Positions 1-64,000 of a stretch of 64,000 nucleotides of DNA are shown one piece after another. The position numbers and the translations under genes were made by a program. This stretch comes from Protonemura montana (taxonomy: Eukaryota > Arthropoda > Insecta > Plecoptera > Nemouridae), in the NCBI GenBank assembly GCA_947568835.1, contig OX387612.1, positions 9,734,001 to 9,798,000 on the forward strand. The letters are read 5' to 3'. Every line of letters begins with the position of its first letter. Position 1 is the first letter of the stretch. The notes beneath the pieces were generated by a model. That model was not told the DNA's origin. It saw only the letters and a list, made by a program, of their open reading frames with translations, and did no database searches.

Positions 1-174
1 CTCAATTGACAAACGTGACAAAGACTGCCTCAGACTGAAATCTTAATTCTTAAACAACGATATTTTTTAGCAGAGTTGAAATTTATGTTTTTTAGCCAGT
101 AAATTTATTAATTTAATTGTTGTTAATTTCCTCGACATATAACATATTTTGTTTAAAAAATCTGTTAAGCAGCA

Positions 175-565
175 GTTATTATTGGATGGGTGACCATCAT
201 ACACATGACCAGTTCTGTTCGGGAGAGAGGTTGGAGGGATGAAAGTTAAGCAACACGGCGCTGGATCAGGTATTGGACGGGTGACCATCATACACATGAC
301 CAGTTCTGTTCGGGAGAGAGGTTGAAGGGATGAAAGTTAGTACAGCAACTTCACTCGCCTTGCTTATCAACCTCTCGACAGCATGGATTTGTGGAGGAAT
401 CCCGTTGTTCGCGTTGTACCGTCCTTCGGAAGGGACGTTAAGCCGGTGGTCCTCTTGGTGCTCTTCAACAGGAATAGGATATATGCTGGCTCCTGGTTTG
501 ATTCATCATCATCCGTTCATTCACCAGCGCCATAATGCGTCGTTAAACAAAACATAAAAAATTAC
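175..565 (+). mobile_element. 5S rRNA-derived SINE with two tandem heads
   Basis: The head carries the 5S-like internal promoter block (AGTTAAGCAACAC, then GGACGGGTGACC, matching 5S box A and box C). A partial second head precedes it 91 bp upstream. A shared body follows (CTCTCGACAGCATGGATTTG, then CCTTCGGAAGGGACGTTAAG). The copy ends in the family tail GCGTCGTTAAAC and an A-rich run. Short ORFs across it are open by chance and recur in every copy, so they are not genes. The 5S homology rests on recalled 5S consensus; the family unity is seen directly in this window. Confidence 0.85.
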
Positions 566-1495
566 AAGCATACGTAGTTTAAACGACGATTCATGTTGTT
601 CAGCTCAACGCACTGAAGTTAATCATTAATGAGCGTAGCGACTGGAGCGAAATCTTTAATTTAATTTAACTCAGAAAATAAAACTTGTATGTGTACTGTT
701 TTTCGCATTTAGTTCGCCCTCTCCGATTGGAACAAATTTTACAAAACACATTTTTGTGCTCTCAACTTTGACTCACTGCGATTCCAGCAAATTTTGTCAG
801 GCAGTTTTGAAACAAATCAAATTTGCAACATTACCCAGATTTTTTATTAACATTTTTGAGTTAAACAGCCAAAAGAGTTGAATATTTCTTCACCAAACTT
901 TGCCAAGATGTGCAATACACCAAAAATCAAACATTTGTAAAGTTTTTGAGCCCGGATGTGGTTTCTTTTTTATTCACATATTTCCGACTAAATTGTGTCA
1001 ATTTTGACGGTTTTGATTTGATCTATAAAATGGATGGGCTTCACATTTTATCATTTGCTACGCTCATCCGACAACGGGGCTCAAATTGCGTTCGCAAAGC
1101 ACTAGTCAAAATAAAAAATCAATAAATATGAATAAATAGTTTGCTCAATTAAGAGGATTTTCCCAATTGTTTCCCCCTTATTTTCATTCCCTCGCAACCC
1201 TTTCAACCACAAGTACCATCTTCCCAATATTTCCATGTAAAATCGATACAAGTGTTCACATTAATTTTCAAACCTCGCCTCGCAAGTTATTAATCACGAT
1301 TCAGTTGTTAATTAGATGTGATCCCATAGGGAACGATTTTAATTGGGATTAAGTGACATCTATCTTGGTTTATACTTCCAGTGCCCCTGCGTGAGTTATC
1401 ATAGCAATTAGCATGTGTCAGTTGGATAGGCAGCCCGCTTTGCTCGGGCTTTGTGAGTACGGTATAAAGGTACATGATATGGTTCGTCCACAATC
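566..1495. other. AT-rich intergenic or intronic stretch
   Basis: I see no coding region, RNA gene or clear repeat here. Short ORFs on both strands lack splice context and resemble no family I know. Confidence 0.5.
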
Positions 1496-1502
1496 ACAAA
1501 AC

Positions 1503-3570
1503 ACATGTGACTCTGTCCCAGTGCAACTTTCACGTGTTCGACTGGGCATGTGACCCTGTCCCAGTGCAACTTTCACGTGTTCGACTGGGCATGTGACTCT
1601 GTCCCAGTGCAACTTTCACGTGTTCGACTGGGCATGTGACTCTGTTCCAGTGCAACTTTCACGTGTTCGACTGGTCATGTGACTCTGTCCCAGTGCAACT
1701 TTCACGTGTTCGACTGGGCATGTGACTCTGTCCCAGTGCAACTTTCACGTGTTCGACTGGGCATGTGACTCTGTCCCAGTGCAACTTTCACGTGTTCGAC
1801 TGGGCATGTGACTCTGTCCCAGTGCAACTTTCACGTGTTCGACTGGGCATGTGACTCTGTCCCAGTGCAACTTTCAAGTGTTCGACTGGGCATGTGACTC
1901 TGTCCCAGTGCAACTTTCACGTGTTCGACTGGGCATGTGACTCTGTCCCAGTGCAACTTTCACGTGTTCGACTGGGTATGTGACTCTGTCCCAGTGCAAC
2001 TTTCACGTGTTCGACTGGGCATGTGACTCTGTCCCAGTGCAACTTTCACGTGTTCGACTGGGTATGTGACTCTGTCCCAGTGCAACTTTCACGTGTTCGA
2101 CTGGGCATGTGACTCTGTCCCAGTGCAACTTTCACGTGTTCGACTGGGTATGTGACTCTGTCCCAGTGCAACTTTCACGTGTTCGACTGAGCATGTGACT
2201 CTGTCCCAGTGCAACTTTCACGTGTTCGACTGGGCATGTGACTCTGCCCCAGTGCAACTTTCACGTGTTCGACTGGGCATGTGACTCTGTCCCAGTTCAA
2301 CTTTCACGTGTTCGACTGGGCATGTGACTCTGCCCCAGTGCAACTTTCACGTGTTCGACTGGGCATGTGACTCTGTCCCAGTGCAACATTTACGTGTTCG
2401 ACTGGGCATGTGATTCTGCCCCAGTGAAACTTTCACGTGTTCGACTGGGCATGTGACTCTGTCCCAGTGCAATTTTCACGTGTTCGACTGGGCATGTGAC
2501 TCTGTCCCAGTGCAACTTTCACGTGTTCGACTGGGCATGTGACTCTGTCCCAGTGCAACTTTCACGTGTTCGACTGGGCATGTGACTCTGTCCCAGTGCA
2601 ACTTTCACGTGTTCGACTGGGCATGTGAATCTGCCCCAGTGCAACTTTCTCGTGTTCGACTGGGCATGTGACTCTGTCCCAGTGCAACTTTCACGTGTTC
2701 AACTGGGCATGTGACTCTGTCCCAGTGCAACTTTCACGTGTTCGACTGGGCATGTGACTCTGTCCCAGTGCAATTTTCACGTGTTCGACTGGGCATGTGA
2801 CTCTGTCCCAGTGCAACTTTCACGTGTTCGACTGGGCATGTGACTCTGCCCCAGTGCAACTTTCACGTGTTCGACTGGGCATGTGACTCTGTCCCAGTGC
2901 AACTTTCACGTGTTCAACTGGACATGTGACTCTGTCCCAGTGCAACTTTCACGTGTTCGACTGGGCATGTGACTTTGTCCCAGTGCAACTTTCACGTGTT
3001 CGACTGGGCGTGTGACTCTGCCCCAGTGCAACTTTCACGTGTTCGACTGGGCATGTGACTCTGTCCCAGTGCAACTTTCACGTGTTCGACTGGGCATGTG
3101 ACTCTGTCCCAGTGCAACTTTCACGTGTTCGACTGGGCATGTGACTCTGTCCCCGTGCAACTTTCACGTGTTCGACTGGGCATGTGACTCTGCCCCAGTG
3201 CAACTTTCACGTTTTCGACTGGGCATGTGACTCTGCCCCAGTGGAACTTTCACGTGTTCGACTGGGCATGTGACTCTGTCCCAGTGCAACTTTCACGTGT
3301 TCGACTGGGCATGTGACTCTGTCCCAGTGCAACTTTCACGTGTTCGACTGGGCAAGTGACTCTGCTCCAGTGCAACTTTCACGTGTTCGACTGGGCATGT
3401 GACTCTGTCCCAGTGCAACTGTCACGTGTTCGACTGGGCACGTGACTCTGTCCCAGTGCAACTTTCACGTGTTCGACTGGGCATGTGACTTTGCCCCAGT
3501 GCAACTTTCACGTGTTCGACTGGGCATGTGACTCTGTCCCAGTCCAACTTTCACGTGTTCGACTGGCAGA
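1503..3570 (+). repeat. 43-bp minisatellite array, about 48 copies
   Basis: A 43-bp unit repeats head to tail with point variants only. Each unit contains CCCAGT, 18 bases, then ACTGGG (inverted repeat), with the palindrome CACGTG between them. The same unit forms arrays near 16 kb (inverted), 21.2 kb, 31.9 kb and 63.9 kb. Array ORFs on either strand are spurious. Confidence 0.97.
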
Positions 3571-3725
3571 GTTTCTCGCACTCGGGTCACTCCCGGTGCA
3601 TTTTTCTTGCTCCAAGAATTTTGACTTCACAATTGTAAAACAAGTGAATGCACTGACAGCTAGTGGTCACGTGTTCGGGTAGGAGCGCTCTCGCTCGGAA
3701 CTGGTGCAAACTCAGTGGGAATCAG
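3567..3725 (+). repeat. Conserved 3' module following the 43-bp array
   Basis: Directly after the last 43-bp unit comes a non-repetitive block of about 160 bp (GGCAGAGTTTCTCGCACTCG through GGAGCGCTCTCGCTCGG to GGTGCAAACTCAGTGG). The same block follows the arrays ending near 22.70 kb and 34.76 kb, and in reverse near 15.93 kb. It therefore belongs to a mobile unit that carries the minisatellite. GAGCG-CTCT-CGCTC can form a small hairpin. Confidence 0.85.
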
Positions 3726-3729
3726 CGAT

Positions 3730-4785
3730 TTTTTTAACAGTTTCTTTTGAAAATTATCTTTACTTTTTGTTTTAATAGCTGTGTTTTTTTATAATTTTAA
3801 AGTAATGCGCACAACCCTAAAATAGCTTACACCAAAGAAAAGCTCTGTTATGTCTTTCGTATTTCCTTCCTTTTTGAATTAAGCTCAGCCCTCCACCAAA
3901 GAGGAAAACGTAATCTTGTTAATCTCATGAAAATTCCAATTTCCTTGCAATCTTTCCGCCTTGAGCGTCTTGACGCATTTCACTCCTGGCAGTCATTTTT
4001 TCAGCGCAAATTGGTCATTATTTCTTTAGCGCAGTTGCACAACAATCGAGATTATAATTCTATTTCTAAAACTTTGTTCACTAATCATTAGCAATTAGAA
4101 AAATCATTAAATCTTTTAAGAAGTGTTATAAGGTTATCGCACAAGCAAACATGCTTTTTCTTTCATAATTTTAGCTAAGAACGAAGTAACAAAATATGTT
4201 CATACTGCTTCTTATGAATTTTTACTTTTATAGTGCAATTTGAATCTATGTAGGTAATGTGAGTTATAAACACAGCTTGGATTGTAAAGTTGATATGATC
4301 TATTATGTTAATACCTGACAAGATGAAACGGAATCGAACGAAAATCTCCTCATTGCCTCGCGAAACCTGCAGTTCACTTCGTGATGTACTTTAATGTTAT
4401 ACAGGTTTGATCAATTAAATGGGAAAAAGATTTAAAAAAAAGATAAATAATTGAAAAATGTGACTTTACTTTGATATGAAGTTATGCATGTTTCAACCTT
4501 ACTAAGGTATATGTCTCAAAGTTAAATCTACAACTAGATTAGTATTTCAAGAAATTCCCTCCGAGTCTTGCCGTTATTTCTTGTTACAATCTCGCAGATT
4601 AAATCCCACCGTCGCTACGGCAACGCGGGTCTCGAGATCAAATCAACTTGGGTTTCACCGAACTACGAAGGGATCAGCCGCCCTTTGAAATCCTTTGAAA
4701 TCTCAATACATGCCAGATTAAAGGTGATATGACAGGCTTTTGTGTGTAGTACTTAACCCCTGTTCAACGAGAGAACATTTAACTA
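3730..4785. other. AT-rich stretch, nothing recognised
   Basis: No coding exon, RNA gene or repeated block was recognised. GC rises slightly near 4600-4690 without a convincing reading frame. Confidence 0.5.
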
Positions 4786-4787
4786 CC

Positions 4788-4885
4788 GACAGAGGCGCCA
4801 CCGGTCGTCTTAGAGTGACATGCAGGTCAACTGTCATTTTTTTAAACACTAACAAACATCTCCGCTGATGTTTGCTATTTTCGTT
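4788..4885 (+). repeat. Dispersed repeat block, copy 1 of 3
   Basis: The block starts GAGGCGCCACCGGTCGTCTT and runs through CAACTGTCATTTTTTTAAAC to CATCTCCGCTGATG. It recurs at 10506-10605 and 45358-45460. It is probably a fragment of an unclassified transposable element, and its ends cannot be set from three copies. Confidence 0.65.
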
Positions 4886-5104
4886 CTGTTCTAAAGCGTT
4901 TTGTCGTCCCAAGATATTTGGTTATTTCGAGCTATTCGAGCTACCTTTCTGCCAATAATAGCAAACTTGGGAACTAGTTTCCAGATATAATAAGTATTCT
5001 GAAATAACGCCACTTAAATATTAACTGTTACTTCATTCAGAGGTTGGTATCTATGCTCGGTGGTAGATGTCGGTATGGTTTTACTTTTTAAATTGATACC
5101 GACT

Positions 5105-5445
5105 CTTTATGATGGTTTTTAAACTCATGTCTACTTGATTTATCCTTAGCACTAGTTATAAGAAAAACTATTTGAACTGGGTTTTGATTGCTAAGCAAAG
5201 GGAAATTAAATTTCCCGACCTTTCGTTACATATACTAGTTGCTTCTTCAAGGGTTAACATGCATTTTGTATGCTTGAACTAAGTAATTGTTATAATTTTA
5301 TGTGGTTCTTTTAAAAATTGTCAGGACTGCTCTAACCCTTGAAGTAGTAACTAGTACATGTTACAAAACGTCGGCAAATTTAGTTGTCCTTTACTTAGCA
5401 TTCAAAACCCATTTCAAATAGTTTTTTTTGATAACCGACTCTATT
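5105..5445. mobile_element. Fold-back element (long-TIR MITE)
   Basis: The left arm (5105-5254: AACTATTTGAACTGGGTTTT, GCTAAGCAAAGGG, GCTTCTTCAAGGGTT) is complementary to the right arm (5335-5440: AACCCTTGAAGTAGTAAC, CCTTTACTTAGC, CAAAACCCATTTCAAATAG). The arms also match the shorter fold-back copy at 31436-31612. No ORF is present, so the element is non-autonomous. A degenerate arm lies near 6105-6150. Confidence 0.75.
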
Positions 5446-5449
5446 TACA

Positions 5450-6990
5450 GACTCTGTTAGGCAATATTTAGGTGATTTGAGGTATTTTTTTTCAATTAGA
5501 AATCAAATTGAGTCCACCTAGGTTATCTTCATAATTAATTATACGAAAACAGTATTTACAGTCTTAATAAAAAAATTACTAATAACTGTAATTGTGTGTA
5601 ATACTGCACTTGTGCTGGCGTGTTTGCACAAATATCTTATCACAATTTCTAAGCCTTACCGTCCGCACTCTGCGTACTCTGAAAGCACTCCCAGAGGGCC
5701 ACTAAATAGTTGAGCGTATTATGCCTGTGATAACTTGCAGGCTCCACGTCGAATGAGTATAGCTATGACGGGACAGTCCTCAGGGATGCATTGGGAGAGG
5801 AAAGACCCAGCACTGCGACAATTTCCGGGTTCGGAGCAGAACGATATTATCCACGCTTACAGATTTTCTTCAAATCATGTTACTATTACTTTTTCTGTTG
5901 AAAGATTATTTGTGTTTCATTAGTTATTCTAAACCAATTATATTGTTCCTGATCAAATCAAATTGTAAAAAAAAAATATCAAATATAATTTATAAATATA
6001 TTCTGTAAATACTGAGTGGAAACTGTGTAAATATAGCAAGTTTCGACCAAAAATTTTGATTTTATAGGTAAAATTTGTGCCTCAGAAGCTTTAAATGTTT
6101 TGCCCTTGATAAAGTAACTGGTACGTGCTAGGAAACGTTCGGAAAACGGCGATACTTTGCTTGCCAGACCAAAAATTACGTGAAAAATTAGAAAATTCTT
6201 TCTGAACGAATGATGTTAACGTTGGGATGTTATAAGCTATATTATTATAATTATAATAATATGAATAATAATAATAATACCAAAGTTTCAAAAGTTCTTG
6301 CGCTTAGATTTCAGCAAAACAATCACAAGACATTGAGTTTCCATACCCAATAGCAATCATTTTTCACACACAAAAAGCTATGAAATGAAATTGGAAAAAC
6401 AGATCAACTGTGTGCCAAGAGAGAAAATCTCATCTGAAGGTAATTTCCATCACAAGTACACACATACTAGTCTGACCATGTCCTGAATAACCAATATCCA
6501 AACCTCATCATCGAAAGTATGCCAACAAATCCAAAAAAAAACCTATCATATCATTTCAAAAAACCAACTCCGAAAACACATCTCAGATAAGCATGCAAAT
6601 TGGCCACGCTGCAAACCTATTCCACACCCAGTCCAACTATTTACCATCACAATACCATAGGGGGGAAAAAAAACCAACCCCATATCCCCTTTACAAAGAC
6701 TTATCTGGTGCAATGAGTCATGTGATGTTAACACGTTTCCTTGATAAGACAGGGGCGCGTTACCCCCCTCCTAAGAAGGATGGGATGGGGGGACACTTGT
6801 AGGGGTAGGGGCGGTGGGTGTGGTATTGCAGAGCTGATGGTAATCCACCGAAAGGATTACCACAGTGTCGGTGACGTTGTTGGGGATTTTTCGCGTGGGG
6901 GTTGGGTTTTTGTTTTGGATTGGATTGTTTTAATGGCTTTGTTTGATGGCTTCCTGCTCTGATATCTCGTGTAGATGAGGTGTTTGTTGA
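5450..6990. other. Gene-free stretch with a weak exon-like patch
   Basis: A GC-richer patch at 5740-5860 follows an acceptor-like TAACTTGCAG on the plus strand, but no clear donor closes it and I cannot assign its translation. A degenerate fold-back arm sits near 6105-6150. A G-rich run lies at 6770-6830. Other short ORFs look like chance. Confidence 0.45.
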
Positions 6991-6997
6991 CATTTAT

Positions 6998-7075
6998 CAA
7001 TTGGAAAGGAAGCTAGACTGGAAAAGTGTGCAACCGAATCGGGATACGAACCCGGGACCTCTTAATCAATTTACC
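6998..7075 (-). mobile_element. tRNA-derived SINE fragment
   Basis: Read on the minus strand it contains box-B-like GGTTCGTATCCC. On the plus strand GGAAGCTAGACTGGAAAA is followed by GTGCAACC. The same arrangement recurs at 25373-25480 in a more complete copy with box A. This copy is truncated after the B box. Confidence 0.6.
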
Positions 7076-7259
7076 TATAAGAAAATCTCTTATTTCGTCG
7101 CTCTTGCTAGCTACGTGGGTCGGTCGGTGGAAAACTTGGACACATTGAAAAAGTGTCTATGACAATTTTAGCCAATTACAATTTGAATTTATGTTATCTT
7201 TAATAAGCAATTCTTGATTATATGCAATTTACTCGATTATACTTGGTATTTATCAAGCA

Positions 7260-7405
7260 ATTATATATATTTGAGCGTTAATTTGCGAGAAATTAATTTG
7301 TTAACACTCGAAACGACGGTGACTTCATAAGGAAGCGCCATCTCATCGATAAAGAAGTCATTTGACGGTCATTTTTCACAAAGACAGTTCAACATTAACT
7401 CTATG
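7260..7405 (-). mobile_element. MITE fragment of the long-TIR family
   Basis: It contains GAGCGTTAATTTGCGAGAAA, GACGGTGACTTC and GAAGTCATTTGACGGTCATT followed by a CACAAAGACAG-like end. These blocks recur in the elements near 19.1, 26.3, 39.1, 39.3-39.8, 59.1 and 60.9-61.3 kb. No coding capacity is seen. Confidence 0.6.
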
Positions 7406-7821
7406 ATTGTACGGTAATACATTTCACTTACTGTCTCCGTACTCACTTTAATCTTGTATTTGTGCCTGTCGTATTCTTCTAATGCAGTACGTAGCAATGT
7501 ACAGAGAGCAATCTAACCGTGACAAACCTCACGTACGGCGATCTCATAAACCCCGTGTGCAAGCAATAACTCCTAGATGAATTTCTCCCAGACCAACGTG
7601 GGGACGTATAAACAAAATAGAATGGTTTAACGACGCAATTCCGTTGCGTCAATCTCCATGGACGTGGAAACGCAATAAACCACGTTGACGCGAATTGTCA
7701 CGACAGTGGAATTAATCCAAGAACGTTTGTTGATCTTTGGTCTGGACTTTTTATTCGTTTCTGGTCTGGACATCAATTTACCATATGTTTCAGTTGTAAA
7801 AGTTTAGTAGAAAGATTCACC

Positions 7822-8345
7822 AGAGTTAAGCAACACTGCGCTGGGTCAGGTATTGGATGGGTGACCATCATGCACATGACCAGTTCTGTTCGGGAGAGAG
7901 GTTGGAGGGATGAAAGTTAAGCAACACTGCGCTGGGTCAGGTATTGGATGGGTGACCATCATACACATGACCAGTTCGGTTCAGGAGAGAGATTGGAGGG
8001 ATGAAAGATAAGCAACACTGCGCTGGATCAGGTATTGGATGGGTGACCATCATACACGTGACCAGTTCTGTTCGGGAGAGAGGTTGGAGGGATGAAAGTT
8101 AAGCAACACAGCGCTGGGTCAGGTATTGGATGAGTGACTATCATACACATGACCAGTTCTGTTCGGGAGAGAGGTTGAAGGGATGAAAGTTAGTACAGCA
8201 ACTTCACTCGCCTTGCTTATCAACCTCTCGACAGCATGACTTTGTGGAGGAATCCTGCTGTTCGCGTTGTACCGTCCTTTGGAAGGGACGTTAAGCCGGT
8301 GGTAACGTAAGTCCTCTTCGACAGAAGGAGGGTCGACAGCATACT
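7822..8345 (+). mobile_element. 5S-derived SINE with four tandem heads, 3' truncated
   Basis: Heads with AGTTAAGCAACACTGCGCTG and GGATGGGTGACC recur every 91 bp (first GTATTGGATGG near 7850, next near 7942, and so on). They join the shared body (CTCTCGACAGCATG, GGAAGGGACGTTAAGCCGG) near 8175. The family tail is missing, so the copy ends early. Confidence 0.85.
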
Positions 8346-9315
8346 TTTTAGGCTACACTGGACTTATATAAGAAATCTACAATTCTAAAAATGTACAAAG
8401 CAGTGATTGTGAATTAGAGCAGGTACTAAGTAAAGCAAGTTCCCAAAAATGAAACCTGTAAAATGACTATGATGTCATTCATTTTGTTCTAAAAATGGAA
8501 TTGAGACCGCACCGAACTAACATCAAAACTGAACACACTCATAAAAACTCGAAATTGTTTCTAAAATATGAATTACGATAAAACCAAGAAGCCATTGCTC
8601 TCATGAAGTACCTCCAAGCAGTTTCAAAGTAAAGACACAGAAATACATTGCAAATAAATGAGCTGTCCAAGAGACCTGCAAAATATGAAACCAAAATGAT
8701 CTTTCTTCTCAGCCAGGACGCGTCATGGGGCACGAAAGTTAATCAAGAAGGACCCCCCAGTGTGACACCAAGCTGATATTATTCTGTCATAACACTCTCT
8801 TGCCCACCCCTCAGCCCCACCCTCTGAACCCCTTGCATGACATTAATGTTATTCATGAGTGGGGAATCCCCGGAGGGTAAGACCAGACGAGATCAAGGTA
8901 GTGCATCTTCAATAAGGGTGCACGGGAATCGGGAGTGAGCAATGGGTTATCTATATCTATTCTGTCAGGTATTTTGCACGTCTTGAAGATATGCAATTAT
9001 TGTTTTCTATGGTTAGTTAAGCGTAATTCAATGTTGAGACAGTAAAATATCTGGAGTAGACCGTGGAATTGCAGATTGGAGTTCTGAGTTCCGAGGTCTG
9101 TAGTCTCCATGTCGGGAATTCTAACAATTGAGTACAATCGCTATGATTAGAATTTCTACTGGAAGTCCTGGGATATAGCTAAGTCAAGATATACCATGAA
9201 CACTATGCTGAAAGCCAGGCTGGCAGCTTGAAAAGTTGACGAATATTATACTGTGATTACGCCTAAAAGCGAACTGCTTTTATCAAGATTATAATTTGTC
9301 AAAATCTTTCTTAAG
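8346..9315. other. Gene-free stretch
   Basis: No exon, RNA gene or known repeat was recognised. A GC-richer patch at 8740-8930 has no sustained reading frame. Confidence 0.45.
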
Positions 9316-9660
9316 CTACCAAACGTATAATCTACCATTGAACCTCCTATGCTAGGCCATGATATACCCGTGGTAACATAAGATAGCAGAATTGAGAAGC
9401 TCTGTCAGGCGATCTCAGCATCTCCATGGCTACCAAACGTTGAATCTACCATTGAACCTCCTATGCTAGGCCATGATATACCCGTGGTAACATAAGATAG
9501 CAGAATTGAGAAGCTCTGTCAGGCAATCTCAGCATCTCCACGGCTACCAAACGTTGAATCTACCATTGAACCTCCTATGCTAGGCCATGATATACCCGTG
9601 GTAACATAAGATAGCAGAATTGAGAAGCTCTGTCAGGCGATCTCAGCATCTCCATGGCTC
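9316..9660 (+). repeat. 114-bp tandem repeat, three copies
   Basis: Units begin CTACCAAACG at 9316, 9430 and 9544 and end in GATCTCAGCATCTCCATGG-like sequence. The three units differ at only a few positions, which indicates recent tandem duplication. No similar unit was seen elsewhere in the window. Confidence 0.95.
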
Positions 9661-9661
9661 C

Positions 9662-10500
9662 CAAAAATATAGTTTTCAATTATATTTTAGAAAAACACAT
9701 GTTGCGCGCCCAATAATTACACGAAATACATTTAATGAATTCCTTCTGATGAAATTGGTTCGGGATATATTTTAATGCCAACCGTACGATTTGAAATTTG
9801 GAGTTTTCCCTTTTCTCCAGTATAAGAAGAATGGTCAATTGCAACTCAATAACAACTCAAGATTTTAGCAACCCGTTCTGCCAAGTAGCTTAAATGCAAT
9901 AAAATAAGTCAATAAAATCCCGAAACCAGTGTGTAACATTTTTGTACGTGGTCCCAACTCAACACGAATTCAACTCACGTCTAGGTTATGTTAGCCTTTG
10001 GGGTAGTTAGAGACCTGCTCTGTAATTAGACTAATTTGCAAACGGGCGAGGGTTGGCATTCTGTGTGGGGTGGTTTTGGGCACGTGCTGGCTGGTGGCCG
10101 TGGGGTACAACTGCTCGATGGGGCCAGACTCGCGTACAGAATGGATAACTGTTTGAAAATGATGTGCGTTTGATCATAGTGTATACGGATGATGAATGCC
10201 AAGAAATTTGTGTCGTGGTTTAGTCGTTTTCAATCAAAGTTCAATCAGGCTTATGATGATTTTTTTTTTATTAATTTAATTCTAGGCTAACCTGGTTGTG
10301 TAACCTGTAGTGTCGTTTTGAAAAATGAGCAATTTGCTTCTTTGCGACGAGGTAAGATTTTTTTTTTTAAGATCTTTCTCATATTAAAAAGGATAGAACA
10401 GGGTCAAAAAGTGCAAAAAAAACCAGATAAATACACCAAAATATTGAAACCTATAAACTCGATTAGTTTGAACTATGTTTTGTTCATCAATAGTATATAA
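9662..10500. other. Gene-free stretch
   Basis: AT-rich sequence with a GC-richer patch at 10040-10140 that gives no convincing exon. Nothing further is supported. Confidence 0.45.
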
Positions 10501-10505
10501 ATTTC

Positions 10506-10605
10506 GCGGCAGAGGCGCCACCGGTCGTTTTAAGCTGTCATGTATCCCAACTGTCATTTTTTTAAAACACTACAAACCATCTCCGATGATGTCTGTTTCA
10601 CCCAA
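10506..10605 (+). repeat. Dispersed repeat block, copy 2 of 3
   Basis: It contains CAGAGGCGCCACCGGTCG and CAACTGTCATTTTTTTAAAA followed by ACCATCTCCGATGATGTCTG, matching the blocks at 4788 and 45358. Confidence 0.65.
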
Positions 10606-11165
10606 AGCAAAGACCAGCTCCCTGTTTTTCATCCCATCGCCAAATAAAACAAAGGCACCAGACGCTTCCTACCCCCTCGCTAAGTGCCAGACAGCATCAA
10701 CCCTCAAAAAAACAAACCCACAAAGTTTGATGGGTACCGGTCGTTTCCATCGTAAAGCCGGGAGAACCGGAAAGCATTAACGCCGTTCGCGGCGAACCAA
10801 CTCGCTTGGGAGAAAGTGCACATGCACGGATGATCCGGTTCCGGTACATAAATAATTCCAGTAATGTACTCGTAATTGTGACCCACCCTCCCTCTGCCTG
10901 CCCTTCGTGTTGCGCCCCCCCCCCCCCCCCTTCGTAATATAGTTGCACCCCCCGTCACGGCGTAGCCTGGTTAATGGACCCGTCTTTATTATTATACCGA
11001 GAAGAGAGATAGCCAGTTACCAGTACGCAAGGGAGATTTTGTGCTTGCTAGAAGAATATGTTTAGCACACTTATTTTAATTTCATCTGCCCGGTTCCTAA
11101 ATATTTTTTTTTTTTAGTTTTGCTTAATACTGGGATTTTTTTTTTATATCTCTGCAAAAACAAAT
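10606..11165. other. Gene-free stretch with a 16-C run
   Basis: Overlapping ORFs on both strands at 10475-10960 have no family resemblance and include the uninterrupted C run at 10915-10930. I treat them as chance. Confidence 0.45.
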
Positions 11166-11602
11166 TGCATTCGCGAAGTCACGTGTTTGATCCTGGTGAC
11201 CGGCTATCCTGGTAGTGAGAGCGCCATGTCTGCCTTGCATTCAGGAGGTCCTAGGTTTGATCCTGGTGGCCGGCTATACTGGTAGTGAGAGCACCATGTC
11301 TGCCTTGCATTCAGGAGGTCCCATGTTCGATCCTGGTGGCCGGCTATCCTGTTGGTGAGAGCGCCATGTCTGCCTTGCATTCGGGAGGTCCTAGGTTTGA
11401 TCCTGGTGGCCTGCTATCCTGGTAGTGAGAGCGCCATGTCTGCCTTGCATTCTCTAGTCCGTTACTTGCCGGCGCAGGGTTTACCCTCCTCCCTTCTAAG
11501 CTAGGTTCATCATCATCCTCATCGTCACCTACTCATTCACCGATGCCATTTGACTAGAACCACAGGGTATATAATCAAAACAGTGCGTCGTTAAACCTCA
11601 CG
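11166..11602 (+). mobile_element. tRNA-like-headed SINE with tandem heads and the 5S-SINE tail
   Basis: A 70-bp unit recurs with TGCCTTGCAT at 11231, 11301, 11371 and 11441. Each unit resembles a tRNA, with TGAGAGCGCC after a box-A-like stretch, an anticodon-loop-like CTTGCAT, and box-B-like GGTTTGATCC. From about 11456 the sequence switches to the 3' body of the 5S-derived SINEs (GCGCAGGGTTTACCCTCC, TCATCATCATCCTCATC, ACTCATTCACCGATGCC) and ends in GTGCGTCGTTAAAC. This looks like a head-swapped relative of the 5S family. Confidence 0.8.
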
Positions 11603-11747
11603 ATTTGATTTATCTTCTCTCAAAACGTAGCCGAAAAATGAAAATGTTTGAAAATACTCTCAGCTCAGCTCAATATATGACGGGTCTGAGTTTTCCTGAA
11701 GAGAGAATGTAATATCGGTAAGCACAGACTTTTCACCGCTACTTTAC

Positions 11748-11877
11748 CTGAGAAGATGAAAGAGCCGTCACTCGAGAAAATTGGAAAAGTCAAGTCTTGT
11801 GAACCACTTATATTGATTGCAAAGGCAGCTGGAGCTTTCTTAGAAATACCGTCTTTCAAAGAAATATTTTGTAAAAA
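11748..11877 (-). other. Possible unassigned exon
   Basis: On the minus strand a reading frame of about 43 codons runs into a strong donor (CTCAG followed by GTAAAGT at 11747). The upstream acceptor is weak (ATCGAG, preceded by an A-rich rather than pyrimidine-rich run). Surrounding DNA is AT-rich and unremarkable. I do not recognise the peptide and it does not resemble ChAT. It may be chance. Confidence 0.2.
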
Positions 11878-11879
11878 CT

Positions 11880-12480
11880 CGATTACTTTTTTTTCAATTT
11901 TTTAGCAGGATTTTATAAGCTGCCTATTTGCAGTGGCTTTTTTCAAAAAACATAAAAATCCCATAAATATAAGAAAATTTCTTTGTCTTGCACCCTTAAA
12001 GCATCGAACGATAAAAAACGGATAGAAATAATTCAATTTTTGCACATATTTAACATTTTTTATTTAAAACTACCATTAAAACCCGCGTTTTAAATAAAAA
12101 TTTCACAACTATTGGTTAGATAAAGTAAAAAGGGTCTAAAAACCACGGTAATTTTATAAGCATTTTGTGTAGAAACCAGTCATTTTCGGCACACAAATAT
12201 AATTTCTAATTGAAACTGGATCAATAAAGAAATACAATAATAATATATTTCTGAGGATGTTTTGGGTATTTTAAAAAAAAAAATGCGTTCAGTTTTTAAC
12301 AGCACCGATAGTATTTATTCAACACAGCATTTAAATTGTCTAAGAAAATCACTTTTCACACAATTTTTCCACATGACTTTCGTGAGGTCGTCTACATGCA
12401 TAACGAAAGTCGCCTAAATTGCTGGTATTAACATTGTGTTTCTACAATTCAATCATACATTGAAAGCGCCCACACTTGGG
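11880..12480. other. AT-rich stretch, nothing recognised
   Basis: Low-complexity A- and T-runs are present without a sustained ORF or repeat family. Confidence 0.5.
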
Positions 12481-12482
12481 TC

Positions 12483-12990
12483 AGGTTTTACCAAAATGTT
12501 GAACCATAAGTTGGATCTCTAGCTCACAGAAACATCTGAATTTCACTGCATGTGATTGGAAGTCGTCATGGCAACAGTTTCAACAAAATGTTCAACTATA
12601 AGTTGGATCTCTAGCTCACAGAAACATCTGAATTTCACTGCATGTGATTGGAAGTTGCCATGGCAATAGTTTCAACAAAATGTTCAACTATAAGTTGGAT
12701 CTCTAGCTCACAGAAACATCTGAATTTCACTGCTTGTGATTGGAAGTTGCCATGGCAATAGTTTCAACAAAATTTTCAACTATAAGTTGGATCTCTAGCT
12801 CACAGAAACATCTGAATTTCACTGCATGTGATTGGAAGTCGTCATGGCAACAGTTTCAACAAAATGTTCAACTATAAGTTGGATCTCTAGCTCACAGAAA
12901 CATCTGAATTTCACTGCATGTGATTGGAAGTCGCCATGACAACAGTTTCAACAAACACTTCAACTAGGAGACGAGATTTTGGTAAAACCT
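12483..12990. mobile_element. TIR-bounded element filled by a 92-bp tandem repeat
   Basis: AGGTTTTACCAAAAT at 12483-12497 is the exact reverse complement of ATTTTGGTAAAACCT at 12976-12990. Between them lie five units of 92 bp, with AGTTGGATCT at 12509, 12601, 12693, 12785 and 12877. Each unit contains CAACT-ATA-AGTTG, a small hairpin (one mismatch in the first unit). There is no ORF. I read it as a non-autonomous DNA transposon whose core expanded in tandem. Confidence 0.85.
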
Positions 12991-15715
12991 AACCTATTTA
13001 ATTGTTCATCGACACAATTGATATGTAAGATTACCTTTGCAATGTTTCTAGTAGAATTATTTTCTGTCTTAACATGTACACATCTTATTAGGAAGGATTA
13101 ACTAGGACTTCATTTTACAATACAATCAGATCATTTTACATTAACTGCATACTTTTTTGGTATTTATTTCGCTAAGGAGAAATTTTCCAACAGATCAATT
13201 TACTAAAATGCTATTTTTAACTCGAGAAGACTATATATATAATATTTTTAATTCTCTTATTTTAACTGAGTTTGGGAACTTTGCTTGCTAGAATTCACCG
13301 ACTTTACAAGGTAAAGTACTTTTAAACTTCTCACTGAATATACATTTTTTTCATTATGGGTTCTATAATATGAAAAAATAAAAATAAATACTATACTGTA
13401 GCTTACTGTTTTACAGTTAACTACAGTATTTATAATTCTATAATGTACTGTACTTTAATTTACTAAAAATTTACACCCGGGGTATACAAAAAAATATATT
13501 AAAAAAAAGGGGTTTGTTTCCCAAAAGTAATCAGAATTTTTCAGAATTTTTTTTTATAACCTATAGAGTCAGTAATTTATTTCTAGGCACAGATCATTTT
13601 TTTGCTAAATCGTATCTTAATTTCGATGTTTTCTTACAAGAAGAGTCTACGTAAGTAATGTATACCAAAAAAAAATAATACAATCTAACATTATACCAGA
13701 CTAGTCGATGAAGACTTTGATATGCGTTAGTTTAGTTTGTCAAAACCCACAAAGATATGTTTCCGTACAAGTACAGTTAGTTTATATTTATTTTATAATA
13801 TTATAATACAGTTATTGCTCTCTTATTTCAAATCATGATGGGCATTGTTGACATTCACCTCTCAATTTCGAATGGTTTCCCAGAAGCATTTCGAATTAAT
13901 CATACGGTTCACAGGAAATTTAATCGTCGTTTAAAATTTGTCAAAGAAATTTCAAAAAAAAAACCGAGTACATTACCCTTATTGCTATAATAGATTTTTG
14001 TTTGGAAAGCTCGTAGGGCGTTCAGGGTATTTGGTTAATATTTGGTTATTTTTTTAATATATTTTGTGATTATTAAATATGTTTTTTTTCTTCTATTTTA
14101 CAATAACTGAGCAATTACTTTCTGGCTTGTAGAATTTCAATTAATTTTTTCTTTGTTTATATACCAAAAATGAATTAGTATTTCCAAATTTACAATTTTT
14201 ACATTCAATGTACAAAGCTTTAAAAACTGCAAAAAGTTCCTTCTCGAGCAAGACATTTTCTAAAAAATTTTCATCAAATTACATCAAATCTTTTCAAAGT
14301 TTTTTTTATGCCAAAAAATGTCAATTTTTTTTTGTGAATAATCAGGGAAAAAAATAATTGTTGAAATAATTTTAAATTTTTTCCAACTGTCACCTGAAAA
14401 TCAGTCGATGCTAGGAAAACCACGGACATAGTTTCACTTTAGTTTTACAGTTACTTTTTTTTTTACCTTATATTCAATATTATTACTGTGCTCTTTAAAA
14501 TATTTCATCTTTCTTTTCTTTGCGAGACTATTTTAGTGAACATATTCAAAACATCAAAAAACTAAACCTCATTTTCCATCAATTTTCTAAGCTCACAAGA
14601 AGAAGTACTTCACTCTAAGTCTAAATAATTTAGTTTCTTACCGTAGTCTCCTTAATCTCTATCGATATGTTTTATGTTACTTCAGAGAAACGCGGTGATA
14701 TTTTCTAGAGGGGGTTGATAGTCCCCCTTTATCACAAAATGTCCGCGCTCCCTTTCTTGATATGTATCTTTACCTTGGTTGTTGCCAGGTTAGGGCATTC
14801 CTAGAACTAGCAATATAATTTGAAGTAAAATATGATATTATTTTCTCTTACTGCACCTAGATAACTAGTTTATTATTAAGTTTATAGTAAAACACAATGA
14901 AACATTTAGTTGCCACATAATATTTTGGTTTAAGTTCGCTTCGATAGCAAATTTGGGTTTCTGATTTGGCTTCCGAATCTGGTGATTTTCTTTTTGGAAT
15001 ACTAACCCAACTGTGTTAATTCTTTGTTAATTTGTGTTAATTTTGTGTCGGATGTGGTTTTTGTTACACGTCTATTGAAATCCATACTTGGCGCTTTATC
15101 TTTTTAATCTTATACTCATAATTCGTACTAATTTCCGTCTTTGATAACCTAGCTTAGCAGCTTGTGTCCAATTCTGGTTTTTAACAAATTATTTGTATTT
15201 TTTTAAATTGTAATTCCTCTGGATCACAAATTTCACGCCGATATTTAGGTGATGCAAGGCATAATCAAAATTGATTTTCTGTTGTAGTTGGTCTATTAGC
15301 AGGTTTACAGTTCACAATCAAATGCTGAAGACAGGTTGTATCTTTCCAGAAACTTAGCTACCTCAGTGTCCTACATGCTACATAGTTAAATTTTTTACGT
15401 TATTTTTCATAGAAACAAGTAACAAAATAATATATTTAAATTTTTACAATGTACAAACTGTGAATTCAGAACTGATAAACGGAGCTTGCACTCTTTGCTA
15501 TTATAGGTACTACTTGTTTTTGATAAAGCTATTTACAAAGTGTACATGAAATTATTGAGCTACTGTCGATTGTGTATATACATAGTTGAACTAGTAATAG
15601 AAACTCTGATAACAAATTGACTAAACGTGAAAAGTGTTGGAACAAAACGCAAAGTCTACATGAGAATCAAGGCAAAAGAATTGAATTCCAGTGAAATAGT
15701 TTTTAGTGCAATTTC
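12991..15715. other. Long AT-rich gene-free stretch
   Basis: No exon, RNA gene or dispersed family was recognised in 2.7 kb. A short hairpin (ACTGTAG paired with CTACAGT) sits at about 13396-13428. Long A- and T-runs are frequent. Because ChAT normally encloses VAChT in insects, this could be ChAT intron, but nothing in the sequence proves that. Confidence 0.45.
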
Positions 15716-15720
15716 CTTCA

Positions 15721-16306
15721 TGGCGTTTTCGACTGGCTAGCTACAGGGTGGTTCTAGAACTTGCTCGATAACGTCATGCTCTCCATTGGGTTTGCACCAG
15801 ATCCGAGCGAGAGCGCTCCCTACCGAACACGTGATTACTAGCTGTCAGTGCGTTAATTTTTTTTCCAATTGCACCGTCGCAATTCTTGGAGCAATAAATG
15901 TGCACCGGGAGTGACCCGAGAGCGAGCAACTCTGCCAGTTGAACACTTGAAAGCTGCACTGGGACAGAGTCACATGCCCAGTAACACGTGAAAGTTGCAC
16001 TGGGACAGAGTCACATGCCCAGTAGAACACGTGAAAGTTACACTGGGACAGAGTCACAATCCCAGTCGAACACGTGAAATTTGCACTGGGACAGAGTCAC
16101 ATACCCAGTAGAACACGTGAAAGTTACACTGGGACAGAGTCACATGCCCAGTCGATCACGTGAAAGTTGCACTGGGACAGAGTCACATGCCCAGTCGAGC
16201 ACGTGAACGTTGCACTGGAGCAGAGTCACATGCCCAGTGGAACGTGCAGATCGCCCCCAGTGCACACCCGTGTGCCCAGCACGGTGGAAGCCAGTCAAAA
16301 ACGCCA
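15721..16306 (-). mobile_element. TIR element carrying about seven 43-bp units
   Basis: TGGCGTTTTCGACTGGCT (15721-15738) is nearly the reverse complement of AGCCAGTCAAAAACGCCA (16289-16306). Inside, read on the minus strand, are the 43-bp minisatellite (about 15940-16250) and then the conserved 3' module (15936 down to about 15750). There is no coding capacity. The flanks offer only a possible 3-bp duplication (TCA). The element lies 286 bp beyond the VAChT stop codon, so it may be in its 3' UTR or in the surrounding intron. Confidence 0.75.
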
Positions 16307-16591
16307 TCAAATTTTACACCCAGATTCGATCAACGAAGACGAATGATAATAAATTTAACAATGAGTATTACTTTCAATTTGACGGAAACTAAAGCTAACT
16401 TTGCTTTTCTCGTAAAAACTATATATGACAATCTTAACATCAAATTATTCAAAAAATGACCTCTAGCGCTAACAAAACGGGCGAATAATACCCAATAAAC
16501 AAACCGAAACCAACGTCTCGGAAACTTAACAACACATCACCATCTTGCCGCAATACAAAAAAAATTAACAATCATCCCACCGCCCTTCATT

Positions 16592-18322
16592 TTAATACTG
16601 CTGCCGGAATGGATTCTTGTCCACGTTGCTTTCCGCCACTGGCGCTCGAAAGGGATTCGTACCCTGACCCTCTGGCCTCCCAGCCGCTCCACCTCTCTGG
16701 TACGCTTGCCCTTGACTCTGATTATAACCACCTTCCCTGTCATACTCCTGCTGCTGGTACCCCTGCTGCTGGTAGCCATTATCGATATTCGTCTCCTGAA
16801 TCTGAGATATCTGCCCGTCGGGGTACATATTCGTAGTCATCGTTGAGTCCTCGTTAAACTTAGAATACTCCAAATGATTCTTGACCTCGCCGATCACCGG
16901 TTTCTGATCTTGCATTGTGTACGTTTGGTATTCCTTGTCAGGTGGATCAGCCATTAAGATGTTAGCTTCGTTCTGGAACGGCTTGAAGTCATAGATGTCT
17001 CGTAGGTAGTAAAGCACAGGCGCGTACAGGAGGTTGGAAAAGGCGATGCCGAAGTTGAGGGCAGTGAACCCGATGCTTTCGACGACGTTGCCTGCAATAA
17101 TTGGACCGATGGCGTACGCCAAAGAGTACGAGATGTCGGCAATGGCGTAGATGCTACCGTAGACGGACACGTACCGAACGTCGACGAGGTATCCGAGTGT
17201 TGGTAGAAGGGCGGTGTCGATCAATGCGATTCCGAAGCATATCCCGCAGATCGGAATCATCAGCATCTTGTATGAGCTCGAGAACGGAATTAAGAAGCAG
17301 CACATCCCTTCTAACGCCAGTCCTCCAGCGGCCATAATCCACTGGTATTGGGGATACTTTTTAGCCATTTTTACGGTCAGTATCACGCCGAAAACGTGCG
17401 GGAAAAAGGCGGGCAACCAGATCATGCCAATTTTCCAGTTTTCCGTAGTCAAGTTATCTTCCATCCACAGCGATATGGTCGGTTCGAGGAACGCGAGAGC
17501 AACGTTGGACATCATTAGTGCCCCAGCGCAAACTGCGATATACGGATCGATAAACAGCTTCCAGATCGGAATGGTCGGCGCCCGTGGACCTGAATGCTCT
17601 TTGAGCGTTTCTTTGATCGGTTTCATCACTAGCAACAACATGAATCCATCCAGCAGTGAAACAAACGCTAGTATCAAGAATGGCACTTCCTTGCCGGCGA
17701 ATTGGTACAGGGCTCCTCCGAACGGTGGCGCTACAAGACACCCGAAACTGATGAAGGCCAACGCGATCCCCAGTGCTTTGGTACGTTCGTTCTCTTCCGT
17801 GAACCGGTCGGCAATCATCGCGAGACCCGAAGTGTCCGCGAACGCCGACCCGACGCCTTGAAGCGAACGAGCGAAGAAAAGGACCCCGTAGCTACGTCCG
17901 CACGCGAACACCGCCGTACTGAAGAACATGATGGTGAGTCCGATCATCATTGGTATGTCGTAGCCGATGCGGTCAATGAGTGCACCTGAGAACGGGTTTA
18001 CCATGAGCTGGACGATCGCCTTGCTTGCGAATAGGATGCCGGTAGCCGAGTCTTGGCCGTGGTGGTCACGTTTCACGAGGGTTGTCGTTTGATTGGTGCC
18101 TGGTGCTTGTGTAATTATCTCTTGGTCGCCCCACGCGCCGACGTAGCGAAGGTAGTCGGGAATAATCGGGACGATCACCATGTAGAGCATGTTGTCCAGC
18201 AAGAGGGCGATGCTGACGATTACGAGAATCAGTTTGCGTTGCGAGCTCGGTTCCTGTAGTTTGTTCCAGACCCGGTCACGCAGTTCGCCGAACTCCATGT
18301 TGATTATCGGTATCGTCGTCAT
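16592..18322 (-). CDS. VAChT: Vesicular acetylcholine transporter
   Basis: This transporter loads acetylcholine into synaptic vesicles in exchange for protons (SLC18, DHA1 branch of the major facilitator superfamily). The 576-residue frame is intact and uninterrupted, as is usual for insect VAChT. TM1 starts near residue 31 and carries LLLDNMLYMVIVPIIPDYL (Asp43). A lumenal loop follows with an N-glycosylation sequon at 77-79. The MFS loop motif is GALIDRIG at 113-120. TM4 has Asp163 in FADTSGLAMIADR. TM10 has Asp396 in YAIADISYS, matching the aspartate known to matter for acetylcholine binding in mammalian VAChT. The cytoplasmic tail (from about 446) is Gln/Gly/Tyr-rich. The first ATG has a good context (GAAA before it); Met9 is a possible alternative. 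Its base composition is far more GC-rich than the surroundings. In insects it is nested in the first ChAT intron on the same strand, and ChAT itself is not seen here. An antisense ORF of 215 codons at 17214-17861 is a shadow. Confidence 0.97.
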   Translation of the reverse strand: MTTIPIINMEFGELRDRVWNKLQEPSSQRKLILVIVSIALLLDNMLYMVIVPIIPDYLRYVGAWGDQEIITQAPGTNQTTTLVKRDHHGQDSATGILFASKAIVQLMVNPFSGALIDRIGYDIPMMIGLTIMFFSTAVFACGRSYGVLFFARSLQGVGSAFADTSGLAMIADRFTEENERTKALGIALAFISFGCLVAPPFGGALYQFAGKEVPFLILAFVSLLDGFMLLLVMKPIKETLKEHSGPRAPTIPIWKLFIDPYIAVCAGALMMSNVALAFLEPTISLWMEDNLTTENWKIGMIWLPAFFPHVFGVILTVKMAKKYPQYQWIMAAGGLALEGMCCFLIPFSSSYKMLMIPICGICFGIALIDTALLPTLGYLVDVRYVSVYGSIYAIADISYSLAYAIGPIIAGNVVESIGFTALNFGIAFSNLLYAPVLYYLRDIYDFKPFQNEANILMADPPDKEYQTYTMQDQKPVIGEVKNHLEYSKFNEDSTMTTNMYPDGQISQIQETNIDNGYQQQGYQQQEYDREGGYNQSQGQAYQRGGAAGRPEGQGTNPFRAPVAESNVDKNPFRQQY

Positions 18323-18484
18323 TTTCCCGTTTTTTTTTTGTTTTTTTTTAACTAGCCTTTTGATTAGATTTCCTGGCAGTGCGATGTCATTCTTTCTTCT
18401 GATTTCAAACTCTGGACGTGTGCGATTATTTCTTTATCTTAGATTAGGAAAGTGATTGGCTAGCTTCGGTCCGGTTTGTTCGCT

Positions 18485-18585
18485 CAACGGCTCAAGATGG
18501 CGACGTCGACGACTTCCAACATGGCGGTGGGAACGAGACTTTGATGCCATCTGGTGGCGGTGGCCGGCATTAGGACCTTTAACAG
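18485..18585 (-). promoter_or_regulatory. GC-rich segment with paired GCCATNTT motifs
   Basis: Read in the direction of VAChT transcription, GCCATGTT (18518-18525) and GCCATCTT (18494-18501) lie 24 bp apart, about 170-200 bp before the start codon. GCCATNTT is the known core of YY1/Pho binding sites, often near transcription starts. The segment is CpG- and GC-rich against AT-rich flanks and also holds CCACCGCCACCAGATGGC (18545-18562). A role as promoter or 5' UTR of VAChT, or of a shared cholinergic first exon, is inference. Confidence 0.4.
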
Positions 18586-18599
18586 ACAAACAAAATATG

Positions 18600-19070
18600 C
18601 GTTTTTAGAATAATGATGTGTTTTTTTTTTAATCTATTAAAGTTTAAAAAACGAAAGGAATTGATTTTGTTTGAATGTTCCAAATCAATTTTAAATAAAT
18701 AATATACATAGAGCAAAGCCGTGTTTATTTTTTATTTTTATTTCGATGGGAGAGGCTTGGAAGGATGAACATCATTCAAAATCTCGTTCCCACCTCTGTC
18801 TGTAAATTGGAAACAAACTCCAGAAGATGGACAGTCAGTAAAACACACACAACAGCACTTCAACGTCATCGAATGATTGTGGATACTGACCACCGTCTAG
18901 ACATCGCTATAAACAGTGTAACCTTTCATCTCCTTGGCAATTCAAACTAGAACATTAAGAAAACAGCAAAGCGTTTCTACAAAACGCAGCCGATTTTCTT
19001 ACTAATGCCGCGTTACCATAAAGCTAAGGTTAAGCTGTCTTTGCTAATAAAATAGTCCACTAGTTTACCT
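18600..19070. other. Gene-free stretch with a degenerate SINE scrap
   Basis: Around 18735-18765, GGGAGAGGCTTGGAAGGATG resembles the SINE block GGGAGAGAGGTTGGAGGGATG. No coding feature is supported. Confidence 0.35.
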
Positions 19071-19074
19071 ACAA

Positions 19075-19325
19075 ATTAAAGGATGCCGCCAGGTGGAGTC
19101 ACCGTCGTTTTGACAGCTAAGAAATTTAATTTCTCGCAGATTACTCGCATTTGAGACTGGTTTACGCTCAATTAATCTTTATTAATGCTTACCTTAATAT
19201 ATTAAGTCGTTATTCTTTACATTGAGAGGATTTTTACGTTTGACCGCAGGCTCAATTGGGTGACACCTACCGTTACCACTTGTTTGCTAAGCAGAAATCT
19301 CATTTAACCAACTTAAGTCTCTGAC
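19075..19325 (-). mobile_element. Long-TIR-family MITE copy
   Basis: It contains GTGGAGTCACCGTCGTTTTG, GACTGGTTTACGCTCAATTA and GTGACACCTACCGTTACCAC followed by TTGTTTGCTAAGCAG. The blocks correspond in order to the copy at 26195-26520, and in reverse to those at 38960 and 58985. No ORF is present. Confidence 0.65.
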
Positions 19326-20685
19326 TGTCTTTGCTCTGACTTAACCAATACATCACTAATTAGTGTAGACTGCATTCTTTTATTAGGATCGGCTTGTTTT
19401 TGTTATGTTCATCCTTCAACGCGACACTGCCTCCGCAGAATTCACCCAGTCATAACGGAACACAACCTCAATCTTCGAAAGCCGTTTCAAATATCCTAAT
19501 CGCCAAATCTCCCTCCGCTGGGGGACTATTTCCGTCGCTAACAAGAAGTGAAATACTTTCCCTTTCTATTTACTTTTCTAACGCGTCGAAAAGGTTTTCC
19601 TCTTTGCACGACACAAAGAGCGAAATAATCAGGGCACCTGTCAATGGCAGGCTTTTGGAATTGGATTCAATTAGGACTTGGCACCCCTCAAAAAGATAGC
19701 CCCGGGCGATGGATTGGGGGTGGAGGGTGGAGGGAGATGTTACTGTTGCGTTGTAGTGGGGGCATGGTTTTTCCTGTCAAAACACACTGGGTGCTAGCGG
19801 CAGTTTAACATCACACGTTCTGGGATGGATTTTTGTGAAAGCGTTTGCTATTTTGGAGCCCTATTTTAATTGATCTTTGCAGATGACGCGTGCAGCAGCT
19901 TTACATGTAGAGACTTTTAGACGCTTTAGTTGCAGGTTTTAATAATAATGAGGGATCAAAGCTTCTAAGTTTTTAAATTACTTTTTGAGTTTTTGTGTGA
20001 CACATTTCGTTGGATAAAAAGAAGATTTTTAGATTCTTATGAACACTTTTAACCTCTTAAAATTGGTACGCGATCGAGAGAACAAACCCCGATTTGTGAT
20101 GTCATAAAACCATTGGTGATTTTACTGAAAAGTATGCTTTCTGTCGGTGAACGGAGCATAAAGTCAATAACAGTTTTTTTTTTTACGTCTCCGAGTAACA
20201 TAAATGATTTGCAAGTGAAAAGACAAATATTATTGCCAGGAGTTAATTTCAAATTAGTTACACAGAAATAAAGTGTTGATAAATCCGTACCATCTGTCTC
20301 CGAAACGTCACTACCCAATTGGTGTCACGGGATTTCAAAGCCGAGTTAAAAAGGCAGAAGACACGATAAATTGACCGGTTTCCAACATGCCCTACCAGAA
20401 GAACAAATCCCCCCCAAGGATTTTCTCAAGGATCAGTGACACACAAAGCGATTGGAATGCGCACAAAGCTGGGACAAATCTCTCTTGCGAAAGGTCTACC
20501 GGAAATCTTGCTCCCGAAGACCTTTTCACTGTCTTTTATTGACTGAAATCTTTCATCTTGAGCTTGAGTAGAGCTTGGCAATTGGCTGGATGACTTGCTT
20601 TTAAAGAATTTCTTTGAAGTCAGACTTACCTAGGTAACACTTCAGTTATTGATTGATTACCTATGGATTTGTTATGACAACGGGT
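19326..20685. other. Gene-free stretch
   Basis: An ORF of 101 codons at 19394-19699 (plus) starts in ordinary sequence, matches no family I know and lacks splice context. A G-rich patch lies at 19700-19760. Nothing else is supported. Confidence 0.4.
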
Positions 20686-20687
20686 CA

Positions 20688-20905
20688 TATGGCACTGGTC
20701 TAATGGCAATGGTAAGATGAGAGGGTTTTGATAATTATGCACCTATACTAGTCAAGAAGTGTAAAGGGGAAATCCAGAACTGGCAAGTAGCCCACACTTG
20801 ACCAAAAGCACCAAGATAAACGCCCCTTCCGAACGACAAACATGAGCTCGGACAACACGATACATCCACAAATCCATGCAATAGAAAGGTTGTCCATGAT
20901 AGGGC
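20688..20905 (-). mobile_element. Degenerate 5S-derived SINE body
   Basis: Read in reverse it retains CATGGATTTGTGGATGTATC, GTCGTTCGGAAGGGGCG and CTTGGTGCTTTTGG, plus the 3' block complementary to GGCACTGGTCTAATGGC. It is clearly more diverged than the other copies and lacks a recognisable 5S head and tail. Confidence 0.65.
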
Positions 20906-21215
20906 TGTTAAATGATAATTTATTTTTGTGGGTACTGCTTCCGGGAAATATGGTTGGCAAAAAAAAATGGAGAAATTTCTCAACCCATTTTCAGTGATGT
21001 AGTCGTTCTGAGGCTTCCATTTTAATTACTTTTAACCGTAATTAGTTCTTCAAAATAAACTTTCGTAAATTCCTCAGTGCCGTGAGTAAAATCAAAAGTT
21101 AGATTACAAAAGTTTACGCACGTCGTTTTAAATTCAAATTGAAAGTCAACGTTGTAAGGCTTGTATAGCCAAGAAAATAATATGATTTCCTTCTGTCTGG
21201 ACCCTAACTTTGTAG
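20906..21215. other. AT-rich spacer
   Basis: No gene or repeat was recognised. Confidence 0.5.
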
Positions 21216-21220
21216 TCTAA

Positions 21221-22906
21221 TGGTAGATTCGACTTGACATGTGACTCTGTCCCAGTGCAACTTTCACGTGTTCGACTGGGCATGTGACTCTGTCCCAGTG
21301 CAACTTTCACGTGTTCGACTGGGCATGTGACTCTGTCCCAGTGCAACTTTCACGTGTTCGACTGGGCATGTGACTCTGCCCCTGTGCAACTTTCACGTGT
21401 TCGACTGGGCATGTGACTCTGTCCCAGTGCAACTTTCACGTGTTCGACTGGGCATGTGACTCTGTCCCAGTGCAACTTTTACGTGTTCGACTGGGCATGT
21501 GACTCTGTCCCAGTGCAACTTTAACGTGTTCGACTGGGCATGTGACTCTGCCCCAGTGCAACTTTCACGTGTTCGACTGGGCATGTGACTCTGCCCCAGT
21601 GCAACTTTCACGTGTTCGACTGGGCATGTGACTCTGTCCCAGTGCAACTTTCACGTGTTCGACTGGGCATGTGTCTCTGTCCCAGTGCAACTTTCACGTG
21701 TTCGACTGGGCATGTGACTCTGCCCCAGTGCAACTTTCACGTGTTCGACTGGGCATGTGACTCTGCCCCAGTGCAACTTTCACGTGTTCGACTGGGCATG
21801 TGACTCTGTCCTAGTGCAACTTTCACGTGTTTGACTGGGCATGTAACTCTGTCCCAGTGCAACTTTCACGTGTTCGACTGGGCATGTGACTCTGTCCCAA
21901 TGTAACTTTCACGTGCTCGACTGGGCATGTAACTCTGTCCCAGTACAACTTTCACGTGTTCGACTGGGCATGTGACTCTGTCCCAATGTAACTTTCACGT
22001 GCTCGACTGGGCATGTAACTCTGTCCCAGTACAACTTTCACGTGTTCGACTGGGCATGTGACTCTGTCCCAATGTAACTTTCACGTGTTCGACTGGGCAT
22101 GTGACTCTGCCCCAGTGCAACTTTCACGTGTTCGACTGGGCATGTAACTCTGTCCCAGTACAACTTTCACTTGTTCGACTGGGCATGTGACTCTGTCCCA
22201 GTGCAACTTTCACGTGTTCGACTGGGCATGTAACTCTGCCCCAGTACAACTTTCACGTGTTCGACTGGGCATGTGACTCTGTCCCAATGTAACTTTCACG
22301 TGTTCGACTGGGCATGTGACTCTGTCCCAGTGCTACTTTCACGTGTTCGACTGGGCATGTGACTCTGTCCCAGTGCAACTTTCACGTGTTCGACTGGGCA
22401 TGTAACTCTGTCCCAGTACAACTTTCACTTGTTCGACTGGGCATGTGACTCTGTCCCAGTGCAACTTTCACGTGTTCGACTGGGCATGTGACTCTGTCCC
22501 AGTGCAACTTTCACGTGTTCGACTGGGCATGTGACTCTGTCCCAGTACAACTTTCACTTGTTCGACTGGGCATGTGACTCTGTCCCAGTGCAACTTTCAC
22601 GTGTTCGACTGGGCATGTGACTCTGTCCCAGTGCAACTTTCACGTGTTCGACTGGGCATGTGACTCTGCCCCAGTGCAACTTTCACGTGCTCGACTGGCA
22701 GAGTTGCTCGCTCTCGGGTCACTCCTGGTGCACTTTTCTTGCTCCAAGAATCAACAGAACAATTGAAAAACAAATTAATGCACTGACAGCTAGTGATCAC
22801 GTGTTCGGGTGGGAGCGCTCTCGCTCGGAGCTGGTGCAAACCCGGTGGAGAGCATGCCGTCACAGAGCATCAAACAAGCCCTGGTGCACGCCAGGTGAAA
22901 ATGCCA
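21221..22906 (+). mobile_element. 43-bp array of about 34 units in a TIR-bounded element
   Basis: The array (about 21240-22695) is followed by the conserved 3' module (22696-22880). The outer edges resemble the inverted ends of the element at 15721-16306: TGGTAGATTCGACTTG at 21221 and GCCAGGTGAAAATGCCA at 22890-22906. The left end is more diverged. Between about 21840 and 22300 the units alternate in two variants (ATGTAACTCTGTCCCAGTAC and ATGTGACTCTGTCCCAATGT), giving an 86-bp higher-order period. Confidence 0.8.
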
Positions 22907-22909
22907 TAC

Positions 22910-23630
22910 ATTTTGGGAAAACTATAAATTCTCTTGTACAAGAATCTGCCTGCTATTTATAATAACGAGCAAGCACAACTGGTTAAACATTAATAACCGT
23001 CATAATGGTACAAGTGCTATAATAGCACGCACTTCACATAAGCTCATAAAAACTAAATCGACAACAAGAATTGACATTCAAACCCCCCCCCCCCCCCCCC
23101 CCCCTGCGCCACTCGCCCATGGAAAGGGGTGTTTTTCCGTCGGCCACTTTCCAGCACGCGATTTTCTCGTCGATTTTCCCGGACCGGAAACGTGCACACG
23201 TATCACGCACTCGCCCGGCATCGACCCCAAGGCCCCGAAAACCAGAGAGTCACGACATATCGAGGGCGTTTCCGAACAACGTTAGCTGCGCTGTGACTTT
23301 TGCGTTGACTTGGCTATGTCTTAGTCTAGACGCATAGCTAAGTTATAAGGGGATATTTTATGTTGGTAGCAAAAATTTTCTTGAATTTGTTCAAATGAAA
23401 AATGCATAACTCCGTGACATGATGTAAAATGCATGACAATTTTCAAAAATTTCTACATTAAATATCAAGTGTTTTTATTTTCTTATTTTGAGTAAACGCA
23501 TTCAATTTTTGAACAGAAAAATTGCCGCTTTCTGCCTTGCGGCTCACTCACGAGCTAATTTAGTGTTCGGGTATATTAACATATCTGCGATTTACTTGCT
23601 GAGATAGCATATGATTGCCAAAACAATGTC
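22910..23630. other. Gene-free stretch with a 22-C run
   Basis: An uninterrupted run of C occupies 23083-23104. A GC-rich patch at 23105-23330 follows it without a recognisable exon. The rest is AT-rich. Confidence 0.45.
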
Positions 23631-23639
23631 CTTTGTGGC

Positions 23640-24125
23640 ACTAGTCTAATGGCGTCGGGGAATAAGTGGGAGAAAATAAAAAAGCTCGGTGTAGTCACGT
23701 AGCCTACTACTGTTGAAGACCAAGCGGACCACCGGCTTAACGTCCCTTCCGAAGGACGGTACAACACGAACAACAGGATTCCTCCACAAATCCATGCTGT
23801 CGAGAGGTTGATAAGCAAGGCGAGTGAAGTTGTTGTACTTAAATTTCATACCTCTAACCTTTCTCCCAAACAGAACTGGTCGTGTGTATGATGGTCACCA
23901 ATCCAATACCTTACTCAGCGCAGTGTTGCTTAACTTTCATCCCTCCAACCTCCCGAACAGAACTGGTCATGTGTATGATGGTCACCCATCCAATACCTGA
24001 CCCAGCGCAGTGTTGCTAGACTTTCTTCCCTCTAAACTCACTTCCGAACTGAACTGGTCATGTGTATGATGGCCACCCAGCGCAGTGTAGCTTAACTTCA
24101 GTGATCTCACGAGAACCGGTTTTTC
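23640..24125 (-). mobile_element. 5S-derived SINE with about three tandem heads
   Basis: Reverse strand: GATCACTGAAGTTAAGC (5S head start, near 24085-24105) is followed by heads spaced about 91 bp apart with AACACTGCGCTG and GGATGGGTGACC. The body (CATGGATTTGTGGAGGAATC, CCTTCGGAAGGGACG) then leads to the 3' part, truncated near 23640 at the complement of GGCACTAGTCTAATGGCGTC. Confidence 0.85.
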
Positions 24126-24454
24126 TAGCACGCCAAACCGTTGAAGTTAGAAAATGTTTCCGTTCGGGGAGTCCAAAAAAAAATTCGGAACACGCCACTG
24201 GGCTTGATTGTGTTTGCGTGACGTGGCCTCTCTAATGCCGATAACAGCTACGAGAGTTCGCTAGTGGGGCGCTATGGACGACACGTTATTATGTGCAATG
24301 ACAAATTGTGATTTGAATCTTTTCTCTATTACACTGCACTCTACTCAATATAAAAGATAAGCTTTATTGTTTTTTTGGTACGACATCGATTAGTTACATT
24401 TTTGTTGTTCTAAATTCGGTGTTTGATATTTTTATATTATAAATAGTTTAGGAA
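24126..24454. other. Spacer between two SINE copies
   Basis: No gene or repeat was recognised. Confidence 0.5.
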
Positions 24455-24457
24455 GTA

Positions 24458-24622
24458 ACCCTTGTGGAGGAATCCTGTTGTTCGCGTTGTTCTACGGAAG
24501 GGACGTTTCTTAGACAGGACTAGGCCAATCAGGTCCATGTCTAGGACTAGACCAGGAGGACGCAATTAGGCAAATTTAATGGTCTGTCATTAAAAACAGT
24601 GCTTCGTTAAACCCCACTAATC
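24458..24622 (+). mobile_element. Internally deleted 5S-derived SINE
   Basis: Body fragment CTTGTGGAGGAATCCTGTTG and GGAAGGGACG leads to the tail GTGCTTCGTTAAAC. The 5S head and part of the body are missing. Confidence 0.7.
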
Positions 24623-24625
24623 AAA

Positions 24626-25370
24626 AAATTATTTTCTAAATATAACTCATTATTAAAGATATATTAGCATTTCTAAATAGTTTTATCTTTTATTCTGCGG
24701 AAATTTCTTTCTAGCTGATTTTAAAAGCAACCCAGCTCTAATGATAAAGAGATAAATAAAATATCATCCAATTTCAACAGGGCTTTCGCCTAACCACTCC
24801 TAACTAGATGCAAATCCAGAGAGCATTCAGGCTGCATACAAAGCTGGGATGGCAATTTCATGCGACTTGTTCCAGAGCGGAGAGGGGAGCTAATCCTTGA
24901 GGATTTGTCCTGGTTCCAGGATACGGATAACAAGCGAGACGACGGGATACTCTTTATTAGAGTTATGGGAGCAACCATGTGGATGTAATGAAGTTTTTAA
25001 CTATGTGTAAAAGTGTGTGAGACTTGATTATTGTTTTCTAGTTTCAAAATTGGCTAGTTGAATTTGCAGTAGAGAGTTAATAGGGGGAAGAAAAGTTTTA
25101 TGGAGTTCGGAAGCATGTTTTTGATGTTTTTGAAACTATGTTTTTTGGGTTTGAAAGCTGTCTTCACAATGTTTCGTTCGTTGTAGAAGCATTTAATAGC
25201 ATACAATAATTTGTATCCTACGACGCAAGTGTTAGTTTTTAATAGCATAGTTTTTAATCTTCTGTTTTAAAATATGTCTATTAACTTGTAATATCTCAAT
25301 TGAAAGCAGTTTTAACCACAACTCGCATCGAAGAGAGAATTAGAACTAAAAATAACACACAACAGAAAAG
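24626..25370. other. Gene-free stretch
   Basis: Short ORFs only, with no family resemblance or splice context. Confidence 0.45.
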
Positions 25371-25372
25371 GA

Positions 25373-25480
25373 AAGGAAGCTAGACTGGAAAAATGTGCAA
25401 CCTAACCGGGTTACGAACCCGAGACATAGCAATTGCCGATCGGTCTACCAACAGAGCTATCCGGGCACACATATTCCAGT
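25373..25480 (-). mobile_element. tRNA-derived SINE or tRNA pseudogene
   Basis: On the minus strand GCCCGGATAGCTCTGTTGGT (box A region, about 25452-25470) and GGGTTCGTAACCC (box B, 25408-25420) are spaced as in a tRNA of Lys-like 5' sequence. The anticodon arm does not pair well, so a functional tRNA is unlikely. The 3' extension GTTGCACATTTTTCCAGTCT is shared with the fragment at 6998-7075. Confidence 0.65.
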
Positions 25481-26190
25481 TTTCGCCGGGTGGGATAAGG
25501 GATCCCGTCAAAGGGGGAAGAGGCCTGGGCGACTCGTATGAACGAGTTCGTAGCAACTGCATGATTAGATGCTAATTCAACGGTCATATGGACAGAATCG
25601 TCTGTCACTTTTCCTCGAATTCCGGCCGTTTTATCTTGAAATATTTATGGTTTTTGCAAGATTTTACACAGAAATGTTTATATTTTTTGTACAAAATAGC
25701 AAAATATGTGTGCACGCATTAGCCTCATAAAGAAAAATACTTATAAAATCAAAAAAATACTGTTCTCCAATGCATCTCACACCAAAAGAAAAAACAGCTA
25801 CTACACAGTTGCCATATTTCATCCCCCCCCCCCCACCCCCCCACCCCCCCCCCCCCCCCCCCCCCCCTGCCATAAGAAGAAAGGTATATGTCAGATAGGT
25901 CATAAAGAATGCACCCCAAAGCTGCATGTGTACACACACACGGTAATGACTACAACCCCCGAGGGGGAGAGGGGTGGATCACGGTTCGCGGGACACCCCT
26001 ACCGTTGCCAGCTGATTTCTCATAAATATTTCACACGTTGTTTTAATATTTCCTCCCCCCACACCCCAGCCCACCCCTCAAAACAAGCGAGTTGCCTGTC
26101 TACCATTCACGGTCCAGTATAATATTTCATTGCTGCCCCTGCTTTGTTTTAGAACTCTTTTAAAATATCGTATTATCTTAGCGCTAATAT
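25481..26190. other. Gene-free stretch with C-rich tract
   Basis: A polycytosine tract with two single-A interruptions (C12, C7, C24) lies at 25823-25867. ORFs crossing it on both strands encode only poly-Pro or poly-Gly there and are not genes. Confidence 0.5.
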
Positions 26191-26194
26191 TGAA

Positions 26195-26520
26195 TTGTCT
26201 TTGCGAAAAATTACCGCCAAATGACTGCTTTACAGCGACAAAAAGCCACCGTCGTTTCGAGTGTTAAAGACATTTAATTTCGTTATTTCTCGCCGATTAA
26301 TTGCATTTGAGACTGGTTTACGCATAAATTAATCTTTATTTATGCTAACTACGACCATTAATTTACATTTGTTTGGTAATTTGAGTCGTTATTATTAAAT
26401 TATAGAGTATTGTTGAAAAGTACGGACGCAAGCGCCATCGGGTGGCACCTACCGTTACCTCGTGTTGCCGGCCTCGTTTGCTCAGCAGCACTTTTTCTCT
26501 GGCTCGGTGACTGTATGCCA
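26195..26520 (-). mobile_element. Long-TIR-family MITE copy
   Basis: It holds CCGCCAAATGACTGCTTTAC, CACCGTCGTTTCGAGTG, GAGACTGGTTTACGCATAAA and GTGGCACCTACCGTTACC followed by GTTGCCGGCCTCGTTTGCTC. It links the subfamily near 19.1, 39.1 and 59.1 kb with that of 39.3-39.8 and 60.9-61.3 kb through the shared CGCCAAATGACT block. Confidence 0.7.
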
Positions 26521-26647
26521 CATGATAATTTATGATTGTGTTTGAACTTTGAAGAAATCGAGGTATTTATGGCATTGATCGAAAATTGTCACCGAGGATG
26601 AGGAAAATGGAAAATGTATTCAGGGTCAAAGATTTTTCTGCAAAAAA

Positions 26648-26695
26648 GGCGATAAGATCACCGAAGTTAAGCAACGCTGTGCTGATTCAATCCAC
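26648..26695 (+). mobile_element. Isolated 5S-like fragment
   Basis: GATCACCGAAGTTAAGCAAC is the 5S rRNA and SINE head core including box A. The sequence diverges within 30 bases and box C is absent, so it is a fragment rather than a 5S gene. Confidence 0.7.
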
Positions 26696-26699
26696 ATGA

Positions 26700-28270
26700 A
26701 AAAAAATGTTTCGATCCTTGTCTCCGTGGTCACAGCATCCCCGGTCTCTTTAAAAAAATGTTATGATAGATTTTAAGATTTCCTGGTACAATTACTAATA
26801 AATTTTTAATTCTCGCTATCGATTTTTGTTTTTCCAATGACAGATTTGTACAAGTGAAAGCTCTGCATGAACAAGCACTACTAACCTAGAGTTAAATGCT
26901 ATTAACGCAACTAAACTTGCTACTAAACCCACTACTAACACGTCTTGCTACTAACTCGGAGTTAAGGCTCTAAGGCTCTAACGCGGATAGTTTAAGTTTA
27001 AACCCGGAGTTAACAAATGATTGGCCAATTACAGAAGATTTTCTTCCAGATTTTCATGGATTTTTACCATAGTGATAACAAAATTACCCCCAAATTAATA
27101 AAGTTTTAGCTTTTTTCTGATTTTTGGTTCACGCCCCTGGAGTTTATGAGCATTGAAATCATCTAAAATCAACCGTTTTAATTTTTCTATAAACCATATT
27201 CGATATACAGGCCAGAAAAACAGTATAGGAATAAATAATAACGTTCTAAAATTTTAAAAATATTGCTTACAACTTTTACCTTCCTTCCGAAGAAAATACA
27301 CAATGATGGAAGCCCACCACAGAGCGAAAATATTTTCCACCGCTTTTCCAAAACTTTCCCCCTCGCTATTTTCTTTGGACTTTTCCTCCCTAATAATTTG
27401 TTGATTTGTCTTACGCGTGTTTATTTATCTCTTGGTTCTAGTGTTTGTTTTGTCCCCATCCCAATGTCTTACGGGGGAACTTCGAGAAGCACCACAAAAA
27501 CCAGAAGTTTGCCCGTGTCCGCCCCGGCATCTTGGAAAACTCAACGTGATCACGAAGACAGAACAAGGATTTTAGCAGAGCTATCTCTTGTTTGATCAAC
27601 AATAGCTCTCACAAACATACTTTATTATTTATTTCTTTTGTGATCAACTCAAGTAACATTGGTTGAAATATAATACCAAGTTTTGTTTAGAAAATTAGAT
27701 TTCTGTAGTTTCTTTTCCATGATGAAGCCATTCAATTTCCTTCTGGGTAAAATCTTAAAAATAATTTCAAGACAAATATCAACCAGTCCAATACCACTAC
27801 CATTTAAACCTTATAACCATGAGGCTGTGCCTGTCATTCTGGCAGCCACAATTTTTTGTCACTTCATGCAGCACAGATAACTCTTTAGAGAAGAACTTTT
27901 TAGGCAGAACCTAAAATGTGTGTAGATGGCAGTACGGGAAACCTTTGTTTAGAGAATGCAGCTGAGATAGCACATTGCAACCGTTGAAAATTTCTCAAAA
28001 TTTGGACGAAAATGCACAAAATAAGTTCAGGCCCGCCTACGTTGATGTGCCCGTTAGTGGCATTGGAATTTCTAAATTTCTAAATTCTAAAAATCGCACC
28101 TCTGTGGACTCAAAAATAGCTTTGAATTTAGCTCAAAACCTGACCTATAGCTTTGGTTAACGTACTGCGCTTTTTGAGCGAAACTTCTGCATTGGAATTT
28201 TATTTTTGTCCTTTAATTATCTACGAATATCACACTAATTTTTGCTAAAATCTCAACATTTTTCTGTGTT
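26700..28270. other. Gene-free stretch
   Basis: A plus-strand ORF of 110 codons at 27263-27595 has no recognised similarity and no clear splice context. The rest is AT-rich. Confidence 0.4.
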
Positions 28271-28274
28271 GATC

Positions 28275-28770
28275 TTATCATCGCTCTAGGTCGGGGTCAC
28301 TGCTTGGTGCTATGGTGGTGCTAGTTAGCACGGTGCTACTGACAGTAATACCAGGGTTACGAATCACCGCCCTAGGTCGGGGTTACTGCTTGGTGCTATG
28401 GAGATGCTAGTTAGCACGGTGCTACTGACAGTAATACCAGGGTAACGAATCACCGCTCTAGGTCGGGGTTACTGCTTGGTGCTATGGTGGTGCTAGTTAG
28501 CACGGTGCTACTGACAGTAATACCAGGGTCACTGCTTGGTGCTATGGTGGTGCTAGTTAGCATGATGCTACTGGCAGTAATACTAGGGTTACGAATCACC
28601 GCTCTTGGTCGGGGTTACTGCTTGGTGCTATGGTGGTGCTAGTTAGCACGGTGCTACTGACAGTAATACCAGGGCTACGAATCACCGCTCTATGTCGGGG
28701 TCACGGCTTGGTGCTATGGTGGTGCTAGTTAGCACGGTGCTACTGACAGTAATACCAGGGTTACGAATGA
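28275..28770 (+). repeat. 86-bp minisatellite, about six units
   Basis: Units recur every 86 bp (TCGGGGT at 28291 and 28377, for example) with the dyad TAGCAC-G-GTGCTA. One unit (junction near 28527-28540) lacks 26 bp between CCAGGG and TCACTGC. The same family, inverted, is at 43385-43990. Confidence 0.95.
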
Positions 28771-28924
28771 CCAGTTTAGGTAAGGTTCTTGAGCTATAGC
28801 AAAAATATTTCGTAAGTCTCTTAATTCAAAACGAAGGAAGATTGAGAAGCTTTATTTGGTACTTTTTGTTCGAAACGGCTTTATACCTACCCAGACACAA
28901 TCAGCGATGCTCAGATGCAGATAG

Positions 28925-29445
28925 ACTTTCTCTGAGTCAGGTATTGGATGGGTGATCATCAAACACATGACCAGTTCTGTTCGGGAGAGAGGTTGGAGGG
29001 ATGAAAGTTAAGCAACACCGCGCTGAGTCTGGTATTGGATTGGTGACTATCATACACATGACCAGTTCTGTTCGGGAGAGAGGCTGGAGGGATGAAAGTT
29101 AAGTTACACTGCGCTGAGTCAGGTATTGGATGGATGACCATCATACACATGACCAGTTCTGTTCGGGAGAGAGGTTGGAGGAATGAAAGTTAGTACACCA
29201 ACTTCACTCGCCTTGCTTATCAACCTCTCGACAGCATGGATTTGTGGAGGAATCCTGTTGTTCGCGTTGTACCGTCCTTCGGAAGGGACGTTAAGCCGAT
29301 GGTCCCCTTGGTGCATTTTGACAAAAGTCGGCACCAGGTTTCCTTTTTATTCTAGTTTAGGCTAAGTTCATCGTCATCGACTCATTGACCAACGCCATTA
29401 GACCAGTATCACAGCGCCCGAGTGCGTCGTTAAACACAAGAAATA
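28925..29445 (+). mobile_element. 5S-derived SINE with three tandem heads
   Basis: Heads at about 91-bp spacing (GAGTCAGGTATTGGATGGGT and variants) lead into the shared body at about 29190 and the tail GTGCGTCGTTAAACAC near 29420. The 5' start of the first head is missing. Confidence 0.85.
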
Positions 29446-29449
29446 AATC

Positions 29450-31430
29450 TAACCTGTATCTGGGATGTTGGTTGCAAATTTGTTTGCCAAGAATCCTCGC
29501 AGGTTCGAGGCGACTCTCTGCGGCGAACTCGGCAACGCCGTGAAGATGTGTTCCGGTAACCGACTAAAGACCCCTCCGCGCTCCTCGTTCACTTCCGCCG
29601 TCGCTCCTGCCACCGTTCAACAAGCGGATGGAACCTTGTGACCGCAGTCAACTTCGACTCACTTTCTTGTTTTCTTTGGCTTAGCACCTGCGTTTAGTCA
29701 CGCTTAGAGATATGTTTCGATATTTGATATGTATTTCAATTCATTTATTTAGGCGACTTTTGTGATATGTATACCGCGTTGCTGTTGATATGTATTTTTT
29801 TTTTTTTTTTTGGAATTTAAATTTGTTGAAAATGGTTAACAAATTCTTTAGCGTGCGATTTAACGTAACGCGCACGTTTATTTAAAAAAACAACACACAG
29901 ATTTTACACTGAATTAGATCGAGGTTTAAATTTTAAAACACCGATTCTTCCGAATTTCTTCGATAATAGATCCTGAGATTTAACTTAATTTCCCAAAATA
30001 AACTCGTTTCCTTGGGAAATTTAACGAACAACTCATTAACAGCTCTCGCTAGCCGCGAAAACTTTCACAACATAGATAACAACACTTATATTCCGAAATC
30101 GATAAACTTATTTAAATTACATAATATATTTATATATCTATATTTACTAACAAAACCGAAAATTTAACACATTTTTAATTGAAAATCCCGGAGCGCGTTG
30201 TACTGCCCCTGGTAGCGGCAGGGTTAGGCAAGCCCGGCAAGCTTCAACGCTATGCCGAATGCATAAGATCCGGGAGAGGGGAAATCTGGTAGGGGAATCG
30301 TAGTGGGGACTCGCGTTCCCCTACCTGGAATACGGCTTGGCGCAAACTCGCAAGTAAAGTCTGCTGGGATTGGGAGGTGGAATATGCCACGTCAATGGGT
30401 TAGCCACCAATCGGTGGATGGGATACAAAGGCCCAGGTTGGTATTAATTTTGGGGTTTTATTCCTTGAAAGCGTTCGGTCAATTTGCTGAATTTTACTGA
30501 TTTTACATTTTTTTTTTTTTAAATCATTATTGTCTCTATTGTCATGTCTCTGTAGTTGGTATTATGTGATAAAATAATATACTTCATTATCTACCCATGT
30601 TTGCAAAGTAAAACATTCTTGATATAAAACTGTGGGGATATTTTAACTTATTTGTTAGTAAAATAATATTTTGTAAAACGTTTCATAGGAATCTCTCGAA
30701 AAAAAAACGACCTCGGTGGGTTTAGCTCACCTTCCTATCACCTTCCGTATCACATTCCAAACGAGTAAATCGTTGAAAAACATAATCATATTTCATACCC
30801 TAAGGCATATCATAAGCAAATAGGGCGATGTATTTTTATGGGAGAACTATTTCACGTGCCATTCACACCTAGACAAAATAAAGTAACTTGCCTTTTTGGT
30901 CCCCTCATTTCTCCACAGATACTATCAAAGTGTTTTGACCTTATTTTTGTTAGCAAGGATTTCTGGAATTTCCATGAATATATTCAAGGTTTTGGCCAGC
31001 GCAAATGGCTTTTCTGTTTTCAGCAACTCAGAAATAGCAAATAATTTCAACGGAACTTTAAAACGAAGCGAGCGGATTATTCTGAGGAGGTAAAATTCCA
31101 GGCATTGACATACGTATTAACGTTTTAAGTCATATTACAAGTACATTTAACACTGCTAGCATCCTTGTATAATTTTATTGGCTTTCTTTCAATATAAATA
31201 AAAATTTTCTCACGTTTGTTCCAAAATAAATTGAACACAATTGAAACCACGCTTGTGGCTTTCAAAAAAAAACTCATTTCGGTTACACTTGGGTCCACTA
31301 ACGAACACTAGCGAACACTAGCGGCAAAGCTGCGAAGCAATCGTAACAAGCAAGAATTATTTCGAATAACACAGATTCCCAGCAACGGTCAAGAAATCAT
31401 AAAACACTAGAATCGAAATCTAAGATTTTA
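29450..31430. other. Gene-free stretch with two GC-rich islands
   Basis: GC-rich patches at 29490-29660 and 30185-30430 stand out from AT-rich surroundings but give no exon I can assign. The second may be a transposon fragment. Short ORFs at 30303-31093 are unremarkable. Confidence 0.4.
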
Positions 31431-31435
31431 GAAAA

Positions 31436-31612
31436 AATATTTGAACTGAGTTTTGAATGCTAAGTAAAGGGCTACTAAATTAGCCCAGTCAGTCAGTCAG
31501 TCAGGAAATTTAGTAGCCCTTTACTTAGCATTCAAAACCCAGTTCAAATAGTTTTTCTAAAAACTTGTACTAAGGATAAATCAAGTAGACATGAGTCTAA
31601 AAACCATCAGAA
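31436..31612. mobile_element. Compact fold-back element
   Basis: TTTGAACTGAGTTTTGAATG and CTAAGTAAAGGGCTACTAAA pair with TTTAGTAGCCCTTTACTTAG and CATTCAAAACCCAGTTCAAA around a centre of four to five CAGT/GTCA repeats. The right arm and its extension (CTTGTACTAAGGATAAATC, AAGTAGACATGAGT) match, in reverse, the left arm of the element at 5105-5445. Confidence 0.8.
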
Positions 31613-31939
31613 ATCTAAGATGGCTGCCACTGACTCCAATCTTGAACAGCTCTAATAATTCTTTGCTTGCTGCTGTCACTTTGCTGGATTTATATTACCA
31701 GAATCATAACAAACAAAAACAGTTCTGAGATTTAACATGCTTATAGCACGAGGGTGGATAGGTATGTAAAACCATTTATATTTAAATGCAATGTGTGTTT
31801 TGTTTAAACTAAATTTGTGAACTGTACCCCAGTATTTCACCGTCTAGTTTACAAATCAGGGATAAACATGATTACACTACTAGAAACGGACACACGTTAT
31901 AATTAGAAAAAAGTTGGAGAAAGTGCTTCAGTAAAATCT

Positions 31940-34763
31940 CCGTCCCAGTGCAACTTTCACGTGTTCGACTGGGCATGTGACTCTGTCCCAGTGCAACTTT
32001 CACGTGTTCGACTGGGCATGTGACTCTGTCCCAGTGCAACTTTCACGTGTTCGACTGGGCATGTGACTCGATCCCAGTGCAACTTTCACGTGTTCGACTG
32101 GGCATGTGACTCTGTCCCAGTGCAAATTTCACGTGTTCGACTGGGCATGTGACTCTGTCCCAGTGCAACTTTCACGTGTTCGACTGGGCATGTGACTCTG
32201 TCCCAGTGCAACTTTCACGTGTTCGACTGGGCATGTGACTCTGTCCCAGTGCAACTTTCACGTGTTCGACTGGGCATGTGACTCTGTCCCAGTGCAACTT
32301 TCATGTGTTCGACTGGACATGTGACTCTGTCCCAGTGCAACTTTCACGAGTTCGACTGGGCATGTGACTCTGTCCCAGTGCAACTTTCATGTGTTCGACT
32401 GGACATGTGACTCTGTCCCAGTGCAACTTTCACGAGTTCGACTGGGCATGTGACTCTGTCCCAGTGCAACTTTCATGTGTTCGACTGGACATGTGACTCT
32501 GTCCCAGTGCAACTTTCACGTGTTCGACTGGGCATGTGACTCTGTCCTAGTGCAACTTTCACGTGTTTGACTGGGCATGTGACTCTGTCCCAGTGCAACT
32601 TTCACGTGTTCGACTGGGCATGTGACTCTGTCCCAGTGCAACTTTCACGTGTTCGACTGGGCATGTGACTCTGTCCCAGTGCAACTTTCACGTGTTCGAC
32701 TGGGCATGTGACTCTGTCCCAGTGAAACTTTCACGTGTTCGACTGGGCATGTGACTCTGTCCCAGTGCAACTTTCACGTGTTCGACTGGGCATGTGACTC
32801 TGTCCCAGTGCAACTTTCACGTGTTTGACTGGGCATGTGACTCTGCCCCAGTGCAACTTTCACGTGTTCGACTGGGCATGTGACTCTGTCCCAGTGCAAC
32901 TTTCACGTGTTCGACTGGGCATGTGACTCTGTCCCAGTGCAACTTTCACGTGTTCGACTGGGCATGTGACTCTGTCCCAGTGTAACTTTCACGTGTTCGA
33001 CTGGGCATGTGACTCTGCCCCAGTGCAACTTTCACGTGTTCGACTGGACATGTGACTCTGTCCCAGTGCAACTTTCACGAGTTCAACTGGGCATGTGACT
33101 CTGTCCCAGTGCAACTTTCACGTGTTCGACTGGGCATGTGACTCTGTCCCAGTGTAACTTTCACGTGTTCGACTGGGCATGTGACTCTGTCCCAGTGCAA
33201 CTTTCACGTGTTCGACTGGGCATGTGACTCTGTCCCAGTGCAACTTTCACGTGTTCGACTGGGCATGTGACTCTGTCCCAGTGCAACTTTCACGTGTTCG
33301 ACTGGGCATCTGACTCTGTCCCAGTGCAACTTTCACGTGTTCGACTGGACATGTGACTCTGTCCCAGTGCAACTTTCACGTGTTCGACTGGGCATGTGAC
33401 TCTGTCCCAGTGCAACTTTCACGTGTTCGACTGGGCATGTGACTCTGTCCCAGAGCAACTTTCACGTGTTCGACTGGCATGTGACTCTATCCCAGTGCAA
33501 CTTTCACGTGTTCGACTGGGCATGTGATTCTGTCCCAGTGCAACTTTCACGTGTTCGACTGGGCATGTGACTCTGTCCCAGAGCAACTTTCACGTGTTCG
33601 ACTGGGCATGTGACTCTACCCCAGTGCAACTTTCACGTGTTCGACTGAGCATGTGACTCTGCCCCAGTGCAACTTTCACGTGTTCGACTGGGCATGTGAC
33701 TCTGTCCCAGTACAACTTTCACGTGTTCGACTGGGCATGTGACTCTGTCCCAGTGCAACTTTCACGTGTTCAACTGGGCATGTGACTCTGTCCCAGTGCA
33801 ACTTTCACGTGTTCGACTGGGCATGTGACTCTGTCCCAGTGCAACTTTCACGTGTTCGACTGGGCATGTGACTCTGTCCCAGTGCAACTTTCACGTGTTC
33901 GACTGGGCATGTGACTCTGTCCCAGTGCAACTTTCACGTGTTCGACTGGGCATGTGACTCTGTCCCAGTGCAACTTTCACGTGTTCGACTGGGCATGTGA
34001 CTCTGTCCCAGTGCAAATTTCACGTGTTCGACTGGGCATGTGACTCTGTCCCAGTGCAACTTTCACGTGTTCGACTGGGCATGTGACTCTGTCCCAGTGC
34101 AACTTTCACGTGTTCGACTGGGCATGTGACTCTGTCCCAGTGCAACTTTCACGTGTTCGACTGGGCATGTGACTCTGTCCCAGTGCAACTTTCACGTGTT
34201 CGATTGGGCATGTGACTCTGTCCCAGTGCAACTTTCACGTGTGCAACTGGCCATGTGACTCTGCCCCAGTGCAACTTTCACGTGTTTGACTGGGCATCTG
34301 ACTCTGTCCCAGTGCAACTTTCACCTGTTCGACTGGGCATGTGACTCTGTCCCAGTGCAACTTTCACCTGTTCGACTGGGCATGTGACTCTGTCCCAGTG
34401 CAACTTTCACCTGTTCGACTGGGCATGTGACTCTTTCCCAGTGCAACTTTCACGTGTTCGACTGGGCATGTGACTCTGTCCCAGTGCAACTTTCACGTGT
34501 TCGACTGGGCATGTGACTCTGTCCCAGTGCAACTTTCACGTGTTCGACTGGTCATGTGACTTGTCCCAGTGCAACTTTCACGTGTTCGACTGGGCATGTG
34601 ACTCTGTCCCAGTGCAACTTTCACGTGTTCGACTGGGCATGTGACTCTGTCCCAGTGCAACTTTCACGTGTTCGACTGGGCATGTGACTCTGCCCCAGTG
34701 CAACTTTCACGTGTTCGACTGGGCATGTGACTCTGTCCCAGTAGAACTTTCACGTGTTTGAAT
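31940..34763 (+). repeat. 43-bp minisatellite array, about 66 units
   Basis: This is the largest array of the 43-bp family and very homogeneous. Around 32300-32500 a two-unit variant (TCATGTGTTCGACTGGACAT alternating with CACGAGTTCGACTGGGCATG) recurs every 86 bp. Occasional unit length changes occur (one-base losses near 33475 and 34560). There is no identifiable TIR on the left. Confidence 0.97.
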
Positions 34764-34950
34764 GGCAGAGTTGCTAGCTCTCGAGTCACTCCCGGTGCAA
34801 TTTCCTTGCTCCAAGAACTTCGACGGTGCAACTGGAAATCAAATTAATGCCCTGACAGCTAGTGGTCACTTGTTCGGGTGGGAGCGCTCTCGCTCGGAGC
34901 TGGTGCATCCCGGTGGAGAACATGACGTTACCGAGCAAGTTTCAAATTCT
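34764..34950 (+). repeat. Conserved 3' module of the 43-bp element
   Basis: GGCAGAGTTGCTAGCTCTCG through GGGAGCGCTCTCGCTCGG to GAACATGACGTTACCGAGCA matches the modules after the other arrays. The reverse of the last block is present in the 15721-16306 element, so the module extends at least to GAGCAAGTT. No TIR follows. Confidence 0.85.
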
Positions 34951-34994
34951 ACTACACGTGTATCAGTTTTTTATCTTCACCTCTTTACAAAACT

Positions 34995-35030
34995 ATGCAA
35001 CTGCAAACTGCAAACTGCAAACTGCAAACT
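34995..35030 (+). repeat. 7-bp microsatellite
   Basis: CTGCAAA recurs about five times in tandem, with related TGCAAC sequence on the left. Confidence 0.8.
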
Positions 35031-35034
35031 ACAG

Positions 35035-37105
35035 ACCCCGACTGCATCCAACTGTAAGCACGGAGAGACGGCCCAGATAAAACCAGCAAACGTAATTGGA
35101 TCATCCCCCACCCTCCCCTACCCTAGAACTTGCGAGAATTTTCGTGGTCTGTAGCTGAGCCTTTTGTGGAGAGGGTGGGGAAGAAGTTGGGTGGGGGACA
35201 TGAACAGTTTGTTTTATGTCTCCCCTTTGTTTCGATATGCCCACCCCCGTGTTCAGCATCACAGTCACAGTGCTCATTAAACAGGGCAAACACCAGCCTA
35301 CTTGAACTTTGTATGCGACAGTACGACCTGTCACGTTTAAGGATGTGTCTATACTGAGATGTTTTCAGTTTTTTTTAGTGGAGCTTTTATGACCTCGATT
35401 ATGACTTTTCTCCAGTGGAATAGAATTAGATGAAGAAAGCTATTTTTTTAATGTCAACAGTGGAACAAATTAAGACATCTTTGTCTTTTGTCATTCTATT
35501 TTACTCGAAAAAAAGGCACGTTCTTGAAAAGGTCCTGTACCTGATCGATCACGACCTAGCCTAACCTGTCATGACCTGATTTTTTAAATTGGCAATGCCT
35601 GGTCTCAACATGAAATTCAGCTTATTTAGGTGTAAACTTGGTCAAAAAGCTAAATTTATTTGTATTTATTTTCCTGAAATTTGTCGTTGCTGAAAAGTAA
35701 ATTATTACATTCCTACAAAAAATCTAAAAAAATTTATTAAAATGTGGTATTCACTCAATGAAAGAAAGGTCTTTCATGTTTTAACATGTTTATCTAGCAT
35801 AGTTTAGCTATCAATAAATTATTTAGGTGCTTAGCATGACTTACATTTTATGACAAGCAGTGTGATTTATTAAGTTTTCAATTTTTTTAAAAAATATTTG
35901 CGGAAAAATTTTATTTAAAAAAGCCACCAAGCTGCTCGTTTCTTAACTGAGTCATAAGACCTCTTATATTAAAAAGTTGATTATTTTATGTCTTCCTATT
36001 GTGTATTTAGAGATGACTTCTATATCGCCACAAGAAACCCTCAGGAAAAATGATCAAAATTGTTTTTTTTACGTTTTTTGTCCTAGTTTTTTTTTCCAAC
36101 CACACCAAAAGATCTCTTTCACTTGCTAGGGTAGGTTCAAGGTAACAATTGGTGGATTTCTATCAATATCAAAATTATGCAAACGAACCTTGAGCAATGC
36201 AAGAACCTCCTATCAACATACCTCCATATAAATTCAACAAGCAATAAATAAGCCAATCAACACTTGATCTTAAAGGTGAAAACCAATTTTTAGGTTATGT
36301 TTTGAAGTTGCTTTTCGTAAAATCGTATCAAAACGAAAAAAAAACCTGGCAAAAGTCTCCCATCCAACTGCAGTCAAGGCAATGCAACAAACAATCAAAC
36401 TAAATGTATGCCAATCAAATCCTAGCAACAATAATGCTGGCAACCAAAACTTGAATAAATAATCATGAAATCCAGTCAGTGAGCTACAATCTCCCAACTA
36501 GCGACAGCCAAAGCAATGCAACAAACAAACTAAATCTGTGCCAATCAAATCTCGATTATCAAGATGAAAGCAAATTCGACGTAGCAATTCAAAAGCAGTT
36601 ACCGGTCGTACAATTATTACTTTGCCGAGAGCGTGTTTCAAATCGCACAAGAGAGAAATTGAGAGTGAGAAAGGGACGGAAAACAGGGGAGATGAATTTG
36701 TGTGTAGGGTGGTATAGCGGCTAGACCTTCCGCTACTAACTAGATCGAGTTAGACAAGGGCAGGGCAAGGTCCCAACCCTCGTCGTCCCGTTATATCATT
36801 ACACCCTGAGTCATCCGCAATAATTACTTAGCTATTGGCCGTGGGGGTACCCGTGATCAACCAGTTTTGAATTACTTAAAACTTATTATAACGCAATTTA
36901 TTATCTTCTCATTAGCTAATTGCTTGAGGCTTGCGTACCCGTGGTCGGTTTCGTTAGTTTTGTTAATGCCTTCAAGCGTTTTATTCATTTTAATTACTCT
37001 TTCTGTACGTTTGTGGGCGAAACATTGTGTTAGTCTTTGCAGGTAAATTCGTATAGTTGAAAATTAATTGAGATGGATTGCTCTTCTATACTGCAACAAA
37101 ATTTA
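35035..37105. other. Gene-free stretch
   Basis: A diverged duplication of about 50 bp (GCAATGCAACAAACAA, then CCAATCAAATC) sits at about 36380-36425 and 36512-36555. A tRNA-like scrap (GTGGTATAGCGGCTAGACC, about 36708-36726) could be a SINE box A but has no convincing B box. No exon is supported. Confidence 0.4.
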
Positions 37106-37111
37106 AGACCA

Positions 37112-37722
37112 CGTACAGTATGACCAGTTCTGTTCGGGAGAGAGGTTGGAGGGATGAAAGTTAAGCAACACTGCGCTGGGTCAGGTATTGGATGGGTGAC
37201 CATCATACACATGACCAGTTCTGTTCGGGAGAGAGGTTGGAGGGATGAAAGTTAAGCAACACTGCGCTGGGTCAGGTATTGGATGGGTGACCATCATACA
37301 CATGACCAGTTCTGTTCGGGAGAGAGGTTGGAGGGATGAAAGTTTAGCGACACTGCGCTGAGCCAGGTATTGGATGGGTGACCATCATACACATGACCAG
37401 TTCTGTTCGGGAGAGAGATTGGAGGGATGAAAGTTAGTACAGCAAGTTCAATCGCCTTGCTTATCAACCTCTCGACAGCATGGATTTGTGGAGGAATCCT
37501 GTTTTTCGCGTTGTACCGTCCTTCGGAAGGGACGTTAAGCCGGTGATCCCCTTGGTGCTCTTTGACAGGAGTAGACTACGTGCCGGCACCGAGTTTCCCT
37601 CGTTCCTTCTAGTTTAGGTTACATTCGGTATAATTCTTAGAATCACCCATGGATCTAATAAGGGAACCTACTACACTAGTAACGCAGGGTCAGCTGTCAA
37701 AACAGTGCGTCGTTAAACAATG
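37112..37722 (+). mobile_element. 5S-derived SINE with four tandem heads
   Basis: Four head units at 91-bp spacing (GTCAGGTATTGGATGGGTGA and variants) precede the complete body (CATGGATTTGTGGAGGAATC, GGAAGGGACGTTAAGCCGG). The tail is GTGCGTCGTTAAAC near 37705. It is among the most intact multi-head copies. Confidence 0.88.
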
Positions 37723-37724
37723 CA

Positions 37725-38262
37725 AATCAATCAACACTCCCTACCGTAATGAACATTCTTAAGGTCCATTAAATAATCACCCTTTCTAAATACAGGAACA
37801 TACCGAACGAACGAACTAAAATCGAAACAATCAGTCACTCAAATGAAAAGGATTTCTGCCAACTCATTTCTATCGATTATTCTCTCTCCAAGTTAAGGGT
37901 GGCGCAAGTATATCCTTGCGTTTTGAAAGTGGAAAATATCGGTGGGGTCGGTAAAATGAGGGCAAGGAGGGAGAGGAACGAAGTGCGTCAGGTCACGCAA
38001 TCGAATTTTATGCGTGAGTTTACGGAAATAACGAGCCGTACTCGAAACCTCAGTGAACTAGTCTTTTGCTGTGCGAACAAAAACTTTTTTTTTTCTTTTG
38101 AATTGGCAAAGACATGGTTTAAACCTTTCATTCCTCTTTTGCTCTTGAATCCAAATTTGTATGACGGATATTTTTCTTCCCTAGCGCCCTTATCTTGGTT
38201 AAAGCAATTGGTTGAAAGGGCAAAGTCATTTTTTTTCTGACATTTCAAATAATTACATTCTT
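37725..38262. other. Gene-free spacer
   Basis: Overlapping ORFs on both strands (37899-38248) with no recognised similarity. Nothing else is seen. Confidence 0.4.
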
Positions 38263-38265
38263 ATC

Positions 38266-38516
38266 AGTCAAGCCCATGAGAGAAGATACCAGCACAAGGA
38301 CTGTCCCCAGCATTGCTACAGTCTAGCCCGTGAGAGAAGATACCAGCACAAGGACTGTCCCCCTGCATTGCTACAGTCTAGCCCGTGAGAGAAGATACCA
38401 GCACAAGGACTGTCTCCTGCATTGCTACAGTCTAGCCTGTGAGAGAAGATACCAGCAAAAGGACTGTCTCCTGCATTGCTAAAGTCTAGCTCGTGAGAGA
38501 AGATACAAAGATTCCA
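38266..38516 (-). repeat. 54-bp minisatellite, about 4.5 units, inverted
   Basis: The unit AGCCCGTGAGAGAAGATACC, then AGCACAAGGACTGTCCCC, is the reverse complement of the array at 45600-46898. The array is joined on its right to unrelated GC-richer sequence. Confidence 0.95.
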
Positions 38517-38955
38517 AAGGTTTTCAAAATGGTCTGCCGTTGGTTTTATCGTAGACCCGCGGCTTGCGTATTTGGTGACATTTTGGACACCTTGGCTGGT
38601 AACGGGAAGCCAATTCTTGCCACGGGAATTCCTGGATGTCTGGCGGAGACATGGGAAACCACGATGACACCGACCACCGCTAGACAGAGACAGGTTGATT
38701 GGCAGAGACAATCAAGAAGGACGAATTACTGTGGAGCGCAGGTTGTCAACGTTCATCTAACTCAACCATTGAATTTAACTTTTATAACTTTTATACTTTC
38801 TTTCCTTTTTCCCCACTTTCTTCGAGCAATTATTTAATTAATAATTAATTACAAAAAGCATTAAATATCCACATTAAATAAAGTAAATTCCTGTATATCT
38901 TCTTTATTTCCTTTTTTTTTACATTGGGCATTCTAGCACCATTGAGTTCATAGCT
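38517..38955. other. GC-richer patch, unassigned
   Basis: At 38525-38760 both strands are open (about 80 codons on plus, continuing the minisatellite frame on minus). I recognise neither translation. It may be a transposon fragment. Confidence 0.3.
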
Positions 38956-38959
38956 AAAG

Positions 38960-39240
38960 TCAGAGAGCCAGCGCTAATGTTACACTTTCTGCTGAGCAAA
39001 CGAGGCCGGCAACACATGGTAGCGGTCAGCGCTACCCGGTAGCACTTGCGTCATTCCGTTAAAACAAATAATAACATAAGAACGACTCAAAATATCGATA
39101 ACCGTAAATCAATCGTTTAGGCTGGCATTGTTAAATATTAATTGAGCGTAAAGCAGTATTTCAAAACGATGGTGACTCCACCTAGCATCATCATCGATTT
39201 TTCTAGCGGTAAAGTAGTTAGTTATTGGGCAGCAGCTATA
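38960..39240 (+). mobile_element. Long-TIR-family MITE copy
   Basis: GCTGAGCAAACGAGGCCGGC, then AACACATGGTAGCGG, GCACTTGCGTCATTCC and CAAAACGATGGTGACTCCAC correspond to blocks of the copies at 58985 and (reversed) 26195. Confidence 0.65.
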
Positions 39241-39291
39241 ATTCTGTAGGCAGGGCTAGTACTACACGTTCTTTGGTTCTACCGTTGAGTG

Positions 39292-39801
39292 TAGGTTCTA
39301 GGTAGAGAAACAACGTCAATGTTACAGTCTCTGCGTGTAATATGGCCACCAAATGACTGCCTTACCGACAAAAATGCAGAGTACCGGAACGTCACGTCAA
39401 GTGGAGCCACTGTCGTATGAAATTTAATTTCGATCTTTCTCGTAGGTTACTCGCTCTTTAATATCGTTACGTGTATATCAATCGTTGAGGTAAACATTGA
39501 TGGAGATTTTTTGAGCATGAAAAGTTTCAAAAGCGAGTTAACCTACGAGAAATATCGAAATTAAAATTCATACGACAGTGGCTACACTTAACGTGATGTT
39601 CCGGTACTCTGCATTTTTGTCGGTAAGGTAGTCATTTGGCGGCCATCTTTCACGCAGAGACTGTAACATTAAAGTTCTGCCTCTACCTAGAACCTGCACA
39701 CTCAACGGTTTAACATTAACGTTCTGTCTCTACCTAGAACCTGCACACTCAACGGTTTAACATTAACGTTCTGTCTCTACCTAGAACCTGCACACTCAAC
39801 G
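39292..39801. mobile_element. Long-TIR MITE with triplicated 3' terminus
   Basis: The ends are CCGTTGAGTGTAGGTTCTAG and CTAGAACCTGCACACTCAACG. The arms of about 180 bp are nearly complementary. A 6-bp target duplication GTTCTA flanks the element exactly (39286-39291 and 39802-39807). The last 47 bp of the right arm is present three times (AACATT at 39665, 39712 and 39759). Without the two extra units it would be 416 bp, close to the 413-bp copy at 60872-61284. No ORF is present. Confidence 0.9.
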
Positions 39802-39824
39802 GTTCTATGGACAAGCCTACTTTT

Positions 39825-40932
39825 AGACCTCCATGAGGTCCTAGAGGCAGGTTTAGTTCTAAACCTTCATGAGGTCCTATAGGCAGGTTTAGTTCTAAAC
39901 CACCATGAGGTCCTATAGGCAGGTTAAGTTCTAAACCACCATGAGGTCCTATAGGCAGGTTAAGTTCTAAACCACCATGAGGTCCTATAGGCAGGTTTAG
40001 TTCTAAACCTCCATGAGGTCCTATAGGCAGGTTTAGTTCTAAACCTCCATGAGGTCCTATAGGCAGGTTTAGTTCTAAACCTTCATGAGGTCCTATAGGC
40101 AGGTTTAGTTCTAAACCACCATGAGGTCCTATAGGCAGGTTAAGTTCTAAACCACCATGAGGTCCTATAGGCAGGTTAAGTTCTAAACCACCATGAGGTC
40201 CTATAGGCAGGTTTAGTTCTAAACCTCCATGAGGTCCTATAGGCAGGTTTAGTTCTAAACCTCCATGAGGTCCTATAGGCAGGTTTAGTTCTAAACCACC
40301 ATGAGGTCCTATAGGCAGGTTTAGTTCTAAACCTCCATGAGGTCCTATAGGCAGGTTTAGTTCTAAACCACCATGAGGTCCTATAGGCAGGTTTAGTTCT
40401 AAACCACCATGAGATCCTATAGGCAGGTTTAGTTCTAAACCACCATGAGGTCCTATAGGCAGGTTTAGTTCTAAACCTCCATGAGGTCCTATAGGCAGGT
40501 TTAGTTCTAAACCACCATGAGGTCCTATAGGCAGGTTAAGTTCTAAACCACCATGAGGTCCTATAGGCAGGTTTAGTTCTAAACCACCATGAGGTCCTAT
40601 AGGCAGGTTTAGTTCTAAACCTCCATGAGGTCCTATAGGCAGGTTTAGTTCTAAGCCACCATGAGGTCCTATAGGCAGGTTAAGTTCTAAACCTCCATGA
40701 GGTCCTATAGGCAGGTTTAGTTCTAAACCACCATGAGGTCCTATAGGCAGGTTTAGTTCTAAACCACCATGAGGTGCTATAGGCAGGTTTAGTTCTAAAC
40801 CTCCATGAGGTCCTATAGGCAGGTTTAGTTCTAAACCACCATGAGGTCCTATAGGCAGGTTTAGTTCTAAACCACCATGAGGTGCTATAGGCAGGTTTAG
40901 TTCTAAACAGTCATGAGGTCCTATAGGTAGGT
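39825..40932 (+). repeat. 36-bp minisatellite, about 30 units
   Basis: Units recur every 36 bp (GAGGTCCTAT at 39871 and 39907). Most contain GGTTTAG-TT-CTAAACC, a near-perfect 16-bp palindrome; a minority have GGTTAAG. The array lies just to the right of the MITE at 39292-39801. Confidence 0.97.
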
Positions 40933-40934
40933 CA

Positions 40935-43380
40935 AAACTTCCCTATCACTAGTCACAGGTCACTATCGGTGCAAACACGGTAGTCCGTGTAGCGGATGTG
41001 CAGCTAATAGATTGATGGGCTGATCTAGTCGGGGTTGCCGTCAAGGAGATTAGTTTCCGGCCGTAACGTCCCTCGGGGCTGACGCCTCCCTATCCTGGCC
41101 TCTGGAATGGGATGGGGGGGGGGGGTGAGCGATCACGTCAGCAATTTTACGACACACCTAGAAGTCTCTAGCAACGATTCTACACGGGAGGTCGTCTCAC
41201 AAACATGGTACCAGACGTTATGCAGAGAGTGGAACGTTGGAGGATGAGCGTCAAGTTGACACGTTGACCCTTTTTTAGGAGTGTGTCATTTTTTTTTAAT
41301 TGAGTTTGACAGAATGATTTTTTTTTTGCTGTCATCAAATTAGTTATGGAGTGGTGCCAATTTGCCGTAGATTCCCTAGTTGCTAAAGACTGTACCACTG
41401 TTCTGCAGTCGCCACAGAATCGTTATCTTCTAGCTTCGAGAGCAACTTTGTCTTAGCGAACTTGCTGATAACGACGACAAGTTCGTGGCTTATCGTGTGG
41501 TACTCTCTCTGCACTTTAATGCATCCGTGCACACTTCCGTTTCCGCATCCATTCTTGCACGACGTGCCGACCTAGTTTTACAGGGGAAATAAAGCTGGTC
41601 ATGTGTTTGGTCGTTGGACACTTTTATAAGCATAATATTTTACTGCTACTTTTGAAATGTTTTTTTTTTGTGGACAGTTTCCGTTTCATGTATTTTTTAA
41701 AACTTAAAGTGGTAAAAGATATTAACAACCTACCGTAACATTTTGTTGGTTTAATGTCCGATTCAACGAACATCGAGGTACACTTGATTGAAATTCTGTT
41801 AAAATGTAAAATTCATTTTTACTAATTTTCTGATATTTTTAAAAAATAAAGAAACGAGTTTTGAACAAATACTAAAAAAAAAAAACATGAAAATTGACAT
41901 TCAAATGTTGTCTTTGTTCAATAAGCCACTCTTCTGTCAGTGTTTTTCTTTGTTTTCATCTCCATATAATCTCCATATAAAATTTGAATTCACATCAATG
42001 TTTATTTAAATTTGAATCCGCTGTTTGATATCAAAGAAAATCCTTCCAGAAGTAATCACAAAACATAACATTCTGATGAAAACTTGTAAAGTTTCGCTGA
42101 TCAAAGTAAAAATGAAGCCAAGAGTTAGGATTGGAAGCAATGATTTATTAAGATGTAGTTAATAATATCTTAGAAGCACCGAAGTCAACTGACTCTCCTC
42201 GGGGTCGGAGCCCTTCAGGATCGTCTACCTACCTACCTGCCCCGGTGGAGGGACAGGTAACTAGCTGCACAAAGCGGCGGGATCGTTACAAACTCTATGC
42301 TAACAACTATATTTCTCTCGCTTTACGTGTAAATTGTCAAATTAACTTGCTATTGAATTGAAAAAATATGCCATTGATTTGTAAAATGTCAAATCTTGAT
42401 CCGATTCAGAATTTAAACCTAGTTTAGCCTGATTTTTGTGCAATCGGCTAAAAACGAAAACTTTTCGAGCATTTTTTTTTTTGAAATCTTTGTCAAGTCA
42501 GCAAAAGTAAATGGATTTTTTGACAAAGGGTGCTGGTGAATTTTTACGGGTAAGAAATACAAAAGCAATACATAATTTAGCTGTGTTAAGCAGTGATCAT
42601 TTCTTCTTTGCTCAATCCTGCCCTTTCAGAGTTTGTTTCTTATTTAACACAAAAACATGGCCGCCATCTTGAGTTTGTTTGCGTCAAATCACTTTCGAAC
42701 AGAATTGTTGCTGTTTTCCTGCACCAGTCTAGGAGGCGGTGTGATTTAGCGCAAAACAAATGAAACTTGTGAAAAAATCATCTTCTCTGCTCAGAACTAT
42801 TTCCAAAAAAATTATGACACAGTCGTTCAAAATCAATTTTAAGTTGCCACAAGATATATTTAAATTTACAAGCATCTAGCCACCTTTTAAAGTAGCAGAT
42901 CAGTAGAACACTATGTCTTAAACGGTTATCATTTATCAAATAAGATCTGTATCAGTTTTCAAAATAATTATCAATCTCTTACATCCTAAAAAACACCTAG
43001 ACAACAATAAAAACCATTGAAAACATCTGAACAAGAGAATCGACAAACTTGAAAATGCACGACGAATCGAATCAACGTAGCTCTGACTCAATGAAATATT
43101 CATGCGGCGTAGGTTTGTGAAGGGAGGGATGGGATAGAGAGGTTGGGGGCGGGGAACATGAAGGGGCAGTGCATTTTGTAACCTTTGCAAGCCTAGAGTA
43201 TTGATCCCAGCAACCGCCACCACCACCACGGCATTCTGGAAGCACACCTGCCAAAAAATACACCCCCAATTGACGTCAACAATGCTGTCCCAATATACTA
43301 CCCAGTGGCGGTTTACCTGCGAAATTAGCGTTTTCACTTGTGCTTATGTCGACTTCATTCACCTAGTCACTGGATTTCAC
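40935..43380. other. Gene-free stretch
   Basis: G12 run at 41114-41125, a CCTA microsatellite scrap near 42225-42238, and AT-rich sequence elsewhere. ORFs at 42936-43401 are on both strands, mutually overlapping and unrecognised. Confidence 0.4.
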
Positions 43381-43384
43381 CACC

Positions 43385-43990
43385 ATAGTACCAAGCAGTG
43401 ACCCCGACCTAGAGCGGTGATTCGTAGCCCTGGTATTACTGTCAGTAGCACACTGCTAACTAGCACTACCATAGTACCAAGCAGTAACCCCGACCTAGAG
43501 CGGTGATTCGTAGCCCTGGTATTACTGTCAGTAGCACACTGCTAACTAGCACTACCATAGCACCAAGCAGTGACCCTGGTATTACTGTCAGTAGCACACT
43601 GCTAACTAGCACTACCATAGTACCAAGCAGTGACCCCGACCTAGAGCGGTGATTCGTAGCCCTGGTATTACTGTCAGTAGCACACTGCTAACTAGCACTA
43701 CCATAGTACCAAGCAGTGACCCCGACCTAGAGCGGTGATTCGTAGCCCTGGTATTACTGTCAGTAGCACACTGCTAACTAGCACTACCATAGTACCAAGC
43801 AGTGACCCCGACCTAGAGCGGTGATTCGTAGCCCTGGTATTACTGTCAGTAGCACACTGCTAACTAGCACTACCATAGTACCAAGCATTAACCCCGACCT
43901 AGAGCGGTGATTCGTAGCCCTGGTATTACTGTTAGTAGCACCGTGCTAACTAGCATCACCATAGCACCAAGCATTTGACCCCGACCTAGA
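43385..43990 (-). repeat. 86-bp minisatellite, about seven units, inverted
   Basis: Reverse complement of the array at 28275-28770. One unit is 60 bp (GACCC at 43572, next at 43632), missing the same 26 bp as the short unit of the other array. The rightmost units are the most diverged. Confidence 0.95.
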
Positions 43991-43994
43991 GCGG

Positions 43995-45350
43995 CAGTAT
44001 CAATTAGACTCTGGCTTCAGTAACGCTTCATGCAATTGGTTGCTTTGTCCTCACTGCACTGCGATAATCAACTGAAACCCAGTATGCCTTCTTAATGCTA
44101 TCGTCGTAGCACCTCCGTAATACCGGTTGCTAGTGGTGCTGAAATCAACAAACTCTAGCATTATTGAAAAATGCTTCTATAGGTCAAGGTTTAAAAAAAA
44201 AGGTAGCACCATAGTAGCATCTTCAAATAGCTCTCTAGGATAAACCAGAATAAAAACGGTCCCTCCGATGCCACCAAAAGTAACAGAAATCCCTCCACTG
44301 TTACCAAAGTAACGAAATATCTGCGGTGCCACCAATATAAAAAAAAACTTTCCTAGTGCTACATAAATCACATACGATTTTTAAACAAGCTTACCAACGT
44401 CCAAACAGAATAGTGTTGAAACTTCTTTACATGGTTAAATGTAACTTTTAGTTGGAAGTCTGCGTTGATTTTTATTTGATTGCAAGAGTTGGCCCGCTGA
44501 ATATTTCTAGGCTTGTTAAATAAAATAAACGATTTCAGTTTTGCTTTAGTTTCGATTCGTTGAAATTGTCTTGCATTTCCTGTTTAACTGTTATAGACAA
44601 TAAAACATGAAGGTATGCCGTGGATAACATAAGGACCGATCTCCGATTTGAAATTGAATGTCGTTAGGATAAAAAATTAGAAAAATTAGAATTTGCGAAT
44701 TTTGTGCGCTATAAAATAGCTGAATCTGTCAAGAATGTTTCTTCTAAAATGTCGTTTCAGTATTTAATTATAGATCACAATAAAATGAGAGGTATGGCCA
44801 TTTGAAAAAATCCTGTGCATATAAGAACTGGCAGAATAATCTATCTGGATTTGCTTTATTGATAAAACTAAATCAATCTGGCAACGTATTTCCACAAAAA
44901 TTGGAGCGAGTCAAATACTATTTAAGTAGAATGCCTTAGTAATCTGTCATTTAGAGGCGAATTCGATTTCCCTCACCGATATTCCCAACTCTAAGCTTGT
45001 TATGTGGACGTTGTAAGTACGCTAATCTCGGGATACCCCGGGATATCCGAACAAATCCCACGGGACTTACTCTAACATTCAGCTAAAATACTTGGAGTGA
45101 GGGAGGGTGAAGCGCACGGCTTTCATCACCTAAATGAGCAAAAATTATATTCACGATTGCACAACGTATTGACATTGATTTGAAAAAAACAAAGTTTCTT
45201 TTCAAAAATTTCAAATTCTATCAATTTTCTTGTTTTTCAATTATTTTCAGAGAATTATCGTTCTACCACAGCGCAAACTGTCTTGAATTATTTGGGTATT
45301 TAAAGCAGAACTTCATTCAAAAAGGTTTAACTCCGTTCAGCTAAAGAACA
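43995..45350. other. Gene-free stretch
   Basis: Sequence around 44100-44350 weakly recalls the adjacent 86-bp repeat (AGCACCATAGTAGC) but shows no regular period. No exon was recognised. Confidence 0.4.
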
Positions 45351-45357
45351 TATATTA

Positions 45358-45460
45358 CCGCTAGAGGCGACCAGCGGTCGTTTTGAGGTGACTTGCGGGC
45401 CAACTGTCAATTTGTAATACTCTACAAATCCTCTCCGTTGGTGTCCACCTTTTTATTTTG
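45358..45460 (+). repeat. Dispersed repeat block, copy 3 of 3
   Basis: GCTAGAGGCGACCAGCGGTC, then GGCCAACTGTCAATTTG and AATCCTCTCCGTTGGTGTCC match the blocks at 4788 and 10506, with more divergence. Confidence 0.6.
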
Positions 45461-45599
45461 CTCCAAAGCTGTTTTTGTACCATGATATTTGATTTTTCGG
45501 CTCTTATAGGATCGCTTCTATCAATAACAACAGTTTTTGAATATAAATTATTTATTGCGAGAACCCGCCTCTGAAATTACATCTTACATTGCATTCATG

Positions 45600-46898
45600 G
45601 GCTGAAAGCAATGCAGGAGACAGTCCTTGTGCTGGTATCTTCTCTCACGGGCTAGACTGTAGCAATGCAGGGGGCAGTCCTTGTGCTGGTATTTTCTCTC
45701 ACGGGCTAGACTGTAGCAATGCAGGGGACAGTCCTTGTGCTGGTATCTTCTCTCACAGGCTAGACTGTAGCAATGCAGGGGACAGTCCTTGTGCTGGTAT
45801 CTTCTCTCACGGGCTAGACTGTAGCAATGCTGGGGACAGTCCTTGTGCTGGTATCTTCTCTCACGGGCTAGACTGTAGCAATGCAAGGGTCAGTCCTTAA
45901 GCTGGTATCTTCTCTCACGGGCTAGACTGTAGCAATGCTGGGGACAGTCCTTGTACTGGTATCTTCTCTCACGGGCTAGACTGTAGCAATGCAAGGGTCA
46001 GTCCTTGAGCTTGTATCTTCTCTCACTGGCTAGACTGTAGCAATGCAGGGGTCAGTCCTTGAGCTTGTATCTTCTCTCACGGGCTAGACTGTAGCAATGC
46101 AGGGGCAGTCCTTGTGCTGGTATCTTCTCTCATGGGCTAGACTGTAGCAATGCAGGGGACAGTCCTTGTGCTGGTATCTTCTCTCACGGGCTAGACTGTA
46201 GCAATGGAGGGGACAGTCCTTGTGCTGGTATCTTCTCTCACGGGCTAGACTGTAGCAATGCAAGGGTCAGTCCTTGAGCTTGTATCTTCTCTCACTGGCT
46301 AGACTGTAGCAATGCTGGGGACAGTTCTTGTGCTGGTATCTTCTCTCACGGGCTAGACTGTAGCAATGCTGGGGACAGTCCTTGAGCTAGTATCTTCTCT
46401 CACGGGCTGGACTGTAGCAATGCAGGGGACAGTCCTTGAGCTTGTATCTTCTCTCACTGGCTAGACTGTAGCAATGCAAGGGTCAGTCCTTGCGCTGGTA
46501 TCTTCTCTCACGGGCTAGACTGTAGCAATGCCAGGGTCAGTCCTTGTGCTTGTATCTTCTCTCACTGGCTGGACTATAGCAATGCTGGGACAGTCCTTGT
46601 GCTGGTATCTTCTCTCACTGGCTGGACTATAGCAATGCTGGGACAGTCCTTGTGCTGGTATCTTCTCTCACGGGCTAGACTGTAGCAATGCAGGGGACAG
46701 TCCTTGTGCTTGTATCTTCTCTCACTGGCTGGACTGTAGCAATGCTGGGACAGTCCTTGTGCTGGTATCTTCTCTCACGGGCTAGCCTGTAGCAATGCAG
46801 GGGACAGTCCTTGTGCTGGTATCTTCTCTCACGGGCTAGACTGTAGCAATGCAGGGGACAGTCCTTGTGCTTGTATCTTCTCTCACTGGCTAGACTAA
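45600..46898 (+). repeat. 54-bp minisatellite, about 24 units
   Basis: Units recur every 54 bp (AGACTGT at 45654 and 45708), containing GACTGT, 13 bases, ACAGTC as an inverted repeat. Because 54 is divisible by three, frames stay open on both strands (about 100 codons each). Neither has start context or similarity that suggests a gene. Several units have one-base deletions that break the frames. Confidence 0.97.
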
Positions 46899-47455
46899 AG
46901 ACATCTGATACTAGAAGTTTATCTATGGTTACAATCAGTATTCAGACATCTTAACAATGTACAAGTTTTCGTACTTTTTTAGAGTACCTTTAAAAGAATT
47001 CAAACGAATGCAATTAATAATGCAAAAGACACCATACTTGAAACTTGTATTGCATGTATTTAACACGAGGTTTTTCACAACAATCCACCCCAACTTGCAA
47101 CCCTGCAAACCTGGGTGTGGGATTCTGTACACCCTGACATTAGCTTAAGGGTGGCATGGTATCGGTATCCCAGTGTTATTCTTTGGTGATGATACCATTG
47201 AACCGTACCGTGGTGAGGGGGGGGGGGGGGGGTGCGGCAAGGAAAGATGGGACAGGTGGCATCTTTCCCACGTTGACGACTCATCGCTGCGAATTGTTGT
47301 GCTAGGGAAATTGAGGTGATAGGGTGCTGCATGATGACGCAATGTGGCACTGTCTCTAGTACTGAACGATTTCTTTCCTAGGCATTGAGTTTTTTTTTAT
47401 GTTTTCTGGAGTTTTTGTGGAGAGTTGTAAGGTTTTACTAAAAATAATAAACTTA
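46899..47455. other. Spacer with a 16-G run
   Basis: A G-run at 47217-47232 is the only notable feature between the 54-bp and 49-bp arrays. Confidence 0.5.
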
Positions 47456-47459
47456 GTGA

Positions 47460-50400
47460 TAGCAGAGATAAAGCTTGCACAGATATTCCATCCTTATGAG
47501 GCAAAGACTACCACAGATAAAGCTTTCACAGATATTCCATCCTTATGAGGCAAAGACTAGCACAGATAAAGCTTGCACAGATATTCCATCCTTATGAGTC
47601 AAAGACTACCACAGATAAAGCTTGCACAGATATTCCATCCTTATGAGGCAAAGACTACCACAGATAAAGCTTTCACAGATATTCCATCATTATGAGGCAA
47701 AGACTACCACAGATAAAGCTTTCACAGATATTCCATCCTTATGAGTCAAAGACTACCACAGATAAAGCTTGCACAGATATTCCATCCTTATGAGGCAAAG
47801 ACTACCACAGATAAAGCTTGCACAGATATTCCATCCTTATGAGGCAAAGACTACCACAGATAAAGCTTTCACAGATATTCCATCCTTATGAGGCAAAGAC
47901 TACCACAGATAAAGCTTGCATAGATATTCCATCCTTATGAGGCAAAGACTACCACAGATAAAGCTTACACAGATATCCCATCCTTATGAGGCAAAGACTA
48001 CCACAGATAAAGCTTGCACAGATATTCCATCCTTATGAGGCAAAGACTACCACAGATAAAGCTTACACTGATATTCCATCCTTATGAGGCAAAGACTACC
48101 ACAGATAAAGCTTGCACAGATATTCCATCCTTATGAGGCAAAGACTACCACAGATAAAGCTTGCACAGATATTCCATCCTTATGAGGCAAAGACTACCAC
48201 AGATAAAGCTTGCACAGATATTCCATCCTTATGAGGCAAAGACTACCACAGATAAAGCTTGCACAGATATTCCATCCTTATGAGGCAAAGACTACCACAG
48301 ATAAAGCTTGCACAGATATTCCATCCTTATGAGGCAAAGACTACCACAGATAAAGCTTGCACAGATATTCCATCCTTATGAGGCAAAGACTACCACAGAT
48401 AAAGCTTACACTGATATTCTATCCTTATGAGGCAAAGACTAGCACAGATAAAACTTGCACAGATATTCCATCCTTATGAGGCAAAGACTAGCACAGATAA
48501 AGCTTGCACAGATATTCCATCCTTATGAGGCAAAGACTACCACAGATAAAGCTTGCACAGATATTCCATCCTTATGAGGCAAAGACTACCACAGATAAAG
48601 CTTACACTGATATTCCATCCTTATGAGGCAAAGACTATCACAGATAAGCTTGCACAGATATTCCATCCTTATGAGGCAAAGACTAGCAGAGATAAAGCTT
48701 GCACAGATATTCCATCCTTATGAGGCAAAGACTACCACAGATAAAGCTTGCACAGATATTCCATCCTTATGAGGCAAAGACTACCACAGATAAAGCTTAC
48801 ACTGATATTCCATCCTTATGAGGCAAAGACTATCACAGATAAGCTTGCACAGATATTCCATCCTTATGAGGCAAAGACTAGCAGAGATAAAGCTTGCACA
48901 GATATTCCATCCTTATGAGGCAAAGACTAGCAGAGATAAAGCTTGCACAGATATTCCATCCTTATGAGGCAAAGACTATCACAGATAAAGCTTGCACAGA
49001 TATTCCATCCTTATGAGGCAAAGACTACCACAGATAAAGCTTGCACAGATATTCCATCCTTATGAGGCAAAGACTACCACAGATAAAGCTTACACTGATA
49101 TTCCATCCTTATGAGGCAAAGACTATCACAGATAAGCTTGCACAGATATTCCATCCTTATGAGGCAAAGACTAGCAGAGATAAAGCTTGCACAGATATTC
49201 CATCCTTATGAGGCAAAGACTAGCAGAGATAAAGCTTGCACAGATATTCCATCCTTATGAGGCAAAGACTATCACAGATAAGCTTGCACAGATATTCCAT
49301 CCTTATGAGGCAAAGACTAGCAGAGATAAAGCTTGCACAGATATTCCATCCTTATGAGGCAAAGACTAGCAGAGATAAAGCTTGCACAGATATTCCATCC
49401 TTACGGAGCAAAGACTAGCACAGATAAAGCTTGCACAGATATTCCATCCTTATGAGGCAAAGGCTACCACAGATAAAGCTTGCACAGATATTCCATCCTT
49501 ATGAGGCAAAGACTATCACAGATAAAGCTTGCACAGATATTCCATCCTTATGAGGCAAAGACTACCACAGATAAAGCTTGCACAGATATTCCATCCTTAT
49601 GAGGCAAAGACTACCACAGATAAAGCTTACACTGATATTCCATCCTTATGAGGCAAAGACTATCACAGATAAGCTTGCACAGATATTCCATCCTTATGAG
49701 GCAAAGACTAGCAGAGATAAAGCTTGCACAGATATTCCATCCTTATGAGGCAAAGACTAGCAGAGATAAAGCTTGCACAGATATTCCATCCTTATGAGGC
49801 AAAGACTATCACAGATAAGCTTGCACAGATATTCCATCCTTATGAGGCAAAGACTAGCAGAGATAAAGCTTGCACAGATATTCCATCCTTATGAGGCAAA
49901 GACTAGCAGAGATAAAGCTTGCACAGATATTCCATCCTTACGGAGCAAAGACTAGCACAGATAAAGCTTGCACAGATATTCCATCCTTATGAGGCAAAGG
50001 CTACCACAGATAAAGCTTGCACAGATATTCCATCCTTATGAGGCAAAGACTATCACAGATAAAGCTTGCACAGATATTCCATCCTTATGAGGCAAAGACT
50101 AGCACAGATAAAGCTTGCACAGATATTCCATCCTTATGAGGCAAAGGCTACCACAGATAAAGCTTGCACAGATATTCCATCCTTATGAGGCAAAGACTAT
50201 CACAGATAAAGCTTGCACAGATATTCCATCCTTATGAGGCAAAGACTACCACAGATAAAGCTTGCACAGATATTCCATCCTTATGAGGCAAAGACTACCA
50301 CAGATAAAGCTTTCACAGATATTCCATCCTTATGAGGCAAAGACTACCACAGATAAAGCTTACACAGATATTCCATCCTTATGAGGCAAAGACTACCACA

Positions 50401-53400
50401 GATAAAGCTTGTACAGATATTCCATCCTTATGAGGCAAAGACTACCACAGATAAAGCTTCCACTGATATTCCATCCTTATGAGGCAAAGACTACCACAGA
50501 TAAAGCTTGCATAGATATTCCATCCTTATGGGGCAAAGACTACCACAGATAAAGCTTACACAGATATTCCATCCTTATGAGGCAAAGACTACCACAGATA
50601 AAGCTTGCACAGATATTCCATCCTTATGAGGCAAAGACTACCACAGATAAAGCTTGCACAGACATTCCATCCTTTTGAGGCAAAGACTACCACAGATAAA
50701 GCTTACACAGATATTCCATCCTTATGAGGCAAAGACTACCACAGATAAAGCTTGCACAGATATTCCATCCTTATGAGGCAAAGACTACCACAGATAAAGC
50801 TTTCACAGATATTCCATCCTTATGAGGCAAAGACTACCACAGATAAAGCTTACACAGATATTCCATCCTTATGAGGCAAAGACTACCACAGATAAAGCTT
50901 GTACAGATATTCCATCCTTATGAGGCAAAGACTACCACAGATAAAGCTTCCACTGATATTCCATCCTTATGAGGCAAAGACTACCACAGATAAAGCTTGC
51001 ATAGATATTCCATCCTTATGAGGCAAAGACTAGCACCGATAAAGCTTACACAGATATTCCATCCTTATGAGGCAAAGACTACCACAGATAAAGCTTGCAT
51101 AGATATTCCATCCTTATGAGGCAAAGACTACCACAGATAAAGCTTACACAGATATTCCATCCTTATGAGGCAAAGACTACCACAGATAAAGCTTGCATAG
51201 ATATTCCATCCTTATGAGGCAAAGACTAGCACCGATAAAGCTTACACAGATATTCCATCCTTATGAGGCAAAGACTACCACAGATAAAGCTTGCATAGAT
51301 ATTCCATCCTTATGAGGCAAAGACTACCACAGATAAAGCTTGCACAGATATTCCATCCTTATGAGGCAAAGACTACCACAGATAAAGCTTGCATAGATAT
51401 TCCATCCTTATGAGGCAAAGACTAGCACCGATAAAGCTTACACAGATATTCCATCCTTATGAGGCAAAGACTACCACAGATAAAGCTTGCATAGATATTC
51501 CATCCTTATGAGGCAAAGACTACCACAGATAAAGCTTACACAGATATTCCATCCTTATGAGGCAAAGACTACCACAGATAAAGCTTGCATAGATATTCCA
51601 TCCTTATGAGGCAAAGACTAGCACCGATAAAGCTTACACAGATATTCCATCCTTATGAGGCAAAGACTACCACAGATAAAGCTTGCATAGATATTCCATC
51701 CTTATGAGGCAAAGACTACCACAGATAAAGCTTGCACAGATATTCCATCCTTATGAGGCAAAGACTAGCACCGATAAAGCTTACACAGATATTCCATCCT
51801 TATGAGGCAAAGACTACCACAGATAAAGCTTGCATAGATATTCCATCCTTATGAGGCAAAGACTACCACAGATAAAGCTTGCATAGATATTCCATCCTTA
51901 TGAGGCAAAGACTAGCACAGATAAAGCTTGCACAGATATTCCATCCTTATGAGGCAAAGACTAGCAGAGATAAAGCTTGCACAGATATTCCATCCTTATG
52001 AGGCAAAGACTAGCACAGATAAAGCTTGCATAGATATTCCATCCTTATGAGGCAAAGACTAGCACAGATAAAGCTTGCATAGATATTCCATCCTTATGAG
52101 GCAAAGACTAGCAGAGATAAAGCTTGCACAGATATTCCATCCTTATGAGGCAAAGACTAGCAGAGATAAAGCTTGCACAGATATTCCATCCTTATGAGGC
52201 AAAGACTAGCACAGATAAAGCTTGCATAGATATTCCATCCTTATGAGGCAAAGACTAGCACAGATAAAGCTAGCATAGATATCCCATCCTTATGAGGCAA
52301 AGACTAGCAGAGATAAAGCTTGCACAGATATTCCATCCTTATGAGGCAAAGACTAGCAGAGATAAAGCTTGCACAGATATTCCATCCTTATGAGGCAAAG
52401 ACTAGCAGAGATAAAGCTTGCACAGATATTACATCCTTGTGGGGCAAAGACTACCACAGATAAAGCTTGCACAGATAATCCATCCTTATGGGGCAAAGAC
52501 TAGCAGAGATAAAGCTTGCACAGATATTACATCCTTGTGGGGCAAAGACTACCACAGATAAAGCTTGCACAGATATTCCATCCTTTTGAGGCAAAGGCTA
52601 GCACAGATAAAGCTTGCATAGATATTCCATCCTTATGAGGCAAAGACTAGCAGAGATAAAGCTTGCACAGATATTCCATCCTTATGAGGCAAAGACTAGC
52701 AGAGATAAAGCTTGCACAGATATTCCATCCTTATGAGGCAAAGACTAGCAGAGATAAAGCTTGCACAGATATTACATCCTTGTGGGGCAAAGACTACCAC
52801 AGATAAAGCTTGCACAGATAATCCATCCTTATGGGGCAAAGACTAGCACATATAAAGCTTGCACAGATATTCCATCCTTATGAGGCAAAGACTAGCAGAG
52901 ATAAAGCTTCCACTGATATTCCATCCTTATGAGGCAAAGACTACCACAGATAAAGCTTGCACAGATATTCCATCCTTATGAGGCAAAGACTAGCAGAGAT
53001 AAAGCTTCCACTGATATTCCATCCTTATGAGGCAAAGACTACCACAGATAAAGCTTCCACTGATATTCCATCCTTATGAGGCAAAGACTAGCACAGATAA
53101 AGCTTGCACAGATATTCCATCCTTATGAGGCAAAGGCTACCACAGATAAAGCTTGCACAGATATTCCATCCTTATGAGGCAAAGGCTACCACAGATAAAG
53201 CTTGCACAGATATTCCATCCTTATGAGGCAAAGAATACCACAGATAAAGCTTGCACAGATATTCCATCCTTATGAGGCAAAGACTAGCACGGATAAAGCT
53301 TGCATAGATATTCCATCCTTATGAGGCAAAGACTAGCAGAGATAAAGCTTGCACAGATATTCCATCCTTATGAGGCAAAGACTACCACAGATAAAGCTTG

Positions 53401-56400
53401 CATAGATATTCCATCCTTATGAGGCAAAGACTACCACAGATAAAGCTTACACAGATATTCCATCCTTATGAGGCAAAGACTACCACAGATAAAGCTTGCA
53501 TAGATATTCCATCCTTATGAGGCAAAGACTAGCACCGATAAAGCTTACACAGATATTCCATCCTTATGAGGCAAAGACTACCACAGATAAAGCTTGCATA
53601 GATATTCCATCCTTATGAGGCAAAGACTACCACAGATAAAGCTTGCACAGATATTCCATCCTTATGAGGCAAAGACTACCACAGATAAAGCTTGCATAGA
53701 TATTCCATCCTTATGAGGCAAAGACTAGCACCGATAAAGCTTACACAGATATTCCATCCTTATGAGGCAAAGACTACCACAGATAAAGCTTGCATAGATA
53801 TTCCATCCTTATGAGGCAAAGACTACCACAGATAAAGCTTACACAGATATTCCATCCTTATGAGGCAAAGACTACCACAGATAAAGCTTGCATAGATATT
53901 CCATCCTTATGAGGCAAAGACTAGCACCGATAAAGCTTACACAGATATTCCATCCTTATGAGGCAAAGACTACCACAGATAAAGCTTGCATAGATATTCC
54001 ATCCTTATGAGGCAAAGACTACCACAGATAAAGCTTGCACAGATATTCCATCCTTATGAGGCAAAGACTAGCACCGATAAAGCTTACACAGATATTCCAT
54101 CCTTATGAGGCAAAGACTACCACAGATAAAGCTTGCATAGATATTCCATCCTTATGAGGCAAAGACTACCACAGATAAAGCTTGCATAGATATTCCATCC
54201 TTATGAGGCAAAGACTAGCACAGATAAAGCTTGCACAGATATTCCATCCTTATGAGGCAAAGACTAGCAGAGATAAAGCTTGCACAGATATTCCATCCTT
54301 ATGAGGCAAAGACTAGCACAGATAAAGCTTGCATAGATATTCCATCCTTATGAGGCAAAGACTAGCACAGATAAAGCTTGCATAGATATTCCATCCTTAT
54401 GAGGCAAAGACTAGCAGAGATAAAGCTTGCACAGATATTCCATCCTTATGAGGCAAAGACTAGCAGAGATAAAGCTTGCACAGATATTCCATCCTTATGA
54501 GGCAAAGACTAGCACAGATAAAGCTTGCATAGATATTCCATCCTTATGAGGCAAAGACTAGCACAGATAAAGCTTGCATAGATATCCCATCCTTATGAGG
54601 CAAAGACTAGCAGAGATAAAGCTTGCACAGATATTCCATCCTTATGAGGCAAAGACTAGCAGAGATAAAGCTTGCACAGATATTCCATCCTTATGAGGCA
54701 AAGACTAGCAGAGATAAAGCTTGCACAGATATTACATCCTTGTGGGGCAAAGACTACCACAGATAAAGCTTGCACAGATAATCCATCCTTATGGGGCAAA
54801 GACTAGCAGAGATAAAGCTTGCACAGATATTACATCCTTGTGGGGCAAAGACTACCACAGATAAAGCTTGCACAGATATTCCATCCTTTTGAGGCAAAGG
54901 CTAGCACAGATAAAGCTTGCATAGATATTCCATCCTTATGAGGCAAAGACTAGCAGAGATAAAGCTTGCACAGATATTCCATCCTTGTGAGGCAAAGACT
55001 AGCAGAGATAAAGCTTGCACAGATATTCCATCCTTATGAGGCAAAGACTAGCAGAGATAAAGCTTGCACAGATATTACATCCTTGTGGGGCAAAGACTAC
55101 CACAGATAAAGCTTGCACAGATAATCCATCCTTATGGGGCAAAGACTAGCACATATAAAGCTTGCACAGATATTCCATCCTTATGAGGCAAAGACTAGCA
55201 GAGATAAAGCTTCCACTGATATTCCATCCTTATGAGGCAAAGACTACCACAGATAAAGCTTGCACAGATATTCCATCCTTATGAGGCAAAGACTAGCAGA
55301 GATAAAGCTTCCACTGATATTCCATCCTTATGAGGCAAAGACTACCACAGATAAAGCTTCCACTGATATTCCATCCTTATGAGGCAAAGACTAGCACAGA
55401 TAAAGCTTGCACAGATATTCCATCCTTATGAGGCAAAGGCTACCACAGATAAAGCTTGCACAGATATTCCATCCTTATGAGGCAAAGGCTACCACAGATA
55501 AAGCTTGCACAGATATTCCATCCTTATGAGGCAAAGAATACCACAGATAAAGCTTGCACAGATATTCCATCCTTATGAGGCAAAGACTAGCACAGATAAA
55601 GCTTGCATAGATATTCCATCCTTATGAGGCAAAGACTAGCAGAGATAAAGCTTGCACAGATAATCCATCCTTATGAGGCAAAGACTAGCAGAGATAAAGC
55701 TTCCACTGATATTCCATCCTTATGAGGCAAAGACTACCACAGATAAAGCTTGCACAGATATTCCATCCTTATGAGGCAAAGACTAGCAGAGATAAAGCTT
55801 CCACTGATATTCCATCATTATGAGGCAAAGACTACCACAGATAAAGCTTCCACTGATATTCCATCCTTATGAGGCAAAGACTAGCACAGATAAAGCTTGC
55901 ACAGATATTCCATCCTTATGAGGCAAAGGCTACCACAGATAAAGCTTGCACAGATATTCCATCCTTATGAGGCAAAGGCTACCACAGATAAAGCTTGCAC
56001 AGATATTCCATCCTTATGAGGCAAAGAATACCACAGATAAAGCTTGCACAGATATTCCATCCTTATGAGGCAAAGACTAGCACAGATAAAGCTTGCACAG
56101 ATATTCCATCCTTATGAGGCAAAGACTAGCACAGATAAAGCTTGCACAGATATTCCATCCTTATGGGGCAAAGACTACCACATATAAAGCTTGCACAGAT
56201 ATTCCATCCTTATGAGGCAAAGACTACCACAGATAAAGCTTGCACAGATACTCCATCCTTATGGGGCAAAGACTACCACATATAAAGCTTGCACAGATAT
56301 TCCATCCTTATGAGGCAAAGACTACCACAGATAAAGCTTGCACAGATATTCCATCCTTATGAGGCAAAGACTAGCACCGATAAAGCTTGCACAGATATTC

Positions 56401-57812
56401 CATCCTTATGAGGCAAAGACTGCCACAGATAAAGCTTGCACAGATATTCCATCCTTATGGGGCAAAGACTACCACATATAAAGCTTGCACAGATATTCCA
56501 TCCTTATGGGGCAAAGACTACCACATATAAAGCTTGCACAGGTATTCCATCCTTATGGGGCAAAGAATACCACAGATAAAGCTTGCACAGATATTCCATC
56601 CTTATGAGGCAAAGGCTACCACAGATAAAGCTTGCACAGATATTCCATCCTTATGAGGCAAAGACTAGCACCGATAAAGCTTGCACAGATATTCCATCCT
56701 TATGAGGCAAAGACTGCCACAGATAAAGCTTGCACAGATATTCCATCCTTATGGGGCAAAGACTACCACATATAAAGCTTGCACAGATATTCCATCCTTA
56801 TGGGGCAAAGACTACCACATATAAAGCTTGCACAGGTATTCCATCCTTATGGGGCAAAGAATACCACAGATAAAGCTTGCACAGATATTCCATCCTTATG
56901 AGGCAAAGGCTACCACAGATAAAGCTTGCACAGATATTCCATCCTTATGAGGCAAAGGCTACCACAGATAAAGCTTGCACAGATATTCCATCCTTATGAG
57001 GCAAAGACTACCACAGATAAAGCTTACACAGGTATTCCATCCTTATGGGGCAAAGACTACCACAGATAAAGCTTGCACAGATATTCCATCCTTATAAGGC
57101 AAAGACTGTCACAGATAAAGCTTGCACAGATATTCCATCCTTATGAGGCAAAGACTACCACAGATAAAGCTTGCACAGATATTCCATCCTTATGAGGCAA
57201 AGACTACCACAGATAAAGCTTACGCAGATATTCCATCCTTATGAGGCAAAGACTACCACATATAAAGCTTGCACAGGTATTCCATCCTTATGGGGCAAAG
57301 AATACCACAGATAAAGCTTGCACAGATATTCCATCCTTATGAGGCAAAGGCTACCACAGATAAAGCTTGCACAGATATTCCATCCTTATGAGGCAAAGGC
57401 TACCACAGATAAAGCTTGCACAGATATTCCATCCTTATGAGGCAAAGACTACCACAGATAAAGCTTACACAGGTATTCCATCCTTATGGGGCAAAGACTA
57501 CCACAGATAAAGCTTGCACAGATATTCCATCCTTATAAGGCAAAGACTGTCACAGATAAAGCTTGCACAGATATTCCATCCTTATGAGGCAAAGACTACC
57601 ACAGATAAAGCTTGCACAGATATTCCATCCTTATGAGGCAAAGACTACCACAGATAAAGCTTACACAGGTATTCCATCCTTATGGGGCAAAGACTACCAC
57701 AGATAAAGCTTGCACAGATATTCCATCCTTATGGGGCAAAGACTACCACAGATAAAGCTTGCACAGATATTCCATCGTTATGGAGCAAAGACTACCACAG
57801 ATAAAGCATATT
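47460..57812 (+). repeat. 49-bp minisatellite, about 211 units (10.35 kb)
   Basis: The unit (AGATAAAGCTTGCACAGATA, then TTCCATCCTTATGAGGCAAA, then GACTACCAC) recurs every 49 bp without interruption. Nearly every unit carries AAGCTT, the HindIII site. Variant units repeat at exact multiples of 49 bp: a block beginning near 51060 recurs 2303 bp later (47 units), and smaller repeats occur at 196, 294, 441 and 490 bp. A 537-bp repeat near 49236/49773 equals 11 units less two single-base deletions. Right-edge units decay. ORFs within it are spurious. Confidence 0.98.
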
Positions 57813-57814
57813 TA

Positions 57815-58535
57815 ATCATTATGGGGAAAATGGCATAATTTTACGCTAGACGAAGTGTAAAATTACACTAGGTTCTTTAAATGTACCTTTTTGAATAAAT
57901 ATCACATTTACAGGCCCATTCTAAATGCAGTGGAAATCCAAAAGTATACTTTTAAAATCATTTTTTAATATTTTACCAGTTCTTTTTAAGGTAAGTTATA
58001 TTAATAGTAATGTAATAGTAATTAAATTGCAGCGATAAAAGCATTTTAAGCCAAAACCAACAAATAAACTGAGAGCAGAAGTGGCTTATCAAAGAAACCA
58101 ATTTTCGATAAAATTCAAGACATGCTCGACGTTAGCAGTGGAATATTATTTTGATCACCCTGGCCAAGAAAGTAGTTCACACATTCGCATTGATTGTGAA
58201 GGGCGCATTTGACCCTTAACCCCTCTCCTCGCGGTGCCAAACATGTCCCCCCACCGAACCCCTTCCTACCCGCGGCAAGTGCACCAAGGCACGGGGAGAG
58301 GGCGGGTTTTTGGAATGGGCGGGAACGTGCGCCGAGCTCGCGAAATCCGGGGTTTTTGAGTTTCGATCAATATTTGAAAGGATTTCTTCTCTATAGTGGT
58401 AGAGGATTGCTGAACTCATGGGATCAGTGTATTTTATTTTGTTTTTTAAGTTTGATAGTCGGTGGTTTTCCATAGAATTGTATAGAAATGAAAATTAAGT
58501 CTATAGTACTACCACAGATTGGTACTCTCGTCGAG
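57815..58535. other. Gene-free stretch with a GC-rich island
   Basis: GC-rich at 58200-58350 with ORFs on both strands that I do not recognise. The rest is AT-rich. Confidence 0.4.
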
Positions 58536-58550
58536 TTTAAAGGTTATAAC

Positions 58551-58970
58551 CGAACGGTTTGGCTCTCGTTAGATCACCGAAGCTCAGCAACACTGCGCTG
58601 AGTCAGGCATTGGATGGGTGACCATCTTGCACATGACCAGTTCTGTTCGGGAGAGAGGTTGGAGGGATGAAAGTTAGTACAGCAAATTCACTCGCCTTGC
58701 TTATCAACCTCTCGACAGCATGGATTTGTGGAGGAATCCTGTTGTTCGCGTTGTACCGTCCTTCGGAAGGGATGTTCAGCCGGTGGTCCCCTTGATGCTT
58801 TTCTACATGAGTAGGCTACGTGCCAGCACCGGGTTTCCCCTCCTCCCTGCTAGGCTAGGTTAGGTTTATCATCATCCTCATCATCATCCACTCATTCACC
58901 GACGCCATTAGATAAGTGCCGCATGGCCAGATGTCAAAAAAAGGCGTCGTTAAACACCACAAATCATCAA
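58551..58970 (+). mobile_element. Single-head, near full-length 5S-derived SINE with target duplication
   Basis: The 5S-like head is the most complete in the window: CTCTCGTTAGATCACCGAAG, then CTCAGCAACACTGCGCTGAG and GGATGGGTGACC. The body and tail (GGCGTCGTTAAACACC, CAAATCATCAA) follow. Imperfect 14-bp direct repeats flank it: TTAAAGGTTATAAC at 58537-58550 and TTAAAGGTTACAAT at 58971-58984. These are consistent with target-primed insertion by a LINE partner. Confidence 0.88.
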
Positions 58971-58984
58971 TTAAAGGTTACAAT

Positions 58985-59250
58985 CAAGCCAGCGTTAATG
59001 TTTAACTTATTTGCTGAGCAAACGAGCCGAGAACACGTGGTAACGGAAGGTGTCATCCGATAACGCTGCAATTACAACTTCTTTAATGAAATAATTGCGA
59101 ATCAAAATATCGATTCTTGTATATCAATCGTTGGGGTTATCATCAACATAGTTTAATTGAGCGTAAATGCGAGTAATCTGCAAGAAATAATGAAATTAAG
59201 TATTTTAGCACTTAATCAGCGGTGTCTCCACCAAGAAGCATAATTTAATT
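58985..59250 (+). mobile_element. Long-TIR-family MITE copy
   Basis: GCTGAGCAAACGAGCCGAGA, then ACACGTGGTAACGG, AATTGAGCGTAAATGCGAGT and GGTGTCTCCACC match the copies at 38960 and 26195 (reversed). Confidence 0.65.
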
Positions 59251-60290
59251 GTGTCAGTTACATTTCGCGATTACGGTATATCATTAGCTTTAGGGTGAAA
59301 TGGTTATGCGTTAGCTTGCTTTATCACCACTGTTTAGAAACAAATTAAAATGTCTTTGCAGTTATCCTTCACACACCTGGATCTTTTCAAAACATCTCTG
59401 TAGCGTAGTTAAGAAGAACCGTTGCGTATTCAAAAAAGATTTTACCGAACATTTTCGGATTAAAAAAAAAACTTGCACAAAGTTCAATTTTTCTTACTGC
59501 TCGCTCTCGGGTCGAAAGAATAACTAACGTTTGTCAGCACGTTCGTTAAACCAGAGAATTGACAGAGTGAAAGTCGTTTTTTCAGTAGGATTTCTGATTT
59601 TTGAACTGTAGATTTGTTGACATCTGCGTTGGAGAAAGAATGAAATCAAGAAAGGAAGGATATAAATTAGGAATTATTTTGTCTCAAATGTATTTCTTAG
59701 CAAAGCACTGGTTTCAAAAAGATTGCTACTTACTTGAATTGTTTAGTAATGTTACAGGTTATCTTTCTTTAATCTTTGATGACGTGCAAGTTAGAGAAAG
59801 AACCGTGAAAAGATGTAAAAAATATTGCTAAAAGCACGAATGGCGCTTTCAAAAATACGAAGAGAACTTTTGAAAAATATGCAAGCGTGCGTGCGGATAT
59901 CTTCGAGAAAAATCAACAGCGAACATAATTTAAAATATTTAAAAAATATATAAATAAAAAATTGAAAAAACATTTTACAACCCTCCGTGTTATATGAAAA
60001 AATGCTTGACATCTAAATGAATTGTGAAATATTATTTATATAGCAACCAAAAACACACTCTTCGTCTTCACAATTATTTTTCTTTAGATATTTTCGAATA
60101 ATTGTTGACGCCCACAATTCTAACCTCTTGGACCTCTGACTCAAAACAATGTTGACTCCACTTTGTAGGCTTTTCATCGGTCAATTAGTATTTGGTGGAA
60201 ATTTTTAATACAAAAACCGTGTAATATTGGCGCTGTGGCGCTATTATCACTACTCTGTGTTTAATCAATTAGATAATCAGTTCAGAAATT
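59251..60290. other. AT-rich region 3' of the ionotropic receptor gene
   Basis: A plus-strand ORF of 76 codons at 59601-59831 has no recognised similarity. Part of the region may be the 3' UTR of the minus-strand receptor gene, but I could not fix a polyadenylation signal. Confidence 0.4.
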
Positions 60291-60292
60291 AA

Positions 60293-63200
60293 TTATAAAA
60301 GTAGTTTATCTCTGTTAAAGTATGTTTGTTTAGCTTTATAGAACATAACTTCCAAGCAAAATACAGCGAGTGCTGCGCCCATTGCTGTGCTGTAGATGAG
60401 AAGAAAAGGTAAAACTTTAGATAGTTCGATGACTTGGAAGTCATCTGGGTTTATGTCGTCTCTGTTTGGTCTCGTGGTATAGGAGGGCATGCGTTGCCTT
60501 AAACCGGCCTCCACCGTTCGGCGGAAACTGCAAAGCAGAGAGGATTTGACAACTTACTATTTTGTTTGTTAATAATGTATTACATAATTGCACAACTAAC
60601 GCGGGTGTTGACCCGCGAACAAGCAAGCACTCTTTAGAATTTAGGAACACCACAACCCGCTCAAAAATTGATGTGGAAACTCGAATCCCGATCTTTACCA
60701 ATCGCGGGTCTTGCTGAAATCAATCTATCGATCTAATGCACATTTTAAGTATTGATAATAAAATAAAGAATGACACTACGTTTATTTTAAATCTTAACTT
60801 TCCTCAAATTCTTTGCTGAGCCAGACTATGTGCTAAAAGGCACAATATGATACTAGTGCTAATACCTACTACCGTTGAGTGTAGGTTCTAGGTAGAGTTT
60901 CAACGTCAATGTTACAGTCTCTGCGTGAAAGATGGCCGCCAAATGACTACCTTACCGACAAAAATGCAGAGTACCGGAACGTCACGTTAAGTGGAGCCAC
61001 TGTCGTATGAAATTGAATTTTGATTTTTATAGTAGGTTAATCGCTTTTTAATATCGTTACGTGTATATCAATCGTTGAGGTAAACATTGATGGAGATTTT
61101 TGAGCATGAAAAGTCTCAAAAGCGAGTTAACCTACGAGAAATATCGAAATTAAAATTCATACGACAGTGGCTCCACTTAACGTGATTGTCCGGTACTCTG
61201 CATTTTTGTCGGTAAGGTAGTCATTTTTCACGCAGAGACTGTAACATTGACGTTGAAACTCTACCTATAACTTACACTCAACGCTACAACGCAGTAATCA
61301 ATATCAACCGAATGAAAAAAGGGTACTTCCAAAATGTGTCTTTACCTCACAAAGCACTTCAATGTTTTATACTCACGCAATGTCCATCAATTCCTTGAAC
61401 TGATAGTTCTTCATCATCGGCACCGACGACCATCTTGTGAAGAGTTTGACCTTCGTGTCCACGACCTTGCATGCCTTGATCTGTTCCAACCACGGCACAG
61501 CGAATTCTTTCGACATTAAGATGGCGGCACGACGTTCACAAAAAGAGTCGGTGAAAAATTCGACCGGCATTTCCTCCTTCAGCAGCTTGTTTGCGTTTCG
61601 CAGCAAGGAGTTGGCTTCGCTCTGGAAAATTATCCGTGGGTAACTCGTGATTTTCACTCAATTATTACTCCTATGTACCTATGTAACTATGTACCTATGT
61701 ACCTATGTACCTATGTACCTATGTACCTATGTAGCTATATACCTATGGACCTATGTACCTATGTACCTATGTACCTATGTACCTATGTACCTATGTACCT
61801 ATGTACCTATGACCTATGTACCTATGTATCTATGTACCTATGTACCTGTGTACCTATGTACCTATATACCTATATACCTATGTACCTATGTACCTATGTA
61901 CCTATGACCTATGTACCTCTGTACCTATGTACCTATGTAAAAAGCAAATTATTAAATAATTGAATGATAAGACTTAAACAGATTTTCCACCCTGATGGCG
62001 CAAAAGCTACCACAGATAAATTATATACATATATAATATTTTGATGGGGCTAAAGCTACAAAAGATACAGCATTTAATACTCCTTTTCTTCTCTAATCCT
62101 TCCTTTTATTATTATTTATTTTTTATCATTACTTTTATAAGTATTATTATCCTTATTTCTCAATCCTTATGAGACCAAGGCTACTACGGATACAGTTTCA
62201 ACAAATATTGCAACCTTATGTGGCAGTTAAATATCGCGGAACTTCCTACCCCATAGTTTTACAGGGCAATTTCATCCCAGGCTGGAATATCTGATCGTCT
62301 ATCCGTGGGATTGAATGTAGATTCAATCGGTTGCATGTGTGCAAAGTTCAGTTTTCCTAAATTTATCCTTTTTCTTGATTTCTCTTTTACCATGTGCATA
62401 CTAAAATATTTAAGGGAGGCTTAAAAATGTCTGACTTCAAATCTATGGTCAAACGTTTTCTTATCCTGCGTTGATTTAACCAGTGCGGACAAGTAAAAAA
62501 AAAAAAGTGACAAATGCAATTGTAAATGTATCTACCGTATAAGGGAAATGAAAGGAAATTGAAATATTTTCTTACAACTTTGACACATTTTCAAAGCTCC
62601 AAGACAATGTTATAAAAACGACGACTTGAAGTAAGAACACAAAAAAATTTACTATAAAAATGATAATAAACACTGGGACTAATACCAGCACATATCATTA
62701 ACTTCATTATCATCTCCAATGGACTTTTCTGAAAATACAAGTGACAGCTGGGCCAAAATCCAAATTCAAGATGACCGGTTACCGTTAAATTCGCTGCATT
62801 TCTATACTATACTTGTGCATATTCCTAAAACATTGTGGGTAGATCCTTAAACGATAGATACTGAAACCCATACAAATGTAAAATGACAATTCCTTAAAGC
62901 ACAAAGTGTCTTTGTGGAAATAAAATCATACCCCAATAGTTTGCACTTCAACAGTGCCTGGTGCCACAAGAATCGCGTAGCCTTTGTCCACCAAGCAATC
63001 GAGTTCCCGGAAAGGCAATTGAACGGTCGATGCTGACAGGCCGGACTGTAGCTCTATTACGAAGTACAAGTTGAGCAGGAATCCCATCGAGATGCTGGTG
63101 CCAACCAGAATGCGTCCTGCGAACTGGCTTGGTACTCTGTCCCATCCTGGAAGCAATGTTAATAAGTTGCAAGCGTTAATATCGCGATCGTAAATGTAAG

Positions 63201-63747
63201 AGATGGCCACACTCATAACTGAGCAAAAAAATTCAATAATCCGCATTTCTTGTAAAAGAGGACTTAGTTACATAGTACGCCTCTAATCAGAAAAGGTCCA
63301 AATTATATGAGTCTCTACTTCTAGGTTTTCGAAGCAATTTTAGCCCAAGATGGACCATCTAAGTTAGCCTTTTCAGAGGGTAGAACCGGAGAAATTTGAG
63401 TTTGGGATGGCTAGCGTAAACGAGTAATTACTGTAAGAGTTAAAGATTTTTAATAACAGCAGAGTTTATGAAAGAGTCAGTAAAAACTAAAATGGTGAAA
63501 AAAAGGACATTTGCTGGCACAACCTTGGTTACAAACACTGCCCAGAGTCCTGAGAAGAAGCTCGCTGAAGCTGATTGATCCGTCGTCGTCGCTACTGAAT
63601 GTCCTTGACAAGTGGCTCATGACCGTCATTGCGGTTGACAGAGTAACTAACGCCACAATACTTGCGATCCAGGTGTTGAGGGTAAAACTCTGCATCACCG
63701 AACTCAGCGAGTAAGTGAACGCAGGCTTGCGGACGAAGATTTGAGTG
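60293..63747 (-). CDS. Ionotropic receptor (IR75-like), 3' part in four exons
   Basis: IRs are chemosensory cation channels derived from iGluRs, acting in dendritic membranes of sensory neurons. Exons: 63524-63747, 62932-63146, 61377-61621 and 60293-60527 (stop included). All introns are GT-AG, and the joined frame stays open for 305 codons with consistent phases across each junction. Exon 1 gives the pre-TM1 segment (FVRKPAF), TM1 (TWIASIVALVTLSTAMTVM) and the pore region. The junction to exon 2 makes GSVCNQGWDRVPSQ. Exon 2 holds TM2 and the start of S2. Exon 3 is S2 (from SEANSLLRNANKLL). Exon 4 has the AFRRTVEAGLRQR helix and TM3 (about 28 residues from SKVLPFLLIYS). IR75-like is a judgement from the pore and S2 pattern, not from a search. 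The S1 half and start codon lie beyond the right edge. The introns hold a MITE, an octamer array and minisatellite relics. Confidence 0.88.
60872..61284. mobile_element. Long-TIR MITE inside the receptor's last intron
   Basis: Same family as 39292-39801, with arms CCGTTGAGTGTAGGTTCTAG and CTACCTATAACTTACACTCAACG (right arm partly diverged) and nearly complementary inner arms (GCAGAGTACCGGAACGTCAC and GTCCGGTACTCTGC). Possible flanking 6-bp duplication CTACTA/CTACAA. It fills half of the 849-bp intron and ends 92 bp from the exon 3 donor. Confidence 0.85.
61668..61940 (+). repeat. 8-bp satellite (CTATGTAC)n
   Basis: About 33 near-perfect octamers with a few variants and two 5-bp losses. It lies in the intron just upstream (in the gene's sense) of the exon 3 acceptor, starting about 47 bp away. 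The Met-Tyr-Leu-Cys-Thr-Tyr-Val-Pro ORFs across it are spurious. Confidence 0.97.
61975..62228 (+). repeat. Degenerate relics of the 49-bp minisatellite
   Basis: AGATTTTCCACCCTGATGGC, then GCAAAAGCTACCACAGATAA at 61979-62018, is a recognisable diverged unit. A second follows at about 62033-62075 (TTTTGATGGGGCTAAAGCTA). Another pair lies at about 62160-62225 (CAATCCTTATGAGACCAAGG and GCAACCTTATGTGGCAG). They share the orientation of the main array ending 4.2 kb away. Confidence 0.7.
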
Positions 63748-63906
63748 CTGGAACAATGAGATGATTGTCTTCATTACTTACGCCGTTTGAGTTAAAAAGC
63801 GATAATTTTTTTTACTCTCCTTACTACACATGGATTAAGTTAAAGTGATTTGTCTTTTAAATAGAAAAGATTGAGTCCTGAGAGCTGTACCTAATAATAA
63901 TTAGCC

Positions 63907-64000
63907 TCGTTGCAACTTTCACGTGTTCAACTGGGCGTGTGACTCTGTCCCAGTGCAACTTTCACGTTTTCGACTGGGCATGTGACTCTGTCCCAGTGCA
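63907..64000 (+). repeat. 43-bp minisatellite, start of a further array
   Basis: Just over two units (GTTGCAACTTTCACGTGTTC onwards) run off the right edge of the window. No TIR was recognised on its left. Confidence 0.9.

Follow-up and report, generated by a model that had tools for sequence, protein, structure and literature searches.

Tandem-repeat-bearing MITEs (TR-MITEs) are known from clams and oysters. In Xenopus, the MITEs miDNA4 and Xstir are presented as carrying inner tandem arrays, miDNA4 being described as Tc1/mariner, and the termite terMITEs are also named among the tandem-repeat MITEs through a reference in the same account (PMC12628747). Tetris, a foldback element of Drosophila virilis, is described as containing ~220-bp tandem repeats inside its TIRs (PMC4079207), and the Helentron HINEs of Crassostrea gigas are reported to occupy TT targets with no duplication and with no chromosome preference seen in that account (PMC7492417). 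The coral CMITEs are given as ~100-bp elements of the piggyBac type with TTAA duplications (PMC2872659), and a minisatellite inside a MITE is reported for Porphyromonas gingivalis (PMC4596501). As regards the target site, PIF/Harbinger elements duplicate TWA, NuwaII elements have C|TNA|G and ISL2EU elements AT, according to PMC4482050, where the TIR is said to start with GG in most NuwaII and usually with A or G in PIF/Harbinger. MITEs with inner tandem arrays have thus already been described; the TIR-bearing, array-carrying family that we report here is a new one, and it is not described in the literature on tandem-array MITEs, PHIS/Harbinger and minisatellites covered by our search, which left subscription journals mostly outside.

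The family was recognised from a 43-bp minisatellite located at 15.7 kb in a window of 64 kb (C15:9734001-9798000), this being the whole stretch of DNA that was analysed, and was then followed through the 258-Mb assembly, which consists of 34 contigs, at least 11 of them longer than 12.9 Mb. We propose, with a probability of roughly 0.75, that the minisatellite is part of a MITE-like family of non-autonomous cut-and-paste DNA transposons, mobilised in trans by a transposase most likely of the PHIS superfamily. The family shows a layout formed by a 17-bp TIR, a left module of ~214 bp, an array of 43-bp units that is variable in length, a right module of ~70 bp and a second TIR (Table 1). The copy at 15.7 kb starts with the bases TGGCG and finishes with CGCCA exactly at its bounds, its right-hand end sequence being GCCAGTCAAAAACGCCA. 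The preliminary description had assigned near-perfect inverted ends of 18 bp to this element; the near-perfect ends stand, since 18/19 positions agree when the base next to the TIR on each side is included, and the TIR itself measures 17 bp. In the scan of the 64-kb window, none of the stop-to-stop frames that reach 130 aa overlaps this copy, a result that refers to this copy only. The element lies 286 bp from the stop of the VAChT coding sequence. It had been suggested that the copy could be situated in the 3' UTR of this gene, which it may be; neither AATAAA nor ATTAAA is found between the stop and the element. No role of the element for the VAChT gene is supported, and an array placed beside such a gene calls for caution against its reading as a gene-regulatory repeat without transcript data.

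Table 1. Features of the complete element, of its neighbouring gene and of the other family copies in the window.
Feature	Positions	Strand	Remarks
Complete element, TIR to TIR	15721..16306	+	586 bp
Left copy of the 3-bp target duplication	15718..15720	.	TCA
Right copy of the 3-bp target duplication	16307..16309	.	TCA
Left TIR	15721..15737	+	TGGCGTTTTCGACTGGC; fits pattern TGGCGTNTTCGACTGGC
Left module	15721..15934	+	~214 bp; relatives genome-wide; consensus from 46 full modules
43-bp array	15935..16243	+	7.2 units; one unit within 3 mismatches of the TIR pattern
Right module	16234..16306	+	~70 bp; after last unit, at the phase of most copies keeping it
Right TIR	16290..16306	-	1 mismatch
VAChT coding sequence	16592..18322	-	single open frame, 576-aa ORF; best hits are PDB VAChT chains, E 1.5e-157; MFS_1
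Second copy, degraded TIRs	21221..22906	-	~34 units, array at 21228-22698; right module missing
One-sided copy	1504..3719	-	~48 units, array at 1504-3566; left module truncated near its base 63; right module absent
One-sided copy	31938..34946	-	~64-66 units, array at 31938-34765; left module truncated near its base 38; right module absent
Start of one-sided copy (L075)	63911..64000	-	~12 units overall, array at 63911-64000; left module cut at about base 24

The exact TIR pattern TGGCGTNTTCGACTGGC was found 72 times in the genome, left and right ends pooled, and not once with the reversed-pattern control, and 666 times against 16 in the control when up to 2 mismatches were allowed, so the inverted ends are not a product of chance. 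In the search with the left module, the 40 matches scored out of 658 candidates comprise the module itself and 39 relatives at 83-89%, and the right module gave 30 matches, itself included. Loci L001-L068 supply 39 left and 33 right ends, all distinct, that begin at one module position, in a count that allows up to 4/17 mismatches and leaves out ends that are more decayed or missing; of 61 distinct left modules, 31 have an alignment that starts no later than base 4. It had been stated beforehand that the inverted ends would be coincidental if the flanks of other copies showed no consistent ends at the same distance from the module. Such ends are borne out in the other copies, and since they begin at the same place in distant copies the coincidence foreseen there is not what the genome contains. 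An ordinary minisatellite with inverted ends by accident, for which the three window copies without intact ends might be quoted, is therefore a practically negligible explanation in the face of dozens of copies with consistent ends and of an empty control for the exact TIR.

The copies do not have the uniform small size of a simple MITE series, because the length of the array varies: two-ended copies measure from 116 to ~1,690 bp and one-sided copies up to ~3 kb, with 0 to ~40 units per copy in the fetched loci and up to ~66 in the window. Among the 28 distinct copies found via the left module alone, the right module is at least partly kept in 16 and absent in 12, and most of the copies that keep it have it joined to the last unit in one common phase.

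The preliminary description had named target duplications as a check on its proposal, and analysis of the sequences flanking 43 end pairs speaks in favour of a 3-bp duplication. In the 3-bp register 78/129 positions agree against 67.0 expected under random re-pairing (p=0.005) and perfect flank triplets are present in 9/43 pairs against 5.1 expected (p=0.044); the 2-, 4- and 5-bp registers of the same 43 pairs give no excess (p=0.87, 0.60 and 0.997, respectively). These pairs are formed by a subset of 39, in which 72/117 positions agree (p=0.0013), and by the addition of L013, L017, L062 and L056. In the 39-pair subset, agreement is seen at the middle base in 25 pairs where 14.2 are expected (z 3.9) and at the inner base in 29 where 24.2 are expected. 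There is no excess at the outer base, which pairs -3 with +1, as 18 pairs agree where 21.6 are expected (z -2.0); the signal therefore rests on the middle and inner bases. A short 3-bp target duplication is thus supported, in a statistical manner and not cleanly in every copy, some copies with perfect TIRs having unlike flanks (L010, L012). A 2-bp AT duplication of the ISL2EU kind, which goes with a TIR starting GG, was considered and rejected, since it would not give an agreement of the middle base across the two sides beyond chance. The composition of the flanks in the 43 pairs (on the left, C at -4 in 24, T at -3 in 30 and A at -1 in 35; on the right, T at +1 in 34, A at +3 in 31 and G at +4 in 21) leads to a consensus that is palindromic, with C-T-W-A ahead of the element and T-W-A-G behind it, that is, to a target C|TWA|G. 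No empty site was found with the 12 joined flank pairs searched: 11 of the 20 prepared returned just self matches and short one-flank hits, and one further pair matched only a locally duplicated block of C14, in which the copies seen on both sides also seem to bear an insert.

The C|TWA|G target with its 3-bp duplication points to the PHIS superfamily rather than to Helentrons. A non-autonomous Helentron with tandem repeats at its core, of HINE, DINE or pearl type and dispersed by rolling-circle transposition, would share the layout of two modules flanking tandem repeats, and one-sided arrays are known there too according to the accounts in PMC12628747 and PMC7492417. We nevertheless consider it very unlikely, because our family has 17-bp TIRs at both outer ends together with the 3-bp register, because its target is C|TWA|G and not TT, and because the fold of the right-module consensus is not superior to that of shuffled versions (z 0.60), with no sign of a 3' hairpin. 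The likeness to tandem-core elements of molluscs and flies that had been pointed out at the start holds, as far as the accounts considered here go, for the anatomy only: the oyster elements are, in the description of PMC7492417, Helentrons without a target duplication, whereas the present family has TIRs and a 3-bp duplication.

From the target alone, mobilisation by a PHIS transposase, either PIF/Harbinger or NuwaII-like, is the most likely reading. The genome contains at least 154 DDE_Tnp_4 matches; none of the 150 listed matches is situated within 10 kb of the 102 TIR sites listed among the 666 that exist, and none of seven transposase loci (L092-L098, 4.0-5.4 kb each) has the TIR TGGCGTWTTCGACTGGC as an end. 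A PHIS transposase with the same TIR was rejected as a candidate at these seven loci; the only TIR-like word that two of them share (4 mismatches) sits within homologous sequence and is not terminal. Furthermore, 59/72 exact TIRs lie in the central half of the chromosomes, and of the 149 PHIS-type transposase matches listed for large contigs 115 occupy the outer quarters, and this separation of the exact TIRs in mid-chromosome from the listed DDE_Tnp_4 matches towards the ends counts against a PHIS partner. The same kind of element could thus be moved by a cut-and-paste transposase from outside PHIS that also gives a 3-bp duplication, an option favoured by the lack of a partner near the listed PF13359 matches and at the seven fetched loci and by a TIR that starts with TGG rather than GG. 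We regard such a mover as unlikely, if by no means negligible, given that the palindromic C|TWA|G target and the 3-bp register match the published PHIS groups. As a separate observation on these transposases, seven DDE_Tnp_4 matches spaced ~13 kb apart at C14:1568765-1646925 form a tandemly duplicated, transposase-holding block.

In the window, the four other arrays are all opposite in orientation to the 15.7-kb copy and all contain left module sequence, and the five arrays are all members of the family, one being intact, one having degraded ends and three being one-sided. The second array had been said to have ends related to those of the first, which is confirmed in a degraded form: TIRs of this kind are found at 21221 and at 22890-22906, the left module reaches its TIR and the right TIR is fused directly to the array, in register. 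In the three one-sided copies the end of the array abuts unrelated sequence, and the array at 63.9 kb continues beyond the end of the window. The arrays at 1.5, 31.9 and 63.9 kb had been described as apparently made of this unit but lacking intact ends. They are indeed one-sided, and as truncated members of the family they are not bare, each of them keeping part of the left module. Likewise, the conserved 3' module of the preliminary description is a module common to the window copies, and in the orientation of the element it corresponds to the left module, whose position 3' of the array is peculiar to the copies on the minus strand; the 15.7-kb array is followed by a right module that is shorter and different. 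The central proposal, that a mobile element with inverted ends accounts for one minisatellite at five sites and in both orientations, is supported by the fixed ends and by the target duplication.

The one-sided copies are most likely products of deletion or of aborted repair. Their arrays might otherwise have spread by ectopic recombination or through extrachromosomal circles, and not by transposition followed by truncation, and the absence of the right module from 12/28 of the copies found via the left module and from all four other window arrays fits such a route. We find it improbable, since the one-sided copies keep the left module at the normal junction and since the arrays show little sharing of variants: in the 36 arrays compared it is low, 4.9% within arrays against 1.7% between them. 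All 36 arrays contain both forms of a G/A dimorphism, and at the remaining scored sites none of them (0/36) has a fixed variant of its own.

The most distinctive trait of the family is a TIR-like word in the array unit. The 43-bp consensus unit contains a word that matches the TIR at 13/17 bases in the right-end orientation, with TTCGACTGG identical, a degree of likeness reached by 0.2% of shuffled units (P=0.002). It is possible to see the same feature in the window as a whole, where 126 words lie within 3 mismatches of the TIR pattern against 0.1 expected, 3 of them being TIRs and 123 being located in arrays in the right-TIR orientation. Altogether 153 units were counted in the window and ~30 are beyond this limit, including most of those in the 15.7-kb copy, of which just one is within 3 mismatches. 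The worn TIR core and its right-end orientation suggest that tandem duplication of the segment adjoining the right TIR probably gave rise to the array, and growth from the sequence beside the right end is the simplest reading, even though the unit-TIR likeness could be a convergence.

A different origin, in which a pre-existing satellite was captured by the element and not derived from its end, is the model published for the Xenopus MITE miDNA4 in the account of PMC12628747, and it would agree with the partial character of the likeness, 13/17. It is harder to reconcile with the rarity of such a likeness among shuffled units, with the reappearance of the TIR-like word at the junction between left module and array (3551-3567, 2 mismatches) and with the preservation of both modules in short copies that have almost no array, and we therefore hold this capture to be possible and on the whole doubtful. 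With growth from the right end as the preferred reading, the 43-bp unit may represent a spare, worn and putative transposase-binding site, so that a copy would have up to ~66 sub-terminal sites; this is a speculative suggestion and rather unlikely to be correct. Were it true, the length of the array could tune the competition for, or the titration of, a shared transposase, and the many 43-bp arrays of the genome would be a by-product of the contest for this enzyme.

The sharing of variants between left modules is scarcely above chance, with a variance of 0.579 against 0.525 +- 0.027 in permutations and 3 pairs with four or more variants in common against 2.0, as expected if the copies spread from a few sources and then decayed apart. 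At non-CpG sites of 36 elements the units diverge by 2.4% and the left module by 5.9%, the unit being lower in 33/36. We do not claim from this that the array evolves more slowly than the module, given that stretches of 43 columns of the module themselves range from 3.1% to 8.9%, that the loci were chosen by similarity and that polishing of the assembly is possible; the ~2.5-fold lower divergence of the array could be caused by the selection of loci or by polishing of repeats in the assembly. The right module diverges by 9.2% in 11 loci chosen via the left module and by 3.6% in 9 others.

The distribution among chromosomes is uneven. Exact TIRs are concentrated on the smallest of the large chromosomes: C14 (13.1 Mb) has 20 and C15 (13.0 Mb) has 15, and at the other extreme C1, with 33.1 Mb, has 2 and C16, with 29.6 Mb, has 0. 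An exact match to a 29-base core of the unit is present 4,563 times in the genome and absent from the controls; of the first 100 cores listed in contig order, 77 are on C2, one is on C3 and none is on C1, so that, as judged from these first 100, the array-bearing copies look chromosome-specific.

Several other repeats were observed alongside the family. A 91-bp tandem unit is present in the window at 7824-8192, 23840-24079, 28932-29192 and 37120-37436, and the unit or its surroundings recur in the DDE_Tnp_4 loci L092, L093 and L098. This unit presumably resembles part of 5S rRNA; an Rfam search of the window, the 91-bp unit included, gave nothing at the gathering threshold. A repeat of ~420 bp, partly self-complementary, is found at 39281-39714 and 60871-61290 and also beside the transposase in L094, the second copy being present in L098 as well. 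The window also contains a 10.3-kb array of 211 copies of a 49-bp unit at 47466-57807 and tandem arrays with further periods of 36, 43, 54, 86, 91, 92 and 114 bp, of which the 36-bp array on the minus strand at 39749-40942 can be read through as a frame of 397 aa with 12-residue repeats (GPHGGLELNLPI), without implying a gene. Outside the window, COX1 matches of equal score were observed at C4:5760925-5762262 and on the small contig C34:3504-4841, a pair explained either by mitochondrial DNA that entered the nuclear genome very recently or by a join made in assembly. The mitochondrial genes, named from their translations, follow the order ND2-COX1-COX2-ATP8-ATP6 and are read under code 5 with TGA as Trp; this order is arthropod-like.

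In the mechanism that we propose, a transposase supplied in trans, most likely from the PHIS superfamily, would move the copies and the array would travel inside the element, which would account for one minisatellite at many sites and in both orientations. What appeared as scattered minisatellites beside genes thereby becomes one explained transposon family of genome-wide extent, and the family offers a concrete case in which satellite-like DNA may grow from, and be dispersed by, DNA transposons.

In comparison with known systems, the family resembles PIF/Harbinger and NuwaII in its 3-bp duplication within C|TWA|G, in a short TIR within the published range of lengths and in the presence of DDE_Tnp_4 transposases in this genome. 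It differs from PIF/Harbinger and NuwaII in a TIR that starts with TGG, in having no coding sequence and no partner found with the same TIR, and in carrying a tandem array. With the HINEs, as these are described in PMC7492417, it shares modular flanks, a central tandem core and the occurrence of both orientations, whereas its strong chromosome bias sets it apart from them. The coral CMITEs are similar in that their inner region is reported to be more conserved than the ends (PMC2872659), and differ in that their arrays, in that report, are made of whole elements and not of an inner unit, and the bacterial element of P. gingivalis has, from its description, just the minisatellite inside a MITE in common with our family. 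Tetris, according to its published account, likewise has tandem repeats that are tied to the TIRs and grow into longer arrays, but in our family the 43-bp units are placed between two unlike modules. With the tandem-repeat MITEs the family shares a short non-autonomous structure, inverted ends and a variable inner array able to seed satellite-like arrays, and it is distinguished from miDNA4, insofar as this is described as Tc1/mariner, by the 3-bp duplication in C|TWA|G and by a unit that contains a TIR-like word.
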